From: Pseudomonas hefeiensis
Lineage (GTDB): Bacteria; Pseudomonadota; Gammaproteobacteria; Pseudomonadales; Pseudomonadaceae
Length of the DNA stretch: 64,000 bases
Reading direction: 5' to 3'
NCBI RefSeq assembly: GCF_030687835.1
Contig: NZ_CP117449.1
Coordinates: 6,143,001-6,207,000, forward strand
Below, one piece after another: positions 1 through 64,000 of the stretch. The translations under genes were made by a program, and so were the position numbers. The notes beneath the pieces are model-generated. The model was not told the DNA's origin. It did not search any database and saw only the letters and a list, made by a program, of their open reading frames with translations. Every line of letters starts with the position of its first letter. Positions within the stretch are counted from its first letter, which is position 1.

Positions 1-1529
1 GTTTCGTAGAACAGGATCACTTCGAACAGCTCGCGATAGACCGAGAAAAACGCCAGGATCGCGAAACCGAAACGTCCGCCGCCGCCCACCAGGCTGCTCT
101 TGATGTAATCCTGCCAGGCCGCCGCATGACGCCGGTCGTGCATCCACACACCCAGCCACAGCACCATCACACTGGCAAACAATGCCGTTGCGCCTTCGAG
201 CAATTCGCGCTGCGCGCCGCTGACGTCAATCACATAGGCGGCCAGCCCCCAGGTCGCCAGGCCAGCCAGCAGCGCCAGACCCCAACCGACGTTGACGCTG
301 CGAACCGCTGACTGCTGGCCGGTATTGCGCAGGAACGCCAGGATCGCCGCCAGCACCAGAATCGCTTCCAGCCCTTCGCGCAGCAAAATCAACAAGCCCG
401 AGATGTAACTCAGCGACCAGCTCAGACCGTCGCCACCCAGCAGATCCGCCGACTCCGTCAGCTTGGCCTTGGCCGCGTCCAGTCGCTGCTCGGCCTGCTC
501 GACCGGCAAGCCATCCTGCAAGGACTGACGATAGGCCATCAGGGCTTTTTCGGTGTTCTTGCGCACATTGGCATCGACGTTATCCAGCGAACTTTCCACC
601 AGCTCGAAGCCTTCCAGATAAGCCGCTACCGACAGGTCATAGGCCTGGTCGTGGTCACCGGCGCGATACGCCGCGATGCTTTTATCCAGGGTGGCGGCTG
701 TGTAGTCGAGCAACTGCGCCGGGCCACGCTGCACCTGAGGCGGCTGGGCACGCTGGGCGCGAAAGGTGGCTGCCGCTTCAGGGCCCTGCGCCGCGAGGAT
801 TTCGGCCGGAGTCTGGCGAGCGAGGTCAGCGAGGTTGAAAGTCTGCCCGCTTTTAGCGGCCGCCGGATCGGCGCTGAAGCTGGCGATGTACGTCGCCAGA
901 TCCCAGCGCTGACGGTCATCGAGCTGATCGGCGAAGGCCGGCATGTCAGTGCCTTCGACCCCCATACCAAGCGTGTTGTAGATCGCGTAGAGACTCAGAT
1001 GATCCAGGCGTGCCCCATCGCGCAGGTTGGCGGGCGCAGGCTCCAGGCCGACACCGGCGGGACCGTCGCCGGCCCCACTGTCACCGTGGCACACCGAGCA
1101 ATTCTGCGCATACAGCGGCGCTCCGCGGGCCGGGTCCGGGGTGATGACCGGTGCCTGACTGACCTCATACGCCACCGCCAGCCAGGCCCCCAGTTGCCGT
1201 GCCAGGCGGGCAACCTTATCGCCGTCCTGATGCTCGGTGATGGCGCTACGCAAGGCGCCGACGCCTTGTGTCAGCTCTGCTTTCTCAGGCTTGGCTGGTA
1301 GCGCAACGATCAGCCCTTCCAGGAGCTGGGTAAATTCCAGTTGTTCGCGGTATTCAGACTCGTCGACCACCTTGCCCGCCTGCACCGTCGCCGGATAATC
1401 CGCCCCGATGTAATCCAGTAAATGCAGCGCCTTGGGGGCGCCCTCAAGGGTGTCGGCCAATAGATTGGCACTGCACAGCGCCAACAACGGCAGCGCAAGC
1501 CAGGCCAGAAAACGGTACGGGGCAGTCAT
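1..1529 (-). CDS. Cytochrome c/FTR1-family iron permease (3' end beyond window)
   Basis: The gene reads leftward from an ATG at 1529 and stays open to base 1, so its C-terminus is missing. The product starts with a signal peptide, has a c-type haem site CSVCH at about residues 144-148, and then an FTR1 permease domain. Two REXXE iron-binding motifs are visible: REGLE near residue 383 and RELFE near residue 498. The family moves iron across the inner membrane; the fused cytochrome is thought to oxidise Fe(II) in the periplasm. It is divergent from the lipoprotein cluster. I saw no convincing Fur box upstream. Identity is secure; full length is unknown. Confidence 0.9.
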   Translation of the reverse strand, partial: MTAPYRFLAWLALPLLALCSANLLADTLEGAPKALHLLDYIGADYPATVQAGKVVDESEYREQLEFTQLLEGLIVALPAKPEKAELTQGVGALRSAITEHQDGDKVARLARQLGAWLAVAYEVSQAPVITPDPARGAPLYAQNCSVCHGDSGAGDGPAGVGLEPAPANLRDGARLDHLSLYAIYNTLGMGVEGTDMPAFADQLDDRQRWDLATYIASFSADPAAAKSGQTFNLADLARQTPAEILAAQGPEAAATFRAQRAQPPQVQRGPAQLLDYTAATLDKSIAAYRAGDHDQAYDLSVAAYLEGFELVESSLDNVDANVRKNTEKALMAYRQSLQDGLPVEQAEQRLDAAKAKLTESADLLGGDGLSWSLSYISGLLILLREGLEAILVLAAILAFLRNTGQQSAVRSVNVGWGLALLAGLATWGLAAYVIDVSGAQRELLEGATALFASVMVLWLGVWMHDRRHAAAWQDYIKSSLVGGGGRFGFAILAFFSVYRELFEVILFYE

Positions 1530-1841
1530 GAATGACTCTCAGTTGGAAATAAGAAGTAACACATTGTTCACTTCCAATGACCTTCGCTCAAGGGCTGATG
1601 TGTTTCAGGAGCACATTTCATCGGATCTTCATGCTTTGGAAGTGATGTCACAAAAAATGCATTCCGAGATTAAAAAGCCATTACATAGCTAACGGCCATG
1701 TTTATAATCCCGCCGCCTTCTTATTGTCCGATGGCATAAAAGCTCCTCCGGTTATGAGGAACCGACAGCGCCCGGCGCTCGTCCGTGGATCGTCCCAGCC
1801 CGACCCGCACCCCCGGCTGATACCTCAGGGAAGAAGTATTC
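1530..1841 (+). promoter_or_regulatory. Divergent intergenic region with sigma70-like promoter for the lipoprotein cluster
   Basis: This gap separates the leftward FTR1 gene from the rightward lipoproteins. A sigma70-like promoter is visible: TTACAT at 1681-1686, a 16-base spacer, and TATAAT at 1703-1708. It would leave a leader of about 125 bases. No other gene is apparent. Confidence 0.45.
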
Positions 1842-3239
1842 ATGGCATCCCGTGCCGCTCTTTCGATCGCCCTCGGCGCGATCACCTTGTTGTCTGGCTG
1901 CTCTGCGTTTCGCAACTACGACAGTGAATTGGCCCAGACCAATCAGCAACTGGCTTCCGGTAATGTCGACGCAGCGTTGACCCTGCTGGAGAAGAACAAC
2001 ACCAGCCAAGACAAAGACCTGCTGTATTTCTTCGAAAAAGGCGAACTGCTTCGCGCCAAGGGCGACCTGCCCGGCAGCCAGGCTGCCTGGTCCAGCGCCG
2101 ATCAGCAGGTGGGCCAGTGGGAAGATGCGGTCAAGCTCGATACGGGCAAATATCTGGCACAGTTCGGCAGTTTTCTGGTCAACGACAAAGTCCGACGCTA
2201 TGAAGGCTACGACTACGAAAAGGTCATGCTGACCACGCAGATGGCTCTGAACCTGCTGGCCGTGAACGACTTCGACGGCGCACGGATGCAGATCAAGAAG
2301 ACTCACGAGCGCGAAGCGGTGATTGCCGACTTGCGGGACAAGGAATACCTCAAGCGCGAGGAAGACGCCGAGAAGCAAGGGGTCAAGACCGAGTACAAGG
2401 ACCTGCAGGGCTACCCGGTGGCCAGCCTCGATGCGCCGGAAGTGATCAGTCTGAAAAACAGCTACCAAAGCGCGTTCAGCCATTATCTGGCCGGGTTCGT
2501 CTACGAAGCCTTGGGCGAAAAAGACCTGGCCGCGCCGGGTTATCGCAAAGCCGCCGAACTGCGTCCGAATACGCCGCTGCTGGAGCAGGCACTGATCAAC
2601 CTCGACAAGCCTGCCGGCAAGAAGGATGAAAGCGACATTCTGATTGTGGTGCAGAGCGGTCTGGCGCCGTCCCGGGACTCGATCCGCATTCCCCTGCCCT
2701 TGCCCATCAGCGGCAATGTGGTGATCACGCCACTTTCCTTCCCACTGATAAAACCTGATACCTCCACCGCCGCGTTCAGCCAAATCGGTGTCGACGGTCG
2801 TCAATTGGACCTGACCCAGCTCAACAGCACCACAGCCATGTCCCGCCGCGCCCTGCGTGACGACATGCCCGGCATCATCTTGCGCACAACCGTGCGCGCG
2901 ATCACCCGTGGCGTGGCGCAAAAACAGATCAACGAAACCAATCCCCTGGCCGGCCTCGCGGTGGGCCTTACTTCGGCCGTGCTCGAAGGCGCGGACACCC
3001 GGACCTGGCGCACCCTGCCGGACTACACCCAGGTGGTGCGTCTGCGTCTGAAAAAAGGTGAACACCAGGTCACCTTGCCAAGCGCGGTAGGCGGTTCGGT
3101 AGTCAAGGTTACCGTCGATCAGCGTTACCAGGTCATCAGCCTGCGGGCAGTAGGCAATCAGGTCTTCGCCGGTGGCCTGGCCGCCCAAGTGATCCCGAGC
3201 ACCAACCCGACCGCCGTCGCCAGCATCAAGCAACCTTAA
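1842..3239 (+). CDS. COG3014-like lipoprotein
   Basis: The 465-residue product begins with a lipoprotein signal peptide whose lipobox LLSGC places the lipidated cysteine near residue 20. The body starts with helical, TPR-like sequence (a build-up of A/L-rich helices to about residue 250) and ends in a beta-rich part. It resembles the COG3014 family of uncharacterised proteobacterial lipoproteins. It is the first gene of a rightward cluster with a YcfL-like and two LpoB-like genes, which suggests a shared cell-envelope role, possibly linked to peptidoglycan synthase control. Molecular function is unknown. An antisense frame of 501 codons lies opposite but has no recognisable protein character. 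Confidence 0.8.
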   Translation: MASRAALSIALGAITLLSGCSAFRNYDSELAQTNQQLASGNVDAALTLLEKNNTSQDKDLLYFFEKGELLRAKGDLPGSQAAWSSADQQVGQWEDAVKLDTGKYLAQFGSFLVNDKVRRYEGYDYEKVMLTTQMALNLLAVNDFDGARMQIKKTHEREAVIADLRDKEYLKREEDAEKQGVKTEYKDLQGYPVASLDAPEVISLKNSYQSAFSHYLAGFVYEALGEKDLAAPGYRKAAELRPNTPLLEQALINLDKPAGKKDESDILIVVQSGLAPSRDSIRIPLPLPISGNVVITPLSFPLIKPDTSTAAFSQIGVDGRQLDLTQLNSTTAMSRRALRDDMPGIILRTTVRAITRGVAQKQINETNPLAGLAVGLTSAVLEGADTRTWRTLPDYTQVVRLRLKKGEHQVTLPSAVGGSVVKVTVDQRYQVISLRAVGNQVFAGGLAAQVIPSTNPTAVASIKQP

Positions 3240-3257
3240 GAACGGAGTCTTGTTCAA

Positions 3258-3629
3258 ATGCGTTTAAAACTGATCACCATCGGTGTCCTGGCCTTGCTGG
3301 CCGGTTGCGCCACCCCCGCGCCGCCGGAGCCGGGCAGCGCCGCCAGCAAAGTCGTGGCCATGGGCAAGCAGAAAAACATCGTGGTCGGCGCCATGCGCGT
3401 GGCCAGGGAAAACGGTTACCTGACCGTCAATGTGCAGTTGAGCAACACCAGCTTCAACAACAAGACGATGTACTACCGATTTGCCTGGTTGGGACCGGAA
3501 GGCTTTCCGGTTGCCGAGGAAGAAACCTGGAAAAGCCTGACGCTGTACGGCGAACAAACCAGTTTCCTGCCGGCCATCGCACCGACACCCAAGGCTGTGG
3601 ATTTCCGATTGGAAATCAATACGCCTTAA
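3258..3629 (+). CDS. YcfL-family (DUF1425) lipoprotein
   Basis: This 123-residue lipoprotein has the lipobox LLAGC with cysteine about 17, followed by a small beta-sandwich domain typical of YcfL/DUF1425. The motif NTSFNNKTMYYRFAW is characteristic of the family. It starts 18 bases after the COG3014-like gene, so the two are probably cotranscribed. In enterobacteria ycfL neighbours lpoB (ycfM), and the same pairing is seen here. The function of YcfL is not established. Confidence 0.8.
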   Translation: MRLKLITIGVLALLAGCATPAPPEPGSAASKVVAMGKQKNIVVGAMRVARENGYLTVNVQLSNTSFNNKTMYYRFAWLGPEGFPVAEEETWKSLTLYGEQTSFLPAIAPTPKAVDFRLEINTP

Positions 3630-3646
3630 GACAGGCGCACATTCCC

Positions 3647-3752
3647 GTGGCGAGGGGATTTAGCGAAACGTCGCACCGCACCGCCGGGCTGCGAAGCAGC
3701 CCCAACATGTCTACGAGCGCTGCGCACTCGAACGGGGATAAATTCCCTCGCC
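3647..3752. repeat. REP element pair, intergenic
   Basis: Two inverted half-elements begin with gtggcgagggga and end with its near reverse complement, with GC-rich arms between. It matches the style of the other REP elements in this window. It separates the ycfL-like gene from the lpoB-like gene and may reduce read-through. Confidence 0.7.
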
Positions 3753-3787
3753 ATAAAACCTTTTATATAGCTATTGAGAGCACCTAA

Positions 3788-4375
3788 ATGTTCGTACGCA
3801 TCTCTTCCCTCGCCCTCGCCGCCCTGCTGGTCAGCGGCTGCGCCAACAACTCTCCGGTCCTGGGCAACAAGAACATCAGCTACGGCGACACCGAGGCCGT
3901 GGAAACCGTGACCAACGAATTTGGTTCCACCGACCTGCAAATGATCGCCGAGTCCATGACCCGCTCCCTGGCCCAGTCCGGTATTTTGCAAGGCCGCCCG
4001 GTGGTTCAGGTCTATGACGTGAAGAACAAGACCAGCGAGTACATCGACACCCGCGAGATCACCACCAGCATCAAGACCCAATTGATGAAGACCGGTGCGG
4101 CACGTTTCGCCAGCGACAACAACGCCATGGACAGCCAGGTTGACCAGCTCAAGCTGCAAAACCAGAGCGGCCTGTACAAGAAAAGCACCGTGGCCAAGAC
4201 CGGCAACATGATCGCGGCCAAATACCGCCTCGAGGGCTCCATCAGCTCGATCGTCAAGCGCAGCAGCGATTACAAGGACGTCTTCTACAAATTCAGCCTG
4301 CAATTGATCGACGTCGAAAGCGGTCTGGCCGAGTGGATGGACGAGAAAGAAATCCGCAAGACCACGGAGCGCTAA
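3788..4375 (+). CDS. lpoB: Penicillin-binding protein activator LpoB-like lipoprotein
   Basis: The 195-residue lipoprotein has a lipobox LVSGC with lipidated cysteine about 18, then an LpoB fold (alpha/beta, related to the TolB N-terminal domain). LpoB proteins sit in the outer membrane and contact the bifunctional peptidoglycan synthase PBP1b. Conserved family features include the DLQMIAESMTRSL helix and the KYRLEGSISSIV strand near residue 140. It lacks the long proline-rich linker of the E. coli protein, and many pseudomonads use LpoP instead, so the PBP partner is inferred. The next gene starts 3 bases after its stop codon. Confidence 0.75.
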   Translation: MFVRISSLALAALLVSGCANNSPVLGNKNISYGDTEAVETVTNEFGSTDLQMIAESMTRSLAQSGILQGRPVVQVYDVKNKTSEYIDTREITTSIKTQLMKTGAARFASDNNAMDSQVDQLKLQNQSGLYKKSTVAKTGNMIAAKYRLEGSISSIVKRSSDYKDVFYKFSLQLIDVESGLAEWMDEKEIRKTTER

Positions 4376-4378
4376 GCC

Positions 4379-5122
4379 ATGCGCACATGGATCGGCATCA
4401 TGGCCCTGGCCTGCGCGTTCGGCGCGCAGGCGGCCCCGAAAGTCGCGGTCACTGACCTGGCGTACCAGCAACGGGTGGAGGAATACATCCACACCGTTTC
4501 GGCCCAGAGCAACTTCCAGGCGAACCCTTACAGCGCCAGCGCTTCGTCGAGCTACGAAGAGATGGAAGCCACCACCAGCTACATCGAGCAGGGCGAACTG
4601 CGCAAGTTCACCGGCGACATCAAGGGCGAAATCCTGCGCAGCGGCATGTTCCAGCTCGTGCAAGGCACGCCCCACACCGCTTCATCCACGGGCGATGTCT
4701 ATGACGTGATCAAGCGAATCAAGGCCGGGCACTTCAAAGGCGCCGATTACGTGCTGTTCGGCACCGTATCGGACATCGACTTCACCCGCGACATCAATGA
4801 ACTGGCCAATACCAGCAGCTACTCGGCAGTGCTCGCCTTGACCCTGGTGGCGGACTTCAGCCTGATCAACACCAAGACCTACGAAATCACCTCGGCCTTC
4901 ACCGCCATGGGTGAAGGCCAGGACACCAAGCTGCTGAACCACCGGGACGTACGTATCAACCTCAACCGCCCGCGAGTCGTGCGCGAGGTGTCCAAGGCCC
5001 TGGGTGAGGACGTGGCGCGGCAACTGAGCGAACAACTCGGCGGGCCGAACTACGAACAGGCCGGCGAACCTGTTCCGCGCAACAACCTGCCGCGGGATAC
5101 CGCGCCGGTAATTTTGCGCTAA
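4379..5122 (+). CDS. LpoB/CsgG-like periplasmic protein
   Basis: The 247-residue product has a cleavable signal peptide (ending AQAA) rather than a lipobox. The mature part resembles the LpoB/CsgG superfamily: a predicted N-terminal strand KVAVTDLAY, a GEILRSGMFQLVQG helix-strand element, and the core strand GADYVLFGTVSDI. It follows the lpoB-like gene with a 3-base gap and is almost certainly cotranslated. The tail is proline- and asparagine-rich. A role together with the preceding lipoprotein is inferred from position only. Confidence 0.7.
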   Translation: MRTWIGIMALACAFGAQAAPKVAVTDLAYQQRVEEYIHTVSAQSNFQANPYSASASSSYEEMEATTSYIEQGELRKFTGDIKGEILRSGMFQLVQGTPHTASSTGDVYDVIKRIKAGHFKGADYVLFGTVSDIDFTRDINELANTSSYSAVLALTLVADFSLINTKTYEITSAFTAMGEGQDTKLLNHRDVRINLNRPRVVREVSKALGEDVARQLSEQLGGPNYEQAGEPVPRNNLPRDTAPVILR

Positions 5123-5141
5123 GCGGTTCAGCGATCACTTT

Positions 5142-5167
5142 GTGGCGAGGAGATTTATCCCCGCCAC
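5142..5167. repeat. Short REP-like inverted repeat
   Basis: The sequence begins gtggcgaggag and ends ccccgccac, forming one small hairpin between convergent genes. It is a minimal relative of the larger REP pairs in this window and could act as a terminator-like structure. Confidence 0.5.
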
Positions 5168-5180
5168 ATTGGAACCGGCG

Positions 5181-5813
5181 TTAGACCGAGGCTTTGCGAA
5201 TCGTCGCCAGCAACCCCGCCGCACCAATGAACAGCCCGGCAAAGGTCCGGTTCATTCGCCGCTGCTGTTTCGGCGTGCGCAGCAGGCGCAAGACTTTGGA
5301 TGCCAGCCCGGTGTACCCGGCCATGACGATGAGGTCGACGCAAACCATGGTCACACCCAGGATCAGGTACTGCTTGATCAGCGGGGCATGGGGGTCGATG
5401 AATTGTGGCAACACCGCAAGCATGAACACCAATGCCTTGGGGTTGCTGATGTTGACCAGAAAGCCGCGAAACACCAGCGCCAGGGGCTTGCCGATAGGCC
5501 GCACGGCCGCGTCATCACTGATATCGCCCGGGATGGCTCGCCACTGCTTGACGCCCAGATAAACCAGATAGGCCACACCAAACCATTTGATCGCATAAAA
5601 CGCGGTCGCCGATGCGGTGAGAATCGCGCCGACACCGGCGGCGACAATCACGATTTGCAACGCCAGGCCCAATTGCAGACCCAGGGCATTCCAGTAGCCG
5701 CGCCAGAAACCGTATTGCAGACCGCTGGACATCGATGCGATGGCACCGGCGCCCGGCGAAAGACTGATCACCCAGCAAGCGGCGAAAAACGCCAGCCATG
5801 TTTCCAGCACCAT
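5181..5813 (-). CDS. LysE/RhtB-family amino-acid exporter
   Basis: This 210-residue inner-membrane protein has about six hydrophobic segments and the LysE-family N-terminal signature with SLSPGAGAI near residues 17-25. The central motif FLVNISNPKALVF, near residues 118-130, is also typical of RhtB/LysE exporters. Such proteins export amino acids or related metabolites by proton antiport. The substrate cannot be told from the sequence. It converges with the LpoB/CsgG-like gene and is followed on its own strand by no close gene. Confidence 0.85.
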   Translation of the reverse strand: MVLETWLAFFAACWVISLSPGAGAIASMSSGLQYGFWRGYWNALGLQLGLALQIVIVAAGVGAILTASATAFYAIKWFGVAYLVYLGVKQWRAIPGDISDDAAVRPIGKPLALVFRGFLVNISNPKALVFMLAVLPQFIDPHAPLIKQYLILGVTMVCVDLIVMAGYTGLASKVLRLLRTPKQQRRMNRTFAGLFIGAAGLLATIRKASV

Positions 5814-5900
5814 TGCACACCTCGGCTCAGATTCGTTGAAGTCACTAAGCTAATGCGCCGCCGGACGGTTGACCACAGATATTTAACGATCGAGCCCCGC

Positions 5901-6482
5901 TTACTCGACGAACCCGCCGACCGGAAATGCCTCGTTGCCGCGCCAGCGCCGAACTGAACGCTGGAAGAACAGGCTGTTGGGCACTTGCACCATGGAACTG
6001 CCCGTGCCGAGTTCCTCGGGTTCGATCAGGGTGGTGTAAAGCAGGTTGATCGCCACCACTCGCCCCTTGATGCCGGGCTTGTCGGTGGACTCCACCAGCT
6101 CAACCACATCGCCCAGACGAAACGGCCCGACGGTGTAGATCAGGATGGCGCACAACAGATTCGAGAGCACGCTCCAGATGGCAAAAAACGCCACCGCGGC
6201 CACCGCGACGAAACCCGACAGCGCCGTCCACAGCACCGTGGCTGAGACGCCCAGACGCTCAAGCACTACCAGCACCGCGCTGCCCATGATCAGCCAGCGC
6301 AGCACGCCCCGCAGGATGATCACCAACTGGGACGGCAACGGGTAGCGCTCAGCAAGGCCTGTGAGAGCTCGCGCCACGAAACGCTGTGCAATATAACCGG
6401 CCAACAGGATCAGCAATATTTGCACACCGAGCCAGATCGGCTCGACCCACATGACGGGTATAGGCAGAGCCAAGGCTTCCAT
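5901..6482 (-). CDS. Small mechanosensitive channel (MscS family)
   Basis: I place the start at the ATG at 6482, which overlaps the yheS stop by one base (TGATG). A longer frame exists upstream but lies inside yheS. The 193-residue product has an N-terminal membrane helix, two more hydrophobic segments, and the MscS pore and beta-domain elements: a glycine/alanine-rich helix around residues 90-120 followed by FRLGDVVEL. It opens under membrane tension to release solutes. It is shorter than E. coli MscS (286 residues), lacking most of the C-terminal vestibule, as in many minimal MscS-like proteins. It is translationally coupled to yheS. Confidence 0.8.
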   Translation of the reverse strand: MEALALPIPVMWVEPIWLGVQILLILLAGYIAQRFVARALTGLAERYPLPSQLVIILRGVLRWLIMGSAVLVVLERLGVSATVLWTALSGFVAVAAVAFFAIWSVLSNLLCAILIYTVGPFRLGDVVELVESTDKPGIKGRVVAINLLYTTLIEPEELGTGSSMVQVPNSLFFQRSVRRWRGNEAFPVGGFVE

Positions 6483-8392
6483 CAGGACAACGCCTCCAGC
6501 TCCGCTTGCAGGTTTTCCAGCAGTTCCAGCGCTTGCATCCACGCCTCCTCAAGCTCTGCTTCCCGAACCTTCAGCCTGGCCTGTTCGGCCAGCTGATCGC
6601 GCAACTCATCCTTGCGCGCCGCTTCGTAGAGACCGCTGTCACCGAGGCTGGTTTCGATTTTTTGCAGTTTTTCATGCAGCTTGCCCAGTTCGACTTCGAG
6701 CTTGTCGGCCTCGCGCTTGTGAGGCGCCAACTGCTGACGCAATGCGGCGGCGGCCTGGCGCTGGGCTTTCTTGTCGGTCTTGTCCGGGTTCACCGGCGTG
6801 GTGCTGACCGGGGCGTTGCGCTGACGGTACTCCACCAGCCAGCGTGCGTAATCTTCCAGGTCACCGTCGAACTCCTCGACCTTGCCGTCGGCCACCAGGA
6901 AGAAATTATCCGTGGTGCTCTTGAGCAAATGCCGGTCGTGGGAGACCACCAGCACCGCACCGCTGAATTCCTGCAAGGCCATGGTGAGGGCCAGGCGCAT
7001 TTCCAGATCGAGGTGGTTGGTCGGTTCGTCGAGCAACAACAGGTTCGGCCGCCCCCAGGCGATCAGGGCGAGCGCCAGACGGGCCTTTTCGCCGCCGGAA
7101 AAATTCAGCACCGGCTCATCGATGCGCGCACCGCGAAAGTCGAAACCACCGAGGAAATCGCGCAGGGTCTGCTCGCGCTCATTCGGCGCCAGACGCTGCA
7201 AATGCAACAGCGGGCTGGCCTTGGCATCGAGGGAATCGAGCTGATGCTGGGCGAAGTAACCAACCACGGTGTTCTCGCCCCGGGTCAGACGCCCGGCCAG
7301 GGGCTCGAGCTCGCCGGAGAGGTTCTTGATCAGGGTCGACTTACCGGCACCGTTCGGGCCCAGCAGGCCGATCCGCGCGCCAGGGGTCAGTTGCAGCTTG
7401 ACCTTCTCCAGCACGGTCTTGTCGCCATAGCCCAGACGTGCGTCGGACAGGTCGATCAGCGGGCTGGAAATCTTGGTCGATTCGCGGAAAATAAAATCAA
7501 ACGGCGAATCGACGTGAGCCGCCGACAACTCTTCCATCCGCTCCAGCGCCTTGATCCGGCTCTGGGCCTGACGGGCCTTGGTGGCCTGGGCCTTGAACCG
7601 GGCGATGTAGCTTTCCATGTGCGCACGCTGCGCCTGCTGCTTCTCATAGGCCTGCTGTTGCTGGGCCAGGCGTTCGGCACGGGCCCGCTCAAAGGCGCTG
7701 TAGCCGCCGCGGTACAGGGTCAGTTTGCGCTGGTCGACATGGGCGACGTGATCCACCACCGCGTCGAGAAAGTCACGGTCGTGGGAAATCAGCAGCAGCG
7801 TGCCTGGGTAGCTCTTGAGCCAGTCCTCGAGCCAGATGATGGCGTCGAGGTCCAGGTGGTTGGTGGGCTCATCGAGCAGCAGCAGGTCCGAGGGGCACAT
7901 CAGGGCCTGGGCCAGGTTCAAGCGCATCCGCCAGCCACCGGAGAAGTCCCCGACCTGACGGTCCATCTGCTCATTGCCAAATCCAAGGCCTGCCAGCAGT
8001 TTGCGTGCCCGGGCATCGGCGGTGTAGCCATCCGCGCTGTCGAGCTCCGCGTGCAGACGGGCCTGTGCGGCGCCGTCGTGAGCCGCCTCGGCCGCCGCCA
8101 GGTCGCGTTGGACCTGACGAAGACGCAGATCGCCGTCAAGCACGTAGTCCACCGCCAGCCGCTCGAGGGTGTCGACCTCCTGGCGCATATGGGCGATACG
8201 CCAATCGGCGGGCAGCAGGCAATCACCCGAGTCCGGGTGCAGTTCACCTCGAAGCAGGGCGAACAGGCTCGATTTGCCGGCGCCGTTGGCACCGATGAGG
8301 CCAGCTTTGTGGCCGGCGTGCAGAGTTAGCTCGGCGTCTTCTAGCAGACGCTGCGGGCCACGCTGTAAAGTCAGGTTCTGAAGTCGAATCAT
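6482..8392 (-). CDS. yheS: ABC-F ATPase YheS
   Basis: I choose the ATG at 8392 (protein starts MIRLQNLTLQ), giving 636 residues, close to E. coli YheS. The longer open frame to 8704 adds about 104 residues of low-quality sequence and overlaps the divergent TIGR02444 gene. Two ABC domains are present with Walker A GANGAGKSS and GPNGAGKST, signatures FSGGWRMRL and FSGGEKARL, and LLLDEPTNHLDL twice. There are no membrane segments. The interdomain linker is charged and helical, as in translational ABC-F factors that act on the ribosome. The C-terminus is coiled-coil. The 607-codon frame on the other strand is a shadow. Confidence 0.9.
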   Translation of the reverse strand: MIRLQNLTLQRGPQRLLEDAELTLHAGHKAGLIGANGAGKSSLFALLRGELHPDSGDCLLPADWRIAHMRQEVDTLERLAVDYVLDGDLRLRQVQRDLAAAEAAHDGAAQARLHAELDSADGYTADARARKLLAGLGFGNEQMDRQVGDFSGGWRMRLNLAQALMCPSDLLLLDEPTNHLDLDAIIWLEDWLKSYPGTLLLISHDRDFLDAVVDHVAHVDQRKLTLYRGGYSAFERARAERLAQQQQAYEKQQAQRAHMESYIARFKAQATKARQAQSRIKALERMEELSAAHVDSPFDFIFRESTKISSPLIDLSDARLGYGDKTVLEKVKLQLTPGARIGLLGPNGAGKSTLIKNLSGELEPLAGRLTRGENTVVGYFAQHQLDSLDAKASPLLHLQRLAPNEREQTLRDFLGGFDFRGARIDEPVLNFSGGEKARLALALIAWGRPNLLLLDEPTNHLDLEMRLALTMALQEFSGAVLVVSHDRHLLKSTTDNFFLVADGKVEEFDGDLEDYARWLVEYRQRNAPVSTTPVNPDKTDKKAQRQAAAALRQQLAPHKREADKLEVELGKLHEKLQKIETSLGDSGLYEAARKDELRDQLAEQARLKVREAELEEAWMQALELLENLQAELEALS

Positions 8393-8442
8393 AATGGCGG
8401 CGGAGTCTACCAGCTTCGCTCGCAACTGGCGCGAGTAGCACG

Positions 8443-8907
8443 ATGTCCTCTGATCTATGGAGCTTTTCCCTCGACCTCTATGCCAAGCCTGGCGTGGAGC
8501 AAGCCTGCCTGACGCTACAGAACGCGGGCGCCAATGTCTGCCTGCTGCTTTGCGGGCTGTGGCTGGAGCAGCGCGGGGTAGCCTGCACTGAACAAAGACT
8601 GCAACGGCTTCGGCAATTGGTCGACCCCTGGGACACGGACGTCGTGCGGCCATTGCGCACGCTTCGTACCCAATGGAAAGCCCGCGCCCTTCAAGACACG
8701 GCACTTGATAGCCTGCGCGAGCAGGTCAAGCGACTGGAGCTGGAAGCCGAGCGACGATTGCTGGAGCGACTGGAGACTGCGACCGAGGACTGGCCTGGGG
8801 AGCAGCACAAAGATTCAGCGCAGTGGCTGCAAGGGTTAGTGGCGAGCGAGGACCAAGGGAACCGCGACGCGCTGCATCAGCTGCGCGTCGCGGCGTCCGA
8901 CACTTAG
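8443..8907 (+). CDS. TIGR02444 family protein
   Basis: The 154-residue protein matches the TIGR02444 (DUF2390) family: N-terminus LWSFSLDLYAKPGVEQACL, then a helical body with NVCLLLCGLWL. It has no known activity. It is divergent from yheS, with 50 bases between the two starts, and its 3' end overlaps the convergent algP stop by four bases. In other pseudomonads the same neighbour order (yheS, this gene, algP) is kept. Confidence 0.85.
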   Translation: MSSDLWSFSLDLYAKPGVEQACLTLQNAGANVCLLLCGLWLEQRGVACTEQRLQRLRQLVDPWDTDVVRPLRTLRTQWKARALQDTALDSLREQVKRLELEAERRLLERLETATEDWPGEQHKDSAQWLQGLVASEDQGNRDALHQLRVAASDT

Positions 8908-10025
8908 GAAGCGCGGGTTGGAGCGTTGGTGCTCGGCGCCGGGGCGGCGCTCGGGTTCAGCGCAGGGGCCGGAGTGCTGGCGGTTGGCGCAGGGGTTGCT
9001 GCAGGAGCCGGAGTCGCAGGCTTGGCCGCCGGAGCAGTCGAGGGTTTTGCGGCAGCAGGCTTTTTCACGGCTGGTTTCGCAGCGGGCTTGGCGGCAGGCT
9101 TGGCAGCCGCAGGCTTCGCGACAGCGGGCTTGGCAGCAGCCGGTTTAGCCGCAGCTTTGACGGGTGCTTTGACAGCGGCTGGCTTGGCAGCCGGTTTAGC
9201 TGCGACTTTGGCGGGCGCTTTGGCAGCGGCAGGCTTGGCAGCCGGTTTGGCCACGGGCTTGGCGGCAGCCGTTTTTGTAGCAGCTGGCTTGGCAGCCGGT
9301 TTAGCCGCGGCGGTTTTTGTCGCTGCGGGCTTGGCGGCGGCTGTTTTAGCGACCGGTTTGGCGACGCTCTTGGCAACAGGTTTAGCGGCGGGCTTGGCAG
9401 CAACTTTGGTCGCCGGCTTGGCGACAGCTTTGACTGCAGTTTTTTTCGCAGCGGGTTTTGCAGCGCTGGCGGCAACCGGTTTTTTCGCGGCCGGTTTGAC
9501 GGCCGGTTTGCTCGCTGCTTTGGCCGGCGCTTTTGCGGCCGGTTTGGCGGCTACTTTGGCCGGTGTTTTTGTCGCGACAGGTTTAGCGGCCGGCTTTCTG
9601 GCCGATACAGCGGCAGGCTTGGCAGCACGAAGGCTCAATACCTTGCCCACGGCTTCTTGCACACGACCAACGCCTTGGGCCAGCTTCAGGCTTTCCTGGG
9701 CATCACGCTTGAGTTGCAGAATATAGGCGCGGGTTTCGGACTGACGATCCTTCAAGGCATCGAGCAGGTCTTCGAGTTCTTTCACAGCGTCTTTGGCCTT
9801 GGCTTGTGCCTTGGCCTTGCCCGCGGTGGCCGCGTCTTGCAGTTTGGTGCGCGACTTGTGCAGTTTTTCCTGCGCCTTGCCGCGTTGCTTTTCCAGTTTG
9901 GCGAGCAGTTTTTCAGCATCAGCCAGGGCTTGGGAGCAGGCGTTTTCCAGATGCTCGAGCAGACTGCCCGAAAGTTGTTGGAGCAAGTGCAACGGAGTGT
10001 TTACTGGCTTCTTGGTGGCCGACAT
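8904..10025 (-). CDS. algP: AlgP, histone H1-like alginate regulator
   Basis: The 373-residue product has an ordered helical N-terminus (about residues 1-130, heptad-rich, coiled coil) and a long C-terminal domain of degenerate KPAA/KPAAK repeats, very rich in lysine, alanine and proline. This is the hallmark of AlgP (AlgR3), a histone H1-like DNA-binding protein first described as a regulator of algD and mucoidy. The repeat DNA is itself tandemly repetitive (about 8915-9620) and is expected to vary in length between strains. It sits downstream of the algQ/fklB genes as in P. aeruginosa. The matching plus-strand frames rich in Gly, Arg and Ser are shadows. Confidence 0.92.
   Translation of the reverse strand: MSATKKPVNTPLHLLQQLSGSLLEHLENACSQALADAEKLLAKLEKQRGKAQEKLHKSRTKLQDAATAGKAKAQAKAKDAVKELEDLLDALKDRQSETRAYILQLKRDAQESLKLAQGVGRVQEAVGKVLSLRAAKPAAVSARKPAAKPVATKTPAKVAAKPAAKAPAKAASKPAVKPAAKKPVAASAAKPAAKKTAVKAVAKPATKVAAKPAAKPVAKSVAKPVAKTAAAKPAATKTAAAKPAAKPAATKTAAAKPVAKPAAKPAAAKAPAKVAAKPAAKPAAVKAPVKAAAKPAAAKPAVAKPAAAKPAAKPAAKPAVKKPAAAKPSTAPAAKPATPAPAATPAPTASTPAPALNPSAAPAPSTNAPTRAS
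8950..9620. repeat. Degenerate 12-base repeat tract encoding AlgP KPAA units
   Basis: The tract repeats variants of a 12-base unit (on the plus strand, ggcttggcagcc and ggtttagccgcg) coding for KPAA on the minus strand. It is a coding low-complexity repeat, so unit number is likely to be unstable but in frame. Confidence 0.75.
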
Positions 10026-10218
10026 GGTTTACCTCCTGACTGACGTGAGTGCGGCTCATACTAGACCTCTGCTGCAACCGCCGCTAGGGCATGTTGACAG
10101 TACACATGCCGTTGCGTTGCAAGGCACGAAAAAACTTCTACGCCACTGCCAGGGCAATCCACCTTTGCGGATATCGGCACTGGCATAATCCCCTCGATTC
10201 GAGGCCGGAGAACACTAC

Positions 10219-10884
10219 ATGTCGCGTCACTTGTTTTTACTCCTGTGCATGGCTTGCTCCATGGCTCAGGCCGCAGAAAAAACCAGCGCAAACGACGCTC
10301 ATGACCTGGCGTACAGCCTGGGGGCAAGCCTGGGTGAACGTCTGCGCCAGGATGTGCCCGACCTGCAGATCCAGGCTTTGGTCGAGGGTCTGCAACAGGC
10401 CTATCTGGGCAAACCGCTGGCCCTGAAAGATCAGCGCATCGAACAGATACTGGCCGACCATCAGGCACAGTTGACGTCGTCACCGGCGACGCCGCAGATC
10501 GAAGCTGCACTGAAAAAGGAGCAGAAATTCCTTGATGAGGAAAAAGCCCGGCCCGGCGCACAGCAACTGGCAGATGGCATCCTGCTGACCGAACTCAAGC
10601 CCGGCAATGGCGCCAAGGCCGGGCAACACGGCAAGGTCCAGGTGTTGTATGTCGGTCGATTGCCGGACGGCAGCGTATTTGATTCCAACGGGCAGGCCCA
10701 ATGGTTCAGTCTCGACAGCGTGATTGACGGCTGGCGCAGTGCGTTGCCGCAAATGCCGGTTGGCGCGAAGTGGCGGCTGGTGATTCCGTCGACCCTGGCC
10801 TACGGTGCCGAGGGAGCCGGGGATGTCATCCCACCGTTCACCCCGCTGGTGTTTGAAATCGAGTTGTTGGGCGCGACAACCTGA
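10219..10884 (+). CDS. FKBP-type peptidyl-prolyl isomerase, periplasmic (FklB/Mip-like)
   Basis: The 221-residue protein starts with a signal peptide (cleavage near AQAAE). A helical dimerisation domain spans about residues 25-105 and an FKBP domain about 115-219. FKBP marks seen are VQVLYVGRLPDGSVFDSN, the hydrophobic pocket segments, and the C-terminal strand PLVFEIELLG. It probably assists folding of envelope proteins by proline isomerisation. It lies between algP and algQ, as in P. aeruginosa (PA5254). A strong hairpin terminator follows 14 bases after the stop. Confidence 0.88.
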   Translation: MSRHLFLLLCMACSMAQAAEKTSANDAHDLAYSLGASLGERLRQDVPDLQIQALVEGLQQAYLGKPLALKDQRIEQILADHQAQLTSSPATPQIEAALKKEQKFLDEEKARPGAQQLADGILLTELKPGNGAKAGQHGKVQVLYVGRLPDGSVFDSNGQAQWFSLDSVIDGWRSALPQMPVGAKWRLVIPSTLAYGAEGAGDVIPPFTPLVFEIELLGATT

Positions 10885-10898
10885 GTCCGACCCAACGA

Positions 10899-10926
10899 AA
10901 AACGGTGCGCAATGCGCACCGTTTTT
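10899..10926 (+). terminator. Intrinsic terminator, bidirectional
   Basis: A perfect inverted repeat (aaaacggtgcgc, a 3-base loop, gcgcaccgtttt) ends in a T run on the plus strand and an A run on its left side. It lies between the convergent fklB-like gene and algQ and can serve both strands. Confidence 0.85.
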
Positions 10927-10942
10927 TATGCCGGAAAGTCCT

Positions 10943-11401
10943 TCACGCCTGGACTGCAGTGACTTCCTTGTGGGCGTTGTGCAGCACCTCGATCAGGCAG
11001 TCTTCCAGCTCGAAACGCTCGTGCAGCAAGCCACCCAGCTCCTTGAATTTTTCTGCTACGCATTTGCCTTCATCGCACAGATCGTTGAAGGCCAGCAGCT
11101 TTTCGGTGATGACATCGATACGCGGATAGATTTGCTCGGCAAGCTCCAGGCCGCGTTTGTCGTTGAAGGCCTTGGCCTCGCTCGTCAGTTGTTCGTATAT
11201 CTCGAAATGGCCGGCAGACACATAGTCGACCAGCACACCGCAGAACTCTTGCAATGGCTTGCGGCTTTCACTCAGCGCTTCAGGCTTGTCACCGAGAGCA
11301 TCATAGGCCCGAACCAGTTCGTGACGCTCCTGCAACCAGCGGTCGATCAGCAGATGCACCCCACCCCAGCGTTCCTGAGCATTCTGACAACTTTCGAGCA
11401 T
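10943..11401 (-). CDS. algQ: AlgQ/Rsd-family anti-sigma70 factor
   Basis: The 152-residue all-helical protein matches AlgQ (AlgR2), the Pseudomonas counterpart of E. coli Rsd. Visible features are [21 protein letters not shown] at the N-terminus and [20 protein letters not shown] at the C-terminus. The family binds sigma70 region 4 and, in Pseudomonas, affects alginate, siderophore and polyphosphate/GTP levels. I chose the ATG at 11401. It belongs to the alg/hem block and is followed on its strand by a shared terminator. Confidence 0.9.
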
Positions 11402-11578
11402 GGTGATTTCTTCCCTTGTGAGTCATGCCCCTCGCAGCCTGTGCACCGCCTGAAATGATCAGGGACAAGCCAGACACAACATGATCGAGCGGCATAATTC
11501 CAATAACACGTGCGGGCCAGATTATGCCCGCACGACAACCGCTTCAAGGTACGCAGGAGATAAAGTTCATACAAGTGT

Positions 11579-12121
11579 TTAATCCATGACCCGGACCAGC
11601 TGCGACGTTGTGCCGCTGAGCGGTCGTATCAGGGCGTTCCAGACAAGGCGCAACAGCAGATAGGACATCACAATAGACACGGCAAGAAAAAACAGCAGGC
11701 TCCATTCGGGCAGACTCAGGTCGAACAGCGTCCAGGTGACACTCGCGCAGTCGATTGCACCGTCGAGCACACGATGTACGGCACCCCACCACGAATCAGC
11801 TCCCTTCAGGTGAGCGATACAATCGGGTAACTGCTCGAGCGAATTGCTTTGCACCAGAACCTGACGCCATGCCAGCGTCAATCCTGCCGACGCGAAAACC
11901 AGCCCCATCGCTCCGTAGAAGATGCTGCCCTTCTGGCCAGGACCCTGCAGACATGCAGCGAGACAGTTCATCAAGAACAGCGTCAGGCACAGACGCTGCA
12001 AAACACACAGGCTGCAAGGCGTCAGACCTACCGTGTATTCCAGATAACTGGCGATGCCCAAAACCAGGGCGGAGGCGACGAAAGCCATGAAAAACAAGAA
12101 GCGTGAGCAGGCCAAAGACAT
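11579..12121 (-). CDS. dsbB: Disulfide bond formation protein B (DsbB/DsbH)
   Basis: The 180-residue inner-membrane protein has four transmembrane segments. The quinone-proximal pair is the CSLC motif (Cys36/Cys39) and the periplasmic loop pair is Cys101/Cys125, the full set needed to reoxidise DsbA and pass electrons to ubiquinone. The position next to hemY corresponds to dsbH (PA5256) in P. aeruginosa, one of two dsbB paralogues usual in this genus. A REP pair separates it from hemY. Confidence 0.88.
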   Translation of the reverse strand: MSLACSRFLFFMAFVASALVLGIASYLEYTVGLTPCSLCVLQRLCLTLFLMNCLAACLQGPGQKGSIFYGAMGLVFASAGLTLAWRQVLVQSNSLEQLPDCIAHLKGADSWWGAVHRVLDGAIDCASVTWTLFDLSLPEWSLLFFLAVSIVMSYLLLRLVWNALIRPLSGTTSQLVRVMD

Positions 12122-12310
12122 GGCAGTTCCGTAACAGAAGAGACAGGCAGTTACGGTAGAGGAAAGCCCTTGAGCCTTTCAAGGCGGGCCCGTGCAGACA
12201 CTTCACCAGGGGTGTAGGGAATTCCCGACAGACAAGAGCAGATTAAGCGCGGTTTGCTGTAGGACTTTACCGAAGGCATTGCTAAAGCCTTTAGGGGCGT
12301 CAATAAACAC

Positions 12311-12442
12311 GTGGCGAGGGAGCTTGCTCCCGCTGGGTGGCGCAGCCGCCCCCCAAACCATTCAGCCCGGTCCATCGAGAGGGAAACAGCCGGCAGGTTT
12401 ACGACTGCTGCGCAGCCGAGCGGGAGCAAGCTCCCTCGCCAC
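12311..12442. repeat. REP element pair between dsbB and hemY
   Basis: A 23-base arm beginning gtggcgagggagcttgctcc is repeated in inverted orientation at the far end, with smaller palindromes inside. This is the classic Pseudomonas REP doublet layout. Confidence 0.85.
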
Positions 12443-12479
12443 GATGATTCATATCGAACTCAAGAACGATTTCCTTCTC

Positions 12480-13727
12480 TCAGGTGGCCAAGACCTGAGC
12501 CGGGGCCGGCAGCGGCGCGGCAAGCAAACGCTCGTCCAGCAACCCCAACCCTTCCTGGAAGAGCTGATTGCTGCGCTCGGCATCCCCCAGTTGCGCCAGC
12601 AATCGCGCCAGTTCGGCGCAGGCCTCGGGATTGCGCTGCAGGCGCAAACTGCTTTCCAGATAATCCCGTGCCTTGCCCCACAAACTGTTTTGCAGGCACA
12701 GGCGCCCCAACGTCAGCAGCAGACCAGGGTCGCTCGGATGATCCTTGAGCCAACCTTCGGCCGCTTGTAGTTGACGGCCTGGATCATTGCCGCGGACCAA
12801 CCCGTACAAGCGCGCCAGGTGACTGTCATAGTGACGCTTGAGCGCAGCCCGCAGCACCTCTTCGGCCTCGGCCTGCGCTCCGAGTTGGCGCAGTTGCTCG
12901 GCATAGGCCAGCACCAGAGCCGATTCCTGACGCTGCGCAGATGTCAGTTGCTGCCAGGCACGGTTAAGCGATTGCAACCCGACACTGCCGTCTTCGTCAC
13001 GGTGGGCCGCCAGGGTAAGGTTTTCGCCCCAGGCCCGACGCTCCAGTTCAGCCAGCTCAGCCGGCGGCAGGACCTTGTCCTTGCGCAGCTCCGGCAACAG
13101 CCGAACCACCGCCGACCAATCACCGCGCTGCTGGTGCAGGCGCTGCAACTGGCGCAGGGTCTGGGCGTTATGTGGGTGGCGCTCATGCATGGTCTGCAGC
13201 GTACTCAACGCACCGTCGGTGTCGCCGCGGTCCATCTGCAGTTGTGCGTGCGTCAGGGCAATTGCCAGTTCAGCCTGGGGCTGACGCTCAAGGGCACGTT
13301 CCAACAGGCCGTCGCTCTGTTCGTAAAGACCCTGCTCATTGGCCGCCCGGGCCGCGCCGAGGTAATACAGCAATGGTTGGCGCTCGGCTTCGGCGGCACG
13401 ATGCAGGTGCCGTTGGGCACTGGCCCAGCGACCTTCGGCCAGGTCCAATTGACCGTGCTCAATTGCCACTTGCACACGACGACTGCGGTTGCGTCGCGAC
13501 CACGGGTTGACCACGCCAGTGGAGGTCGTCACCAGCCCGATCAAGGCGCTAAGGCCCCGCCACACCAGCCAGAGCACCGCCACCAATGCCAGGGTGACCC
13601 ATAGGCCGGCTTCGTAACGGAAGTTCTTATATGCCACCAACACGTAACCCGAATGCTCGGCGATCGCCACGCCCAGCAAAGCAGCAACAGCGATGACCAC
13701 GAACACAATCACGTAGAGCCGCTTCAT
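12480..13727 (-). CDS. hemY: HemY, haem-biosynthesis-associated TPR membrane protein
   Basis: The 415-residue protein has two N-terminal transmembrane helices (about residues 1-60; HemY_N) followed by TPR-like helical repeats, for example LGAARAANEQGLYEQSDGLL. It is the proteobacterial HemY of unknown chemistry, not the protoporphyrinogen oxidase that shares the name in Bacillus. Its ATG overlaps the hemX stop by four bases. The hemC-hemD-hemX-hemY order is standard for gammaproteobacteria. Confidence 0.88.
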   Translation of the reverse strand: MKRLYVIVFVVIAVAALLGVAIAEHSGYVLVAYKNFRYEAGLWVTLALVAVLWLVWRGLSALIGLVTTSTGVVNPWSRRNRSRRVQVAIEHGQLDLAEGRWASAQRHLHRAAEAERQPLLYYLGAARAANEQGLYEQSDGLLERALERQPQAELAIALTHAQLQMDRGDTDGALSTLQTMHERHPHNAQTLRQLQRLHQQRGDWSAVVRLLPELRKDKVLPPAELAELERRAWGENLTLAAHRDEDGSVGLQSLNRAWQQLTSAQRQESALVLAYAEQLRQLGAQAEAEEVLRAALKRHYDSHLARLYGLVRGNDPGRQLQAAEGWLKDHPSDPGLLLTLGRLCLQNSLWGKARDYLESSLRLQRNPEACAELARLLAQLGDAERSNQLFQEGLGLLDERLLAAPLPAPAQVLAT

Positions 13728-15637
13728 GGCGCGGTCTCCTGCCCATCAGGTTTGGCCAGCGGCTTGACCGACTCTTCGGCGTTCAGGTTGCGGCGCTCCA
13801 GATAGGCCTGAACGCTGCTCAGGGTTCCTGTGAGGTCTGGGGTCACCACCGTCACCGGTTGTTCGGCCAGCTCGACCACGCGCTCGAGCATGACTTTGCT
13901 TTGCGGGTTGTCCTGGTTGAAGTTGTTCTTGAGCACGTCACGCGCTTGAGCCAGCGCCTGGGTGTACACCGGAGCCTGGCCGTTGAGAGCCGCCCATTGC
14001 GCCTGCTCCAGGGCCAGGCTCAAGGCCAGGCGCACCTGCACCAGACTCTGTCCGGCCAGGAGCGGACGGACGTTCTCATCCGCGTTGAAGTCGATACGGA
14101 TATAGCGCGATATCTGGTCCCACCACTGTGCCCAGCGGCTGGCGCCATCGCCATCGGCGGTCAAACCCAGCAACGACTCACCACGATCCTTGTATTCGGG
14201 TGCCAGCTCCGTGAGTTGCAGCACCTGGTCACGCAAAGCCCCCAACTGCAGGAAAAGCCCGGTGCGATCTGGCTGTTCGGTGCTGCGCAGCGCAGCAAGG
14301 GTCTTGGCCAGTTGCTCACGAGCGGCGAACGAGCCAGGGTCGTTCTGCTCACGCAGGATTTCGTCAGCCCCCTGGACCAGCGCCTGGGCACTGCTGATGT
14401 CTTGCAGGGCGGAAAGACGCAGGCTGGCCAGGCGCAGCAGATGTTCAGCTTCAGCCAGGCGCCAGTCCTTGCGGCTGGCCCCGAGCACGGTTTCCAGGCG
14501 CTGGTTCAGCCGCTGCTGATCACCCTGCAACTGGGCGACCTGACGCCGACGCTCTTCCAGCTCTTGCGCCGCCGGCAATTGAGCCAGGCGTTCACTCAGG
14601 CGTTGCTCATTGAGCTTGAGGGCCTGGGCCTGATCGTTAAGCGCCTGAACCTGGGTGGACTGCTGCTGGTTATTGGCTTGCAGGTGACGTACCTGCCACA
14701 CGCCCCAACCACCCACGGCCACGCCGGCGGCTCCCAATAACAATGCGACAATGGCCAGCCCGTTGCCGCGACGCGGCGCCTTCGCAGCCGGGGTTTCAAC
14801 CGGCGTATCGATCGCGGGTTGGTCTTGATCTTTTGGCAAGGCTGTTTCGCTCACGTATCCATCCTTTGCATTAGAAAACGGCACGGACTGATCCCGTAAC
14901 GCCGCCAGCAAAGCCGCGGCACTGGCACCACGGCAATCCACAACTGTCAGGGCCCCGGCGGCACGGGCCATCTCGGCGACCCTTGGGCTTGGAACAAACA
15001 ACGGCAACCGCGCCAACGCGGGCCACGCGTCGCCAGCCAGCCGCTGCAGATGCTCGAAACTCTGCCCACTGCTGACCACCAGCGCGTTCAAGCGTTCCGC
15101 TTTGACTCTTGCCGCCAACTCACCTTCTCGGTAATGCGGCAGGCTGCGCCGGTACAGTTCCAGATAATCGACACTAGCACCTTGCTCGCGCAAGCGCTCC
15201 GCCAGCAAGCCGCGCCCGCCCTCGCCGCGCACAATCAAAACCTTGGGATTGGGTCGGGTGATCGCCTGGCGTAGCACCAGATGCTCCAGCAAGGCTTCGC
15301 TGTCATCGCCGTTGTCGGGATAAAACACAGTGAGGCCGGCGTCGACAAGGATCTGCCCGGTCGCCGCCCCCACGCTGAACCATGGCTGGTCTGGCGGCTG
15401 GGGCCAATATTGGCGCAGCAACTCCACACACAATCGTGCGGCGGGCTTGCTGACCACAATCACGGCACAGTACTGGTCCAGCCGTTGAAAAGTCTCCCGC
15501 ATGGCGTCGGACATAGCGACCGGCTCGATATCCAGCAACGGCAGGCTGCTGCTGTACACCCCTGCCTCTGCCAGGACAGCCGCCAGGGCCGACGACTCGT
15601 CAACCGGTCGGGTCAGCAGCAGCCGCCAGCCCGTCAC
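13724..15637 (-). CDS. hemDX: Fused uroporphyrinogen-III synthase HemD / membrane protein HemX
   Basis: One open frame of 637 residues covers both genes. Residues 1 to about 255 are HemD, which cyclises hydroxymethylbilane to uroporphyrinogen III ([11 protein letters not shown] start, [11 protein letters not shown] motif). Residues 262-637 are HemX: an acidic/proline-rich cytoplasmic stretch, one transmembrane helix near residues 291-313, and a long periplasmic coiled coil. At 14854 there is an in-frame GTG with AAGGA seven bases upstream, exactly where separate hemX genes begin, so HemX may be made both as a fusion and alone. The start overlaps the hemC stop by four bases. Confidence 0.88.
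14852..14866 (-). promoter_or_regulatory. Internal ribosome-binding site and GTG start for HemX
   Basis: AAGGA at 14866-14862 lies seven bases before GTG at 14854-14852, in frame with both domains. HemX in species with two genes begins with the same residues (SETALPK follows the start). This suggests dual decoding of one frame. Confidence 0.55.
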
Positions 15638-16575
15638 GCGTGGCCCGCCTCGCCGTAGACCTTCTTGAGAATGTCGTCAGCGCCCTGACGGAGGAGGTCT
15701 TCGGCTACCCGCACACCCAGCGCCTCGGCATCACGGCGCGGCGCCCGGGCCTCGGCGCTGAGCAGTCGGCCACCGTTCGGATCACCCACCAAGCCGCGCA
15801 ACCAGACCTGCTCGCCTTCGAGCACGGCGTAACAGGCGATCGGCACCTGGCAACCGCCATTGAGGTGTTTGTTGAGGGCGCGTTCGGCGAAGACCCGGGT
15901 GGCCGTGTCGTCGTGATGCAGCGGTGCCAACAGGGCATGGATTTCGCTGTCGGCGCTGCGACATTCAATGCCCACCGCTCCTTGACCACCGGCTGGCAGG
16001 CTGTCATCGACGCTGATGGCCGCAGTGATGCGATCTTCAAAGCCGAGGCGGATCAGGCCGGCGGCGGCAAGGATAATTGCGTCGTACTCACCGGCATCGA
16101 GTTTGGCCAGGCGCGTGTTGACGTTGCCCCGCAGGAAACGGATTTGCAGGTCTGGGCGGCGGGTCAGTAACTGCGCCTGGCGACGCAGGCTGGAGGTGCC
16201 GACCACGCTCCCGGCAGGCAGCGCATCAAGGCTTGCAAACGTGTTGGATACGAACGCATCACGCGGATCTTCACGCTCGCAGATGCAAAACAGGCCCAGG
16301 CCTTCAGGAAAGTCCATGGGCACATCTTTCATCGAGTGCACGGCGATATCGGCTTCGTTGTCCAGCAGCGCGGTTTCCAGCTCCTTGACGAACAGACCCT
16401 TGCCGCCGATTTTCGACAGCGGCGAGTCCAGCAGCTTGTCGCCGCGACTGACCATGGGCACCAGCGTCACGATCAGGCCGGAATGAGCCTCCTCCAAACG
16501 GGCTTTGACGTATTCGGCCTGCCAGAGGGCCAGGGCACTTTTACGGGTGGCGATGCGGATCTCGCGAGGGGACAT
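15634..16575 (-). CDS. hemC: Porphobilinogen deaminase (hydroxymethylbilane synthase)
   Basis: The 313-residue enzyme joins four porphobilinogens into hydroxymethylbilane. The dipyrromethane-cofactor cysteine is in NGGCQVPI at about residue 242, and the catalytic aspartate region [11 protein letters not shown] is intact near residue 80. Length matches the family. It heads the hemC-hemDX-hemY operon, with four-base overlaps at each junction. Confidence 0.95.
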
Positions 16576-16722
16576 GGATCAATCCGTACTTAAAAGATAC
16601 GGCGGATAATAACAGCTCAGCCAAATTCGCTTTGACTTGAATCACGACCCCAAGGCCTCCCTGGCCGCCAGTGTCCTGGTAATGGAACGCGCTGAACGGG
16701 GTGAACGCCTTGGAGCTTCGAG

Positions 16723-17469
16723 CTAAAGCTGTTGCATCATCTTCCGTACGCCGGCCACATGCCGCCGGCTGACAATCAGCGCATCGCCATTGAGGCCTTT
16801 GAGAAACAGCTGGAAATGCCCAAGCGGTGTGCGCTGCAAACGCTCAATACGCTCGCGAGCCACGAGGGCGTTGCGGTGGATGCGCACGAAGCGTTCACCG
16901 AACTCGTCTTCAAGGGCCTTGAGTGGCTCGTCCAGCAGCACCTCGCCGCTCTCGTGACGCAAGGTCACGTATTTATGGTCGGCGATAAAATAGACCACCT
17001 GATTCAACGGGATCAGTTCGATGCCTTTGCGTGTACGCGCACTGATGTGGCTGCGCGGGCCGCTGCCGCTTTCGGCAGCCGGACGGGTCAACGCCGCCAG
17101 TTGCACCCGGTTGGGCCGCTCGGCCTTGCGCAACGCCTCGACCAGCGCCTCGGCAGAGACTGGCTTGATCAGATAGCCCACGGCGCCGGCCTGCAACACC
17201 TCGGGCGGGAAGTCGTCTCGCGTGGTGCAGAACACCACCGCAGGCGGTGACTCGCGCTCGCACAACTTCGCCGCGACCTGCAAACCGTCCAGGCCAGGCA
17301 TGCGTATGTCGAGCAGCACGATATCCGGCTTGTGGCTGTCAATAAGGGCCAACGCCTCTTCGCCATTGGTGGCGCTCGGCTCCAGGACACTGTAACCCTC
17401 AAGTTCGCCAACCATTCGGCTCAGGCGCTCACGGGCCAGTGGTTCGTCATCAACGATCAGGACATTCAT
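16723..17469 (-). CDS. algR: AlgR, LytTR-family response regulator
   Basis: The start is the ATG at 17469 (MNVLIVDDEP), giving 248 residues, the exact length of P. aeruginosa AlgR; an upstream in-frame ATG adds 20 residues that do not fit. The receiver domain has the phosphoacceptor Asp54 (LLDIRMPG) and acidic pair Asp7/Asp8. The C-terminal LytTR DNA-binding domain includes FVRIHRNALVAR. AlgR controls alginate, twitching motility and virulence genes in P. aeruginosa. Its usual sensor gene algZ/fimS is absent beside it here. Confidence 0.93.
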   Translation of the reverse strand: MNVLIVDDEPLARERLSRMVGELEGYSVLEPSATNGEEALALIDSHKPDIVLLDIRMPGLDGLQVAAKLCERESPPAVVFCTTRDDFPPEVLQAGAVGYLIKPVSAEALVEALRKAERPNRVQLAALTRPAAESGSGPRSHISARTRKGIELIPLNQVVYFIADHKYVTLRHESGEVLLDEPLKALEDEFGERFVRIHRNALVARERIERLQRTPLGHFQLFLKGLNGDALIVSRRHVAGVRKMMQQL

Positions 17470-17929
17470 ATTGCGCTGGATTCCTGCGTGAGTCTCGCAC
17501 AAGGATAGCGTAGACAGGGGAAGTGACATCCGTCACCGCGATCCACGCTAAGACTCGCTCGAGGGCCAAAAAGTGCCGCGAGGCAGTTGCCTATCTTTAC
17601 CAGCGCCTGCCGATCAATGCTCGAGGCCTGTTGTCGCACGGCGTCGCCGTAGGAATTGTTAACACTCCATCTGACCAATACGAGCCCCCCTCTTCTGTTC
17701 GTCCAATGCTCCATGGATGGAAAAGTAAAAGTCCTACAGTCCACTGTAGACGGTTGCCACGCCGATATTGCTCAATCGAAAAATATCGTTGAGCACAAAC
17801 CCTGTGAAATGCTCGGGTTGTGTGCAAAAAAACCTGCCGACCAGTGCCAGCGCCAGCCCCGGCAACCCTGTTATCATCCGTCGCAGCCTTTAACCGCTAC
17901 TTTTTCCACAGCCGATCACGAGCGAATTC
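17470..17929. promoter_or_regulatory. Divergent algR/argH intergenic region
   Basis: About 460 bases separate the algR and argH starts. Short open frames exist but none resembles a protein, and none is the histidine kinase AlgZ. An inverted repeat (tgctcaa ... ttgagca) spans about 17769-17796 and may be a hairpin or operator. Promoters for both genes must lie here; I cannot assign them with confidence. Confidence 0.5.
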
Positions 17930-19324
17930 ATGAGCACTGACAAGACCAATCAGTCCTGGGGCGGCCGCTTCAGTGAACCCGTCGACGCCTTCGTCGCCCG
18001 CTTCACCGCCTCCGTCAACTTCGACCAGCGCCTGTATCGCCACGACATCATGGGCTCGATCGCCCACGCCACCATGCTGGCCAAGGTCGGCGTTCTGACC
18101 GATGCCGAGCGCGACAACATCATCGATGGCCTGAAAACCATCCAGGGTGAAATCGAGGCCGGCCAGTTCGACTGGCGCGTCGATCTCGAAGACGTGCACA
18201 TGAACATCGAAGCGCGCCTGACCGACCGCATCGGCGTGACCGGCAAGAAGCTGCACACCGGCCGCAGCCGAAACGACCAGGTGGCCACCGACATTCGCTT
18301 GTGGCTGCGCGATGAAATCGACCTGATCCTGGGCGAAATCACCCGCCTGCAAAAAGGCTTGCTGGAGCAGGCCGAGCGCGAGGCCGAGAGCATCATGCCG
18401 GGCTTCACACACCTGCAAACCGCTCAACCGGTGACCTTCGGGCACCACATGCTGGCGTGGTTCGAAATGCTCAGCCGCGACTACGAGCGCCTGGTCGATT
18501 GCCGTAAACGCACCAACCGTATGCCCTTGGGCAGCGCCGCGCTGGCCGGCACCACGTACCCGATCGATCGTGAATATACCGCGCAGTTGCTGGGCTTCGA
18601 CGCCGTGGGCGGCAACTCGCTGGATAACGTCTCGGACCGCGATTTCGCCATCGAATTCTGCGCCGCCGCGAGCATCGCGATGATGCATCTGTCGCGCTTC
18701 TCCGAAGAGCTGGTGCTATGGACCAGCGCGCAATTCCAGTTCATTGACCTGCCGGACCGTTTCTGCACGGGTAGCTCGATCATGCCGCAAAAGAAAAACC
18801 CTGACGTGCCAGAACTGGTACGCGGCAAGAGTGGCCGGGTATTCGGTGCGCTGATGGGCCTGCTGACCCTGATGAAAGGCCAGCCGCTGGCCTACAACAA
18901 GGACAACCAGGAAGACAAGGAACCGCTGTTCGACGCCGCCGACACCCTGCGTGATTCGCTGCGGGCCTTTGCCGACATGATCCCGGCGATCAAGCCCAAG
19001 CATGCAGTGATGCGCGAAGCGGCCTTGCGCGGCTTTTCCACTGCCACCGACCTCGCTGATTACCTGGTACGCCGTGGCCTGCCGTTTCGTGACTGCCACG
19101 AAATCGTCGGCCATGCCGTGAAGTACGGTGTGGACAACGGCAAGGACCTGGCGGAGATGAGCCTGGAAGAACTGCGCAAGTTCAGCGAGCAGATCGAGCA
19201 GGACGTATTTGCAGTGCTGACCCTGGAAGGTTCGGTCAATGCCCGTGACCACATCGGCGGCACAGCCCCTGCCCAGGTCAAGGCAGCCGTGGTGCGCGGC
19301 CAGGCGTTGCTCGCCAGCCGCTAA
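17930..19324 (+). CDS. argH: Argininosuccinate lyase
   Basis: The 464-residue enzyme cleaves argininosuccinate to arginine and fumarate, the last step of arginine synthesis. The fumarate-lyase signature [10 protein letters not shown] occupies residues 281-290, with the catalytic serine in it; the motifs HTGRSRNDQ and [10 protein letters not shown] are also intact. The start ATG gives the expected N-terminus [19 protein letters not shown]. It is monocistronic, followed by a REP pair. Confidence 0.96.
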
Positions 19325-19330
19325 AAGCAT

Positions 19331-19419
19331 CGCGAGCAAGCCCGCTCCCACATTGGATCTCCATGCCCAAAAGATTTTGAGTTCACTGAAGATCTAGTGT
19401 GGGAGCGGGCTTGCTCGCG
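19331..19419. repeat. REP element pair after argH
   Basis: A 22-base arm (cgcgagcaagcccgctccca and two more bases) recurs inverted at 19398-19419. This is the second REP sequence class in the window (cgcgagcaag... type). Confidence 0.85.
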
Positions 19420-19445
19420 AAGGCGTCCTCAAAGCGCTGAAAAAC

Positions 19446-20105
19446 TCACTTCTTGGCCGCGATCATCGCCAAAAACCCCGGCATCGCCGCATCTCTGTCG
19501 GCCGCAATCCGCTGCACGTGCGGGTTCTGCTCCAGGCGCTCCATCAGCCCCTTGGCCGCCGGCATGTCCGCCAGCAAGTCGATATCGAACACCTTCCGGC
19601 CCACTTGGCACGCCAGCGACACACTGTAGAGAAAATACAGATCGGCCAGGCTCAGGCTGTCGCCCGCCACGTAGGGTGAGAATTTGCCGTGTCTGTGGAG
19701 AGAGGCGAAGCCCAAGAGCAATTCGCTCTTGGTTTTTTCCTTGATGGCGTCGGGTACCGACATGCCGAAAAACGCCTCAGCGTAGCAGGCTCGTCCCGGC
19801 AGCTCGATGTACAACTCGATCTCCCGGCACAAAGCCAGGACCTGGGCACGCTCGAACGGATCGCTGGGCAACAGGGCTTTGCCCGGCTGGGTTTGCTCGA
19901 TGTATTCGAGGATCACGCTGGTTTCGTTGATAAACCCTTGCTCGGTTTTCAACACCGGTACCTTGCCCCGTGGACTGATGGCCAGCGCATCGGGGGTCTG
20001 ACTGCCGTAGAACGGCACTTCTTCGAAGGGCAGACCCTTCTCCAGCAGCGCCAGCTTGACCATATTGTAATAATTGCTGACGGAAAAACCATAAAGCTTG
20101 AGCAT
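19446..20105 (-). CDS. Glutathione S-transferase family protein
   Basis: The 219-residue protein has the GST fold: a thioredoxin-like N-terminal domain (about residues 1-78, with the glutathione-site segment GKVPVLKTEQG and NETSVILEYIE) and an all-helical C-terminal domain with the SLADLYF N-capping motif. It probably conjugates or reduces small electrophiles; the substrate is unknown. It is convergent with argH across a REP pair. Confidence 0.88.
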   Translation of the reverse strand: MLKLYGFSVSNYYNMVKLALLEKGLPFEEVPFYGSQTPDALAISPRGKVPVLKTEQGFINETSVILEYIEQTQPGKALLPSDPFERAQVLALCREIELYIELPGRACYAEAFFGMSVPDAIKEKTKSELLLGFASLHRHGKFSPYVAGDSLSLADLYFLYSVSLACQVGRKVFDIDLLADMPAAKGLMERLEQNPHVQRIAADRDAAMPGFLAMIAAKK

Positions 20106-20229
20106 GACAAAGCCTCCAGGCCGTGCAGGGTTGGCAGCCTTGCGTTATAGACCGTCGAGCCGTTTCTTGCCAGACGCATCACTGCGCTGAATGCAGGTAA
20201 ACTGGCGACCTTTCTCCAAGGAGCCTGCC

Positions 20230-20514
20230 ATGAGCGAGCCAACCGACATCGACAACGACGAAGAAGAGTTCGTCGAGAACACGCTGATCCAGGCCATCGA
20301 AAACCAGATCGAAAATGACAACCCGCCAGCGGCCAAGGCCATTTTCAATAAATTGACCCTGGTGGGTTACGAGCGCGAAGAAATTCTCAACCTGATGGCC
20401 CATGTGCTGGCAGTGGAAATCGACGCGATCCTGGAAGAGGACCGTGCGTTCGATACCCAGTGGTACGAAACGGCGTTGCGCGCTCTTCCCGAGTTGCCGC
20501 CAGAAAAGAAATAA
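20230..20514 (+). CDS. Conserved hypothetical protein, acidic N-terminus
   Basis: I start this 94-residue protein at the ATG at 20230, with AAGGAG at 20219-20224 and good spacing; an ATG at 20191 is upstream but has no such site. The N-terminus is acidic (about residues 5-16), and the rest is predicted helical (FNKLTLVGYEREEILNLMAHVLA). I do not recognise a named family with confidence. It lies divergent from the GST gene with a REP pair after it. Confidence 0.7.
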   Translation: MSEPTDIDNDEEEFVENTLIQAIENQIENDNPPAAKAIFNKLTLVGYEREEILNLMAHVLAVEIDAILEEDRAFDTQWYETALRALPELPPEKK

Positions 20515-20527
20515 GGTCTCACCGACT

Positions 20528-20620
20528 GTGGCGAGGGAGCTTGCTCCCGCTCGGCTGCGCAACAGCCGTCAAGCTATCGGGACCGCTTCGCGCTCCAGCG
20601 GGAGCAAGCTCCCTCGCCAC
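20528..20620. repeat. REP element pair
   Basis: The arm gtggcgagggagcttgctcc is repeated inverted at the right end, same class as the doublet at 12311. Confidence 0.85.
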
Positions 20621-20742
20621 AACGAATTACGCCTGCGGTCACCCAAAACAAAAAAAGCATGACACTGACACTGGACAGCTCGGCCGAGTGCGCTCACTTT
20701 AGTGGCGCTGTCGTCCAAATTCCTAGAAAGTCTGGAGTCCTT

Positions 20743-20992
20743 ATGTCGCTTACCCCTGAGCTGGTTGCCGAACTGGAAATCCTTGCACTCTTCAACCTGG
20801 ACAGTTCCCAGGAAGGTCTGAAAATCCATCAGACCGCTGCCCCCTCTGCCATCGCTGCCGCTAAACGCCTGTTCGAAAAAAGACCTGATTACCCAGTCCG
20901 ACGGTGGTTATCTGACCAGCCTGGGCCGGGATGCCGCCGAGCATGTGCAAAGCCTGCTGACCATTCTCAACGTCGTAAAAGAAGCCGCCTGA
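20743..20992 (+). pseudogene. TIGR02647 family gene with a one-base frameshift
   Basis: Translation from the ATG at 20743 gives MSLTPELVAELEILALFNL and continues in the family pattern to LFEK at codon 46. A run of six A at 20876-20881 then shifts the frame. Removing one A restores KDLITQSDGGYLTSLGRDAAEH and a stop at 20992, which matches the expected 80-odd residue TIGR02647 protein. So the gene is intact except for one extra A. TIGR02647 proteins have no known function. A sequencing error in the homopolymer is as likely as a real mutation. Confidence 0.8.
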
Positions 20993-21169
20993 TTCCTCCT
21001 GTCGCCCACGGAAATCTCCTTCATCGAGGTTTCCGCAGGCGCCTTGGCGCACCGTGTAAATATTCTGACGCCAAAATTATACTCAGCTTAAGAAATCCGG
21101 GGTTCGGGCGCTAAACTGCCACCACCTGTGATCTCCCACGTTCGACGCCGCGAGCCGGTTTGAGCTGAC

Positions 21170-24013
21170 ATGACCCGCAATCACGAAATACGCCCCGATC
21201 TGGACGAGGGAATCGACCGCAAGGTCCTGAGCCAGTTGCGCGCACGTTTTCTCAAACTCAACACCGTACGGATGGATCGTGCCCTGGAAGGTCTGTCGAC
21301 CCGCCAGCAAAGCGTGCTGACGCTGTTGCCGCTGTTTTTCCACGTCAACCATCCGCTCCTGCCCGGCTATGTCTCGGGCAGCACGCCTGCCGGGTTGTCC
21401 AACTACGAGCCCGACGCCAGCGTCCTCGTCGAAGCACAGCGGCTGACCCGCTCGTTCTCCTACAAGCCGCGCCACGGCAGCAATCCGCCGCGACCGATTC
21501 TGGGGCTGTTCCTGATGGGCAGCCTCGGCACCCTCGCCCAAGCTGATCAAAGCGACATGGATGTGTGGGTCTGCCATGGTCCGGACCTGAGCGAGGACGA
21601 ACTGGCCGAACTGCGCAAAAAATGTCTGCTGCTGGAAACCTGGGCGGCGACCCAGGGCGCTGAAGCGCATTTTTTCCTGATCGACCCGGCACGGTTTGTC
21701 CGCGGCGACCGGGACACTCAGCTCAGTTCCGACGATTGCGGCACAACCCAGCATTACCTGCTGCTGGACGAGTTCTACCGCACGGCGATCTGGCTGGCCG
21801 GACGCACGCCGATCTGGTGGCTGGTGCCGGTCTATGAGGAAGAAAACTATGAGCAGTACACCCACACGCTGATTTCCAAACGCTTCATCCGCGCCGATGA
21901 AACGCTCAACCTGGGGCATCTGGCCTATATCCCGCCGGGAGAATTCATCGGCGCCGGCCTCTGGCAATTGTTCAAGGGCATCGAGTCGCCCTACAAGTCA
22001 GTGCTCAAGCTGCTACTGATCGAAGTCTATGCCAGCGAACATCCGAACGTGCGCTGCCTGAGCCTGCGCTTCAAACAGGCGGTGTTCGCCAACCGCCTGG
22101 ACCTGGAAGAGCTAGACCCATACATGGTGGTTTACCGTCGTATCGAGGAGTACCTCAACGCCCGGGGTGAATCCGAACGCCTGGAGCTGGTGCGAAGAGC
22201 GCTTTACCTGAAGGTCAATCGCAAGCTGACCGGCCAGGGGCGCAGCACTGGCTGGCAACGGGTTCTGCTTGAGCGTCTGGCCCGGGAATGGGGCTGGGAC
22301 CCACGGCAATTGGCGCTGCTGGACAGCCGTAGCCAGTGGAAAGTGCGTCAGGTCAGCAACGAACGGCGTGCGCTGGTCAACGAGCTGACCTACAGCTACC
22401 GCTTCCTGACCCAGTTCGCCCGCACCGAAAAAACCGTCAGCCTGATCAACAAGCGCGACCTCAACGTCCTGGGCCGGCGGTTATATGCCGCATTCGAACG
22501 CAAGGCCGACAAAGTCGAGTTCATCAACCCCGGCATCGCCCCGGACCTGGCCGAAGACACCCTGACGCTGGTGCAGTCACCGAACAAGAAAGAACCCGGG
22601 CAAAACCAGTGGGGCCTGTATAACGGCAGCCTCAACGCCCTGGAATGGGAAAACTTCGCACCGATCAAACGCTGCCGCGAGTTGTTGGAATTGCTGACTT
22701 GGTGCCATCGCAACGGCGTGATCGACAGCAGTACGCGCCTGGCGCTGCACCCAGGTAGCAGCGATCTGAGTGAGTTCGAACTGTTCAACTTGCTGGGCAG
22801 TCTGCAACAGTCCATCGCCCTGCCGCTGACCACGGTGGATGAAGAACAGCTGTTACGCGCCAGCGTGCCCAGCGAAGTGCTGATTCTGGTGAACGTCGGT
22901 GTCGACCCGCTCAAGCATCACCGCGACCTCAATATCCTGATGACCACCGAGCGTACCGATTCCCTGAGCTACGCCGGGGTTCGAGAGAATCTGGTGCTGA
23001 CCCTGGATCAGGTCACACTCAACAGTTGGAACGAAGTGCTCGTCAACCGCTTCGACGGCGAGCACGCCCTGCTCGACTGCCTGCGCGATTACCTCAACGA
23101 CCTGCCCGTTACGCAGCGCCAGCCGCGTTTGCAGGTACGCTGTTTCTGCCACAACCGCGCGCAGTTCATTGCCCGACGGGTGGAGGAAGTCATCGAAACG
23201 GCTCAGACCTTGCTATTAAGCAGGCTCAACCACCGCTATCTGCTTCAGGTCCAGCAGCACTACCACGTGCTGGAGCTGGTGCCGGGCCAGGTCAATCACG
23301 TGGCGCTGGGCAGCCTGTCGGCGCTGATGGATTACCTGGGCGAGGAGCTGACGGCCTACAGTCCGCTGCATCTGGACCCGATGGCTCTGGAGGACCACGA
23401 CCTGGCGCTGATCCTGCCCATGGGGCAGCCCGAGTGCATTCAGGTGTTCTACCGAGTCAACGAGAACGACGCTGAGCTATACGTGCTCGATGAGCTCAAT
23501 GCCCTGTGGCAACAACGCTTGCCTTATCACGACGAGCACAGCCTGCTGGTGCCCTTGCAGCGCTTCCTGCAATCGGTGCTGTACCGTCGTGACGCACTGC
23601 TGCCGATGGATGCCACCCAACCATTGCCCGTGGAAACCCTGTACTACCAACTCCTGCCCTCGGGTAGCGGGCGGGCACGGCGGATCGAGGCGCGGCAGGC
23701 GCCGCAAACGCCAGTGAACAAGCCATTCTATGACGTGCAGGCAATCATCGGCAAAGCGACCCATGGGCAGGTACACGTCACCCTGTATTGCGATCAGCGG
23801 GAGTTTTCGGAGCTGGAACATGGCGACCAGCTGTTCCGCGTGGTCGCCAGGGAGATCGTCGAACAGCGCCGCGAGGCCGAACGCTATCGCTGCTACATCA
23901 CCGACCTGGACCTCTCGGGTCTTGTGGGTGATGGGGCCTGCTCAAGTAATTTGTACCTGCGTTACAAGGCTGACCTGGAACGCGCCCTGAACGAGGCGCT
24001 GGCCTTGGTCTGA
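21170..24013 (+). CDS. cyaA: Class I adenylate cyclase
   Basis: The 947-residue protein converts ATP to cyclic AMP. The nucleotidyltransferase-like motif runs through GSLGTLAQ from residue 117 to the aspartates 129 and 131 (SDMDVW), and the C-terminal half carries the regulatory part typical of class I enzymes. Length fits the Pseudomonas cyaA class. It is convergent with rnk. Cyclic AMP would act through Vfr/Crp, which is outside the window. Confidence 0.93.
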   Translation: MTRNHEIRPDLDEGIDRKVLSQLRARFLKLNTVRMDRALEGLSTRQQSVLTLLPLFFHVNHPLLPGYVSGSTPAGLSNYEPDASVLVEAQRLTRSFSYKPRHGSNPPRPILGLFLMGSLGTLAQADQSDMDVWVCHGPDLSEDELAELRKKCLLLETWAATQGAEAHFFLIDPARFVRGDRDTQLSSDDCGTTQHYLLLDEFYRTAIWLAGRTPIWWLVPVYEEENYEQYTHTLISKRFIRADETLNLGHLAYIPPGEFIGAGLWQLFKGIESPYKSVLKLLLIEVYASEHPNVRCLSLRFKQAVFANRLDLEELDPYMVVYRRIEEYLNARGESERLELVRRALYLKVNRKLTGQGRSTGWQRVLLERLAREWGWDPRQLALLDSRSQWKVRQVSNERRALVNELTYSYRFLTQFARTEKTVSLINKRDLNVLGRRLYAAFERKADKVEFINPGIAPDLAEDTLTLVQSPNKKEPGQNQWGLYNGSLNALEWENFAPIKRCRELLELLTWCHRNGVIDSSTRLALHPGSSDLSEFELFNLLGSLQQSIALPLTTVDEEQLLRASVPSEVLILVNVGVDPLKHHRDLNILMTTERTDSLSYAGVRENLVLTLDQVTLNSWNEVLVNRFDGEHALLDCLRDYLNDLPVTQRQPRLQVRCFCHNRAQFIARRVEEVIETAQTLLLSRLNHRYLLQVQQHYHVLELVPGQVNHVALGSLSALMDYLGEELTAYSPLHLDPMALEDHDLALILPMGQPECIQVFYRVNENDAELYVLDELNALWQQRLPYHDEHSLLVPLQRFLQSVLYRRDALLPMDATQPLPVETLYYQLLPSGSGRARRIEARQAPQTPVNKPFYDVQAIIGKATHGQVHVTLYCDQREFSELEHGDQLFRVVAREIVEQRREAERYRCYITDLDLSGLVGDGACSSNLYLRYKADLERALNEALALV

Positions 24014-24018
24014 AGCGC

Positions 24019-24429
24019 TTAGAGGTGGAAATCGCCGCCCGCTTCCGGCTGGTATTCCACGGCCAGCAACGTCAGTTTCAGCGTCTTGCCACCTGGCGCC
24101 GGCCAGTCGATGTGCTGGCCGACCTTCAGGCCCAACAGTGCGCTGCCCACCGGGGCGAGGATTGATATCTTGCCTTCGTCGGCATTCGCGTCCTGTGGAT
24201 AAACCAGGGTCAGGTGATAGTCCTTGCCGCTGCTTTCTTCGCGGCAGTGCACACGCGAGTTCATGGTCACGACATCAGCGGGCACGTCATCGTGGCTTAC
24301 CAGGGTGTCGGCACGATCCAGTTCGGTTTGCAACGCAATCACGCCCGGCAGCGTTTCATCAAGGCTATCTATCAGGCGCTCCAGACGTTGTACGTCCAGG
24401 CGTGTAAGGGTGATGGAAGGTACGGTCAT
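24019..24429 (-). CDS. rnk: Nucleoside diphosphate kinase regulator Rnk
   Basis: The 136-residue protein belongs to the GreA/GreB-like Rnk family: a helical N-terminal domain and an FKBP-like C-terminal domain (ISILAPVGSALLGLKVGQ). It binds RNA polymerase and affects nucleoside diphosphate kinase and alginate levels in Pseudomonas. An AAGGAG ribosome site precedes the ATG. A strong hairpin terminator sits only about 30 bases upstream, in what must be its leader or the end of the previous transcript. Confidence 0.9.
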   Translation of the reverse strand: MTVPSITLTRLDVQRLERLIDSLDETLPGVIALQTELDRADTLVSHDDVPADVVTMNSRVHCREESSGKDYHLTLVYPQDANADEGKISILAPVGSALLGLKVGQHIDWPAPGGKTLKLTLLAVEYQPEAGGDFHL

Positions 24430-24458
24430 GATTCAGGCAGACTCCTTTGTTCTGCACG

Positions 24459-24495
24459 AAAAAAGCAAAACCCCGCCACAAAAAGACGGGGTTTT
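24459..24495 (-). terminator. Intrinsic terminator just upstream of rnk
   Basis: On the minus strand the stem AAAACCCCG / CGGGGTTTT is followed by GC and a run of six T. It ends transcripts coming from the cyaY side, or acts as an attenuator in the rnk leader. The rnk start codon is about 30 bases downstream. Confidence 0.8.
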
Positions 24496-24610
24496 CACGG
24501 GCCTCGATGAGTTGAGGCGTATCCGGACACTATCACAGCTCAATAAATAAACAACCCGGGCCAAATCTACCCATTGTCATGGGGAGCATAATTACTGTGG
24601 CGCGGGGATT

Positions 24611-24744
24611 GTGGGAGCAAGGCTTGTGTGGGAGCAAGGCTTGCCCGCGATGAATACAGCGAGGTCTCTCTGGAACCGAGGCGCTTGTATCGCGAGCAAG
24701 CTTTACTCCCACAGGGTTGCTAGGCAAGCCTTGCTCCCACACAG
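24611..24744. repeat. REP element cluster, three or more arms
   Basis: The arm tgtgggagcaaggctt occurs twice in tandem near the left end, and inverted copies lie in the right part ending at 24744. This is a compound REP cluster rather than a simple doublet. Confidence 0.75.
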
Positions 24745-24751
24745 TGGGCGA

Positions 24752-24970
24752 TTACACCAGAGATTTGCGTTTAGCCGCCTCGGCGCAGATGACCCGCCGC
24801 CGCTCGTCGTCGGCCGAGCGCCACTCACGGATGTCTTCCACATGTCGGAAACAGCCGAGGCAGACCTTTTGCTCGTCAAGCCGGCACACGCTGGTACATG
24901 GCGACGACACCGCAGGGCTGACATTGCTGTAGAGCGGTTTGGGCGGCCGCGCCGGGGTGTTCTGGCTCAC
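24752..24970 (-). CDS. DUF1289 family small Cys-rich protein
   Basis: The gene uses a GTG at 24970, four bases after the cyaY stop; the longer ATG frame runs back into cyaY. The 72-residue product has the DUF1289 core SPCTSVCRLDEQKVCLGC, then FRHVEDIREW, with four cysteines likely to bind metal. Function is unknown. The tight spacing suggests coupling with cyaY. Confidence 0.75.
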   Translation of the reverse strand: MSQNTPARPPKPLYSNVSPAVSSPCTSVCRLDEQKVCLGCFRHVEDIREWRSADDERRRVICAEAAKRKSLV

Positions 24971-24974
24971 GCTG

Positions 24975-25307
24975 TCAAAGGCCCTCGAAATCCAGTTCCG
25001 CCCCGGCCTGCTGCAACACGATGCGCTCAAGCATCTCGCCCAATTGCTCTTCGCTCTTGTCGCACATCCAGCGCTCGCTTTCCTCGTCGTAGTCGAAGTG
25101 GAAACCGCCGGACACCGCCGCCAGCCACAACTGCCGCAACGGCTCCTGGCGGCTGAAAATCAACTGGCTGCCATTTTCGAACTTGACGGTCAGTACACCG
25201 GCGGAGCTTTCCAGGTCGATGTCCAGCTCGCTTTCGTCGAATACATCCTCCAGCGTTTGCTGGGTCGCATCGACCAGATCGTGGAAACGGGCTTCAGTCA
25301 AACTCAT
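24975..25307 (-). CDS. cyaY: Iron donor protein CyaY (bacterial frataxin)
   Basis: The 110-residue protein has the frataxin fold: an acidic first helix (DVFDESELDID), the strands LTVKFENGSQLIFSRQ, and the C-terminal helix. It binds iron and modulates Fe-S cluster assembly by IscS. It is divergent from lptM-lysA and probably cotranscribed with the DUF1289 gene. Confidence 0.92.
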   Translation of the reverse strand: MSLTEARFHDLVDATQQTLEDVFDESELDIDLESSAGVLTVKFENGSQLIFSRQEPLRQLWLAAVSGGFHFDYDEESERWMCDKSEEQLGEMLERIVLQQAGAELDFEGL

Positions 25308-25511
25308 TGCGGCAACCTCGAAAATGTCTGCTCATGCTCAAGCGCCGCAAGATACGGGCGCTTCCCGGCGATTGCAAAGGATATACCGACCGACGACAGC
25401 CGGCCTTGCGAAATGCCCCCCCTGCGCCGGACGGGGGGGCCCGTTGCATAGGCAAGCTGTCGGGTGGCCGGTATACTCCGGCGCAATTAACGCATTTTCA
25501 AGGATTTCGCC

Positions 25512-25682
25512 ATGAAGCGCCTGATCTCTTCCCTCGCTGCGCTCGTCGCGGTTGCTTGCCTTGTGACAGCCTGTGGTCAAAAAGGTCCGCTGTACCTGCC
25601 CGATGACAGCAAATCCCCTGAAGAACAGGCCAAGTCGTCGCAATCCAAGTCCCACGCGCACGATACCCACACCACTTATTAA
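25512..25682 (+). CDS. lptM: LPS translocon maturation chaperone LptM (LppL/YifL)
   Basis: The 56-residue lipoprotein is too short for most gene callers. It has a lipobox LVTAC with lipidated cysteine about 21, then the family signature CGQKGPLYLP and a histidine-rich tail. LptM helps the LptDE translocon to form correct disulfides. AAGGA precedes the ATG. lysA starts nine bases after its stop, as in many gammaproteobacteria (lppL-lysA-dapF). Confidence 0.9.
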   Translation: MKRLISSLAALVAVACLVTACGQKGPLYLPDDSKSPEEQAKSSQSKSHAHDTHTTY

Positions 25683-25691
25683 GGGAACGCC

Positions 25692-26939
25692 ATGGACGCT
25701 TTTAACTACCGTGGCGGGGAGCTGTTCGCGGAAGGGGTTGCCCTGTCCGCGCTCGCGGAACGTTTCGGCACGCCAACCTACGTTTATTCCCGTGCACATA
25801 TCGAAGCTCAATATCTGGCCTTCGCCGATGCGCTCGTCGGCATGCCGCACCTGGTGTGTTTCGCCGTAAAAGCCAACTCCAACCTCGGTGTGCTCAACGT
25901 CCTGGCCCGCCTGGGCGCCGGTTTTGACATCGTGTCCGGTGGTGAACTCGAACGCGTGCTGGCCGCCGGCGGCAGCGCCGACAAGATCGTTTTTTCCGGC
26001 GTCGGCAAGACCCGTGAAGACATGCGCCGCGCCCTGGAAGTGGGGGTGCACTGCTTCAACATCGAATCGACCGATGAGCTGGAGCGCCTGCAACTGGTCG
26101 CCGCCGAACTGGGTGTCCGCGCGCCGATCTCCCTGCGCGTGAACCCGGACGTCGACGCCGGCACCCACCCGTACATTTCCACCGGCCTCAAGGAAAACAA
26201 GTTCGGCATCGCCATTGCCGACGCCGAGGATGTGTACGTACGCGCCGCCCAACTGCCAAATCTGGAAGTGCTGGGCGTGGATTGCCACATCGGCTCGCAA
26301 CTGACCACCCTCGAACCTTTCATCGATGCCCTCGACCGCCTGCTGGCGCTGGTCGACCGCCTCGGCGACTGCGGCATCTACCTGCGTCACATCGACCTGG
26401 GCGGCGGCGTTGGCGTGCGCTACCGCGACGAAGAGCCACCACTGGTGGCCGACTACATCAAGACTGTGCGCGAACGCCTCGACGGTCGCGACCTGGCCCT
26501 GATGTTCGAACCGGGCCGCTACATCGTTGCCAATGCCGGCGTACTGTTGACCCAGGTCGAATACCTCAAGCACACCGAGCACAAGGATTTCGCCATCGTC
26601 GATGCGGCGATGAACGACCTGATCCGCCCGGCGCTGTACCAGGCCTGGATGGACGTCACCGCAGTGCGCCCTCGTGATACCACCGCCCGCAGCTACGACA
26701 TTGTCGGCCCTATCTGCGAAACCGGTGACTTCCTGGCCAAGGGCCGGGAACTGGCGCTGGAAGAGGGCGATCTGCTGGCCGTGCATTCGGCCGGTGCCTA
26801 CGGGTTTGTCATGAGTTCCAACTACAACACCCGCGGCCGCTGTGCCGAGGTGCTGGTGGACGGTGATCAGGCGTTCGAAGTGCGTCGCCGCGAGACGGTA
26901 GCCGAGTTGTTTGCCGGCGAAAGCCTGCTACCGGAGTAA
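25692..26939 (+). CDS. lysA: Diaminopimelate decarboxylase
   Basis: The 415-residue PLP enzyme makes lysine from meso-diaminopimelate. The PLP lysine is K60 (CFAVKANSN), and HIGSQ, EPGRYIV and CETGDF are in place. It lies between lptM and dapF in a tight operon with gaps below ten bases. Confidence 0.95.
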
Positions 26940-26943
26940 AACC

Positions 26944-27774
26944 ATGCTGCTGCGTTTTACCAAGATGCACGGCCTGGGCAATGACTTCATGGTCCTCGAC
27001 CTGGTCAGCCAGCACGCGCACATCCTGCCCAAGCATGCCAAACAATGGGGCGACCGGCACACCGGTATCGGTTTCGACCAATTGCTGATCGTCGAAGCGC
27101 CCAATAACCCGGACGTGGACTTCCGTTACCGGATCTTCAACGCCGATGGTTCGGAAGTCGAGCAGTGCGGCAACGGCGCGCGCTGCTTCGCCCGCTTTGT
27201 GCTGGACAAGCGCCTGACCGCCAAACGGCAGATTCGCGTCGAGACTAAAAGCGGCATCATCGAACTGGATGTACGCAGCGACGGCCAGATCGGCGTCAAC
27301 ATGGGTGCCCCGCGCTTGATACCGGCGGACATTCCGTTCGAAGCGCCGGCCCAGGCCTTGAGCTATCAGTTGGAGGTCGACGACACCACAGTGGACTTGG
27401 CGGCCGTGTCCATGGGCAACCCCCATGCCGTCTTGCGAGTCAGCGATATCAACAACGCGCCGGTGCATGAGCTGGGACCGAAGATCGAAAATCATCCGCG
27501 CTTCCCCGCGCGGGTGAATGTCGGTTTCCTGCAGGTCATCGACCGTCACCGTGCGCAATTGCGTGTCTGGGAGCGCGGTGCCGGGGAAACCCAGGCGTGC
27601 GGCACCGGCGCCTGCGCGGCGGCAGTCGCCGCGATCAGCCAGGGGTGGATGGATTCGCCTTTGCTGATCGACCTGCCCGGCGGACGCCTGTCCATCGAAT
27701 GGGCAGGCCCCGGTCAACCGGTGCTGATGACCGGACCGGCAGTACGTGTATACGAAGGACAAGTTCGTCTTTGA
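26944..27774 (+). CDS. dapF: Diaminopimelate epimerase
   Basis: I use the ATG at 26944 ([15 protein letters not shown]); the open frame extends 11 codons further upstream into lysA. The 276-residue enzyme interconverts LL- and meso-diaminopimelate. The two catalytic cysteines are Cys75 (QCGNGARC) and Cys219 (ACGTGACA). It starts four bases after lysA. Confidence 0.95.
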
Positions 27775-27787
27775 GTGAGTCAAACCC

Positions 27788-28510
27788 ATGACCGACAAGC
27801 CACAGGTTCCAGCCCCACAGCCCGACGAATCCTCCAGCCATCCGGATGCCGCAGCGGTGGCCGTTTATCTGGAGGCTCACCCGGACTTCTTCGTCGAGCA
27901 TGAAGAACTGCTGGCGACGATGCGCATCCCCCATCGACGCGGCGACACCGTGTCGCTGGTCGAGCATCAGATGAAGATCCTGCGCGAGCGCAACATCGAA
28001 ATGCGCCATCGTCTTTCGCACCTGATGGACGTGGCCCGGGATAACGATCGGCTCTTCGACAAGACCCGTCGGTTGATCCTGGCGCTAATGGATGCCAGCA
28101 CCCTCGAAGACCTGGTGATGAGTGTCGAAGACAGCCTGCGCCAGGATTTCCAGGTGCCTTTTGTCAGCCTGATCCTGTTTGGCGATAACGCCATGCCAGT
28201 GGGGCGCTGGGTAACCCACGCCGATGCACAGACAGCCATCGGCGGCTTGCTCACGGAAGACAAGAGCGTCAGCGGCAGCCTGCGCGAACATGAGCTGGAC
28301 TTCCTCTTCGGCGAAGAACAGCGCAAGCAGATCGGCTCCACCGCTGTCGTCGCCATCGCCCACCAGGGCGTACATGGCGTGCTGGCCATTGCCAGCCGTG
28401 ACCCGCAACACTACAAAAGCTCGGTGGGCACATTGTTTTTAAGCTACATCGCCGAAGTCACCGGCCGGGTCCTGCCGCGCATGACTGGTTCACTGCGCTC
28501 GGTACGCTGA
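27788..28510 (+). CDS. DUF484 family protein
   Basis: The 240-residue protein has an acidic/proline-rich N-terminus, a coiled-coil segment near residues 60-80 and a GAF-like C-terminal domain. It belongs to the DUF484 family that sits between dapF and xerC in gammaproteobacteria. Its stop overlaps the xerC ATG (TGATG). Ligand and role are unknown. Confidence 0.88.
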
Positions 28511-29412
28511 TGATGGAACGACAGCTGGACGCCTACTGCGAACACCTGCGCAGTGAGCGCCAGGTGTCGCCTCACACGCTGTCGGCCTATCGCCGCGACC
28601 TGGAAAAAGTCTTGGCCTGGTGCCAGAAGCAAAACATCGCCAGTTGGGCAGCCCTGGACATCCAGCGCCTGCGTAGTCTGGTCGCCCGCCTTCATCAACA
28701 AGGGCAATCTTCCCGCAGCCTGGCGCGACTGTTGTCAGCAGTGCGAGGGCTATACCACTACCTCAACCGCGAAGGGCTGTGCGATCACGACCCGGCTACC
28801 GGCCTGGCACCGCCCAAGGGCGAACGCCGGTTGCCCAAGACGCTGGACACCGACCGGGCCCTGCAATTGCTGGAAGGCGCCGTCGAGGATGACTTCCTGG
28901 CGCGACGGGACCAGGCGATTCTCGAATTGTTCTATTCCTCCGGCCTGCGGCTTTCCGAACTGACGGGGCTTAACCTGGATCAACTGGACCTGGCCGATGG
29001 CATGGTCCAGGTGCTGGGCAAGGGTAGCAAGACACGTTTGCTGCCCGTTGGCCGCAAAGCCCGTGAGGCCCTGGAGCTGTGGCTGCCGTTGCGAGCGCTG
29101 ACCAACCCGGCCGACGACGCGGTATTTGTCAGCCAACAAGGCCGGCGCCTCGGCCCGCGGGCGATCCAGGTGCGGGTCAAAGCCGCTGGTGAACGCGAGC
29201 TGGGACAAAACCTGCATCCCCACATGCTCAGGCATTCCTTTGCCAGCCACCTGCTGGAGTCTTCCCAGGACCTGCGCGCCGTCCAGGAGCTGCTCGGTCA
29301 CTCGGACATCAAGACCACACAGATCTATACCCACCTGGACTTCCAGCACCTGGCGACGGTCTATGACAATGCCCATCCCAGGGCCAAACGCATCAAGGGC
29401 GACGAATCATGA
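28510..29412 (+). CDS. xerC: Tyrosine recombinase XerC
   Basis: The 300-residue recombinase resolves chromosome dimers at dif with XerD and FtsK. Catalytic residues are visible: Arg in SSGLRLSEL, the HMLRHSFA box, and the nucleophile Tyr273 (QIYTHLDF). In P. fluorescens this gene was called sss. The ATG overlaps the DUF484 stop, and its own stop overlaps the next ATG by four bases (ATGA). Confidence 0.94.
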
Positions 29413-30113
29413 CCATCGAGCTCATCACTTTCGACCTCGACGACACCCTGTGGGACACAGCCCCGGTGATCGCCAGCGCCGAAGCCGTATTACGCCAATG
29501 GCTGACCGATAACGCCCCTACCCTGGGCAGCGTGCCGGTGGAGCACCTTTTTACCATTCGCGAGCAAGTGCTGCGCGAAGAACCCGGCCTGAAACACCGC
29601 ATCAGCGCACTGCGCCGACGGGTGCTGTTCCGTGCATTGCAGGACGCCGGTTATGACCAGTGGCAAGCCTCGGAACTGGCGGACGAAGCGTTCGAAACGT
29701 TCCTGCACGCCCGTCACCAACTGGAAATCTTTCCCGAGGTGCAGCCTACCCTGGAAGTTCTGGCCAACCATTTCGCCCTCGGCGTTGTCACCAATGGCAA
29801 CGCCGATGTACGTCGCCTGGGACTGGCGGATTATTTCAAGTTCGCCCTGTGCGCCGAGGACATCGGCATCGCCAAGCCTGACGCCAGGCTGTTCCATGAA
29901 GCCTTGCAACGCGGCGGCGCCACGGCGCAAACCGCCGTACACATTGGCGATCATCCGGGTGACGACATCGCCGGCGCCCAACAGGCTGGCTTGCGGGCAA
30001 TCTGGTTCAATCCGGCGGGTAAAGTCTGGGATGCAGAGCATGCACCGGATGCAGAGATTCGCAGCCTGACCGAGCTGCCGGGGTTGCTTACGGGGTGGCA
30101 TAGCCAACCCTGA
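29409..30113 (+). CDS. HAD-family phosphatase (YigB-like)
   Basis: The 234-residue HAD hydrolase has the motif I DLDDT with the catalytic Asp9/Asp11 (FDLDDTLWD), motif II VTNGN, and motifs III/IV around AKPDARLF and [13 protein letters not shown]. It resembles E. coli YigB, which dephosphorylates an intermediate of riboflavin synthesis. Substrate is inferred. It is last in the lysA-to-HAD operon; a REP pair and a terminator follow. Confidence 0.85.
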
Positions 30114-30145
30114 ACCGCCTGCTTTGTGGCCACCGGAGCCCAAAT

Positions 30146-30234
30146 TGTGGGAGCGAGCCTGCTCGCGATAGCAATGGCACATCCAGCATCGATGTGACAG
30201 ATAGATCGCTATCGCGAGCAGGCTCGCTCCCACA
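30146..30234. repeat. REP element pair after the HAD phosphatase
   Basis: A 27-base arm beginning tgtgggagcgagcctgctcg recurs inverted at 30208-30234. Confidence 0.85.
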
Positions 30235-30272
30235 AGGGGTGTGCCTGGCTTGGAAATAGAATCACGCCCATG

Positions 30273-30302
30273 AAAAAGCCCGCAGCGACGGCGGGCTTTT
30301 TC
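30273..30302 (+). terminator. Intrinsic bidirectional terminator
   Basis: The stem aaaaagcccgc / gcgggcttttt lies between the convergent HAD gene and sutA, with a T run on the plus strand and, read on the minus strand, another T run. Confidence 0.85.
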
Positions 30303-30322
30303 AGCAAGCAAGAAGCAGATGC

Positions 30323-30646
30323 TCAGATCGGGCGGCTGCCGTACTTGTTGTCCGGTTTCTTGGGCGGATCCGCAACAACGTTGGCCTCCACTTCCTGCAC
30401 CTTGCCGCCTCTGGCCAGGAACTCTTCCATGGCCTTGGCGAGTGCATCACGCTCCTTGTTCTTGGCCTCTACGCTCGGCAACTCGTCGACCGAAACCGCC
30501 GCCTTGGCCTTGCCTTTAGCGGCTGGCGCCGGTACATCGGCCCCGTCATCGTCAGCAACGTCTTCAGCCGCCGCTTCCAGGCCTTCTTCGGCCTCGTCTT
30601 CGTCACCTACTTCGAGGTCGTCGTTTTCCAGATCATCGTCGCTCAT
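30323..30646 (-). CDS. sutA: SutA, RNA-polymerase-binding regulator of slow-growth
   Basis: The 107-residue protein has a very acidic N-terminal half (DE-rich, residues 2-45), a short conserved helix around residues 60-80, and the signature KVQEVEANVVADPPKKP near the C-terminus. This matches SutA, a Pseudomonas transcription factor that binds RNA polymerase and supports expression in slow growth. It is intrinsically disordered at both ends. It is divergent from nothing close and converges with the HAD gene. Confidence 0.85.
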   Translation of the reverse strand: MSDDDLENDDLEVGDEDEAEEGLEAAAEDVADDDGADVPAPAAKGKAKAAVSVDELPSVEAKNKERDALAKAMEEFLARGGKVQEVEANVVADPPKKPDNKYGSRPI

Positions 30647-30747
30647 GTTCTACCTCATGACTTGCGAAAAGCAGATTAGTTATAGCCCAGCTTCGCCGTC
30701 TGTCGAAGGCTGCCAGAAAAAATTCAACATCCGCCGGCAATCAGCGG

Positions 30748-31174
30748 TTACGCCCCATCACCGTACAAAGTGGCGAGGACTTTACGAGCACCGCCATGAT
30801 CACGGTGCTCGCCCAGATAAACACCTTGCCAGGTACCCAATGCCAACCGTCCCGCCGTGACCGGCAAACTAAGCTGACACCCCAGCACGCTGGCCTTGAA
30901 GTGCGCCGGGAGGTCGTCCAGGCCTTCGTCGTTGTGTTCATAATCGGCGCTTCCTTGTGGGATCAGCCGATTGAAAAATCGTTCGAAGTCTCGACGCACC
31001 GCCGGGTCGGCGTTCTCGTTGATGGTCAACGAGGCCGAGGTATGCTGCAGCCACAGATGCAACAGACCGACACGACATGCCCGGAGTTCAGGCAGGCCGG
31101 CGAGCAACTCGTCCGTTACCAGGATGAAAGCCCCGAGGCCTTGCCCGCAGGGTTATCAGCGTCTGTTGCCACAT
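30748..31174 (-). pseudogene. yjbQ: YjbQ family protein gene with a one-base frameshift
   Basis: The 3' part from 31107 encodes [20 protein letters not shown] and the family core [15 protein letters not shown]. The expected start is the ATG at 31174 ([17 protein letters not shown]). Between them, near 31119-31126, there is one extra base: CATCCTGG where CATCTGG would keep the frame. Corrected, the protein is about 141 residues, the normal length for YjbQ (UPF0047). YjbQ can act as a minor thiamine-phosphate synthase. The gene may be genuinely broken, or the base may be a sequencing error. Confidence 0.78.
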
Positions 31175-31344
31175 ACAGATCTCCGCACGTTCGGCGCGCA
31201 TTCTAGCGCGCTCTGGGAAAAAACAAAGGGCCTAATACCCCTGCTTTGGTGTAAGCCGATAGCGGTAGAAAAACCCATGTCGCGTCCATAACAAAAGACG
31301 TCGGAAAAACCGGCACATCCTGTGAGCAATGACAAACTCCAGAC

Positions 31345-31376
31345 AAAAAAATGCCCGGCGAACCGGGCATTTTTTA
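31345..31376 (-). terminator. Intrinsic terminator after amtB
   Basis: The stem atgcccgg / ccgggcat with a 4-base loop is flanked by A and T runs and lies just downstream of the amtB stop. It can serve both strands. Confidence 0.85.
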
Positions 31377-31386
31377 TTGCGTGTGC

Positions 31387-32712
31387 TTACAGATTGTAGC
31401 CACGTTCGTTGTGCTGGGCCAGGTCCAGGCCGACCGCTTCTTCTTCCTCGGAGACGCGCAGACCCATCACGGCGTCCAGGACCTTGAGGATGATGAAGGT
31501 GACGATCGCGGTGTAGATCACCGTGAAGCCTACACCCTTGAGCTGAATCCACACTTGTGCGCCGATATCGGTCACGGTGCCGAAGCCACCCAGGGCCGGG
31601 GCTGCGAATACACCGGTGAGGATCGCGCCCAGGATACCGCCGATACCATGCACGCCGAAGGCGTCCAGGGAGTCGTCATAGCCCATTTTGCGCTTGAGGG
31701 TAGTGGCGCAGAAGAAGCACACCACACCCGCCGCCAGACCGATCACCAGGGCGCCCATCGGGCCCACGGTGCCGGCAGCCGGAGTAATTGCAACCAGACC
31801 CGCCACTACACCCGAGGCAATGCCCAGTGCGCTTGGCTTGCCGTGGGTGATCCACTCGGCGAACATCCAGCCCAACGCCGCAGCGGCGGTTGCAATCTGG
31901 GTGACCAGCATTGCCATGCCGGCGGTGCCGTTGGCCGCGATGGCAGAACCTGCGTTGAAGCCGAACCAGCCAACCCACAGCATGGCCGCGCCCATCAGGG
32001 TGTAACCCAGGTTATGCGGCGCCATCGGGGTAGTCGGGAAGCCCTTGCGCTTGCCCAGTACCAGGCACGCCACCAGGCCTGCGATACCGGCGTTGATATG
32101 CACCACGGTGCCGCCAGCGAAGTCCAGCACGCCCCAATCCCACATCAGGCCGCCGTTACCGGACCAGACCATGTGCGCAATCGGTGCATACACCAGGGTG
32201 AACCACACGGCCATGAAGATCAGCATCGCGGAGAACTTCATCCGCTCGGCAAACGCACCGACGATCAGGGCCGGGGTGATGATGGCGAACGTCATCTGGA
32301 AGGTAATGAACACCGCTTCAGGGAACAGGCCAGTCAGGCTATCGGGCGTGAGGCCCGCCAGGAATGCCTTGTTCAGACCGCCGACGAACGAATTGAAGTT
32401 GACGACGCCCTGCTCCATCCCCGTGGTGTCGAACGCAATGCTGTAGCCGTAAATGACCCACAGAATGCTGATCAGCCCGGTAATGGCAAAGCATTGCATC
32501 ATCACCGAAAGAATGTTTTTCGACCGAACCATACCGCCATAGAACAGCGCCAGGCCGGGAATGGTCATGAACAGTACAAGAATTGTGGCAGTGAGCATCC
32601 AGGCGGTGTCGCCGGAGTTCAGGACTGGGGCTGCCGCTTCTTCTGCCATGGCCAGGCCAGGCGTTACGAAGGACAACAGGGCTCCTAGCCCTGCGAATTT
32701 ACGCAGAGTCAT
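31387..32712 (-). CDS. amtB: Ammonium transporter AmtB
   Basis: The 441-residue inner-membrane protein has a signal peptide (to about residue 24) and 11 transmembrane segments. The pore histidines lie in GGTVVHINAG and GVHGIGG. It conducts ammonium and is gated by GlnK, encoded 33 bases upstream. The 445-codon plus-strand frame opposite is a shadow. Confidence 0.95.
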   Translation of the reverse strand: MTLRKFAGLGALLSFVTPGLAMAEEAAAPVLNSGDTAWMLTATILVLFMTIPGLALFYGGMVRSKNILSVMMQCFAITGLISILWVIYGYSIAFDTTGMEQGVVNFNSFVGGLNKAFLAGLTPDSLTGLFPEAVFITFQMTFAIITPALIVGAFAERMKFSAMLIFMAVWFTLVYAPIAHMVWSGNGGLMWDWGVLDFAGGTVVHINAGIAGLVACLVLGKRKGFPTTPMAPHNLGYTLMGAAMLWVGWFGFNAGSAIAANGTAGMAMLVTQIATAAAALGWMFAEWITHGKPSALGIASGVVAGLVAITPAAGTVGPMGALVIGLAAGVVCFFCATTLKRKMGYDDSLDAFGVHGIGGILGAILTGVFAAPALGGFGTVTDIGAQVWIQLKGVGFTVIYTAIVTFIILKVLDAVMGLRVSEEEEAVGLDLAQHNERGYNL

Positions 32713-32745
32713 ATTGTTTTCTCCTGGGGCGTTGGGTTTGGCGGC

Positions 32746-33261
<516 letters not shown>

Positions 33262-33496
33262 TCAGTGCATGGGTCATCAGCCACTAAGCAGAAACCTTGC
33301 CATCTGTGCCCAAACCTTCTGATTTCAGTCTCTTACCCACTGTGCCGGCTTACGCCGCACCCCAATCCGGAACAATACGCACAACAACAGTGCGACGATG
33401 CCCGATCCGGTGCGCGAAAAGCGTGCACTCCTTGCTCGCCAATTGAATATAGACGCTGCGTGTTACACTGCCCCCATCGTTTTCAGGACACCTGCC

Positions 33497-33757
33497 ATGC
33501 TTGCGCCCAAAGACCTCCTCGACGCCCTGAGTGGCCACGCCTCCCGCCTCTTGAGCGGCGATACCCCCCTGCCCAAAAGCGAAATCGAAAGCCAGTTCAA
33601 GGCGCTTCTGCAAAGCGGGTTCAGCAAGCTGGATCTGGTGAGCCGGGAAGAATTCGACAGTCAGATGGTCGTACTGGCCCGGACCCGGGCGCGGTTGGAG
33701 AGTCTGGAGGCGAAGGTGGCGGAGTTGGAGGCGAAGGTAAGTCCACCGAGCGAATAA
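33497..33757 (+). CDS. ubiK: Ubiquinone biosynthesis accessory factor UbiK (YqiC, BMFP family)
   Basis: I start at the ATG at 33497 (MLAPKDLLDALSGHASRLL), giving 86 residues; the open frame runs further upstream. The protein is short and coiled-coil at the C-terminus (residues 55-86), typical of the brucella membrane fusogenic protein/UbiK family, which assists the UbiJ-based ubiquinone assembly complex. It is usually next to comM in pseudomonads, as here. Confidence 0.85.
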   Translation: MLAPKDLLDALSGHASRLLSGDTPLPKSEIESQFKALLQSGFSKLDLVSREEFDSQMVVLARTRARLESLEAKVAELEAKVSPPSE

Positions 33758-34122
33758 CGTCCCCTGGAGCTGCTGAAGGCTGGGATTTTTTGACTCGCCG
33801 CATTGCCCCCCCCCTATTGCCTCGCAAAGTTGGCGTTCCAGTATACAAGGCCGTGCGTATTCTAATGGTGCCGGGGAGGCCCCCATCACCCGTGCAAATG
33901 ATCACGCCCGGCAGGCTAAACCAAATGCTTTCTAGTGGCCCATCGCCATTGCATTTTTACACCGCCGTGCTATACAACGCTGGCTAACGTGCTGTTTGCT
34001 GTTGAAACTAGGTTTACGATCATGCTTAAAACCACATGAAAACGCGGCTAGTGGGCTAATACTAGTCAACCCTATAAGTTTGGTAGTGCCTGGAACGTCA
34101 AAAAAGTAACCACGGAGATTCA
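33758..34122. other. Intergenic region between ubiK and the TylF-like gene
   Basis: No coding frame is convincing. The right half is AT-richer than the core and leads into the methyltransferase gene, suggesting that the next gene was acquired. A short purine-rich stretch (cacggag) precedes the ATG at 34123. Confidence 0.5.
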
Positions 34123-34995
34123 ATGACTCTACCTGACGATTTTTCCCCTGATAAGTATTTAGAGTTACACCCCGATGTGCTTAAGGCAGGATTAAATCCA
34201 GCGCTGCATTACTTGAAATTCGGCATACCGGAAGGACGAGCTTACAAGGGTGCCGCACGTTACGTTGAAAAAAAATACAATCCATTACACCCAAAAATTG
34301 ATGAAACCTATCATCACGATGGTTTAGCGTCCCGACACAACCATGACTTCATGATTGACCCCGCTTTCAGGGCCGCCTATGGTCGGGGCGTAGCTGCCGC
34401 GGGCATGGATTACAATTGGTTCTGGAGAGTTCATGTTGGGCTTTGGGCCGCGAGATCTGCTGCGAAACTCACAGGTGATTTCGTGGAGTGCGGTGTGAAT
34501 CGTGGATTTTTAAGTTCCGCAATTATGCATGACTTGGACTGGAACAAAACCAACCGAGTCTTTTATCTCTTAGACACTTTTGCCGGTCTCGATGAGCGTT
34601 ATCTATCAGATGAAGAACGGGAGGGCGGTGTGTCTGAGCGTAACCGCAGAGAGATAACCTCCGGTTTCTATACAACCAATCTCGAGTCAGTGAAACAAAA
34701 TTTTGCAGAGTGGCCAAGAGCAACCATTATTCAGGGCAGCATTCCGGACACGCTCCCCCAAATTGATTCGACCCAAATCGCATTCCTGCACATTGACTTG
34801 AACTGCACGATACCTGAAGTGGCGGCCATTGATTACTTGTGGGATCGCTTGGTACCTAATGCGTTTGTTTTGTTAGATGATTACGCCTACTTTGGCTATC
34901 AGCCGCAAAAAGAAGGCATGGATCAATGGGCAGAAAAAATGAATTTGTCGATTTTGAGTTTACCTACCGGTCAAGGTCTGTTGATCAAGCCTTGA
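34123..34995 (+). CDS. TylF/MycF-like SAM-dependent O-methyltransferase
   Basis: The 290-residue protein has an N-terminal module of the type fused to glycosyltransferases (YLELHPDVLKAG ... HYLKFGIPEGRAY, residues 12-41), then a class I methyltransferase with the SAM-site segment GDFVECGVNRG and the TylF mark LLDTFAGLDERYLSDEE. The family methylates sugar hydroxyls of glycans or macrolides. Base composition is lower in GC than neighbours, so it is probably a recent insertion between ubiK and comM. The sugar substrate is not known; O-antigen or flagellin glycan decoration is a guess. Confidence 0.75.
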   Translation: MTLPDDFSPDKYLELHPDVLKAGLNPALHYLKFGIPEGRAYKGAARYVEKKYNPLHPKIDETYHHDGLASRHNHDFMIDPAFRAAYGRGVAAAGMDYNWFWRVHVGLWAARSAAKLTGDFVECGVNRGFLSSAIMHDLDWNKTNRVFYLLDTFAGLDERYLSDEEREGGVSERNRREITSGFYTTNLESVKQNFAEWPRATIIQGSIPDTLPQIDSTQIAFLHIDLNCTIPEVAAIDYLWDRLVPNAFVLLDDYAYFGYQPQKEGMDQWAEKMNLSILSLPTGQGLLIKP

Positions 34996-35274
34996 GCTCG
35001 TATGAGGGAGATACGTCCAAGCATATGAGTAACAAAACTCTCGGTATCTATTGAGCGTTCAGGTAGCGGCGGTCCGAGAGACTGCCCTCCCTTATACCTT
35101 CCCCCTGCAACGTTTCCACGCCAGGGTTAGGGTGGGACAATTTCTTCTACGCGTCATTCATTTGCAACATCCGGTCCATATTTGACGGCTACATCCTCAC
35201 GCTAACTCGCCATATCGCTACTACCCTTCCCAAACCGCAGGACGCGGTTTTTGCCCCCACCAAAGGAACTATCC

Positions 35275-35484
35275 ATGTCTCTGGCCATTGTCCATAGCCG
35301 CGCCCAAGTGGGTGTGGAAGCGCCCGCCGTTACCGTTGAAGTCCATCTGGCCAATGGCTTGCCGTCGCTGACGATGGTCGGTTTGCCTGAAGCGGCGGTG
35401 AAGGAAAGCAAGGACAGGGTACGTAGCGCGATCATCAATTCGGGGCTGAATTTCCCGGCGCGGCGCATCACCCTGAACGTCTAA
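35275..35484 (+). pseudogene. comM: comM (Mg-chelatase-like ATPase), 5' fragment interrupted by the island
   Basis: The ATG at 35275 follows AAAGGA. The first 67 residues are normal ComM/YifB: SLAIVHSRAQVGVEAPAVTV, then GLPSLTMVGLPEAAVKES and ending FPARRITLN. The next codons would read LAPADLPK in intact genes; here they are V and a stop. The remaining 400-odd residues are not in this window. ComM is a branch-migration helicase for natural transformation. The break marks the left end of the accessory island. Confidence 0.85.
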
Positions 35485-35599
35485 AGGTCATCAATGAGGG
35501 GTATGGACACGGTTTTGAGCCCGCACTCAGGGGCCGTAGCATCTTAGGTATGGACGTCAATGGCTGCGGCGACGTCCACGCTGATTTCTGTAATATTGA

Positions 35600-35665
35600 G
35601 ATAGCCAATCTCACTAGCTCGCTGCGTAGGCAGGCGCGTCAACACATCCTTCAGGTAGGCATAGC
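35600..35665 (-). mobile_element. Relic of an IS66-family transposase gene
   Basis: The minus strand encodes YAYLKDVLTRLPTQRASEIG, the end of the IS66 TnpC transposase. Sequence on both sides is unrelated. It lies about 120 bases from the comM break, so an IS event accompanied or followed island formation. The rest of the 300-base gap holds nothing I recognise. Confidence 0.7.
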
Positions 35666-35791
35666 CGGGCACGCCTGCTCCAAGTGGCTACTTCGATCTT
35701 GATGTAGCAGTGAGCTGCTATCTCTCGGGCGACCTCCAGCGTAGGCTTCAGGTTATGCAGGACGCAATCAGGCAACCGCCAAGGAGTTCAC

Positions 35792-36988
35792 ATGTACCTC
35801 ACGATCATGAAGCCACAAGCGCTTCAGCAAATCGCTGTATTAGCCCGTGGATTATGGATCGTTGAAGGCCCTGAGGGCTCCGTGCTGGTAATCAAGGCAG
35901 GGAAAGAGCTGATCCTGGCCGCTCAGCAAAGGCGTGAACTGAAGCTTTACCTCGCGCCATACAAGGCAGACGAAACGACGGGACTTACGCTTCTCACTGC
36001 CTGCTTTGATGACCCACAAAGCCCGCTATTGATCAAAACCCCACTCATCCCTGGTGACCCTCTCACCGAGGCACTGCAGAGCCTCCCTGACGAGTTCAGT
36101 GTGTGCTTTTTCGACGAGCACAACCGTGAGCTGTTCAGTTGTAAGGCCCAGGCGAAGCTTGGTCAGCTCCGCAAGGAGCTCGGTACACTCAGCCCCATTG
36201 GTGCAGATCACTGGCCCAAGATGTATGAGCAGGCGGACAGATGGTTCAGCCTCACGACCTATGAGGACGACGCTCATGCCACAACGGTGTTCCTAGAGGA
36301 GGATCTGTTCCCTTCGGACTATTTGATCACCGACCTTACCCGCCAGGACTTTCGAGGCTCCAAAGGCTTCTCCAATACACAGTTGGAGCGCACTGAGCCG
36401 GGTACGTTTCAGGAGCTAGATATCATCTATCTGCTCCAGCGGGCATATACCTCCAAGCGGATCATCCATGGCCCCTTGAAGGTCTCCGATGGCGAGGAGC
36501 TGGCTGACGTAGTGGTGATGGGCGATGAAGTGACTTTACTGCTGCAGGCGAAAGACAGTCCCAATACGCCAGCGATGATGAACACAACGCTTGAGAGAAA
36601 GCGGAAGAAGGCCATAGGTCAGTTGAAGAACGGCCTTCAGCAACTACGCGGTGCTATCTCAACGATCAGGCGAGAAGGCAATCCAGCCTTGGCGCTTGTG
36701 GACGGCACGCCCTTGGACATTGATCTTGCTGCACGCCCCCTAGTGGGGGTTGTCGTGGTCAGAGAGTTTTTTATCGACAACTACGATGAATACAGCACCA
36801 TGATTTTGAAGTTCATGGATGAGGTCGGTGTCCGCGTCCTAGCGTTCGATTACAACGAGTTCGAGGTCATGACCCGCCACTGCCCTTCGGAAGATGCACT
36901 GCTGTCAGCGTTCTTCCAGATTTCCAAATGCGCTGAGGAAAGGCGGATCTATCCTAGGCTGCGCTTCACTGATCTGCCGCCGCGCTAA
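35792..36988 (+). CDS. Hypothetical protein with PD-(D/E)XK-like nuclease motif
   Basis: The 398-residue protein has no close named family. Near residues 235-256 it shows E235/E236, D239 in ELADVVV, and Q252-A-K254 (LLLQAKDS). This pattern (acid, D, then [E/Q]xK on the next strand) matches PD-(D/E)XK nucleases. The segment STIRREGNPALALVDG and the C-terminal helices are not informative. A good RBS (AAGGAG) precedes the ATG. Neighbours are an XRE regulator and a phosphoesterase, so defence is plausible but not proven. Confidence 0.6.
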   Translation: MYLTIMKPQALQQIAVLARGLWIVEGPEGSVLVIKAGKELILAAQQRRELKLYLAPYKADETTGLTLLTACFDDPQSPLLIKTPLIPGDPLTEALQSLPDEFSVCFFDEHNRELFSCKAQAKLGQLRKELGTLSPIGADHWPKMYEQADRWFSLTTYEDDAHATTVFLEEDLFPSDYLITDLTRQDFRGSKGFSNTQLERTEPGTFQELDIIYLLQRAYTSKRIIHGPLKVSDGEELADVVVMGDEVTLLLQAKDSPNTPAMMNTTLERKRKKAIGQLKNGLQQLRGAISTIRREGNPALALVDGTPLDIDLAARPLVGVVVVREFFIDNYDEYSTMILKFMDEVGVRVLAFDYNEFEVMTRHCPSEDALLSAFFQISKCAEERRIYPRLRFTDLPPR

Positions 36989-37040
36989 ATCGAATCGGAC
37001 AAGTGGAGAGCTTCTCTGCTCGTACCCCACAACTCCCTTT

Positions 37041-37517
37041 CTAGCCAGGCAGGTCTTTGAGCCAGTAACGCCTGACAGTCGCTTCAGGCAAACCCAGCGC
37101 TCGACTCACCTCCGCCTTCGACATGCCACTGGCCTTGAGCTCTAGCACAGCTCGGATTCGGTCTGGACTGCTGGGTTTGCCTCGCGTGCGCTTTACCAGC
37201 CCTTCACCCGCGTCCCAGTGCCTCTTCAGGCCCTGCAAGCCTCCCTCGGCTATGAAGCCCTCCAAATCCTTCGAAGCCTTCGCCATGACATCGATAGGTG
37301 ATGACCCATCCTGGAGGGCCTGACACAGTGCGACCAGAGCCACGAGGTCGAAATCTAGGCTCAGCGCGATCTTGCTCAGCTTGACCAAAGATACCTGCGT
37401 TTTCCCTTGCTCCAATCGCGACAGATTGGCTTGGGAACTGATCTCGGCGAGCTCCTCCTGGGCCGATCCTCTAAGGTCGCGCAGAGCTCGGACTATTGCT
37501 GCTATCTCGTTCTGCAT
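37041..37517 (-). CDS. XRE-type regulator with C-terminal HTH
   Basis: The 158-residue protein carries a Cro/CI-type HTH at about residues 8-65 (QEELAEISSQANLSRLEQGK) and a second, Hin-like HTH at 120-152 (MSKAEVSRALGLPEATVRRY). It is convergent with the PD-(D/E)XK-like gene and divergent from the metallophosphoesterase gene, so it may repress itself or the latter. Confidence 0.75.
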   Translation of the reverse strand: MQNEIAAIVRALRDLRGSAQEELAEISSQANLSRLEQGKTQVSLVKLSKIALSLDFDLVALVALCQALQDGSSPIDVMAKASKDLEGFIAEGGLQGLKRHWDAGEGLVKRTRGKPSSPDRIRAVLELKASGMSKAEVSRALGLPEATVRRYWLKDLPG

Positions 37518-37693
37518 GCTGAGCGCTCAAAACGAAGAATAGGGCCACAGCGCTACGCGTCGATAAATATCGAAAACTGGCAATAATGGCGATCATCGTT
37601 TATCGTGGGCCTACAGATGACAGCCTCGCCGCGTCCGGGCGACCGGGCCAGGGAATGATCAATTTATTAGAAAGTCGACGTCAGCAGGTTGGG

Positions 37694-38428
37694 ATGAAGC
37701 TTCATATACTGTCTGATCTACATTGTGAGTTTGCCGATTTCGTCCCCCCTGTGGTGGACTGTGACGTGGTCGTATTAGCCGGCGACATCCACGTGAAGTC
37801 CAGGGGGGCCAGATGGGCCAGCCTGACCTTCAGCACGCCTGTCGTATATGCCATGGGCAATCATGAGCACTACAGCGGGAATATAGATCGAACCCACAGC
37901 AAGCTGCTTGACGCTGCTGAGGAGCACGTCCACGTCTTGGAAAATCAGGTTTTAGAGTACGGTGATGTGCAGTTTCTCTGTGCTACGGCTTGGACAAGTC
38001 TGGCCGCAACCGGAGACCCAGTAGCTGCTTCTTGGTGTGCTCGTGACTCACTGAATGACTTTCGCGCCATCCGTGTCGGTGAACAGTATCGGCGTTTGCG
38101 CCCTGATGACCTGATCGCGAGAAATCGAGAGACGAAGGAGTGGTTAGAGGCTCAGCTGTCGCTGCCATTCAACGGTAAGCGTGTAGTTGTGACTCACCAT
38201 CCGCCTCTTATGAAGTTCGTGAGTGACCAAGGAGCCGATCCTCACTTGCGAGCAGCCTATGGCAACAATTGGGATGGCCTGATGAATTTTAAGATCGATC
38301 TATGGATCTTTGGCCATACCCACGAAGCCGTGGATGAGGTGGTTAACGGCATCCGGTTTGTGAGTAATCCTCGTGGTTATCCCAATGAAGAAACTGGCTT
38401 TCGGCCAGACCTAGTTGTCAGTGTATGA
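37694..38428 (+). CDS. Calcineurin-like metallophosphoesterase
   Basis: I start at the ATG at 37694 (MKLHILSDLHCEF), 244 residues; the frame extends upstream without family sequence. Metal-binding motifs are intact: SDLHCEF (D-x-H), VVLAGDIH (GD), MGNHEHY (GNHE), VVTHHPP and FGHTHE. Such enzymes cleave phosphomonoesters or diesters with two metal ions. The substrate is unknown. Related genes are common in Pseudomonas islands as free cargo. Confidence 0.85.
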   Translation: MKLHILSDLHCEFADFVPPVVDCDVVVLAGDIHVKSRGARWASLTFSTPVVYAMGNHEHYSGNIDRTHSKLLDAAEEHVHVLENQVLEYGDVQFLCATAWTSLAATGDPVAASWCARDSLNDFRAIRVGEQYRRLRPDDLIARNRETKEWLEAQLSLPFNGKRVVVTHHPPLMKFVSDQGADPHLRAAYGNNWDGLMNFKIDLWIFGHTHEAVDEVVNGIRFVSNPRGYPNEETGFRPDLVVSV

Positions 38429-38504
38429 AGATTGACAGGGCTGCCGGCGTTTAGCTTTTTTCAGTAAGTGAGTAGGTTTCAAATTCGAACGTGATGGAGA
38501 ATCC

Positions 38505-38824
38505 ATGAGTTGTCTGAATTCCCAGGACTGGACGGCTGAGGGCGGAATACGACTGCCCAGTCTGGTGTCAGCCAAGTTGGCGATTGCGCAGGCCCATGAT
38601 TGGGGTGCACTAGTGGACGCGTACCTGGTAGATGCAGCTGAAGTTGGCGATCGTTTCGTTGCGTATGTGTATGGCGATCTTTCTGGGCAACTGGTTGATG
38701 GGATGACAATTGTCACACCCCCCCTAGCGAGGTGATAGCAGAGGTCGCAGGCATGGCGTTATTGCGGACAGTGTCAGGCAACGATCATTACGTCATGGTC
38801 AGCCGATTGCCTGCCGCCGCTTGA
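38505..38824 (+). pseudogene. Hypothetical protein gene with frame break in a C7 tract
   Basis: The frame from ATG 38505 reads MSCLNSQDWTAEGGIRLPSL ... LVDGMTIVTPPLAR and stops. At 38718-38724 there is a run of seven C. Adding one C continues the frame as TPPPSEVIAEVAGMALLRTV to a stop at 38824, ending LPAAA. That longer protein (about 106 residues) looks natural. I do not recognise the family. The tract could be a sequencing error, a mutation, or a phase-variable switch. Confidence 0.55.
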
Positions 38825-38922
38825 GTGCCCCCGCGTTGTCGAGGCCGCTGTCTCAGCCTGCTTCATTAGGCCCCACCGTCATCTAATTCATTAATAGTTA
38901 ATGTGTGTTTAAGGGAAGAAGC

Positions 38923-39421
38923 ATGTCCGAGTTAAAGAAACTGACATTGACTGTTAAGAACTATGATGCTCAAAGCGAGCGGTGATCTAGACGCTCTCTA
39001 TCGACGTGTTAGATATGAAGATGAGCACGGCGCTACGCTCTATTTCAAAGAGGTTGTGATGCTGAAGTATCTTGCGAAGCATGGTGCTTTGGCGACTGAT
39101 GTTCCGCGAACTTGGTACTATAAGCATGCCTCAAAGAAATCGATAATTGTTGTCGCTTTTGAGAAGGCTGGTGGGAAAGTTGAGTGCGACTTGGATGATC
39201 TGCGAATTATTGCAAGGTCGACTTTGATAAAGGGTGTGGTTATTTCGCTAGTAGCGGTTCCAGCTGGGATTATTGCTGCAACGGCCACCTTTGGAATTGG
39301 GCTTGTCATTATTCCTATGTTTTTGTGGCATGGGTACAGGAACGTCTTCAAGCTTCCGAAAATGCTGGGTCGAAAAACGCTGGTGGATGAATTTTCAAAG
39401 TTTGGCGTTACTCTTCGGTAG
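38923..39421 (+). pseudogene. Membrane protein gene with a one-base frameshift near its start
   Basis: The best start is ATG 38923, preceded by AAGGGAAG, encoding MSELKKLTLTVKNYDAQSE and then a stop. In another frame, from about 38983, the sequence continues GDLDALYRRVRYEDEHGA with two hydrophobic segments (GVVISLVAVPAGIIAATA and GIGLVIIPMFLW). Removing one base around 38979-38982 joins them into a protein of about 165 residues. The downstream part alone starts with an ATG that has no ribosome site. Function is unknown; it is a predicted two-helix membrane protein. Confidence 0.55.
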
Positions 39422-39502
39422 CTTGGTTATTTGGTTGTTGAGCTTGATTCTCGTTAGAGTGGCTGGCTGTCTTGCGGACGGTGACCAGCGAAGGAAACTC
39501 AG

Positions 39503-40132
39503 ATGAAGACCAGTGCCGTAATCTTTGATGCCTTCGGAACGCTGGTAGAGATACAGCAGCCGACACATCCGTTTCGACAGTTGCTTCGAGAGGGGCGACG
39601 CCAAGGCCGCTTGCCTCGCGCTGATGACATTCGAACGATCATGACCCGTTGCCTTTCTCTAAGCGAGGCTGCGCTGGCCTTTGGTATCAAGATCTCGCCC
39701 TCCCAACTCGCATTTCTTGATCAATGCTTGGAGGAAGAGCTGGCAAGCATTCAGCCTTATCCAGACGCGGTTGAGGCCGTTGGGCTACTGCAAGCTGCAG
39801 GGGTGAGACTGGCCGTATGTTCAAACCTGGCAATGGCCTACGGCCCCGTAGTGGAAAGGATTTTCCCGCACCTTGGGGCCTATGGTTTCAGCTATCGTAT
39901 TGGTGTTATGAAACCGCAAGCCGCCATCTACCAGCACACCTGCGATCTGCTCAATGTCCGGCCAGAAAATGAGCTCAGCGGTCAGAGGCGGATCGTCATG
40001 ATTGGCGACTCAGAAAGGTGTGATCGGGATGGGCCTGGCCATGTTGGTATCAAGGGTTACCTGTTGCGCAGGAATGGAGACGGGGCTTCCAATCTTTCCC
40101 ATTTTGCACGATCAGTGCTGAGTGATAGGTAG
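39503..40132 (+). CDS. HAD-superfamily hydrolase
   Basis: The 209-residue protein has HAD motif I FDAFGTLV (nucleophile Asp9), motif II VCSNLA, and a motif IV region MIGDSERCDRDG. Length and cap match HAD-IA haloacid dehalogenase-like phosphatases. It lies among island genes with no clear partner. Confidence 0.82.
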   Translation: MKTSAVIFDAFGTLVEIQQPTHPFRQLLREGRRQGRLPRADDIRTIMTRCLSLSEAALAFGIKISPSQLAFLDQCLEEELASIQPYPDAVEAVGLLQAAGVRLAVCSNLAMAYGPVVERIFPHLGAYGFSYRIGVMKPQAAIYQHTCDLLNVRPENELSGQRRIVMIGDSERCDRDGPGHVGIKGYLLRRNGDGASNLSHFARSVLSDR

Positions 40133-40266
40133 CTGCGAGCAGATCTTCAATTCGATGGTAAGCGTTGCGTCTGAGCTAAAGGGCCGCGCCACGAGTTGGC
40201 CCTGCCGGGATGCCCCCTGCACAGAGTACGAGGGGCGACCAGACCAGTATCACCAGAGGGTGAAGC

Positions 40267-40533
40267 ATGAATGAGCTTAGGATTGTCGGGCGATGCGTTC
40301 GCCCCCCGATTGGCTGCTGGAGTGCTACGCATCGCTGTTTTGAGACGCGTTACGAGCAGGTCTTCTCAATCGCACTTGAAGTATTTGGAAGCCGAAAGAA
40401 GGCGCAGCGATGGCTTGTAAGATCTGTGGTAGGTGTAGGCCGTCAGACACCCTGCAGGGTGCTGTGCACACCTATGGGATTCACAATTATCCATGACGAG
40501 ATTATGCGGCTTGAACACGGCATACGTGCCTAA
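40267..40533 (+). CDS. MbcA/ParS/Xre-type antitoxin (toxin-binding domain), orphan
   Basis: The 88-residue protein ends with the DUF2384 pattern: EVFGSRKKAQRWL, a Gly-x-x-TP turn (GRQTPCRVL) and the terminal helix LEHGIRA. In complete systems this domain binds a RES-type NAD-degrading toxin. No RES gene is adjacent, so this is an orphan antitoxin or a solo regulator. The N-terminal 30 residues are unlike the family. Confidence 0.65.
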   Translation: MNELRIVGRCVRPPIGCWSATHRCFETRYEQVFSIALEVFGSRKKAQRWLVRSVVGVGRQTPCRVLCTPMGFTIIHDEIMRLEHGIRA

Positions 40534-41343
40534 TCCCGTTTAGCCTGTCGTTGCTCTCTATCGAGTTAGTGGTCGCCATCCCAGAAGCTGTGCGATCCGT
40601 GGTCTTGTGTGCCTATCCTCACTGCCGCTTTTTCCTATCTGGTTTAAGTACCTGCTGAGTGGGGTCGTAGGCGATCCAAATTCGCACTTGGTAAACCGAA
40701 ATTCACCAGCTCTGGCATTTTGTCCTCGTTCAATGGCCTGTTTCATAGGTTTTCGAAGATTTTTGAGTAATAAATCAAATTGCCAAAGGGGCAATTCTTT
40801 TACCGTTCGTCGGCGATCACCAATTTATTCCCCCCCCCCTCTTGAAAATTTTTAAGCGAGACGGAGTTCTTTTATTTGAGAGCAAGAGAAAAGCTGCAGT
40901 GGCCCAGGCACCGCTTTTCTCACAGGATCCCACCGGCTTTTACGTCTGATATTTACGGCTTCTAGATCACACGGTTTGAGGGTCTGGTGTGAAGCTGAGG
41001 TTGGAATGGGTGGGCTGGGGGCCAGGGGGAAATCGCTTTCCTTTGCAGCCGCAGGCTGCTGCTTACGCTTTGACGTCAAACCAATAAGGCTCTTTTGTTG
41101 GGATCAGTCCGTCTGAAATTCCACCCCTCTCGGACAACAGGCTCGGCTGGCGTCCGTCGCCTTCAATGTTCCAGCAAGACGCACTCGGTGACCTACCAGG
41201 CGCTTCGAAAATTCGGATCTGTAAACTAAATTTTTGATCTGTAAACCTCGGCGGTTAACACGTCAAAAAATTGGTTTACAGGTGGATATGGATTCTGGTC
41301 GCGCTTGGGGCTATTTTGCCAATTTATTGATAAGGCGAGCCCG
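40534..41343. other. Long non-coding or decayed region with C10 tract
   Basis: Only short, overlapping frames are found, none with family features. A run of ten C (about 40831-40840) and two copies of atctgtaaac occur. Near the right end, ctgtaaacc at 41239-41247 and its perfect reverse complement ggtttacag at 41273-41281 form an inverted repeat, with another direct copy (ctgtaaact) at 41219; these could be operators for the next gene or recombinase sites. Confidence 0.5.
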
Positions 41344-41688
41344 ATGCCCCTACTGTCTGATGGTCAGCTCTGGTCTCTTGCTTGCAAAGCCTATGGGGAT
41401 GATCTTCTTGGAATCCTTGGGTCGATTGTGAGCGCCTACGAGCGTCGTCCGGGGCTGAACAATCCTATCCGTGTTCCACAGTCGGTTATCGGCGTTGATG
41501 GCTTTACAGCGCTCCGAGAAACCCTTACTACGCAGCGCTCTAGCTTCCATCAGCTCGAAGGTTGCTTGGAGATCCGCGAGCCTCTGGCGTGGCATCTCGT
41601 ACGCCATCTGCAGCATAAGCTGATAATCGATGGGCATGCCTCTGCTTCAATCCGAGATCAGTGTTTTGCGGGAGACCTGGGACTTTAA
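41344..41688 (+). CDS. Hypothetical protein
   Basis: The ATG at 41344 gives 114 residues (MPLLSDGQLWSLACKAYGDDL ...). An earlier ATG at 41305 is possible. The sequence is globular and helix-rich, with no domain I recognise. It lies downstream of the ctgtaaacc repeats. Confidence 0.45.
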   Translation: MPLLSDGQLWSLACKAYGDDLLGILGSIVSAYERRPGLNNPIRVPQSVIGVDGFTALRETLTTQRSSFHQLEGCLEIREPLAWHLVRHLQHKLIIDGHASASIRDQCFAGDLGL

Positions 41689-41956
41689 TCTTGACCCGGT
41701 TAGGCTGCTAGTCGTGCATTTGGTGGAGACGAGCCTGATCGTGTTCGGTTGTATCGCTTTATTTTCCCGATTTCGATTGAAGCTATGCAGACATCCACTC
41801 GCCCGCTTCGCTGAAGTCTTGCATCATTCCTGCGAGCTCCGGAGGCGTCAGCAGCCCAGAGCCTTTCTGATCTTGCATGGCGCTTCCTTGTAGGCTCGGC
41901 AGCGCCTCAGATCGTCATCGGTTAATCTCCACTGACCACAGAACGGAGTCGACCTC

Positions 41957-43138
41957 GTGACTAGAAATCCAGTTGAGCGGGCCCTTATGGCACGAGGGGT
42001 AGACAGTGCGTTGGCCAGGAAGCTGAGGGAGGAGAAGTGGACGCTTGCGAAGCTCCAACTACAGCGTCCGGAGAAACTGCTCGAACTGGGGTTCACAGAA
42101 TCCGTCGTGCCCAAGATCCTCGGCAAAAGCAGGCCGCCAATACCACCGGATGTCCTCATCAAGACGCTTTATGACAACCGCTGGGTTTGCTGTGTCTGTC
42201 GAGATGCTGAGCGCCCGGTAGTCGTGCATCACATCAAGTCATGGGCGGAAAGTCGCGATCACTCTCCGGCCAACCTCGCAGTGCTTTGCTCTATCCATCA
42301 TGGGGAGGCGCACTCCACGCATGCTCTGGAGCTTACGCTCACCGCTGACCGGCTCAAGGCGGAAAAGGCGGTGTGGGAACAGGATGTGAGCCGGCTCGAT
42401 CCTTTGGCCATATTCAAAGCCACTCAGCTAATGAGTTGCCAGTGGTGGTACTTCAATCACCTCAGGGTTTTCGAAATTGCCGAACACGTCGGAGTGGAGA
42501 TCACCCAGCTCAAGGGGTTCCAGGGCGCCCTGCGCAATGGCGCGTGTGACGACGAAGGTTACCTTTGTTCCAGTGAGGGCCTCGTGTACGTCGGCCAGGC
42601 TCGGTCACTCTCGCTGTACCGGTATATGAGCAACATGCTGAAGGCCGCCATAGAGCATACCTGCGTCCGTAACATTTCGGATGACCTAGATCGGGGCACA
42701 CTCGATATTCTGGTTACACCTGGCGATCTGGTGTTCGTACAGGGTTCGTATCACTTCGCAGATATGCCTCCTGACGGTTCCGGCGCTGACATGGTTCGGG
42801 GGCGGCGAAGCGTCAACAAAGTCGAAATCACGTTCGTCTTCGACAGGAACGAAGGTACGTCCGGCTCAGCACGTTCGGAGTGGCTTCTTGGAGTACGCTC
42901 TTTGGGCTGTTTGCTACGTGCGAACAAGCTAGAAAGAGACCTCAAGGGCACCTTGCATATCGAAGCTACAGTGCTGGCGATTCGCAGCGCCCATGAGGAA
43001 TTGAAGACAAGAATGTATGAAATTGGCCTCTATCAAAGCGGCCTGATAGGTCATGAGGTGGAGGATGAGGAATTGGAAGATTTCGATCCTGATTACGATG
43101 AGGACGATGGTCGAATTGATGACTCACTTTACTCGTAG
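41957..43138 (+). CDS. HNH-nuclease domain protein
   Basis: The 393-residue protein has a treble-clef HNH: Cys78/Cys81 (VCCVC), His91-His92-Ile (VVHHIKSW), Asn106, Cys111, and the His114/His115/His119 set (CSIHHGEAH). The C-terminal 250 residues are of unknown fold and end in an acidic tail (DPDYDEDDG). The N-terminal 70 residues may bind DNA or partners. It precedes an AbiJ-NTD4 gene with about 180 bases between, a common neighbour pattern in defence islands. Confidence 0.75.
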   Translation: MTRNPVERALMARGVDSALARKLREEKWTLAKLQLQRPEKLLELGFTESVVPKILGKSRPPIPPDVLIKTLYDNRWVCCVCRDAERPVVVHHIKSWAESRDHSPANLAVLCSIHHGEAHSTHALELTLTADRLKAEKAVWEQDVSRLDPLAIFKATQLMSCQWWYFNHLRVFEIAEHVGVEITQLKGFQGALRNGACDDEGYLCSSEGLVYVGQARSLSLYRYMSNMLKAAIEHTCVRNISDDLDRGTLDILVTPGDLVFVQGSYHFADMPPDGSGADMVRGRRSVNKVEITFVFDRNEGTSGSARSEWLLGVRSLGCLLRANKLERDLKGTLHIEATVLAIRSAHEELKTRMYEIGLYQSGLIGHEVEDEELEDFDPDYDEDDGRIDDSLYS

Positions 43139-43320
43139 CTCGGGCATGACTTGAGCTCACTCCTTTATAATTTGATTCGATCACTGCGCGTTGAACGTCC
43201 CGGCCTCAAGTCAGGCGAGCGTTGATTCCACTGTTCTATCCCAGGCCAGGGATGTCAGGCATTATCGAACTGGCTCGCTATGGCGATGTGCCGGTGGACT
43301 AGGTCAGGCGGAGACTAAGG

Positions 43321-44124
43321 ATGAAGGATTCATTTTCAAGGCGTCACGGTTTCTCGCAGGTCGATGAGGCCGAGATCACCGTACGAGAGGATGCACCGCA
43401 AGCGCTGCAGGAATATCTGATTCAATTGAGCTACGAATGTGGTCTCAAACCATCAGGACTGCGCGAAATCATCTGCCAGACTTTGAAGGTATTGCCTGAC
43501 AGGGGGAACTGGAGCGAGACGCCCAATATCCACGAGGAGAATGTCCAGCGCCTTGAGCAATGCAAGTGGTTCAAAGTGTATGACGTCATCGAGCGGCTTG
43601 ATGCCTATTTCGGCAACCGAAATTACGACGGCGACGTTTATGAGCACTTCACGACTGAGCTGAACGAGTTCTTCATCGAGCACGGCATAGGCTGGAAGCT
43701 GCTCGGTGGCCGCATCGAAATGCGTGGCTCTGAATCCTTTGAGCAGGTTTTGACTTCTGCGAAAGAAACTGAGCATCAACACGGTCACGTCACGGCCAGC
43801 AAGGAATTGCACCAGGCGATAGCTGACCTCTCACGCCGGCCATCCCCAGACCCGACGGGAGCAATTCAACACGCCATGGCCTCGCTGGAGTGCGTTGCTC
43901 GACAGGTCACTGGGGATCAACAGGCAACCCTGGGCAGGATCATGAACGATTGCCGAACGCTAATTCCAGCACCATTAGATCAGGCAGTTATCAAAACTTG
44001 GGCGTACGCGTCGGAGTTCGGACGGCACATCCAAGAGGGTCGCGAACCGTCCTTCGAAGACGCTGAACTCATTGTTGGCCTGTGCGCCTCGGTCAGCAGC
44101 TACCTGATCAAAAAATCGAAGTGA
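43321..44124 (+). CDS. AbiJ-NTD4 domain protein (abortive-infection type)
   Basis: The 267-residue protein starts SFSRRHGFSQVDEAEITVRE, then SYECGLKPSGLREIICQTL and WSETPNIHEE, all hallmarks of the AbiJ-NTD4 domain. The C-terminal part (DPTGAIQHAMASLECVARQV ... AELIVGLCASVSSYLIKK) is the HEPN-like domain usually joined to it. HEPN proteins often act as RNases that stop phage growth. The active Rx4-6H motif is not obvious here. Confidence 0.8.
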   Translation: MKDSFSRRHGFSQVDEAEITVREDAPQALQEYLIQLSYECGLKPSGLREIICQTLKVLPDRGNWSETPNIHEENVQRLEQCKWFKVYDVIERLDAYFGNRNYDGDVYEHFTTELNEFFIEHGIGWKLLGGRIEMRGSESFEQVLTSAKETEHQHGHVTASKELHQAIADLSRRPSPDPTGAIQHAMASLECVARQVTGDQQATLGRIMNDCRTLIPAPLDQAVIKTWAYASEFGRHIQEGREPSFEDAELIVGLCASVSSYLIKKSK

Positions 44125-44525
44125 CTGAAATCGTCGTTTGGCCCTCGGCAGGGGCTAGCCATTAGTGCAGGGTCGCTCGGATGTTGGATGACGGTGGCCG
44201 CTAGTATCTCCGGTCGCAGCTAGCCCGGCATCGGTTGTCCATATGGTAGAAGGGGGCAGTGGCCAAAGAGGTCGTCCAAGCGATCACTTCACTTCGGTAG
44301 ACGCTGTGTGCCTGTTCAGCGACGCTTTCGGCTTTACGAGGAAAATCCCTCTTCGAGCGCTGCCATATCCAAACATTCGCTGCGCGCGGGCTCGATGAGA
44401 GCTATTGGCATCCCTTCCAAGAGGGGCTTCCGCCGCCCTGCAGCCATGCTATATGATGTCATTACGCCATCATCCTATCGCTGGATGAGACGAGCCGGGC
44501 CCCTTTCACAAGGATAGTTTTGGTC
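44125..44525. other. Non-coding region before the repeat-bearing gene
   Basis: About 400 bases with no convincing frame. Its last 40 bases (from 44485) are similar to the region before the second copy at 54232, including the ribosome site ACAAGGA before the ATG. Confidence 0.5.
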
Positions 44526-45291
44526 ATGACGTACATTAACCTGCCCAGTAATCAGCAATCAGCAATCTGCAATCTGCAATCAGCAATCAGCAATCAGCAA
44601 TCAGCAATCAGCAATCAGCAATCAGCGACGTTGATGAGACAGCGCTTCGGGCGCAGTGCGCAAGTGCCTCGATGAAGAGCGTATAGGGCCTATTCATGGC
44701 CTTGGGCTCAGTGACTGTGGCCCCTACGTGAGTACCAAGCTCCATGGGTTTCAGCAAGCGATCACTGAGTACAGCAAGGCCAAGGCCCACGCCAAGCGTG
44801 AACGCACTCGGCAGGATGCTCTGTATGCCGGCAATGATCTCATTCATGCTTTGCAGCAGATGAAAGGGCGGCTCGAAACTGAGCGTAAAGAGGGCGAGCT
44901 GTTCTTCATTGATGATCAGATCACGCCGCCTTTCCATCTCAGCAAGCGGCTATCGGTGCCTGTGTCGTTTCGCTGGCGAGCGTCGCCATCTGCGGACTGG
45001 AAGCACGGCTATGTGACGTTCGTCTACGATTTCTCCCCTCAGCCGAGTTACACTTCGTTGCCCAAGCGTAAACCCAGCGCGGCACAGGTAGAGAGGGATC
45101 TTGAAGACAGTCGCTACCGAGAGTGGGAGGGTTTGAAGGCCCAGGCACTCTTCTCGATGAGGGAGTTCTTCCGCGATGGCGGCGATGGCGATGCTGTGCC
45201 GGAGGTGTTCGCGGTGAGGCCTAGTCCCTACGGTGGGGGCCTTAATAACTTCAGCTGTAATTTCTGGCAGCCCGAGAGGCCGGCACCATAA
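44526..45291 (+). pseudogene. Hypothetical protein gene with heptanucleotide repeats and frame breaks
   Basis: The ATG at 44526 encodes MTYINLPSNQQ, the same start as the copy at 54275. Next come eleven 7-base units (AATCAGC, two of them AATCTGC) at 44550-44626. Seven is not a multiple of three, so each unit gained or lost changes the frame; with the present number the start is out of frame with the body. The body (from about 44656, RKCLDEERIGPIHGLGLSDC ... to the terminal NFSCNFWQPERP) is one further frame away, needing one added base near 44655. Full protein would be about 255 residues. No domain is recognised. Confidence 0.55.
44550..44626 (+). repeat. Heptanucleotide tandem repeat, 11 units
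   Basis: Eleven consecutive 7-base units, AATCAGC or AATCTGC, lie within the first 35 codons of the gene at 44526. Slippage would switch reading frame, the typical architecture of a phase-variable gene. Confidence 0.9.
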
Positions 45292-45635
45292 ATCTGGCAA
45301 GCCATCAGCCCCGGTAACTGGGGCCGATGTGTACAACCTTTGGCGTACCAAGTCTGCGTGGGCCGGGGAGCGCTAGGCAATTTTTGTCTCAACTGGAGTG
45401 GTTTTTGCCCCGGTTTTGTTGGCATACGCTTCATCTGAAATAGCCGATCCTCACTTCCCATCATGGGATTTCACCTTGTGTAACGCAGGTCGTGACGCTA
45501 TAGTGGGTGTGCGGGAAATAAGAGCAGGGCTCCGAGATCATCAGGCGAAATTGGATCTGGAGTGTGGATTGCACGGAGACGCCATCCGTGTGGTAGCGGC
45601 ATCAGACTTCGGTCTGTTGGCATGTGACCCAACCC
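45292..45635. other. Gap with possible small plus-strand ORF
   Basis: A possible 82-codon frame (45398-45646) encodes SWDFTLCNAGRDAIVGVREI ... DLECGLHGDAIRVVAASDFG, which reads like a real protein but has no clear start signal. Its end overlaps the palindrome aacccctaggggtt (45630-45643) at the end of the neighbouring leftward gene; that palindrome may be a weak terminator. Confidence 0.35.
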
Positions 45636-46217
45636 CTAGGGGTTAGCTAAGCAAGCGCTGCGACTACCATCCCGCATATCTTCTTCAGTCAAGGGCGCCA
45701 AATCTGGCGCCTTTGGCGTTTCTGGGATTTGAAAACCCTCAATCATCCCGACAGCTTTCCCGTTCGGCGTGCGGTTGCGATAAGCCGTCACCACGCTGTA
45801 ATAGAGCTGGTCATCGCCGATAGGCCAAGCTGCTAATACTGCACACCCTTTGCGACCCCGGAGCACGATCAGTCGCTCGTTCCCCTTCATCGAGTCAAAC
45901 TCACAAACGATGTTTGTGCCATGCACGATGATGTCGGACACAAAACGCGGTACATCATAGACCGTTGGGTAGCCCCACTTTACCAGGTCATGCCCACGCT
46001 CTTGCCAGATGTGGCGTACACCGAAGCCTTTGTGGGGCCCGATGTGCTTGCCCGCCCTGAGGTAGATATCCCCGCCGGGCTGTTGCAATAACTGGCTGGT
46101 GACCTTCACCAATCCCCAGGATTCCAGGCCTGTGGTGGGGTGAGCAATGTTGAAATCTTCGTGATGGTCGAACTCGACCGGTATCGCCTGAGGCGGCGGC
46201 GCCTTAAAACGTGACAT
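45636..46217 (-). CDS. BECR-fold-like (toxin-type) hypothetical protein
   Basis: The 193-residue protein has a core GFGVRHIWQERGHDLVKWGY, PTVYDVPRFVSDIIVHG, then RLIVLRGRKGCAVLAAW and SVVTAYRNR. This order (a HI ... H helix, a FVSDII helix, then hydrophobic strands ending in a tyrosine/arginine) resembles the Barnase-EndoU-ColicinE5/D-RelE nuclease fold found in phage and toxin proteins. It could therefore be an RNase toxin. The similarity is by eye only. It has no obvious antitoxin next to it. Confidence 0.5.
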   Translation of the reverse strand: MSRFKAPPPQAIPVEFDHHEDFNIAHPTTGLESWGLVKVTSQLLQQPGGDIYLRAGKHIGPHKGFGVRHIWQERGHDLVKWGYPTVYDVPRFVSDIIVHGTNIVCEFDSMKGNERLIVLRGRKGCAVLAAWPIGDDQLYYSVVTAYRNRTPNGKAVGMIEGFQIPETPKAPDLAPLTEEDMRDGSRSACLANP

Positions 46218-46473
46218 GCCAGCAATCCTTAACTACCTGATGGCTCCATTCTCACGTCACGACTGGCCGTGTCAGAACCGCACTCTCCCATTTTATAGAA
46301 TTTAGCGATGCTGGTGGTCACTAAGTGTCTGCGGCGAGGGCTCCAGATGAAGAAGCTAAGCCGGGGGATTCTTAGAATCGTGCAGGTGGCTCGACGACTC
46401 AATAGGTTTGGGTTACGGACTTGCAGAGGCTTGTAGCGGACGAGCTCATTTGTGATAGCCCAAGCGCTGAGGT

Positions 46474-47577
46474 TTACGGGTATAGCTTGAAGTCACTGCC
46501 CTCATGCCACTGGCTAAGATCGATCTCAGTGATTTCTAGCCCGTAGGTACGTAGCAGCCAGCGTGTTTGCTCGCCGTATTCACTTCCAGGCTCACTGCGA
46601 CCATGTAGCGCAATGCGATTGTTCACCAAGGCGATATCACCTGGCTGCAAAGGAACAGCGATCGCGCAATCAGCGCATGCGTGCTTCAAGGCGTCCATCG
46701 CTTCCTGCGCCGATTTGTGGCCGATGTCAGCAATCTGCGTGTTGCTGTGGCTGAACCTGATCCACCAGCTCCCATTCATTTGGAAGAGAAGCTGTGCATC
46801 ATCGACATCGAGCTCGTCGCCCAGGATGTCTACCATTCCATCCCGGAAGGTCAGCTGTGAACCGATGATGTACTGAGGCTTCTGGAGCTCCTCAATATGC
46901 TCTTCGCTCAAGCGCGCCATAAGGTGGTCGAGAGGCATAACCGTGGTCGGCACTTGCTTTGGGTTACGCAGGGCCGACAAGCACACGAAGTCTGGAGAGG
47001 GGGCAATGCGTTCATTCAGGGGGTCGCGGTATCCCCGCAACGGGAAGGTCACGCCATCCGTGTGCCCACTCATCTTGTCCGCCGATTTGACTGTGTATTT
47101 TCCTCGGCCAGGCGGGAACACCACCAAGTTAACGAACAGGTCGCCTCCGTTCTCGGAGCCGTAGGAAACCGTGGCGGAATTGATAGCCGCAAGGCACGCG
47201 ATCGCAGTTACTCGGGCAATGACCGTGCCTTCTGCTTCAGGCACCGGGCAAAAATCAATGGGGGTATCGGGTAGGTCATCTGGCCGGAAGATACCCTCCA
47301 GCGTCAGGCAAGGCTGTGCCCATGCAAAGGCTTGCACCTCTGCACAGCTGCTCCCCCGGATATTGAGCTCGCGTTCGATCGCAGGCTGCAGCTCACGCCC
47401 CAGATCGCCAGGGCGCGCCAGGTACTCAAGCACTTGCTCATAGGTCACGTTCGCTCGCCATTCGCTGACTGCGACACGCACTGCTTCTGTAAAGATTGCC
47501 TGGATCAATTGTATCCCTACACGCGCGAGTGATATAAAAGTGATGTACGTCAGCGTGATTATCACGCACGATCCCAC
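46474..47577 (-). CDS. TauD/TfdA-family Fe(II)/2-oxoglutarate dioxygenase
   Basis: The 367-residue frame has the 2-His-1-Asp site: HTD in MSGHTDGVTFP and the distal His in IALHGRSEP, with Arg in RWLLRTYG for 2-oxoglutarate. It resembles clavaminate synthase/L-asparagine oxygenase types. The true start is probably a GTG about 20 codons in (VGIQLIQAIF), because the first residues overlap the promoter region and read as a hydrophobic, non-family stretch. It is divergent from the regulator gene at 47596. Role in the island is unclear; hydroxylation of an amino acid or nucleotide is possible. Confidence 0.75.
   Translation of the reverse strand: MGSCVIITLTYITFISLARVGIQLIQAIFTEAVRVAVSEWRANVTYEQVLEYLARPGDLGRELQPAIERELNIRGSSCAEVQAFAWAQPCLTLEGIFRPDDLPDTPIDFCPVPEAEGTVIARVTAIACLAAINSATVSYGSENGGDLFVNLVVFPPGRGKYTVKSADKMSGHTDGVTFPLRGYRDPLNERIAPSPDFVCLSALRNPKQVPTTVMPLDHLMARLSEEHIEELQKPQYIIGSQLTFRDGMVDILGDELDVDDAQLLFQMNGSWWIRFSHSNTQIADIGHKSAQEAMDALKHACADCAIAVPLQPGDIALVNNRIALHGRSEPGSEYGEQTRWLLRTYGLEITEIDLSQWHEGSDFKLYP
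47553..47567. promoter_or_regulatory. Near-perfect 15-base palindrome, putative operator
   Basis: GCGTGATTATCACGC reads the same on both strands apart from its central base. It lies 28 bases before the start of the regulator gene at 47596 and inside the divergent promoter region, where an autoregulatory operator is expected. Confidence 0.55.
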
Positions 47578-47595
47578 CAGCGACTAAATTCGTCT

Positions 47596-48666
47596 ATGAA
47601 AATGCCCAAGCTTCAGCCTGCCGATTATCTCCAAGGGTGCGCTAGTTTCCTAGCCTGCCTTAAGCCATTCATGCACTTGCGGGAGACCTCCCAGGGCATT
47701 GAGTGTGAGATGACTCTGGCTAATGGCCAGCCTGTAGTGGTCACCGGCAAGGACGAGCCGCACCTGCTGCTTGGCTTGATGTCCGTACTCGTCGAACTGA
47801 TTCCAGCTGACGAACGGTCAGCGATGCCACCTGTCTCACGCACAGTGCCTGCGGATAAGCAGACTTTGGAGGCGACCATGCAACCTACCGCTACTACCAA
47901 AATCACCGATGAACGAACCCAAGCTGCCCGCTTGCAAATTGGTTTAACTACCAAGGTCTCGCTTCACGAATTGGTAAGACGCGTAGCAAAACGCCGTGGG
48001 GTATCGCTGTCGATCGCTGCGCGAGATCTGGTGCAGGACGGGCTGACCCGGTTCGATAAAGAATCAAGGACAGTAGACCCTTCGGAACTGCTGACTGATT
48101 ACGAGCGCACTGCCAATGATTACGAAGGTGCCGATTCGGAGAGTTGGATTATCCGGGCTGACAGGCGTCTGGTGATGAGAACGCGTTTACGCGCAGGTGA
48201 ATATGAGCGCTCGTTGTCATCATTCACCAACTTCCTTCTCGCCAACGCGTTGAGCCATTGCCCTCACGCTGCCGCTGTGCGTGAGGCAACGACTAGTTCG
48301 ATTACCAGTGATGAGGCTGTCGTAGAGGCTATCAAGGCGATCGAGCGGGTCAGTGGGGTCAAAGCCCGTGCTCTCGCTCCTCAGATCGATCTAGGTGAGC
48401 AACGCGGCCTGACCAACATGATCCTTGGTGGTTCGGTACTGGCGCCTGCGCGAGTCCTGGCGAAGCTGGCCGTCGTTCTGAAAAAGCCTTTGGACGTTGT
48501 GTCGGTAGCCTTGGAGCGTCGGTTCGCCACCCAATGCGTTCCAGCTTTCAAAGCGACTGATGGAAAACCCACCGTGCAAGCGGAACGCAAGGCGTGGAGT
48601 GTCGCAGTCAAAGAGCTTCAGCTGCCGGCTGAGGAACAAGAGCGTCTCCTGAACCTAGAGGGCTAA
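47596..48666 (+). CDS. Putative regulator, first gene of the ImmA/IrrE-helicase operon
   Basis: The 356-residue protein has two regions that look like DNA-binding folds: residues about 112-155 (TKVSLHELVRRVAKRRGVSL ... ARDLV), ribbon-helix-helix-like, and residues about 272-310 (NMILGGSVLAPARVLAKLAVV), which reads like an XRE helix-turn-helix followed by a KKPLDVVSVAL helix. ImmA/IrrE proteases commonly cleave an XRE repressor encoded beside them; this would be that partner. Its stop lies three bases before the next GTG. Family is not confirmed. Confidence 0.55.
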   Translation: MKMPKLQPADYLQGCASFLACLKPFMHLRETSQGIECEMTLANGQPVVVTGKDEPHLLLGLMSVLVELIPADERSAMPPVSRTVPADKQTLEATMQPTATTKITDERTQAARLQIGLTTKVSLHELVRRVAKRRGVSLSIAARDLVQDGLTRFDKESRTVDPSELLTDYERTANDYEGADSESWIIRADRRLVMRTRLRAGEYERSLSSFTNFLLANALSHCPHAAAVREATTSSITSDEAVVEAIKAIERVSGVKARALAPQIDLGEQRGLTNMILGGSVLAPARVLAKLAVVLKKPLDVVSVALERRFATQCVPAFKATDGKPTVQAERKAWSVAVKELQLPAEEQERLLNLEG

Positions 48667-48668
48667 GT

Positions 48669-51600
48669 GTGAATCCGTTCGACCGGGCACGTCGGCAAGC
48701 ATTCGAAACCCGAGAAGCCCTGGTCGGATTGGCCGCTTCTCTAGGTGGCGTCAGCTCCTCTGAGCTCTTGGCTCATGTTGAGGACACGCTCGAAATCGCG
48801 ATTGAGCGCTTACCTTTCGGGCACCCAGAGTTGGGTGGCGGCAGCGGGGTGCTCAAGCGAGAAATTCAAACTATCTACATCCGCAACGACGTGTCTCCAG
48901 GAGAAACGGCCTATCTCATCGCCCATGAGTTGGGTCACTGGTATCTCGACGGCGATCGCCCCGCACAGACGGTCGCTCATCTGACCAGCATGACGGATTC
49001 CTATGGGAGCCAGGCTACGGTGGCGGTAGAAGCATACGGTGCTCGTGAACGCTTGGAGCTTCAAGCCAACGTTTTTGCCCGTGAGCTTCTGCTACCCCGT
49101 GGTGTCGCAAGCCAACTGTTCCATGGCGGTAATGGTGCCACGGTCATCGCGGTCACTCTGGAGGTACCGCTGGAGATCGTTCGTCTTCAGCTATTCGACG
49201 GCATTTTGCTCCCCATATTGCCTCCTGCTCCACCTCCTCCTCTGCCGCTTATGACGCAGGGACAGCACGACGCTGCTACCGCGTCCGAAACCTTCGTCAA
49301 CGTTGTTGCCGGGCCGGGTACTGGTAAAACGACGACACTGATCCATCGCATCAAGCACCTGGTCGAGCGCGGTATCCCTCCCAGCCAAATCTTGGTGCTG
49401 ACCTTCACGAACAAGGCGGCTCATGAATTGGTGGAGCGCCTGAAGGTATCTGGCATCGCCGGAGCCGCCGACGTGTGGGCCGGAACTTTCCATGCATTCG
49501 GGCTCGAATTCCTTCGCAAATACCATCAGATTTTCGGACTGGAGTCCGACGTTCGGCTCGCAGATCCGCTGATGCAAGTTCGCCTGATGGTGAGCACGCT
49601 GCCCAAGGTGCGGCTCAAGTATTACCTGAGACTACAGAACCCGTACGATTGGTTACCTGGCGTTCTTGGCCATATCAAACGTCTCAAGGAAGAATGCCTC
49701 ACGGTTGCCGACTACCGAGCACGTCTGGCTGCACTGCCGCCCTGCGAGCCCGATGTAGCCAATGAGCGCGAAGACATCGCCACCCTGTTTGAAGCCTACG
49801 AAACAGCAATGCGAGCTGAGCATCTGGTCGACTACGTTGACCTCATTGCCCTCCCTGCATCCCAGGCCAAGCGGGATCGGACAAGCGTTGCTCAGTACAT
49901 CGACCATTTCTCGCACGTACTAGTGGACGAATATCAGGATGTCACCGAGGTGATGGTCGACCTCCTTCGGCAATTGGCTCTCAATGCTCAATCGTTCTGG
50001 GTCGTTGGTGACGTGCGCCAAGCCATCCACCATTGGCGAGGCGCATCGATCCGTAGCTTGATGCACTTCGACGCCACGTTCCTGAGCACCATTCCAGGAG
50101 CAACGGTGCGCCGCTACGCCCTCGACCTGAATCGGCGAAGCACCCCTGAGATCTTGGAGCTATTTTCCTGCGCAGGCATCCATCATGCACTGAATGACCG
50201 GATGCCTCTGGAACCAGTCACGGCGTATCGTCCCTCGATCGGGGTCATACCTACCCTCTATGAATGCGACTCCAAGCCCTCCCAAGCCGTCACCATCGCT
50301 CAGCGCATTGATGGGCTGGTGCAGAGGGGTGTCCCGTACAGGGATCAAGTCGTGATCAGCCGCAAATCGGCAAACGTTGAGCAAATTGTTGAAGCGCTTG
50401 AAAACCTGAATGTGCCAGTGCTGCACATCGGCGATGTCTGCCAGCGCCCTGAAATAAAGAAGCTGCTGTGCCTTATGGAACTGCTGTGCATGCGACAGCC
50501 GCGCTCACTGGTCGGGCTGATCTCTGAGCCAGCGTTTCGAATGCCACCCCAAGATATTGAGCACCTCATATTCCTGACCCGCAAAGGCGCAGGATTGAGC
50601 ATGCAGCGAGGCCGGTGGCTATGGCTGCCTACGCCAGGCCTCTCGCCCGCTGGCCAGCAAGCTAAGTCAAATTTGGCGTTGCTGTTGAGAGGGCTCAAGC
50701 GGAATTCAAGGCCTTGGGATTTTGTCGCCAAAGTACTGCTCGATCAGCGCTACGGTCTTCCAAACCCTGCTGATCAAACCATTCAGGCCCATACTCAGCG
50801 CTTGGCAACATGGCTGTTCGTCTATGCCGTACGCAATGGTGACGGAGATATCCGCCAGGCACGGCTTTCCCAGTTCCTACTTCGCGAGGAGCTACGCCGT
50901 AGGATCGGAGAAAAGCTAGGGGATCGTGGTTTACCGCCTGAAGCGCGAGTCCTGGATGCGGTGAGCGTTATGACCGTGCATTCCAGCAAGGGGGCTTGAG
51001 TACCCAGCAGTTCACGTCACCGATGTTGACGACGCGTCATACGGCGCCAATCGACCCTATGCATACGATGTGCGGGGGTTAGATCTCATCCCTCCCGAAG
51101 TTTTGAACAGCACTGGATCAGAGTTCATGTTTGAAGAACGGGTGGAGCGCAATAACCTGCTCTACGTCGCTCTGTCTCGGGCCCGTGATTACCTGTATCT
51201 CTATGAGATCAGCGGGTGGCCACGTCCAGTTCCGCTCAATCGCGCTGCTGCCACGAGTCTGGTTAAGCGCTCAGGGGTGAAGGTACCGCCCGCACCCATC
51301 ATGCCGGTGCCGTTGGCTAGCAGCACCGTGGTACCCACTGTGAGCTATGAGGCGTTCCAGGCCTACATGAGCTGTCCCCTCCAGTACCACTATCGCCATG
51401 AGCTAGCGCTCACTGCCGAGCAGGAAATCGATGTCTCGATCCGTGCCCGCTGGGCGATTACGGACATGCTGTTGGCCGTGGCGAGGGATGGCACTGACCC
51501 CAACACGGCATTCCAAGCCGCATGGGCGTTACACGGACTTCCAGATAGGGCAGAAGACCCTGGCTTGATGGATGATGCGATTGCTGCCGCCAAGCGTGGG

Positions 51601-51975
51601 CTGGTGGTGGTTAACAGCGTCGGCGGTGCCGTCGAAGAAGGGATGGTTTCCGAAGTCAACGGTGTGCGCATTGAGCTCCCTTGGATGCTCGTCGATAAAG
51701 GGCAGCTGCACTGGATTCGAGCTCAGACGGGAATCCAGTACACCCTCAGTCACCTACGGCCCATGATGCTTGATATCAATGGCTCTCGAAGGCCGAGTGC
51801 GAAGATCTACTCCATTATCACTGACCAGCACGTGATGGATGGCCCTTCCAAGCAGGCCGCGAGCACGTCCGTTTACAAGATGGCTCAACGTTTTGCTGCA
51901 GGTGATCGATCTGCTTCCAGGGGCCGGCATTGTGGGCGCTGCGCGTATCTGAGCATCTGTGCCAATATCCCCTGA
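48669..51975 (+). pseudogene. ImmA/IrrE metallopeptidase fused to UvrD-like helicase and PD-(D/E)XK tail (apparent one-base frameshift)
   Basis: GTG at 48669 starts it. Residues about 60-110 are an ImmA/IrrE-type domain with zinc motif HELGH (His86-Glu87 ... His90) and ELQANVFARELLLP. Residues 200 onward are a superfamily 1 helicase: Walker A GPGTGKTTT (215), VDEYQDV (from residue 419), GDVRQAIHHWRG, then SSKG. In the SSKG codons a run of five G (50990-50994) makes the frame stop (TGA 50997). Removing one G gives SKGLEYPAVHV and continues to 51975 with helicase motif VI LLYVALSRARDYLYL and a nuclease-like tail (SYEAFQAYMSCPLQYHYR ... CGRCAYLSIC) with four cysteines like the Fe-S site of Cas4/AddB. 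About 1,102 residues if intact. Confidence 0.75.
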
Positions 51976-52059
51976 TTGACCTCCGCGGCCCCGATTTTGA
52001 GTGGCTGGCTTGAACTTGAATAGGCTGTTCTCCTGTTTACCTGGCAATAGGATGACTAT

Positions 52060-52956
52060 GTGATAGGCAACATTTTCAACGTTTTTTCTCGAAGGAAGGA
52101 AAACAAGTCGGTGGCTAGAAAACCACTGACAGACGGATTCAGGCGTCGGACGCTCATGTTGCTGCGCGACGCAAATGGTGGAAGCTTGTATGAAACCCTT
52201 GAGTTTCTTCACGGAAAGCTGACCTATTTAGTTGGGCGAGTCCCGCTCACTCAGACCAAGGTTGACTCAATTGTGGAGGACGCCATGCAGTTCCTCCGAA
52301 CGTGCAGTGACGCTCACTTTCTCGATGCTGTGGAATACATTGTCCACTCAGACGCACACCGTTGCTTGGGCGGCCAGCAAGAGAAGGTCGTGGAAAGGCT
52401 CAATGAATTTTTGAGTGTTGACGATCTGCCTTATTTCATCACCAAGCAGATTTGGGAGTCGTGGCAGAGTGACGACTTTGGCGGCCAATCCATTCGGTTG
52501 CTCGAAGAGTCCAAGGTGATTCCGAAAGACAGCCAGGTGATTCATGAGACAGCCATCGAGCCAGCTCTTGAGCTGCTTCGGCAGCCCGCCTTCCGCCATG
52601 CCAATGCTGAATTCATGGCTGCGCTAGAGGACTACAGGCACCAGAAATTCGGAGACTGTGTCACCAAGTGCAACTCCAGTTACGAAAGCGTGATGAAGGT
52701 GATTTGTGGCCAGAAGGGCTTCGGGTATACCCAGGGCGATACCACCTCGAAGCTCTTGAGAACGATCATGGGGCAGACTCAAATGGATAGCTTTTGGGAG
52801 TCGCCACTGCTGATCGTGGGCACTCTCCGTAACAAGCTTGGCTCTGCCCACGGAGCAGGAGAAAAGGCGAAGGTAGTGCCCGAGCATGTGGCAAAGTACG
52901 CGCTCAACGTGACAGCATCCGCCATGGTGTTCCTAAATGACCAGGCTTATAAGTAG
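52060..52956 (+). CDS. Abi_C (abortive-infection) protein with N-terminal helical domain
   Basis: A GTG at 52060 with AGGA upstream gives 298 residues. The C-terminal third is clearly the Abi_C domain (PF14355 type): ALEDYRHQKFGDCVTKCNSS, a motif LRNKLGSAHGAG, and HVAKYALNVTASAMVFL. The N-terminus (SVARKPLTDGFRRRTLMLLRD) resembles AbiJ-type N-terminal domains. It starts 84 bases after the helicase gene, likely same operon. Effector (HEPN-like RNase) is the likely role. Confidence 0.72.
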   Translation: MIGNIFNVFSRRKENKSVARKPLTDGFRRRTLMLLRDANGGSLYETLEFLHGKLTYLVGRVPLTQTKVDSIVEDAMQFLRTCSDAHFLDAVEYIVHSDAHRCLGGQQEKVVERLNEFLSVDDLPYFITKQIWESWQSDDFGGQSIRLLEESKVIPKDSQVIHETAIEPALELLRQPAFRHANAEFMAALEDYRHQKFGDCVTKCNSSYESVMKVICGQKGFGYTQGDTTSKLLRTIMGQTQMDSFWESPLLIVGTLRNKLGSAHGAGEKAKVVPEHVAKYALNVTASAMVFLNDQAYK

Positions 52957-53010
52957 GATCTGATTTTTCCAATACACAAACCCGAAATATCACTTGCGCA
53001 AAGGATTGTT

Positions 53011-54126
53011 ATGCAAAGTTATAAAGATGTTGTTGAGGATTACATCAAGCGGCAGATTTTCTCGGAAACTGGCGAAGCGTTTCTCGATCTTTCGATCCAA
53101 GAGGATGTAATCTATTCTGAGTTTGATTTTCTCGGTCGAATGCTGTGTCAGAAATATATAGAGGGTGATTCGAGCTTCTATCTATTAGACAGCGTGCAAG
53201 TCCAAGCCGCAGCTGTTCATGGTCATCAAGCGGTTTTAGTTTGTAAGGGCATGCTTGATCTTATATTTCGCACCTCAGCTATGATGGTGGGGGCAGAGCG
53301 GCGTCAGAAATCCCCAGAGGATGAATTCTACGAGCCCTGGGTAAACAATTTAAGCTACTGGTTTAAGAGCGCTGAATTCGATTGGTCGGATGAAAGGTAT
53401 TGGTGGCTTTATCAGGACGATTATAGGAAAGCTTTCGAAATGCTTGCCGAAGGCTTGTTTGTATTTCTTGTGTTGCATGAAATAGGACATCTCCATAATT
53501 TGCACGGGGACAGACGAGCCGGAAATTCAAAATCTGCACCCCCTTCCTCATCATCAAGCACTGATGAAGTCTTTGTGCATGAGGCGATGAGTGGAGGTGA
53601 GGCGATGAGTGAGGCCGATAGGCTGGCTGCACACACTCGTGAAATCATCGCAGATACTTATGCATTTCAGTTCATGCTTGTCGAGCTTAGAGAAAGCTTG
53701 CTTCCGGAGTCGGAGTATATTGGCTATGACGAAGGAGCGCTCCGCTCAGTGCATTTTGGCGTATGTATTTACATGGTAGCTTCCTTGTTCTGGGCGTTCA
53801 GCTTCCAGCGGCCAATGCGGAATGACACCCAAGAAGATGATTACCCCTCTCATCTTTTCAGACTGCAAAGCATTGAGGCTACCTCTCTTGAGCATCAACT
53901 GGCTGGTGGTAATAAAGAAACTTATGACGGTATGGCGCTCGGAATACAAACTTACACCCAAAAATTAATTTGTGCTGCTGGAGATGAGGGCTTTGTTTCT
54001 TGGCGTATGGCGGCTAATCTCCCAGCGAATCACGAGCACTACAAGAAGGTTTGTGAAATGACGGATGAGTGGTCAAATATTAAGTTTGGTGTGCGCAATG
54101 AGGATTGGCTTCGCTGGCCATTCTGA
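53011..54126 (+). CDS. HExxH metallopeptidase-like protein
   Basis: The 371-residue protein has the zinc motif HEIGH at residues 156-160 and the third-ligand region REIIADTYAFQF (Glu211-Asp215), the arrangement of gluzincin peptidases. Two hydrophobic patches flank it (FVFLVLHEIG and FGVCIYMVASLFWAF), so it may touch the membrane. It is lower in GC than its neighbours. It ends the operon that starts at 47596. Substrate is not known; a partner protease in the defence operon is inferred. Confidence 0.65.
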   Translation: MQSYKDVVEDYIKRQIFSETGEAFLDLSIQEDVIYSEFDFLGRMLCQKYIEGDSSFYLLDSVQVQAAAVHGHQAVLVCKGMLDLIFRTSAMMVGAERRQKSPEDEFYEPWVNNLSYWFKSAEFDWSDERYWWLYQDDYRKAFEMLAEGLFVFLVLHEIGHLHNLHGDRRAGNSKSAPPSSSSSTDEVFVHEAMSGGEAMSEADRLAAHTREIIADTYAFQFMLVELRESLLPESEYIGYDEGALRSVHFGVCIYMVASLFWAFSFQRPMRNDTQEDDYPSHLFRLQSIEATSLEHQLAGGNKETYDGMALGIQTYTQKLICAAGDEGFVSWRMAANLPANHEHYKKVCEMTDEWSNIKFGVRNEDWLRWPF

Positions 54127-54231
54127 AGTTTTGAGCAGGTAAACCTAAATAACCTCACCGTGCGGTGGCATCTCAAACGGCCACCTTCTGGGGTGAGGGA
54201 TAGGCGGAAAGTTGCCAGTGGCTTTAGCCCA

Positions 54232-54533
54232 AGATGAGGCGGTGGCTAGACCTCTTACAAGGAAAGTTGTGGTTATGACGTACATTAACCTGCCGAGTGA
54301 TCAGCAAGCTGCAATCAGCGACGTGGATGCTGTGCCTGAGGTGTTCGCGGTGAGACCTAGTCCCCACGGTGGGGGGTTGAATAACTTCAGCTGCAATTTT
54401 TGGCAGCCCGAGAGGCCGACACCCTAAATTCGAGCGAGCATCAGCCTAGGTTGCTATGGCCGATGTGAGCAATCGCTCGCGTACCGAGTCTGCGTGGGTC
54501 GGGGATCACTAGGGAATTCGAGCCTCAACTGAG
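54232..54533 (+). repeat. Direct-repeat copy 2 (internal deletion)
   Basis: It shares flanks and both ends of the open frame with 44485-45397, but the middle of the gene is missing. The deletion junction lies at a GATG microhomology shared by both sides (gacgttGATGag and ggcGATGctgtg in copy 1). Confidence 0.75.
54275..54427 (+). CDS. 50-residue protein, internally deleted paralogue of the gene at 44526
   Basis: The ORF reads MTYINLPSDQQAAISDVDAV and ends NNFSCNFWQPERPTP, fusing the N-terminal about 17 residues and the C-terminal about 33 residues of the longer copy in frame. It has an AAGGA before its ATG. It may be a decayed copy or a functional small peptide; it is the only clue to the correct frame of copy 1. 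Confidence 0.55.
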   Translation: MTYINLPSDQQAAISDVDAVPEVFAVRPSPHGGGLNNFSCNFWQPERPTP

Positions 54534-54542
54534 AATGCCTTG

Positions 54543-55013
54543 CTATGCATTCCTTCTCCGAGTAACCGGGAAGACAAATGGCTTTTCTTGAGTTAAATTT
54601 ATTTCGTTTAGCTTATATTTAAACCTAATATCACTACAACTAAATCGTCGAATTAGATTTTTCACTTCAGTATCATTTAGCTCGTAATTCCAAGGCTGAA
54701 TTATAGATCCACCCCTAACTTTATCGAAACCATACTTTTGCCCCAAGGCTACGGTGATAGTATTTTCAATTTCCGTAACCCAGAAACAATCGCCAATTGA
54801 TCTAAAAACTGCATGTAAATGAGTTGCTTTTCTCTTTCCCGTGAGGCCACTCTCCATATATTCGACGGCGCCCTTTTTCTTTAATTTAGAGTAAGGGCTT
54901 TTCTTACCATGGCTTCGCAGCCTTGATCTCAACCCCTTAGCTGTGCCCACGTACCATGAGTTCAGTTCAAGCTTCAAAATATAGATATACCAATTTCTAA
55001 TTTCTTCACTCAT
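54543..55013 (-). CDS. GIY-YIG nuclease-domain protein
   Basis: The 156-residue protein starts with the GIY-YIG core: WYIYILKLELNSWYVGTAKG then LRSRLRSHG near residues 8-35, with a conserved tyrosine, glycine and arginine. The C-terminal half is unlike known relatives. Solo GIY-YIG proteins are often homing or defence nucleases. It is lower in GC and adjacent to gajB. Confidence 0.8.
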   Translation of the reverse strand: MSEEIRNWYIYILKLELNSWYVGTAKGLRSRLRSHGKKSPYSKLKKKGAVEYMESGLTGKRKATHLHAVFRSIGDCFWVTEIENTITVALGQKYGFDKVRGGSIIQPWNYELNDTEVKNLIRRFSCSDIRFKYKLNEINLTQEKPFVFPVTRRRNA

Positions 55014-55215
55014 TTTCCGGGATCAAATTATGCATAACGATTAAGCTAATTCGTCTGAGACACTACCCGATTCGCACTGAGCGTGTCTATTGCAAGTGGG
55101 TTACGCCGCACGGCAGGAATAGGTTTGCTGAGGTCGAAGCGTCACATGCAGATATCTACCGGAGCGAGGGGTAGCCCAAAAACGTCCGCTCTTGGCCGAT
55201 CAGGGTCGGCCAGCG

Positions 55216-55282
55216 GACTGGTCAAATCCGACGCAAACGACTGGTCAAGTCAAATGCAAATGGTGGTCAAGTCCATGCAATT
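55216..55282. repeat. Three 21-23 base direct repeats
   Basis: The units begin ggtcaaatcc, ggtcaagtca and ggtcaagtcc, spaced 23 bases, ending in gcaaa or gcaat. Such multiple short repeats are seen at the ends of IS21-family elements, so this may be an IS end left behind at the 3' end of gajB. Confidence 0.5.
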
Positions 55283-56369
55283 ACTCAGCGGCGGCAGTTG
55301 GATACCAATAGGGGATCTGTGAGGCCCCTGGCTTATCCAAGACAATCGCCACGCTTTGCTCGGCCCGTGTGACCGCTACATAAAAATCGGCTGCGGATAG
55401 GGGCAAGAGATACTCCCCTTTGCTGATGAACTTGCCGATAGGTTCGGTTGGATAAATCAGCACGCGGTTGAAGGTTTGCCCTTTGGACACCCCAAAATTC
55501 ATGTAGTTGAGGTCGAACTCTGTGCCCGAGCGAATGCTGTTGCGCAGGCACTGGGGCTGGAATGTCTCAACGTACTGACGTACGTGAGTCTTCTTCACGA
55601 GGAAAACGCCGTCGTGGGGTGTGATCGCGTGATTCTGTGAGGTCGTTTTCGGAAACTCCCAGATCGCCTCAAAGATGGTGTCGGAAAAGGTAGCTATTGT
55701 CTGGCAGCACCTCCACGTGACAGAGCTGTAGTTGATTTCCAGACGGCCAGCTTTCTGCTGTTTTTTGAACCATGCAATGGATTTCGAGTAGGCAAAGGCT
55801 TTCTTCATCTGACCACGAGGATTGGTGGACAAGACTGCCTGACGGACATCTCCGACGAGCCGTATCTCAATGCGTGTGCCGAACAGCGCCTCCAGGATGT
55901 CCCAGTCGTAACCCGAAAGATCCTGAACCTCGTCGATGAGTATTTCGTCGTAAAGGCATTCGAGGCGTTGAATCAAGGCCCCGCCGCTTTGGCCAATCAG
56001 TTGGTGGGCCAAGCGTGCTAATTCTTTCCCATACACACTGTCCGACGAATCGAAAAAACGATTCTCACCGCTGGCATATCGCCCTGGATCACCTTCGAAA
56101 TTGAAGCCCTTGCAGCGCTTGCCGGGAAATGCAAACGGGACGAAGGGTTTGACGAAATGACGTATTAGGAAGCTGAACCAGCCAGAGACCTCCAAGCCTG
56201 GTCGCTCGCCGGCGTACCGCCTTACACGCTCGCGCAACTCGATCTGATTGGTCTGTGCGAATGTGATGAGCAGAACTTTACGATCGGCTGGTAATGCCTT
56301 GCAATGCTCCACTAGGCCTTGTGTCTTGCGAGCGCCCGCAACTGCCAGGGTCAGGTAATTTTTAGCCAT
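55281..56369 (-). CDS. gajB: Gabija GajB (UvrD-like helicase)
   Basis: I start at the ATG at 56369, overlapping the gajA stop by eight bases. The open frame extends upstream, but that part is inside gajA. The 362-residue protein is a small superfamily 1 helicase: Walker A AVAGARKTQG, ILIDEVQDLSG, LVGDVRQAVLSTNP, and motif VI YVAVTRAEQSVAIV at the end. In Gabija, GajB senses DNA ends or nucleotide depletion and activates GajA. It is shorter than the Bacillus protein (494 residues). Confidence 0.82.
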   Translation of the reverse strand: MAKNYLTLAVAGARKTQGLVEHCKALPADRKVLLITFAQTNQIELRERVRRYAGERPGLEVSGWFSFLIRHFVKPFVPFAFPGKRCKGFNFEGDPGRYASGENRFFDSSDSVYGKELARLAHQLIGQSGGALIQRLECLYDEILIDEVQDLSGYDWDILEALFGTRIEIRLVGDVRQAVLSTNPRGQMKKAFAYSKSIAWFKKQQKAGRLEINYSSVTWRCCQTIATFSDTIFEAIWEFPKTTSQNHAITPHDGVFLVKKTHVRQYVETFQPQCLRNSIRSGTEFDLNYMNFGVSKGQTFNRVLIYPTEPIGKFISKGEYLLPLSAADFYVAVTRAEQSVAIVLDKPGASQIPYWYPTAAAE

Positions 56370-57960
56370 GAATGAACGCCGCTGCCGCTGCCATATAAGG
56401 TGGCGGAGTGATCGCCTCCTTGGATTTGGCGATGAGAAGTGCTGCTTCCGTTTTCTCTCTCGACATCCATTTCTCAAGGCTGGCCCGATCAGTGACTCCA
56501 AGAATCTTGCGCAGAGACTCTTCGCTGTTGCACGCCCGCAATTGTGGCTCCAATGTCCTGCCAGCTTCCTTTGCGCCAATGAAGAGCTCTCGCTTTCCTG
56601 TTTCTAGTAGTTCGTTGACGGTTTCCTTAAGGATTTCTGGGTCTTCCCCATCGTTGTCTCGAAGCACTGCAACTGGGCGATCGATGGCAGTACACAGTTC
56701 CAGGCAGCGCCTCAACGTCAGCCCATGCATGCTCATCACATCAATCCCCAGCTCCATCGGGTGCTTACCGTAGAGGTCGCTGAAGAATCGCTCAAACAGA
56801 ATCTCGTCCGAAGGGCCCTCCACTAGGACGAGCTTGTGAGCCAGCACCATCCGCAACGTGTCGAAGCCTGGGAGCTTTTGGAAATAGCCGACGGTGTCCG
56901 GATCAAGCGTTTCTATGTGAGATGCCTTGCCGCGATGCAGGAGGAGCAAGGAGCTCAGGCCGAGGCGATTCAGCACATAGGCACTGTGGGTCGAGATGAA
57001 CAGTTGACGCTCACCTGCAGCCTCCTCGATGCGCGACAGCAGCGTGGTCAAGCTCGTATGCGACAGATGATTCTCTGGCTCTTCAATCATCACGATGCTG
57101 GTCTGCTCGGACAAGCGCTGCATGGCCAGCGAAATCTTGATCGAAGCCTGCTGTCCCTGGCCAGCCAAGGCGAACGGCACATGATCCACGTGTGGTGTGA
57201 CCGACCCTTCCCAGGAGGATTGAGCACTTTGATCCATGGCCAAGGCCATCACCTGATTATCCAGTGGCGCTCGAATATTCTTGAGGCGATCATTCACGCC
57301 TCCCAGGGAGTTAGATGTCATGGACTCTTTGATCTCGCGGTAATGCTGGGAGATCTTGGCTTTCTCGACCGGCTCCAAATGGTCACTTAGGATTTGACGC
57401 AGGTGGTAGTCAACGCCTGAGGTCGAGCGGACGGTACGGGAATCGATAGTCGCAACGGCGAGCTGCCGGGGGCGCCTAGTCAGTACCTCATCCCCAAAGG
57501 TACGCCATTCAATCTTGTAGTACTCGACGGGGATCAGCGCGCTGGGGTTGATACGCCATTGGGTGAGTTCCTCGTCATACTCAGGGTTGGGAATGACCTT
57601 GAATGAGATGCCAGGGCAGGCATTTGTCTTCCTGTCGCTATTGATCGCGCCACAGAGAAATTGCAGCTCAGGTCGATTTTCAAGAAATAGCTCAATCAGG
57701 ATTTCTGGCAGTGCTGGGTTATCATCCCAATCGCAGTCCTCCAGGAATTGATTAACGAGCTCTTTGTTGAACCAATAGGGGTTTAACTCCTCCTGAGCGG
57801 AGCGGCCACCGATACGTCCGTTTAATGCCAGACCAATCGCCTCCATCAGGGTCGATTTTCCCGCGTCATTACCGCCCACAAGGATGTTGAGATCTTTGTT
57901 TGGCAGCAGCGTGAAGTCGCCGTAGATCCGATAACCCTGGATTTTGATCTTCGTGATCAT
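56362..57960 (-). CDS. gajA: Gabija GajA (OLD-family ATPase/Toprim nuclease)
   Basis: The 532-residue protein has Walker A VGGNDAGKST (residues 28-37), the ABC-type LAGQGQQASIKISLAM segment, Walker B MIEEPENHL, and then a Toprim domain: VEGPSDEILFERFF and VLRDNDGED. This is an OLD-family (class 2) nuclease. Together with the UvrD-like gene right behind it, it makes a Gabija anti-phage system. GajA cuts DNA when nucleotides fall, as during phage infection. Confidence 0.85.
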   Translation of the reverse strand: MITKIKIQGYRIYGDFTLLPNKDLNILVGGNDAGKSTLMEAIGLALNGRIGGRSAQEELNPYWFNKELVNQFLEDCDWDDNPALPEILIELFLENRPELQFLCGAINSDRKTNACPGISFKVIPNPEYDEELTQWRINPSALIPVEYYKIEWRTFGDEVLTRRPRQLAVATIDSRTVRSTSGVDYHLRQILSDHLEPVEKAKISQHYREIKESMTSNSLGGVNDRLKNIRAPLDNQVMALAMDQSAQSSWEGSVTPHVDHVPFALAGQGQQASIKISLAMQRLSEQTSIVMIEEPENHLSHTSLTTLLSRIEEAAGERQLFISTHSAYVLNRLGLSSLLLLHRGKASHIETLDPDTVGYFQKLPGFDTLRMVLAHKLVLVEGPSDEILFERFFSDLYGKHPMELGIDVMSMHGLTLRRCLELCTAIDRPVAVLRDNDGEDPEILKETVNELLETGKRELFIGAKEAGRTLEPQLRACNSEESLRKILGVTDRASLEKWMSREKTEAALLIAKSKEAITPPPYMAAAAAFIHG

Positions 57961-58061
57961 CTGCTGTCCTTAGGTGGTGGGTGGAGACATGGTAGTTGTG
58001 GTGTTTTGATTTCGGATCTCTAATGTTCCCATGCGCTTTGCAGGAGGTTTAAAAACCAGTG

Positions 58062-58814
58062 TCAAGAAACAGTTGCTTGAACAACCAAGTTTGCAGGACT
58101 GAAGAAGTACAACACTGCAAAAACAGCTAGAGCACCGCCAGCTCGTAGCCATTTTTGGAAGCGAACTTCCATAAAGCCTGGGATCACTGCGCCTATACCT
58201 GCGCCTGCCAAGGCTAGAATAGTCCTAAAGACGTTGTATTGGAAATCTGTCGGTGACGGGACAAATAGTGCGATTACCAGAATGGCAGTTAGGAAAATAG
58301 CGCCAAAAACAAACGCCAAAATTTTATCTACCATAATAAAGTTTTTTGCCTTCTGTTGAAAACCGTATACCGGGAGTTGGTTGTCTTTAAACTTATTATA
58401 AAGTGCTTCTTTTCTGTCGGGCGTAAGGTACAGGCAAACCATTCTTTGCATGTTAGCATAAGCTGTTGGTGTTGGCTCTATGCTGGAAAGATCATTCAGT
58501 CCAAGGTTTTTAAATTCAGTTCTAAGAAGCTCTAGGTGCTGTGGTATCGATTCGAGTATCGCAAAGCAATCTTCCGCAAAGCCCTGCGCCCAGTGTTTGC
58601 TTTCCCTTGCACCTAATAGTTCGCTATCGCCTACGAAAGTTTCAGCGCTGTTGAAGTAGGCTGTAGCTTTTCTCTGATAGGCTAGAAGAGCATCGCGTTT
58701 TTTAGTCTTGTTGGTTCTGTCTTCAGATAGAAAGCTATGTAGTGAAGTGATTAGATCGCTTCGAAACTCGCTGAGTTTTGCACGAATCCCAACTACCTCT
58801 AGCTCTTTGATCAT
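58062..58814 (-). CDS. Membrane protein with helical cytoplasmic domain (third gene of twin-87 operon)
   Basis: The 250-residue protein has a helical, charged N-terminal domain (to about residue 160) and three hydrophobic C-terminal segments: DKILAFVFGAIFLTAIL, VFRTILALAGAGIGAVIPGF, and LRAGGALAVFAVLYFFSP. This C-terminal layout is reminiscent of membrane domains used as effectors in bacterial conflict systems. Its ATG overlaps the preceding 87-residue gene by four bases. I do not have a firm family. Confidence 0.6.
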   Translation of the reverse strand: MIKELEVVGIRAKLSEFRSDLITSLHSFLSEDRTNKTKKRDALLAYQRKATAYFNSAETFVGDSELLGARESKHWAQGFAEDCFAILESIPQHLELLRTEFKNLGLNDLSSIEPTPTAYANMQRMVCLYLTPDRKEALYNKFKDNQLPVYGFQQKAKNFIMVDKILAFVFGAIFLTAILVIALFVPSPTDFQYNVFRTILALAGAGIGAVIPGFMEVRFQKWLRAGGALAVFAVLYFFSPANLVVQATVS

Positions 58815-59074
58815 CTTGAGGCTGCCTTGGCATCGGCAAGTGCCAAAGTTAGTAGTGTGTTGTAGTCCGAATTGTCGGCTCCACCAAGGGCTAAGAATTT
58901 GTGGGCAGGAAAATGCCGTTGAAAGATGATTAAAGCTTGTGTCTGTGTTTTAGGGGCCTTTTGAGAAAAATCTGCTGCCAGACGGGCCAGTTGATCTGGA
59001 GTCGGATTCCATTGCCACGGATGGAGAATTCTTTCGATCTTGGCTTTGAACGCCGCCAGGTTGTTGGCTTCCAT
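58811..59074 (-). CDS. Small 87-residue protein, paralogue of the next gene
   Basis: The 87-residue protein ends with GADNSDYNTLLTLALADAK, nearly the same as its neighbour GADNSDLNTLLALALADAR. The N-terminal part NPTPDQLARLAADFSQ also aligns with the neighbour. The start overlaps no gene; the stop overlaps the membrane-protein ATG by four bases. Function is unknown; a small adaptor of a three-gene system is the best guess. Confidence 0.65.
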   Translation of the reverse strand: MEANNLAAFKAKIERILHPWQWNPTPDQLARLAADFSQKAPKTQTQALIIFQRHFPAHKFLALGGADNSDYNTLLTLALADAKAASR

Positions 59075-59076
59075 GG

Positions 59077-59340
59077 CTAGCCCCTCCTCGCGTCGGCCAG
59101 TGCCAGCGCGAGCAACGTGTTAAGGTCTGAGTTATCCGCTCCCTTATATACCCATTCACCGAACCCAGGGCAGTAGCTCTTAACCACTTCAGCCCAATCC
59201 GTCTGATTGGCTGTCCGGCCTAGATCCCTGATCCGCTTGATTGCAGCTTTGATGCTGGCAAGCTGAGAGTCTGTAGGCTGGGTAGGTGGAAGGCCGAATC
59301 GCATACGCAGGGCGTGTGCTAGTTCTTGGTTTGCAGTCAT
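59077..59340 (-). CDS. Small 87-residue protein, first of the twin pair
   Basis: I start at the ATG at 59340 (MTANQELAHALRMRFGLPPT), which gives exactly 87 residues, like its twin. A longer frame adds 39 residues with no counterpart in the twin. The C-terminus KGADNSDLNTLLALALADAR is the shared motif. It is the first gene of the three-gene operon; two bases separate it from the twin. Confidence 0.65.
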   Translation of the reverse strand: MTANQELAHALRMRFGLPPTQPTDSQLASIKAAIKRIRDLGRTANQTDWAEVVKSYCPGFGEWVYKGADNSDLNTLLALALADARRG

Positions 59341-59722
59341 AAAGCGTCCTTGTTCGATGTCATTCCCTAGATGCAAAAAACGGCAGCGAGGGATAGGTAG
59401 TGGGCTTCTACAGCGAGCAAAAGCAGACCTTTGGGCTTTTCCCGCAGCTAGTGCCATTATGATGGCAAATAATTTCGAATCAATGGCTACTATGAGTCCA
59501 GCAATTTCGGCGCGAGCGTTCCATGCCTAGCGGTGCGCAGCATGACGGAGTAAGGTCGGCCAGGGATGAGCAGGTGAGGATAGTAAACACTGGCCCAAGC
59601 TTCTATCGGGCGCATCCCCAGCCTCTGGCAAGATGGTCATGATGCAGGTACGGGCTTGTGGCCGTCGACGACCGGATGCTTTTTCGCGTGAGAAGCTTCA
59701 ACTGTCTGTCTATAATCCGCGC
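59341..59722. other. Divergent intergenic region
   Basis: No gene is seen. It must hold promoters for the twin-87 operon (leftward) and the sce7726 gene (rightward), but no clear consensus stands out. Confidence 0.5.
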
Positions 59723-60268
59723 ATGTTGAATCCAACCGAAATCCGCCCAATACTCAAGCAGTGGGTCGCGAAAGCGATGCCCCATGAAGAGAGTGACGTC
59801 TTCATCGAGGAGTTGTGCTTCATCGATAAGGCCAGACGCGCCGATCTCGTTCATGCTAATGGGAAGCTAACCGCTTTCGAGATCAAGTCCCATGCTGACA
59901 CCTTGACACGCTGGGAGGGTCAGCAGCGGGCCTATATGGCGTGCTTTGACGAAGTCTGGCTATGCTGCCATTCAAAGCACTTGGTAAAGGCTCTTGAGTC
60001 ATGTCTGCCGCATGTTGGCGTACTCGTCGTCGATGACTATTCCGGCATGGCGATGATTCGAAAGGCGAAGCCCAACAAGCTCCAGGATAAATTCCACCTT
60101 ACGGGGTTTTTGTGGCGTAGTGAGTTGGATGCACTCGCGAACCAGCATGGGGTGCCAACGAAAAGTCGCGACCTCATAAAAGAAGTGCGCCGCCAGCTCA
60201 GCGACGCCCTTCCCATGAATGTGATCAGGTCACATGTATTGGTCAGCCTGAAACAACGTTACCGTTAG
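59723..60268 (+). CDS. sce7726 family protein (PD-(D/E)XK-like)
   Basis: The start ATG at 59723 gives 181 residues (MLNPTEIRPILKQWV). The family motif cluster is Glu29/Glu30, Asp41 (KARRADLV) and Glu53-x-Lys55 (AFEIKSH), the PD-(D/E)XK layout, followed by FDEVWLCCHSKH. sce7726 proteins are found beside sce7725/Beta proteins, and here a Beta protein gene is convergent, overlapping by four bases. Confidence 0.78.
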   Translation: MLNPTEIRPILKQWVAKAMPHEESDVFIEELCFIDKARRADLVHANGKLTAFEIKSHADTLTRWEGQQRAYMACFDEVWLCCHSKHLVKALESCLPHVGVLVVDDYSGMAMIRKAKPNKLQDKFHLTGFLWRSELDALANQHGVPTKSRDLIKEVRRQLSDALPMNVIRSHVLVSLKQRYR

Positions 60269-61329
60269 AGCAAGTCATCGGCATCGAGGTCATCGATGTC
60301 GTCAGTATCTACGATGGACTGGATCATGGCGCAGATATGCTGATTGATCCTGTATCCATTCCATGTTCCGTTGTTCCCGTAGCCGGTAGATGTGGCGACA
60401 ATTCTGCTGTACTCACGAGTAGCCCAGCAAAAATCATCACCGTGGTAACCCGGCAGCCCTCTGATTTCTTGGGCGATTTCAATGTACCGCACAAATTCCT
60501 TGTCCGAACCTTTGCGTCGTTGCCACCATTCTGTTGGTGTGTAATAGCAGGCGAAAGGAAGCACAGGCATGCCTCGTATGTATTCCATCGAGGCGGTTGG
60601 ATTAGTGGCGGCGTAATCCCCATAGACAATATCCGACGCTATGCCGCTGGTATCGACCCTTGCTTGCCACGCAACGTCGTAACAGGCGGAGGAACGTGAA
60701 GTGTTTGAGGCCGGCTTATCGATAGGGAAGGAGGTGCTCATCAGCACCAGATTCGGTATCTGATAGGTATTCAGTTGACGCAGCGATACATTGAAATCCG
60801 AACCTGAGGCAGTATTGGCCGGGGCTGTGGCGCCGAAATCCAAAATCACCGTCGCGGTGTCTGGGCTTTCAAGAGCATCAAGGATTGATAGTAATCTGTT
60901 CCACGAAGTCGCAGTCGGGTTTTCCGGACAGGTAACCCTGATAGCTATATGTGGGAAATCGCGTTGAAGAGCGAGTGCACTTTGGATGACTGCTCGTTGG
61001 GGGTCATCATCAACCCAGGAAACCACTGGTATAACGTTCTGGTTGATGCCTGCCACATCTGAGAAGAATCGACGTTTGTTCTCAAACGCACCATGAGGAT
61101 TATGCAGGTCATTCGTAGTAATGAAGGCCTCAGCAACGTCCTTCGCTACTCTTGAAACGTCCAGAAAAAAAGGATGCTCAGTCCAATTCGCCAGGAATGT
61201 TTGTAGGTGTCTGTCCTCGTCGCCTCGCATGTCCAACAGCGGAGCTACGACGTCCCGCCTGTGGTCTTCCAGATTTATCAGCGCCTTAACGTCATTCTGA
61301 CCAACTCGTAAACAAGCCACGTATTGCAT
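60265..61329 (-). CDS. Beta family protein (PF14350 type)
   Basis: The 354-residue protein starts MQYVACLRVGQNDVKALINL ... VAPLLDMRG, the signature of the phage T4 Beta-protein family (Y-x-P-x-L/... ALxxL ... PLxD/E). Members are associated with exclusion and defence loci, often beside sce7726. It overlaps the sce7726 gene end by four bases. Confidence 0.7.
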   Translation of the reverse strand: MQYVACLRVGQNDVKALINLEDHRRDVVAPLLDMRGDEDRHLQTFLANWTEHPFFLDVSRVAKDVAEAFITTNDLHNPHGAFENKRRFFSDVAGINQNVIPVVSWVDDDPQRAVIQSALALQRDFPHIAIRVTCPENPTATSWNRLLSILDALESPDTATVILDFGATAPANTASGSDFNVSLRQLNTYQIPNLVLMSTSFPIDKPASNTSRSSACYDVAWQARVDTSGIASDIVYGDYAATNPTASMEYIRGMPVLPFACYYTPTEWWQRRKGSDKEFVRYIEIAQEIRGLPGYHGDDFCWATREYSRIVATSTGYGNNGTWNGYRINQHICAMIQSIVDTDDIDDLDADDLL

Positions 61330-62231
61330 CTTGCACTCCTTGCATGCTGTGAAAAACGGCTTCGCCGTGACGCTGATTGCATAACGAGTAAAGGGCCCCG
61401 GCGATCAGCGAGCGTCGACATGCGGAACATATCGGTTTTGCTCACTGCCACTGGCCGACGTCATGCTTCCAGCGGGACGGCAGGTGGAGATTGGTAAGAT
61501 ATCACTTGGCCACTCAATAAAAGCTTTAATGCGCTGTTTTGGGATATGGGGTGCGCCTATGTCCGATAAGTCGGTGCGTTACTCGTAGTGGAGTTCACCA
61601 AACAGTCCGATCATGAGGTCACCATCCAGGATCTCAAAAGGGAGGGTGACGTACTGGTCAGGATGACGAGGCAGCGTTTGGGTGCTGATCGCGACCCTCA
61701 CGGTTACAGCCACCTTCTCGGGGCCCCCGCCTTTCCTGCCTGAAGGCTTCGGCGCCGGCGAACGCTACTTAAGCGACCACATGCAGTTGCTCGCGGTGGT
61801 GTTCCTGGGGCTCTCGCGTTTGGCTGCCTTGTCAAAGCGGCCTCAGAAGTAGCTGATCAAACGACTGAAGCGTGAGCATGGCCTCAAGGTGAAGCCTACG
61901 TGGAAGGCAGGCATCGCGGCTGGGAGATATCTGAATGGCGCGGCCTTGCTGATCCTCGCCTCCTACCACACACAAGCCCTGGAGGCTCTTGCCTGGCTGG
62001 TACAGATGACGCTGCCTGTTTGACCTCTGAGTCTATCGGGAAAAGCTTCCTGTCCGGTATATGGCAGGACGCTCGGACGGCTCAGCCAGATGAATCAGGC
62101 CTGACGGCCACAAGTGCCGTCAGCTGGCCTTGCTGCGAAACTCTCTGCGCCTCCTTCGAGCGGCACAGCTGGACGGATCTGGACGGCAAGTCGGTATCAC
62201 TCACCTTGTCGGTTGGCGCACTCGACATAAC
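61330..62231. other. Long region of gene remnants
   Basis: No complete gene is seen. On the minus strand, 61579-61767 encodes a credible C-terminus (QTLPRHPDQYVTLPFEILDG ... FGELHYE). Near 62140-62235 the plus strand encodes SFERHSWTDLDGKSVSLTLS, similar to the C-terminal part of GGDEF domains. Both look like debris from earlier insertions. Confidence 0.35.
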
Positions 62232-62654
62232 CTAGGTGAACACAATAGGAGCCGAGCCTTTGCCTGCATTGCCGTCTTCTTTGATTTTTGATGTCAGAAG
62301 TAGGATTCTGTCATTTGCTATCAAAAGCTTGGACAGCAGTAGGTCGCGTTCTTCTCGAAGGGAGTCCAGTTGGAGCATTGCATCCGCTAGCTGGGATTCA
62401 AAATGTGGATCCTTCTCCTCCGCAATCACCACCTTTGTGGACGTGCCCGTCGTTGTGGAGGCCTTCATTACAATCCAAGCCTGGATGTCTGCGACAAGCT
62501 TAGGATATCGAGACTTCCTCAAGGCAGAAGGGTCTCTACCGGCCTCCCTAGCAACGTTATTCTGAGAGACCGGGCTGCCGGGTGGAAGGATCAGGGTGTT
62601 TCCATACTTAAGCCTCTCGAAGGACGCACTGAAACCAAGCTCCGCCTTACCCAT
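62232..62654 (-). CDS. Small protein coupled to the integrase (third-gene type)
   Basis: The start ATG at 62654 (MGKAELGFSASFERLKYGN) has GGAG eight bases upstream and overlaps the integrase stop by eight bases. The 140-residue product has a conserved-looking N-terminal part (NNVAREAGRDPSALRKSRYP, HTH-like) and a coiled-coil tail. Such small proteins accompany multi-gene tyrosine recombinase modules. Confidence 0.65.
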   Translation of the reverse strand: MGKAELGFSASFERLKYGNTLILPPGSPVSQNNVAREAGRDPSALRKSRYPKLVADIQAWIVMKASTTTGTSTKVVIAEEKDPHFESQLADAMLQLDSLREERDLLLSKLLIANDRILLLTSKIKEDGNAGKGSAPIVFT

Positions 62655-64000
62655 TATCATCACTCCGGAGAGTTTTGAGGGCTGCATCTATAGCCTTAAT
62701 TTGGAACTCCATGGAAATATAATCCAAATCACCTGACTTGAAATCAACGAGGCGAGAAGTTAGTTCATCTTTAAGAGCGACTAATACAGCAACTTTACGT
62801 TTATCCCCCAGACCCTCTGCGCAGGTACCGCAATCGCCTACAAAAGTAATTCCACCTGATGAACAATAGCCTTTTTTCAAACATATACCGAAGAATGTTT
62901 CTCGGATCGAAAAAGACCTTGTGTCGGCAGTCTCGCCCAGGTCTTTGATGTCGGTCAAATCTACGAATTCGATGAGCTTCGCTTTATGCTCCTGACCATA
63001 GACAGAAACAAAATGATTTTCTTTAAGGCCCACAGCAGTTCTTGATAAACTTGCAACAATTTCAGCCATTAAGCCCTTACGCATTTCAGCGCTAAGATTG
63101 CTCTGAAAATTTGATATATAATAGCGAGTCATCGATGTATCCCGGTGTTTCGCTTGATACTGAGTTGATGACCTGCTTACCCCAGATTCAGTGGCGTCTA
63201 TCAGTAGCGTACGTCTCAGCTGATGAAGAGCAAAAGGCCAAATATTGCCAACGGCAAATTCTTGTATGTCCAATGACGGGGTATACTTTTTGGCCAACAG
63301 GAAGTCTTCTTCAGTAATAGTGAGCACTCTTGTATCAAAAAGGTTAGGGCATACCCCCTGCCAGCCATTGTAGGAAAAATCCTTACAGAGTTCGACGCTC
63401 TTATCTAATGCTTCACCCCTAGCACGGCCCCAAGGCTCATAAGCACGTAGGAGCAGAAGAGGGTTGAGCATATCGGCGCCTACGACATCGCCCCGATTAA
63501 AAATTTTTGCGCACCTCAATCTCATTGCTGAAACGGCACCCAGCGCCTTTACGACCTCACCACTATATTCATCAGTTACCCAAAGAGCATTGGGGTCATT
63601 GATTGTCTTTGATGTGCCGCCACAAAGAAAGTAAGCCTTACCTAGAACTTCATCATCATCTGAAATAAAGCAGTTTGCTCTCAACTTAGAAAGCTCGCCT
63701 CTTCGCATGCCGGAATAGTTAGCAAGATAGAGCAAGCCCACATAAGAAACAGCGGTCAAATACGATGAAAAAATTCTCGCCCCATCTTGAGAGATAATCG
63801 TATCAAGATCTCTCCCAAAAGGCACCATCCACTTTCTCAATAACGGAGACAATCTATAGAAAGTAGAATAATGGTGAAAGGTTAAATACCTATGGCCATC
63901 TTTACCCAATGGCTTGATATTATGCGTGTCGCTGGTGACGCGCCCCTTAACCCGCTTTCGCTTATAATCAGACCCTTCGTAAAGATCGATCAAACGGTTT
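62647..64000 (-). CDS. Tyrosine recombinase/integrase, C-terminal part (5' end beyond window)
   Basis: The frame is open to base 64000, so the N-terminus is missing. The visible 450 residues include catalytic residues typical of tyrosine recombinases: Arg in SGMRRGELSKL, the HQLRR box in FALHQLRRTL, a later His in YQAKHRDTSMTRYYIS, and Tyr in that block. A Cys-rich tail (CSSGGITFVGDCGTC) follows. It is probably the site-specific integrase of the island or one gene of a multi-integrase module. Confidence 0.8.
   Translation of the reverse strand, partial: NRLIDLYEGSDYKRKRVKGRVTSDTHNIKPLGKDGHRYLTFHHYSTFYRLSPLLRKWMVPFGRDLDTIISQDGARIFSSYLTAVSYVGLLYLANYSGMRRGELSKLRANCFISDDDEVLGKAYFLCGGTSKTINDPNALWVTDEYSGEVVKALGAVSAMRLRCAKIFNRGDVVGADMLNPLLLLRAYEPWGRARGEALDKSVELCKDFSYNGWQGVCPNLFDTRVLTITEEDFLLAKKYTPSLDIQEFAVGNIWPFALHQLRRTLLIDATESGVSRSSTQYQAKHRDTSMTRYYISNFQSNLSAEMRKGLMAEIVASLSRTAVGLKENHFVSVYGQEHKAKLIEFVDLTDIKDLGETADTRSFSIRETFFGICLKKGYCSSGGITFVGDCGTCAEGLGDKRKVAVLVALKDELTSRLVDFKSGDLDYISMEFQIKAIDAALKTLRSDDNG

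Follow-up and report, generated by a model that had tools for sequence, protein, structure and literature searches.

The window analysed here (64,000 nucleotides of Pseudomonas hefeiensis, whose genome assembles into a single contig of 6.45 Mb) contains a gene encoding a TauD-like oxygenase, divergent from a regulator-like gene (g1), which is followed by a frame-broken gene encoding an M78 peptidase and a UvrD motor (g2), a gene encoding a DUF7014/Abi_C protein (g3) and a gene encoding an HExxH protein (g4) (Table 1). A previous reading of this DNA, made from the sequence only, had proposed an operon of four genes: a regulator, an ImmA/IrrE peptidase fused to a helicase and a nuclease, an Abi_C protein and a second HExxH peptidase. 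Its individual gene calls were mostly recovered: the regulator ORF begins at 47596; the peptidase and the helicase are joined from 48669 (Peptidase_M78, E 9.5e-11; UvrD, E 8e-56); the Abi_C protein follows g2; and the second HExxH protein is present, without a Pfam, PADLOC or NCBIfam match. Two points had to be corrected. The helicase-peptidase is not one gene here, its first frame stopping at 50999 and the remainder running in another frame to 51975 (the ORF as listed begins at 51070), and the divergent TauD gene, the most tightly linked of all to g1-g2, had been overlooked.

Table 1 Features of the TauD, g1, g2, g3 and g4 region (positions in the window).
Feature	Position	Strand	Evidence or remark
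TauD-like Fe(II)/2-oxoglutarate oxygenase	46474-47577	-	Pfam TauD, E 2.3e-10; divergent from g1
Operator-like stretch, TauD/g1 intergenic	47530-47567	.	TGATATAAA at 47530-47538; palindrome GCGTGATTATCACGC at 47553-47567
g1, regulator-like, 356 aa	47596-48666	+	ORF
g1 residues 108-228, tandem ribbon-helix-helix	47917-48279	+	Model
g1 residues 243-308, XRE/lambda-repressor-type HTH	48322-48519	+	Model
g1 residues 316-329, loop, conserved but poorly modelled	48541-48582	+	pLDDT < 50
g2 first part, M78 peptidase and UvrD motor; final codon TGA	48669-50999	+	
g2 M78 domain	48798-49193	+	HELGH at 48924-48938
g2 UvrD motor	Walker A 49311-49331; DEYQD 49926-49940	+	
g2 second part, other frame	51000-51975	+	End of UvrD core and Cys-containing nuclease-like domain
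g2 cysteine codons	51373, 51931, 51940, 51958	+	
g3, DUF7014/Abi_C	52060-52956	+	STM4504/CBY_0614-like, under that model's cut-off
g4, HExxH protein without family	53011-54126	+	HEIGH at 53476-53490

The surroundings of these genes change along the window: the G+C content, about 57-65% up to 34 kb, drops to about 47-58% beyond that point (34000-64000), where core-like genes give way to island genes. Imperfect direct repeats (44502-45395 and 54251-54531; 77-88% identity in three families with one copy per side) lie on either side of the 45.4-54.2 kb stretch; the right-hand one is a truncated part of ORF 44656-45291, a homologue of which (53%) lies just behind g2 in L180, one of the related loci described below. 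Other genes nearby encode an AbiJ_NTD4 protein (43321-44124, +), a protein that matches HNH and IscB only weakly, below or near the cut-offs (41957-43138, +), and a Gabija pair (55281-57960, -) recognised by PADLOC, whose GajA-like (56362-57960, E 5.4e-205) and GajB-like (55281-56579, E 2.3e-137) ORFs overlap as listed. Megablast of 45400-54300 gave nothing against phages and, against plasmids, only a 9% match at the unrelated ORF 45636-46217; there was no DNA match in E. coli genomes.

In its relatives, g2 is an uninterrupted ORF of about 1101 aa; the closest of these (P0001) is 99% identical to the first part of g2, and intact copies of the gene therefore exist. The frame stop at 50999 presumably falls just past helicase motif V, and the break may be a real mutation or a sequencing error. 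Because g2 is frame-broken, the switch that we propose below is probably dead in this genome. In an alignment of 45 relatives (26 close and 19 distant, near-duplicates among them; L020 was omitted, its contig ending within the gene), the M78 metal ligands (HExxH and the third ligand), Walker A, Walker B and the four C-terminal cysteines are invariant in all 45 sequences. The Cas4/AddB-like end attributed to g2 by the sequence-only reading stands as regards the cysteines and the PDDEXK_1 match (E 7.6e-7, with a match also in 20/20 g2 relatives), but the D...(D/E)xK motif expected in nucleases of this kind is not conserved. In the strands where this motif should fall (P0001 residues 985-1020), inspection by eye found neither a conserved acidic residue nor ExK in the 26 close sequences; of the 19 distant ones, 12 have a D in one column and none has ExK. 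An active nuclease is not supported, the catalytic residues expected being conserved in neither clade; the nuclease-like domain of g2 may be dead and is predicted to be of the Fe-S type. The structural model of g2 resembles UvrD and AdnB, in a fold comparison that hardly reached past residue 875, and sequence searches of the PDB returned nothing for the C-terminal piece and chance matches only for the M78 piece. The best GajB score of g2 in PADLOC was 145.7 bits, versus 456.1 for the GajB of the window itself. Scans of genome_contigs and viral_contigs with g2 gave mostly what appeared to be ordinary UvrD helicases (neighbourhoods were read at L015-L020 of the 80 loci from genome_contigs; the other loci and 80 viral ones were covered by tblastn only), and the viral_contigs scanned contained no close relative. 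One viral contig (L106) ends within a 37% match to P0001 residues 57-280, a distant M78-UvrD relative that may be phage- or island-borne.

The model of g1 consists of a tandem ribbon-helix-helix followed by an XRE-type domain. A homologue of g1 is found immediately 5' of g2 in the six other loci with a full-length close g2 (6/6). Residues 313-330 show a mean column identity of 0.78, equal to that of the folded parts, and 5 of these 18 residues are invariant; we infer that residues 316-329 are a candidate cleavage or docking site.

On the other side of the intergenic region, the TauD protein carries the motifs HTD (47056-47064) and ALHGR (46597-46611), and its HxD...H metal ligands and C-terminal arginine are invariant in 24/24 aligned rows; its translation may in fact begin at the TTG at 47508. 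Among proteins of solved structure, those closest to it in sequence are the L-arginine, L-lysine and L-asparagine oxygenases (at E about 1e-6 to 1e-5), and there was no PADLOC match at E <= 0.001. Between TauD and g1, the block TGATATAAA followed by TGAT is invariant across six aligned loci (L223 was left out). The palindrome GCGTGATTATCACGC has related palindromes in L175 and L176; palindromes with arms of at least 6 are absent from L178 and L179, and L177 has just one, farther off. When the bases of the 215-base stretch of the window were shuffled 2000 times, a palindrome as strong as GCGTGATTATCACGC arose in 41 cases, and taken alone this palindrome is weak evidence. A sigma-70 scan of the TauD/g1 intergenic region gave no site, and the promoter and terminator scans fell under the shuffled means.

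Matches to g2 at E <= 1e-40 are present in 11 of 398 genomes of the genus: seven close ones, its own among them (identity of 49-68% in the other six), and four distant ones with an identity of 35-36%. Stretches of 20 kb around g2 were taken from the ten other genomes, and the locus L223, which belongs to a different family of the same order (g2 at 44% identity), was added to the comparison. In L175-L179, g1 lies immediately upstream of g2 and TauD is divergent past g1, and L223 contains TauD, g1 and g2. TauD and g1 are thus beside g2 in 6/7 other genomes with a close g2, and in 6/6 of those in which g2 is full-length, with the limits that the close clade is rare (7/398 genomes of the genus) and that its loci are related to each other. 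In the seventh (L180), g2 is truncated beside a transposase (ORFs that we take to be of the IS3 type), neither g1 nor TauD is at the locus, and a search of that genome gave no TauD match. Conversely, TauD matches at E <= 1e-100 occur in 6/398 genomes (its own, G239, G010, G131, G068 and G031), every one of them among the seven genomes that have a close g2; the next-best match is 4e-20. The sizes of the longest contigs may be read as an independent sign of the linkage between TauD and g2: the exact size is common to 33/98 g2 relatives and at least one of the 120 TauD relatives listed (chance level: mean 0.15, maximum 1, from 120 offsets of 1-60 bases each way), while 16/98 agree with one of the 75 g1 relatives and 12/98 with both (98 of the 120 g2 relatives listed were used; P0101-P0120 and two without a contig were omitted). 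ORFs that we take to be tyrosine-integrase-like are found near the close g2 loci L175, L176 and L180, those of L175 and L176 being nearly identical over their common part.

A lack of the four-gene neighbourhood elsewhere had been named beforehand as a result that would refute it, and g3 and g4 were found in none of the seven other genomes with a close g2 (0/7 each), nor by tblastn in the 26 loci fetched (about 12-23 kb each), nor in L223; as a control, the g3 and g4 profiles, each made from the single sequence of the window, recovered both genes in the window. The G+C content is 56.1-57.5% in TauD, g1 and g2, versus 52.5% in g3 and 46.1% in g4. Since neither g3 nor g4 occurs in these seven genomes, the four-gene set is largely refuted, and the roles assigned to Abi_C as the killer and to the second peptidase as a component are not supported; on the evidence of gene neighbourhoods the conserved unit is the divergent TauD with g1 and g2, and g3 and g4 are judged to be neighbours outside it. 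In plasmids, 332 records match g3-like sequences, only four of them across 80% of the length of g3, and the Escherichia and Salmonella rows among the matches listed cover the C-terminal domain of g3 only; tblastn found no plasmid match for g4 or g1, and only weak ones for TauD, none across 80% of its length.

The distant relatives of g2 (about 30-38% identity) form a sister set in another context. Many are plasmid-borne (87 plasmid records at E <= 1e-60, Escherichia not being named among the genera listed). In the 20 distant loci read (L015-L020, L181-L189 and L198-L202), a sigma-like gene (geneA), a small gene (geneB) and the M78-UvrD gene follow each other in this order in every case; the profiles were built from L185-L189, so 15 of the 20 loci are independent. 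The next gene is ubiquitin-like in 19/20 (13 of the multiubiquitin type and six of the single-Ubl type; the contig of L020 ends). An E1 profile match was found within 9 kb in 13/20 loci, one of them weak, and none was detected at this sensitivity in six loci that have the ubiquitin-like gene; TauD was found in 0/20. The genes downstream in L185 match BilA (E 4.9e-57), BilB (3e-60), BilC (2.4e-61) and BilD (6.5e-175) in PADLOC; those in L188 are Multi_ubiq, DUF6791/ThiF and DUF6527, for which PADLOC gives only weak E1-E2 matches (for the E1); and those in L017, L018 and L184 match profiles made from L185 and L187. The plasmid of L188 also has another UvrD-type helicase (1370-4108, -), next to its multiubiquitin operon. 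With geneA before geneB in all 20 loci, we also note that the two may be a sigma/anti-sigma pair under the control of the protease.

The last 113 columns of g1 have a homologue in the small geneB (hhalign probability, 95%; pairwise E, 3.4e-8); the homology covers g1 residues 243-354, which comprise the XRE-type domain and the tail. The geneB profile matches g1 in 7/7 close loci (19-41 bits), and in the reverse direction the g1 profile detects 3/5 geneB sequences. Because of this homology, geneB or the g1 C-terminus together with M78-UvrD is, as far as sequence comparison goes, the core that the two clades share. A tree of 46 g2 relatives and two outgroup helicases (L020 omitted) recovers the close clade as one clade (support 0.67), which is united with L185-L187 (support 1.0), L185 and L187 bearing the four-gene Bil-type set, and the ubiquitin-linked set is paraphyletic. 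The tree suggests that an oxygenase replaced a ubiquitin-like output, in a reading whose root is set by distant helicases and in which the TauD linkage is known only for the loci read.

From sequence and structural models, and by analogy with the CapH+CapP and PprI/IrrE-DdrO systems compared below, we propose, with a probability of about 0.5, that TauD, g1 and g2 form a proteolytic switch that is activated by DNA and has an output gene of its own. TauD would be the likely output. The g1 protein would repress the divergent TauD promoter; the g2 motor would load on single-stranded DNA or on ends arising from phage replication, plasmid entry or damage; loading would activate the M78 domain, which would cut g1 within or close to its C-terminal domain; and the divergent promoter would then open, with expression of TauD and also of g1-g2. 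TauD would act as the defence output by hydroxylation of an amino acid, either as a free molecule or within a protein, a role that we assign to it only weakly. The design of the sequence-only reading thus survives in part, as regards the idea of a switch, and not in its set of four genes. DNA sensing by the helicase part and cleavage of the adjoining regulator by the M78 part become more likely, as we infer, because g1 models with an XRE-type domain and because a homologue of its C-terminus accompanies the distant M78-UvrD proteins too. The prediction of cleavage is concrete (g1 residues 316-329 or the C-terminal domain).

Other explanations of the same genes would give g2 or TauD a different part. 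An abortive-infection operon of four genes, in which the switch would free an Abi_C killer with the second peptidase as an accessory, is extremely improbable: g2, g3 and g4 do lie on the same strand with gaps of 84 and 54 nt (g1 and g2 are 2 nt apart) and g3 has Abi_C and DUF7014 matches, but neither g3 nor g4 recurs in the other genomes and loci with g2, and both differ from TauD-g1-g2 in G+C. It is unlikely that g1 and g2 are themselves the effector, with an antitoxin-like g1, a g2 helicase acting on invading DNA or forks and TauD as an accessory modifier. The pairing of an XRE-type gene with an M78 gene resembles toxin-antitoxin layouts, ImmA being counted among toxin-antitoxin genes in PMC8649781, and the conserved motor motifs and the likeness of the g2 model to UvrD and AdnB would suit such an effector; however, the nuclease residues expected are conserved in neither clade, and the same core precedes ubiquitin-like genes, suggesting control rather than effect.

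The relatives of TauD that hydroxylate arginine, lysine or asparagine would also agree with a metabolic or signalling gene under DNA-damage control, whose enzyme would yield a hydroxylated amino acid with no part in phage defence. We consider this improbable, in view of the strong TauD matches found solely beside the controller, the integrase-like genes near some close loci and the sister controller that serves a Bil-type operon in L185. Returning to the proteolytic switch, a wider reading appears doubtful as a whole: that of a controller family, each member joining a repressor-cutting protease to a DNA-translocating motor and to an Fe-S-type nuclease domain that is probably dead; the family would have served ubiquitin-like (Bil or multiubiquitin) operons first and would later have been re-used for a 2-oxoglutarate oxygenase, a new class of anti-phage output. 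If the switch exists, engagement with foreign or damaged DNA would be converted directly into gene switching, a motor-driven DNA sensor would be added to the ssDNA-activated protease-repressor switches, and the oxygenase would be a testable new defence output; it would also suggest how some ubiquitin-like conjugation operons get turned on. It may possibly be an overlooked way in which bacteria arm their defences. Among the matches listed from the open-licence literature, no description of a helicase-fused protease or of its link to ubiquitin-like operons was found, and the term UvrD does not occur in PMC1779556, PMC11354881 or PMC2588565.

TauD shares its family and metal ligands with the L-arginine, L-lysine and L-asparagine oxygenases, although at only E about 1e-6 to 1e-5. 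As in AdnAB/AddAB, the UvrD-type motor of g2 precedes a region that contains cysteines and matches PDDEXK_1, but g2 has an extra M78 domain and the D...(D/E)xK expected is not conserved. The sister-clade M78-UvrD gene lies immediately 5' of the BilABCD genes in L185, whereas there is no ubiquitin-like, E1 or JAB profile match in the 40-60 kb of the window, where TauD is the linked gene. In the PprI/IrrE-DdrO system of Deinococcus, a metallopeptidase acts on a repressor after DNA damage; no oxygenase and no helicase fusion are known there, and PprI/IrrE and DdrO are encoded at separate loci. According to PMC10904395, ssDNA activates PprI/IrrE, and the site at which it cuts DdrO is in a loop of the C-terminal domain of that repressor. 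The system CapH+CapP resembles the present one in a predicted DNA-binding regulator adjoining a metallopeptidase and in the position of the sister clade beside ubiquitin-like genes. We take CapP to be a member of the M78 family, which fits its likeness to PprI. According to PMC13373217, ssDNA binding activates CapP, which cleaves CapH; CapH+CapP adjoins immune operons; CapW or CapH+CapP is found in 219 of 544 Bub operons; and phage protection by Bub operons was not shown. Its helicase fusion may set g2 apart from CapP. The immune operon alongside would be BilABCD in the distant L185, while the close clade has TauD in a putative role. The peptidase domain of g2 shares its chain with a UvrD motor and a Cys4 nuclease-like domain, g1 models with a tandem ribbon-helix-helix and the linked gene encodes a TauD oxygenase. 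An unusual feature is the fusion of the protease to a motor.
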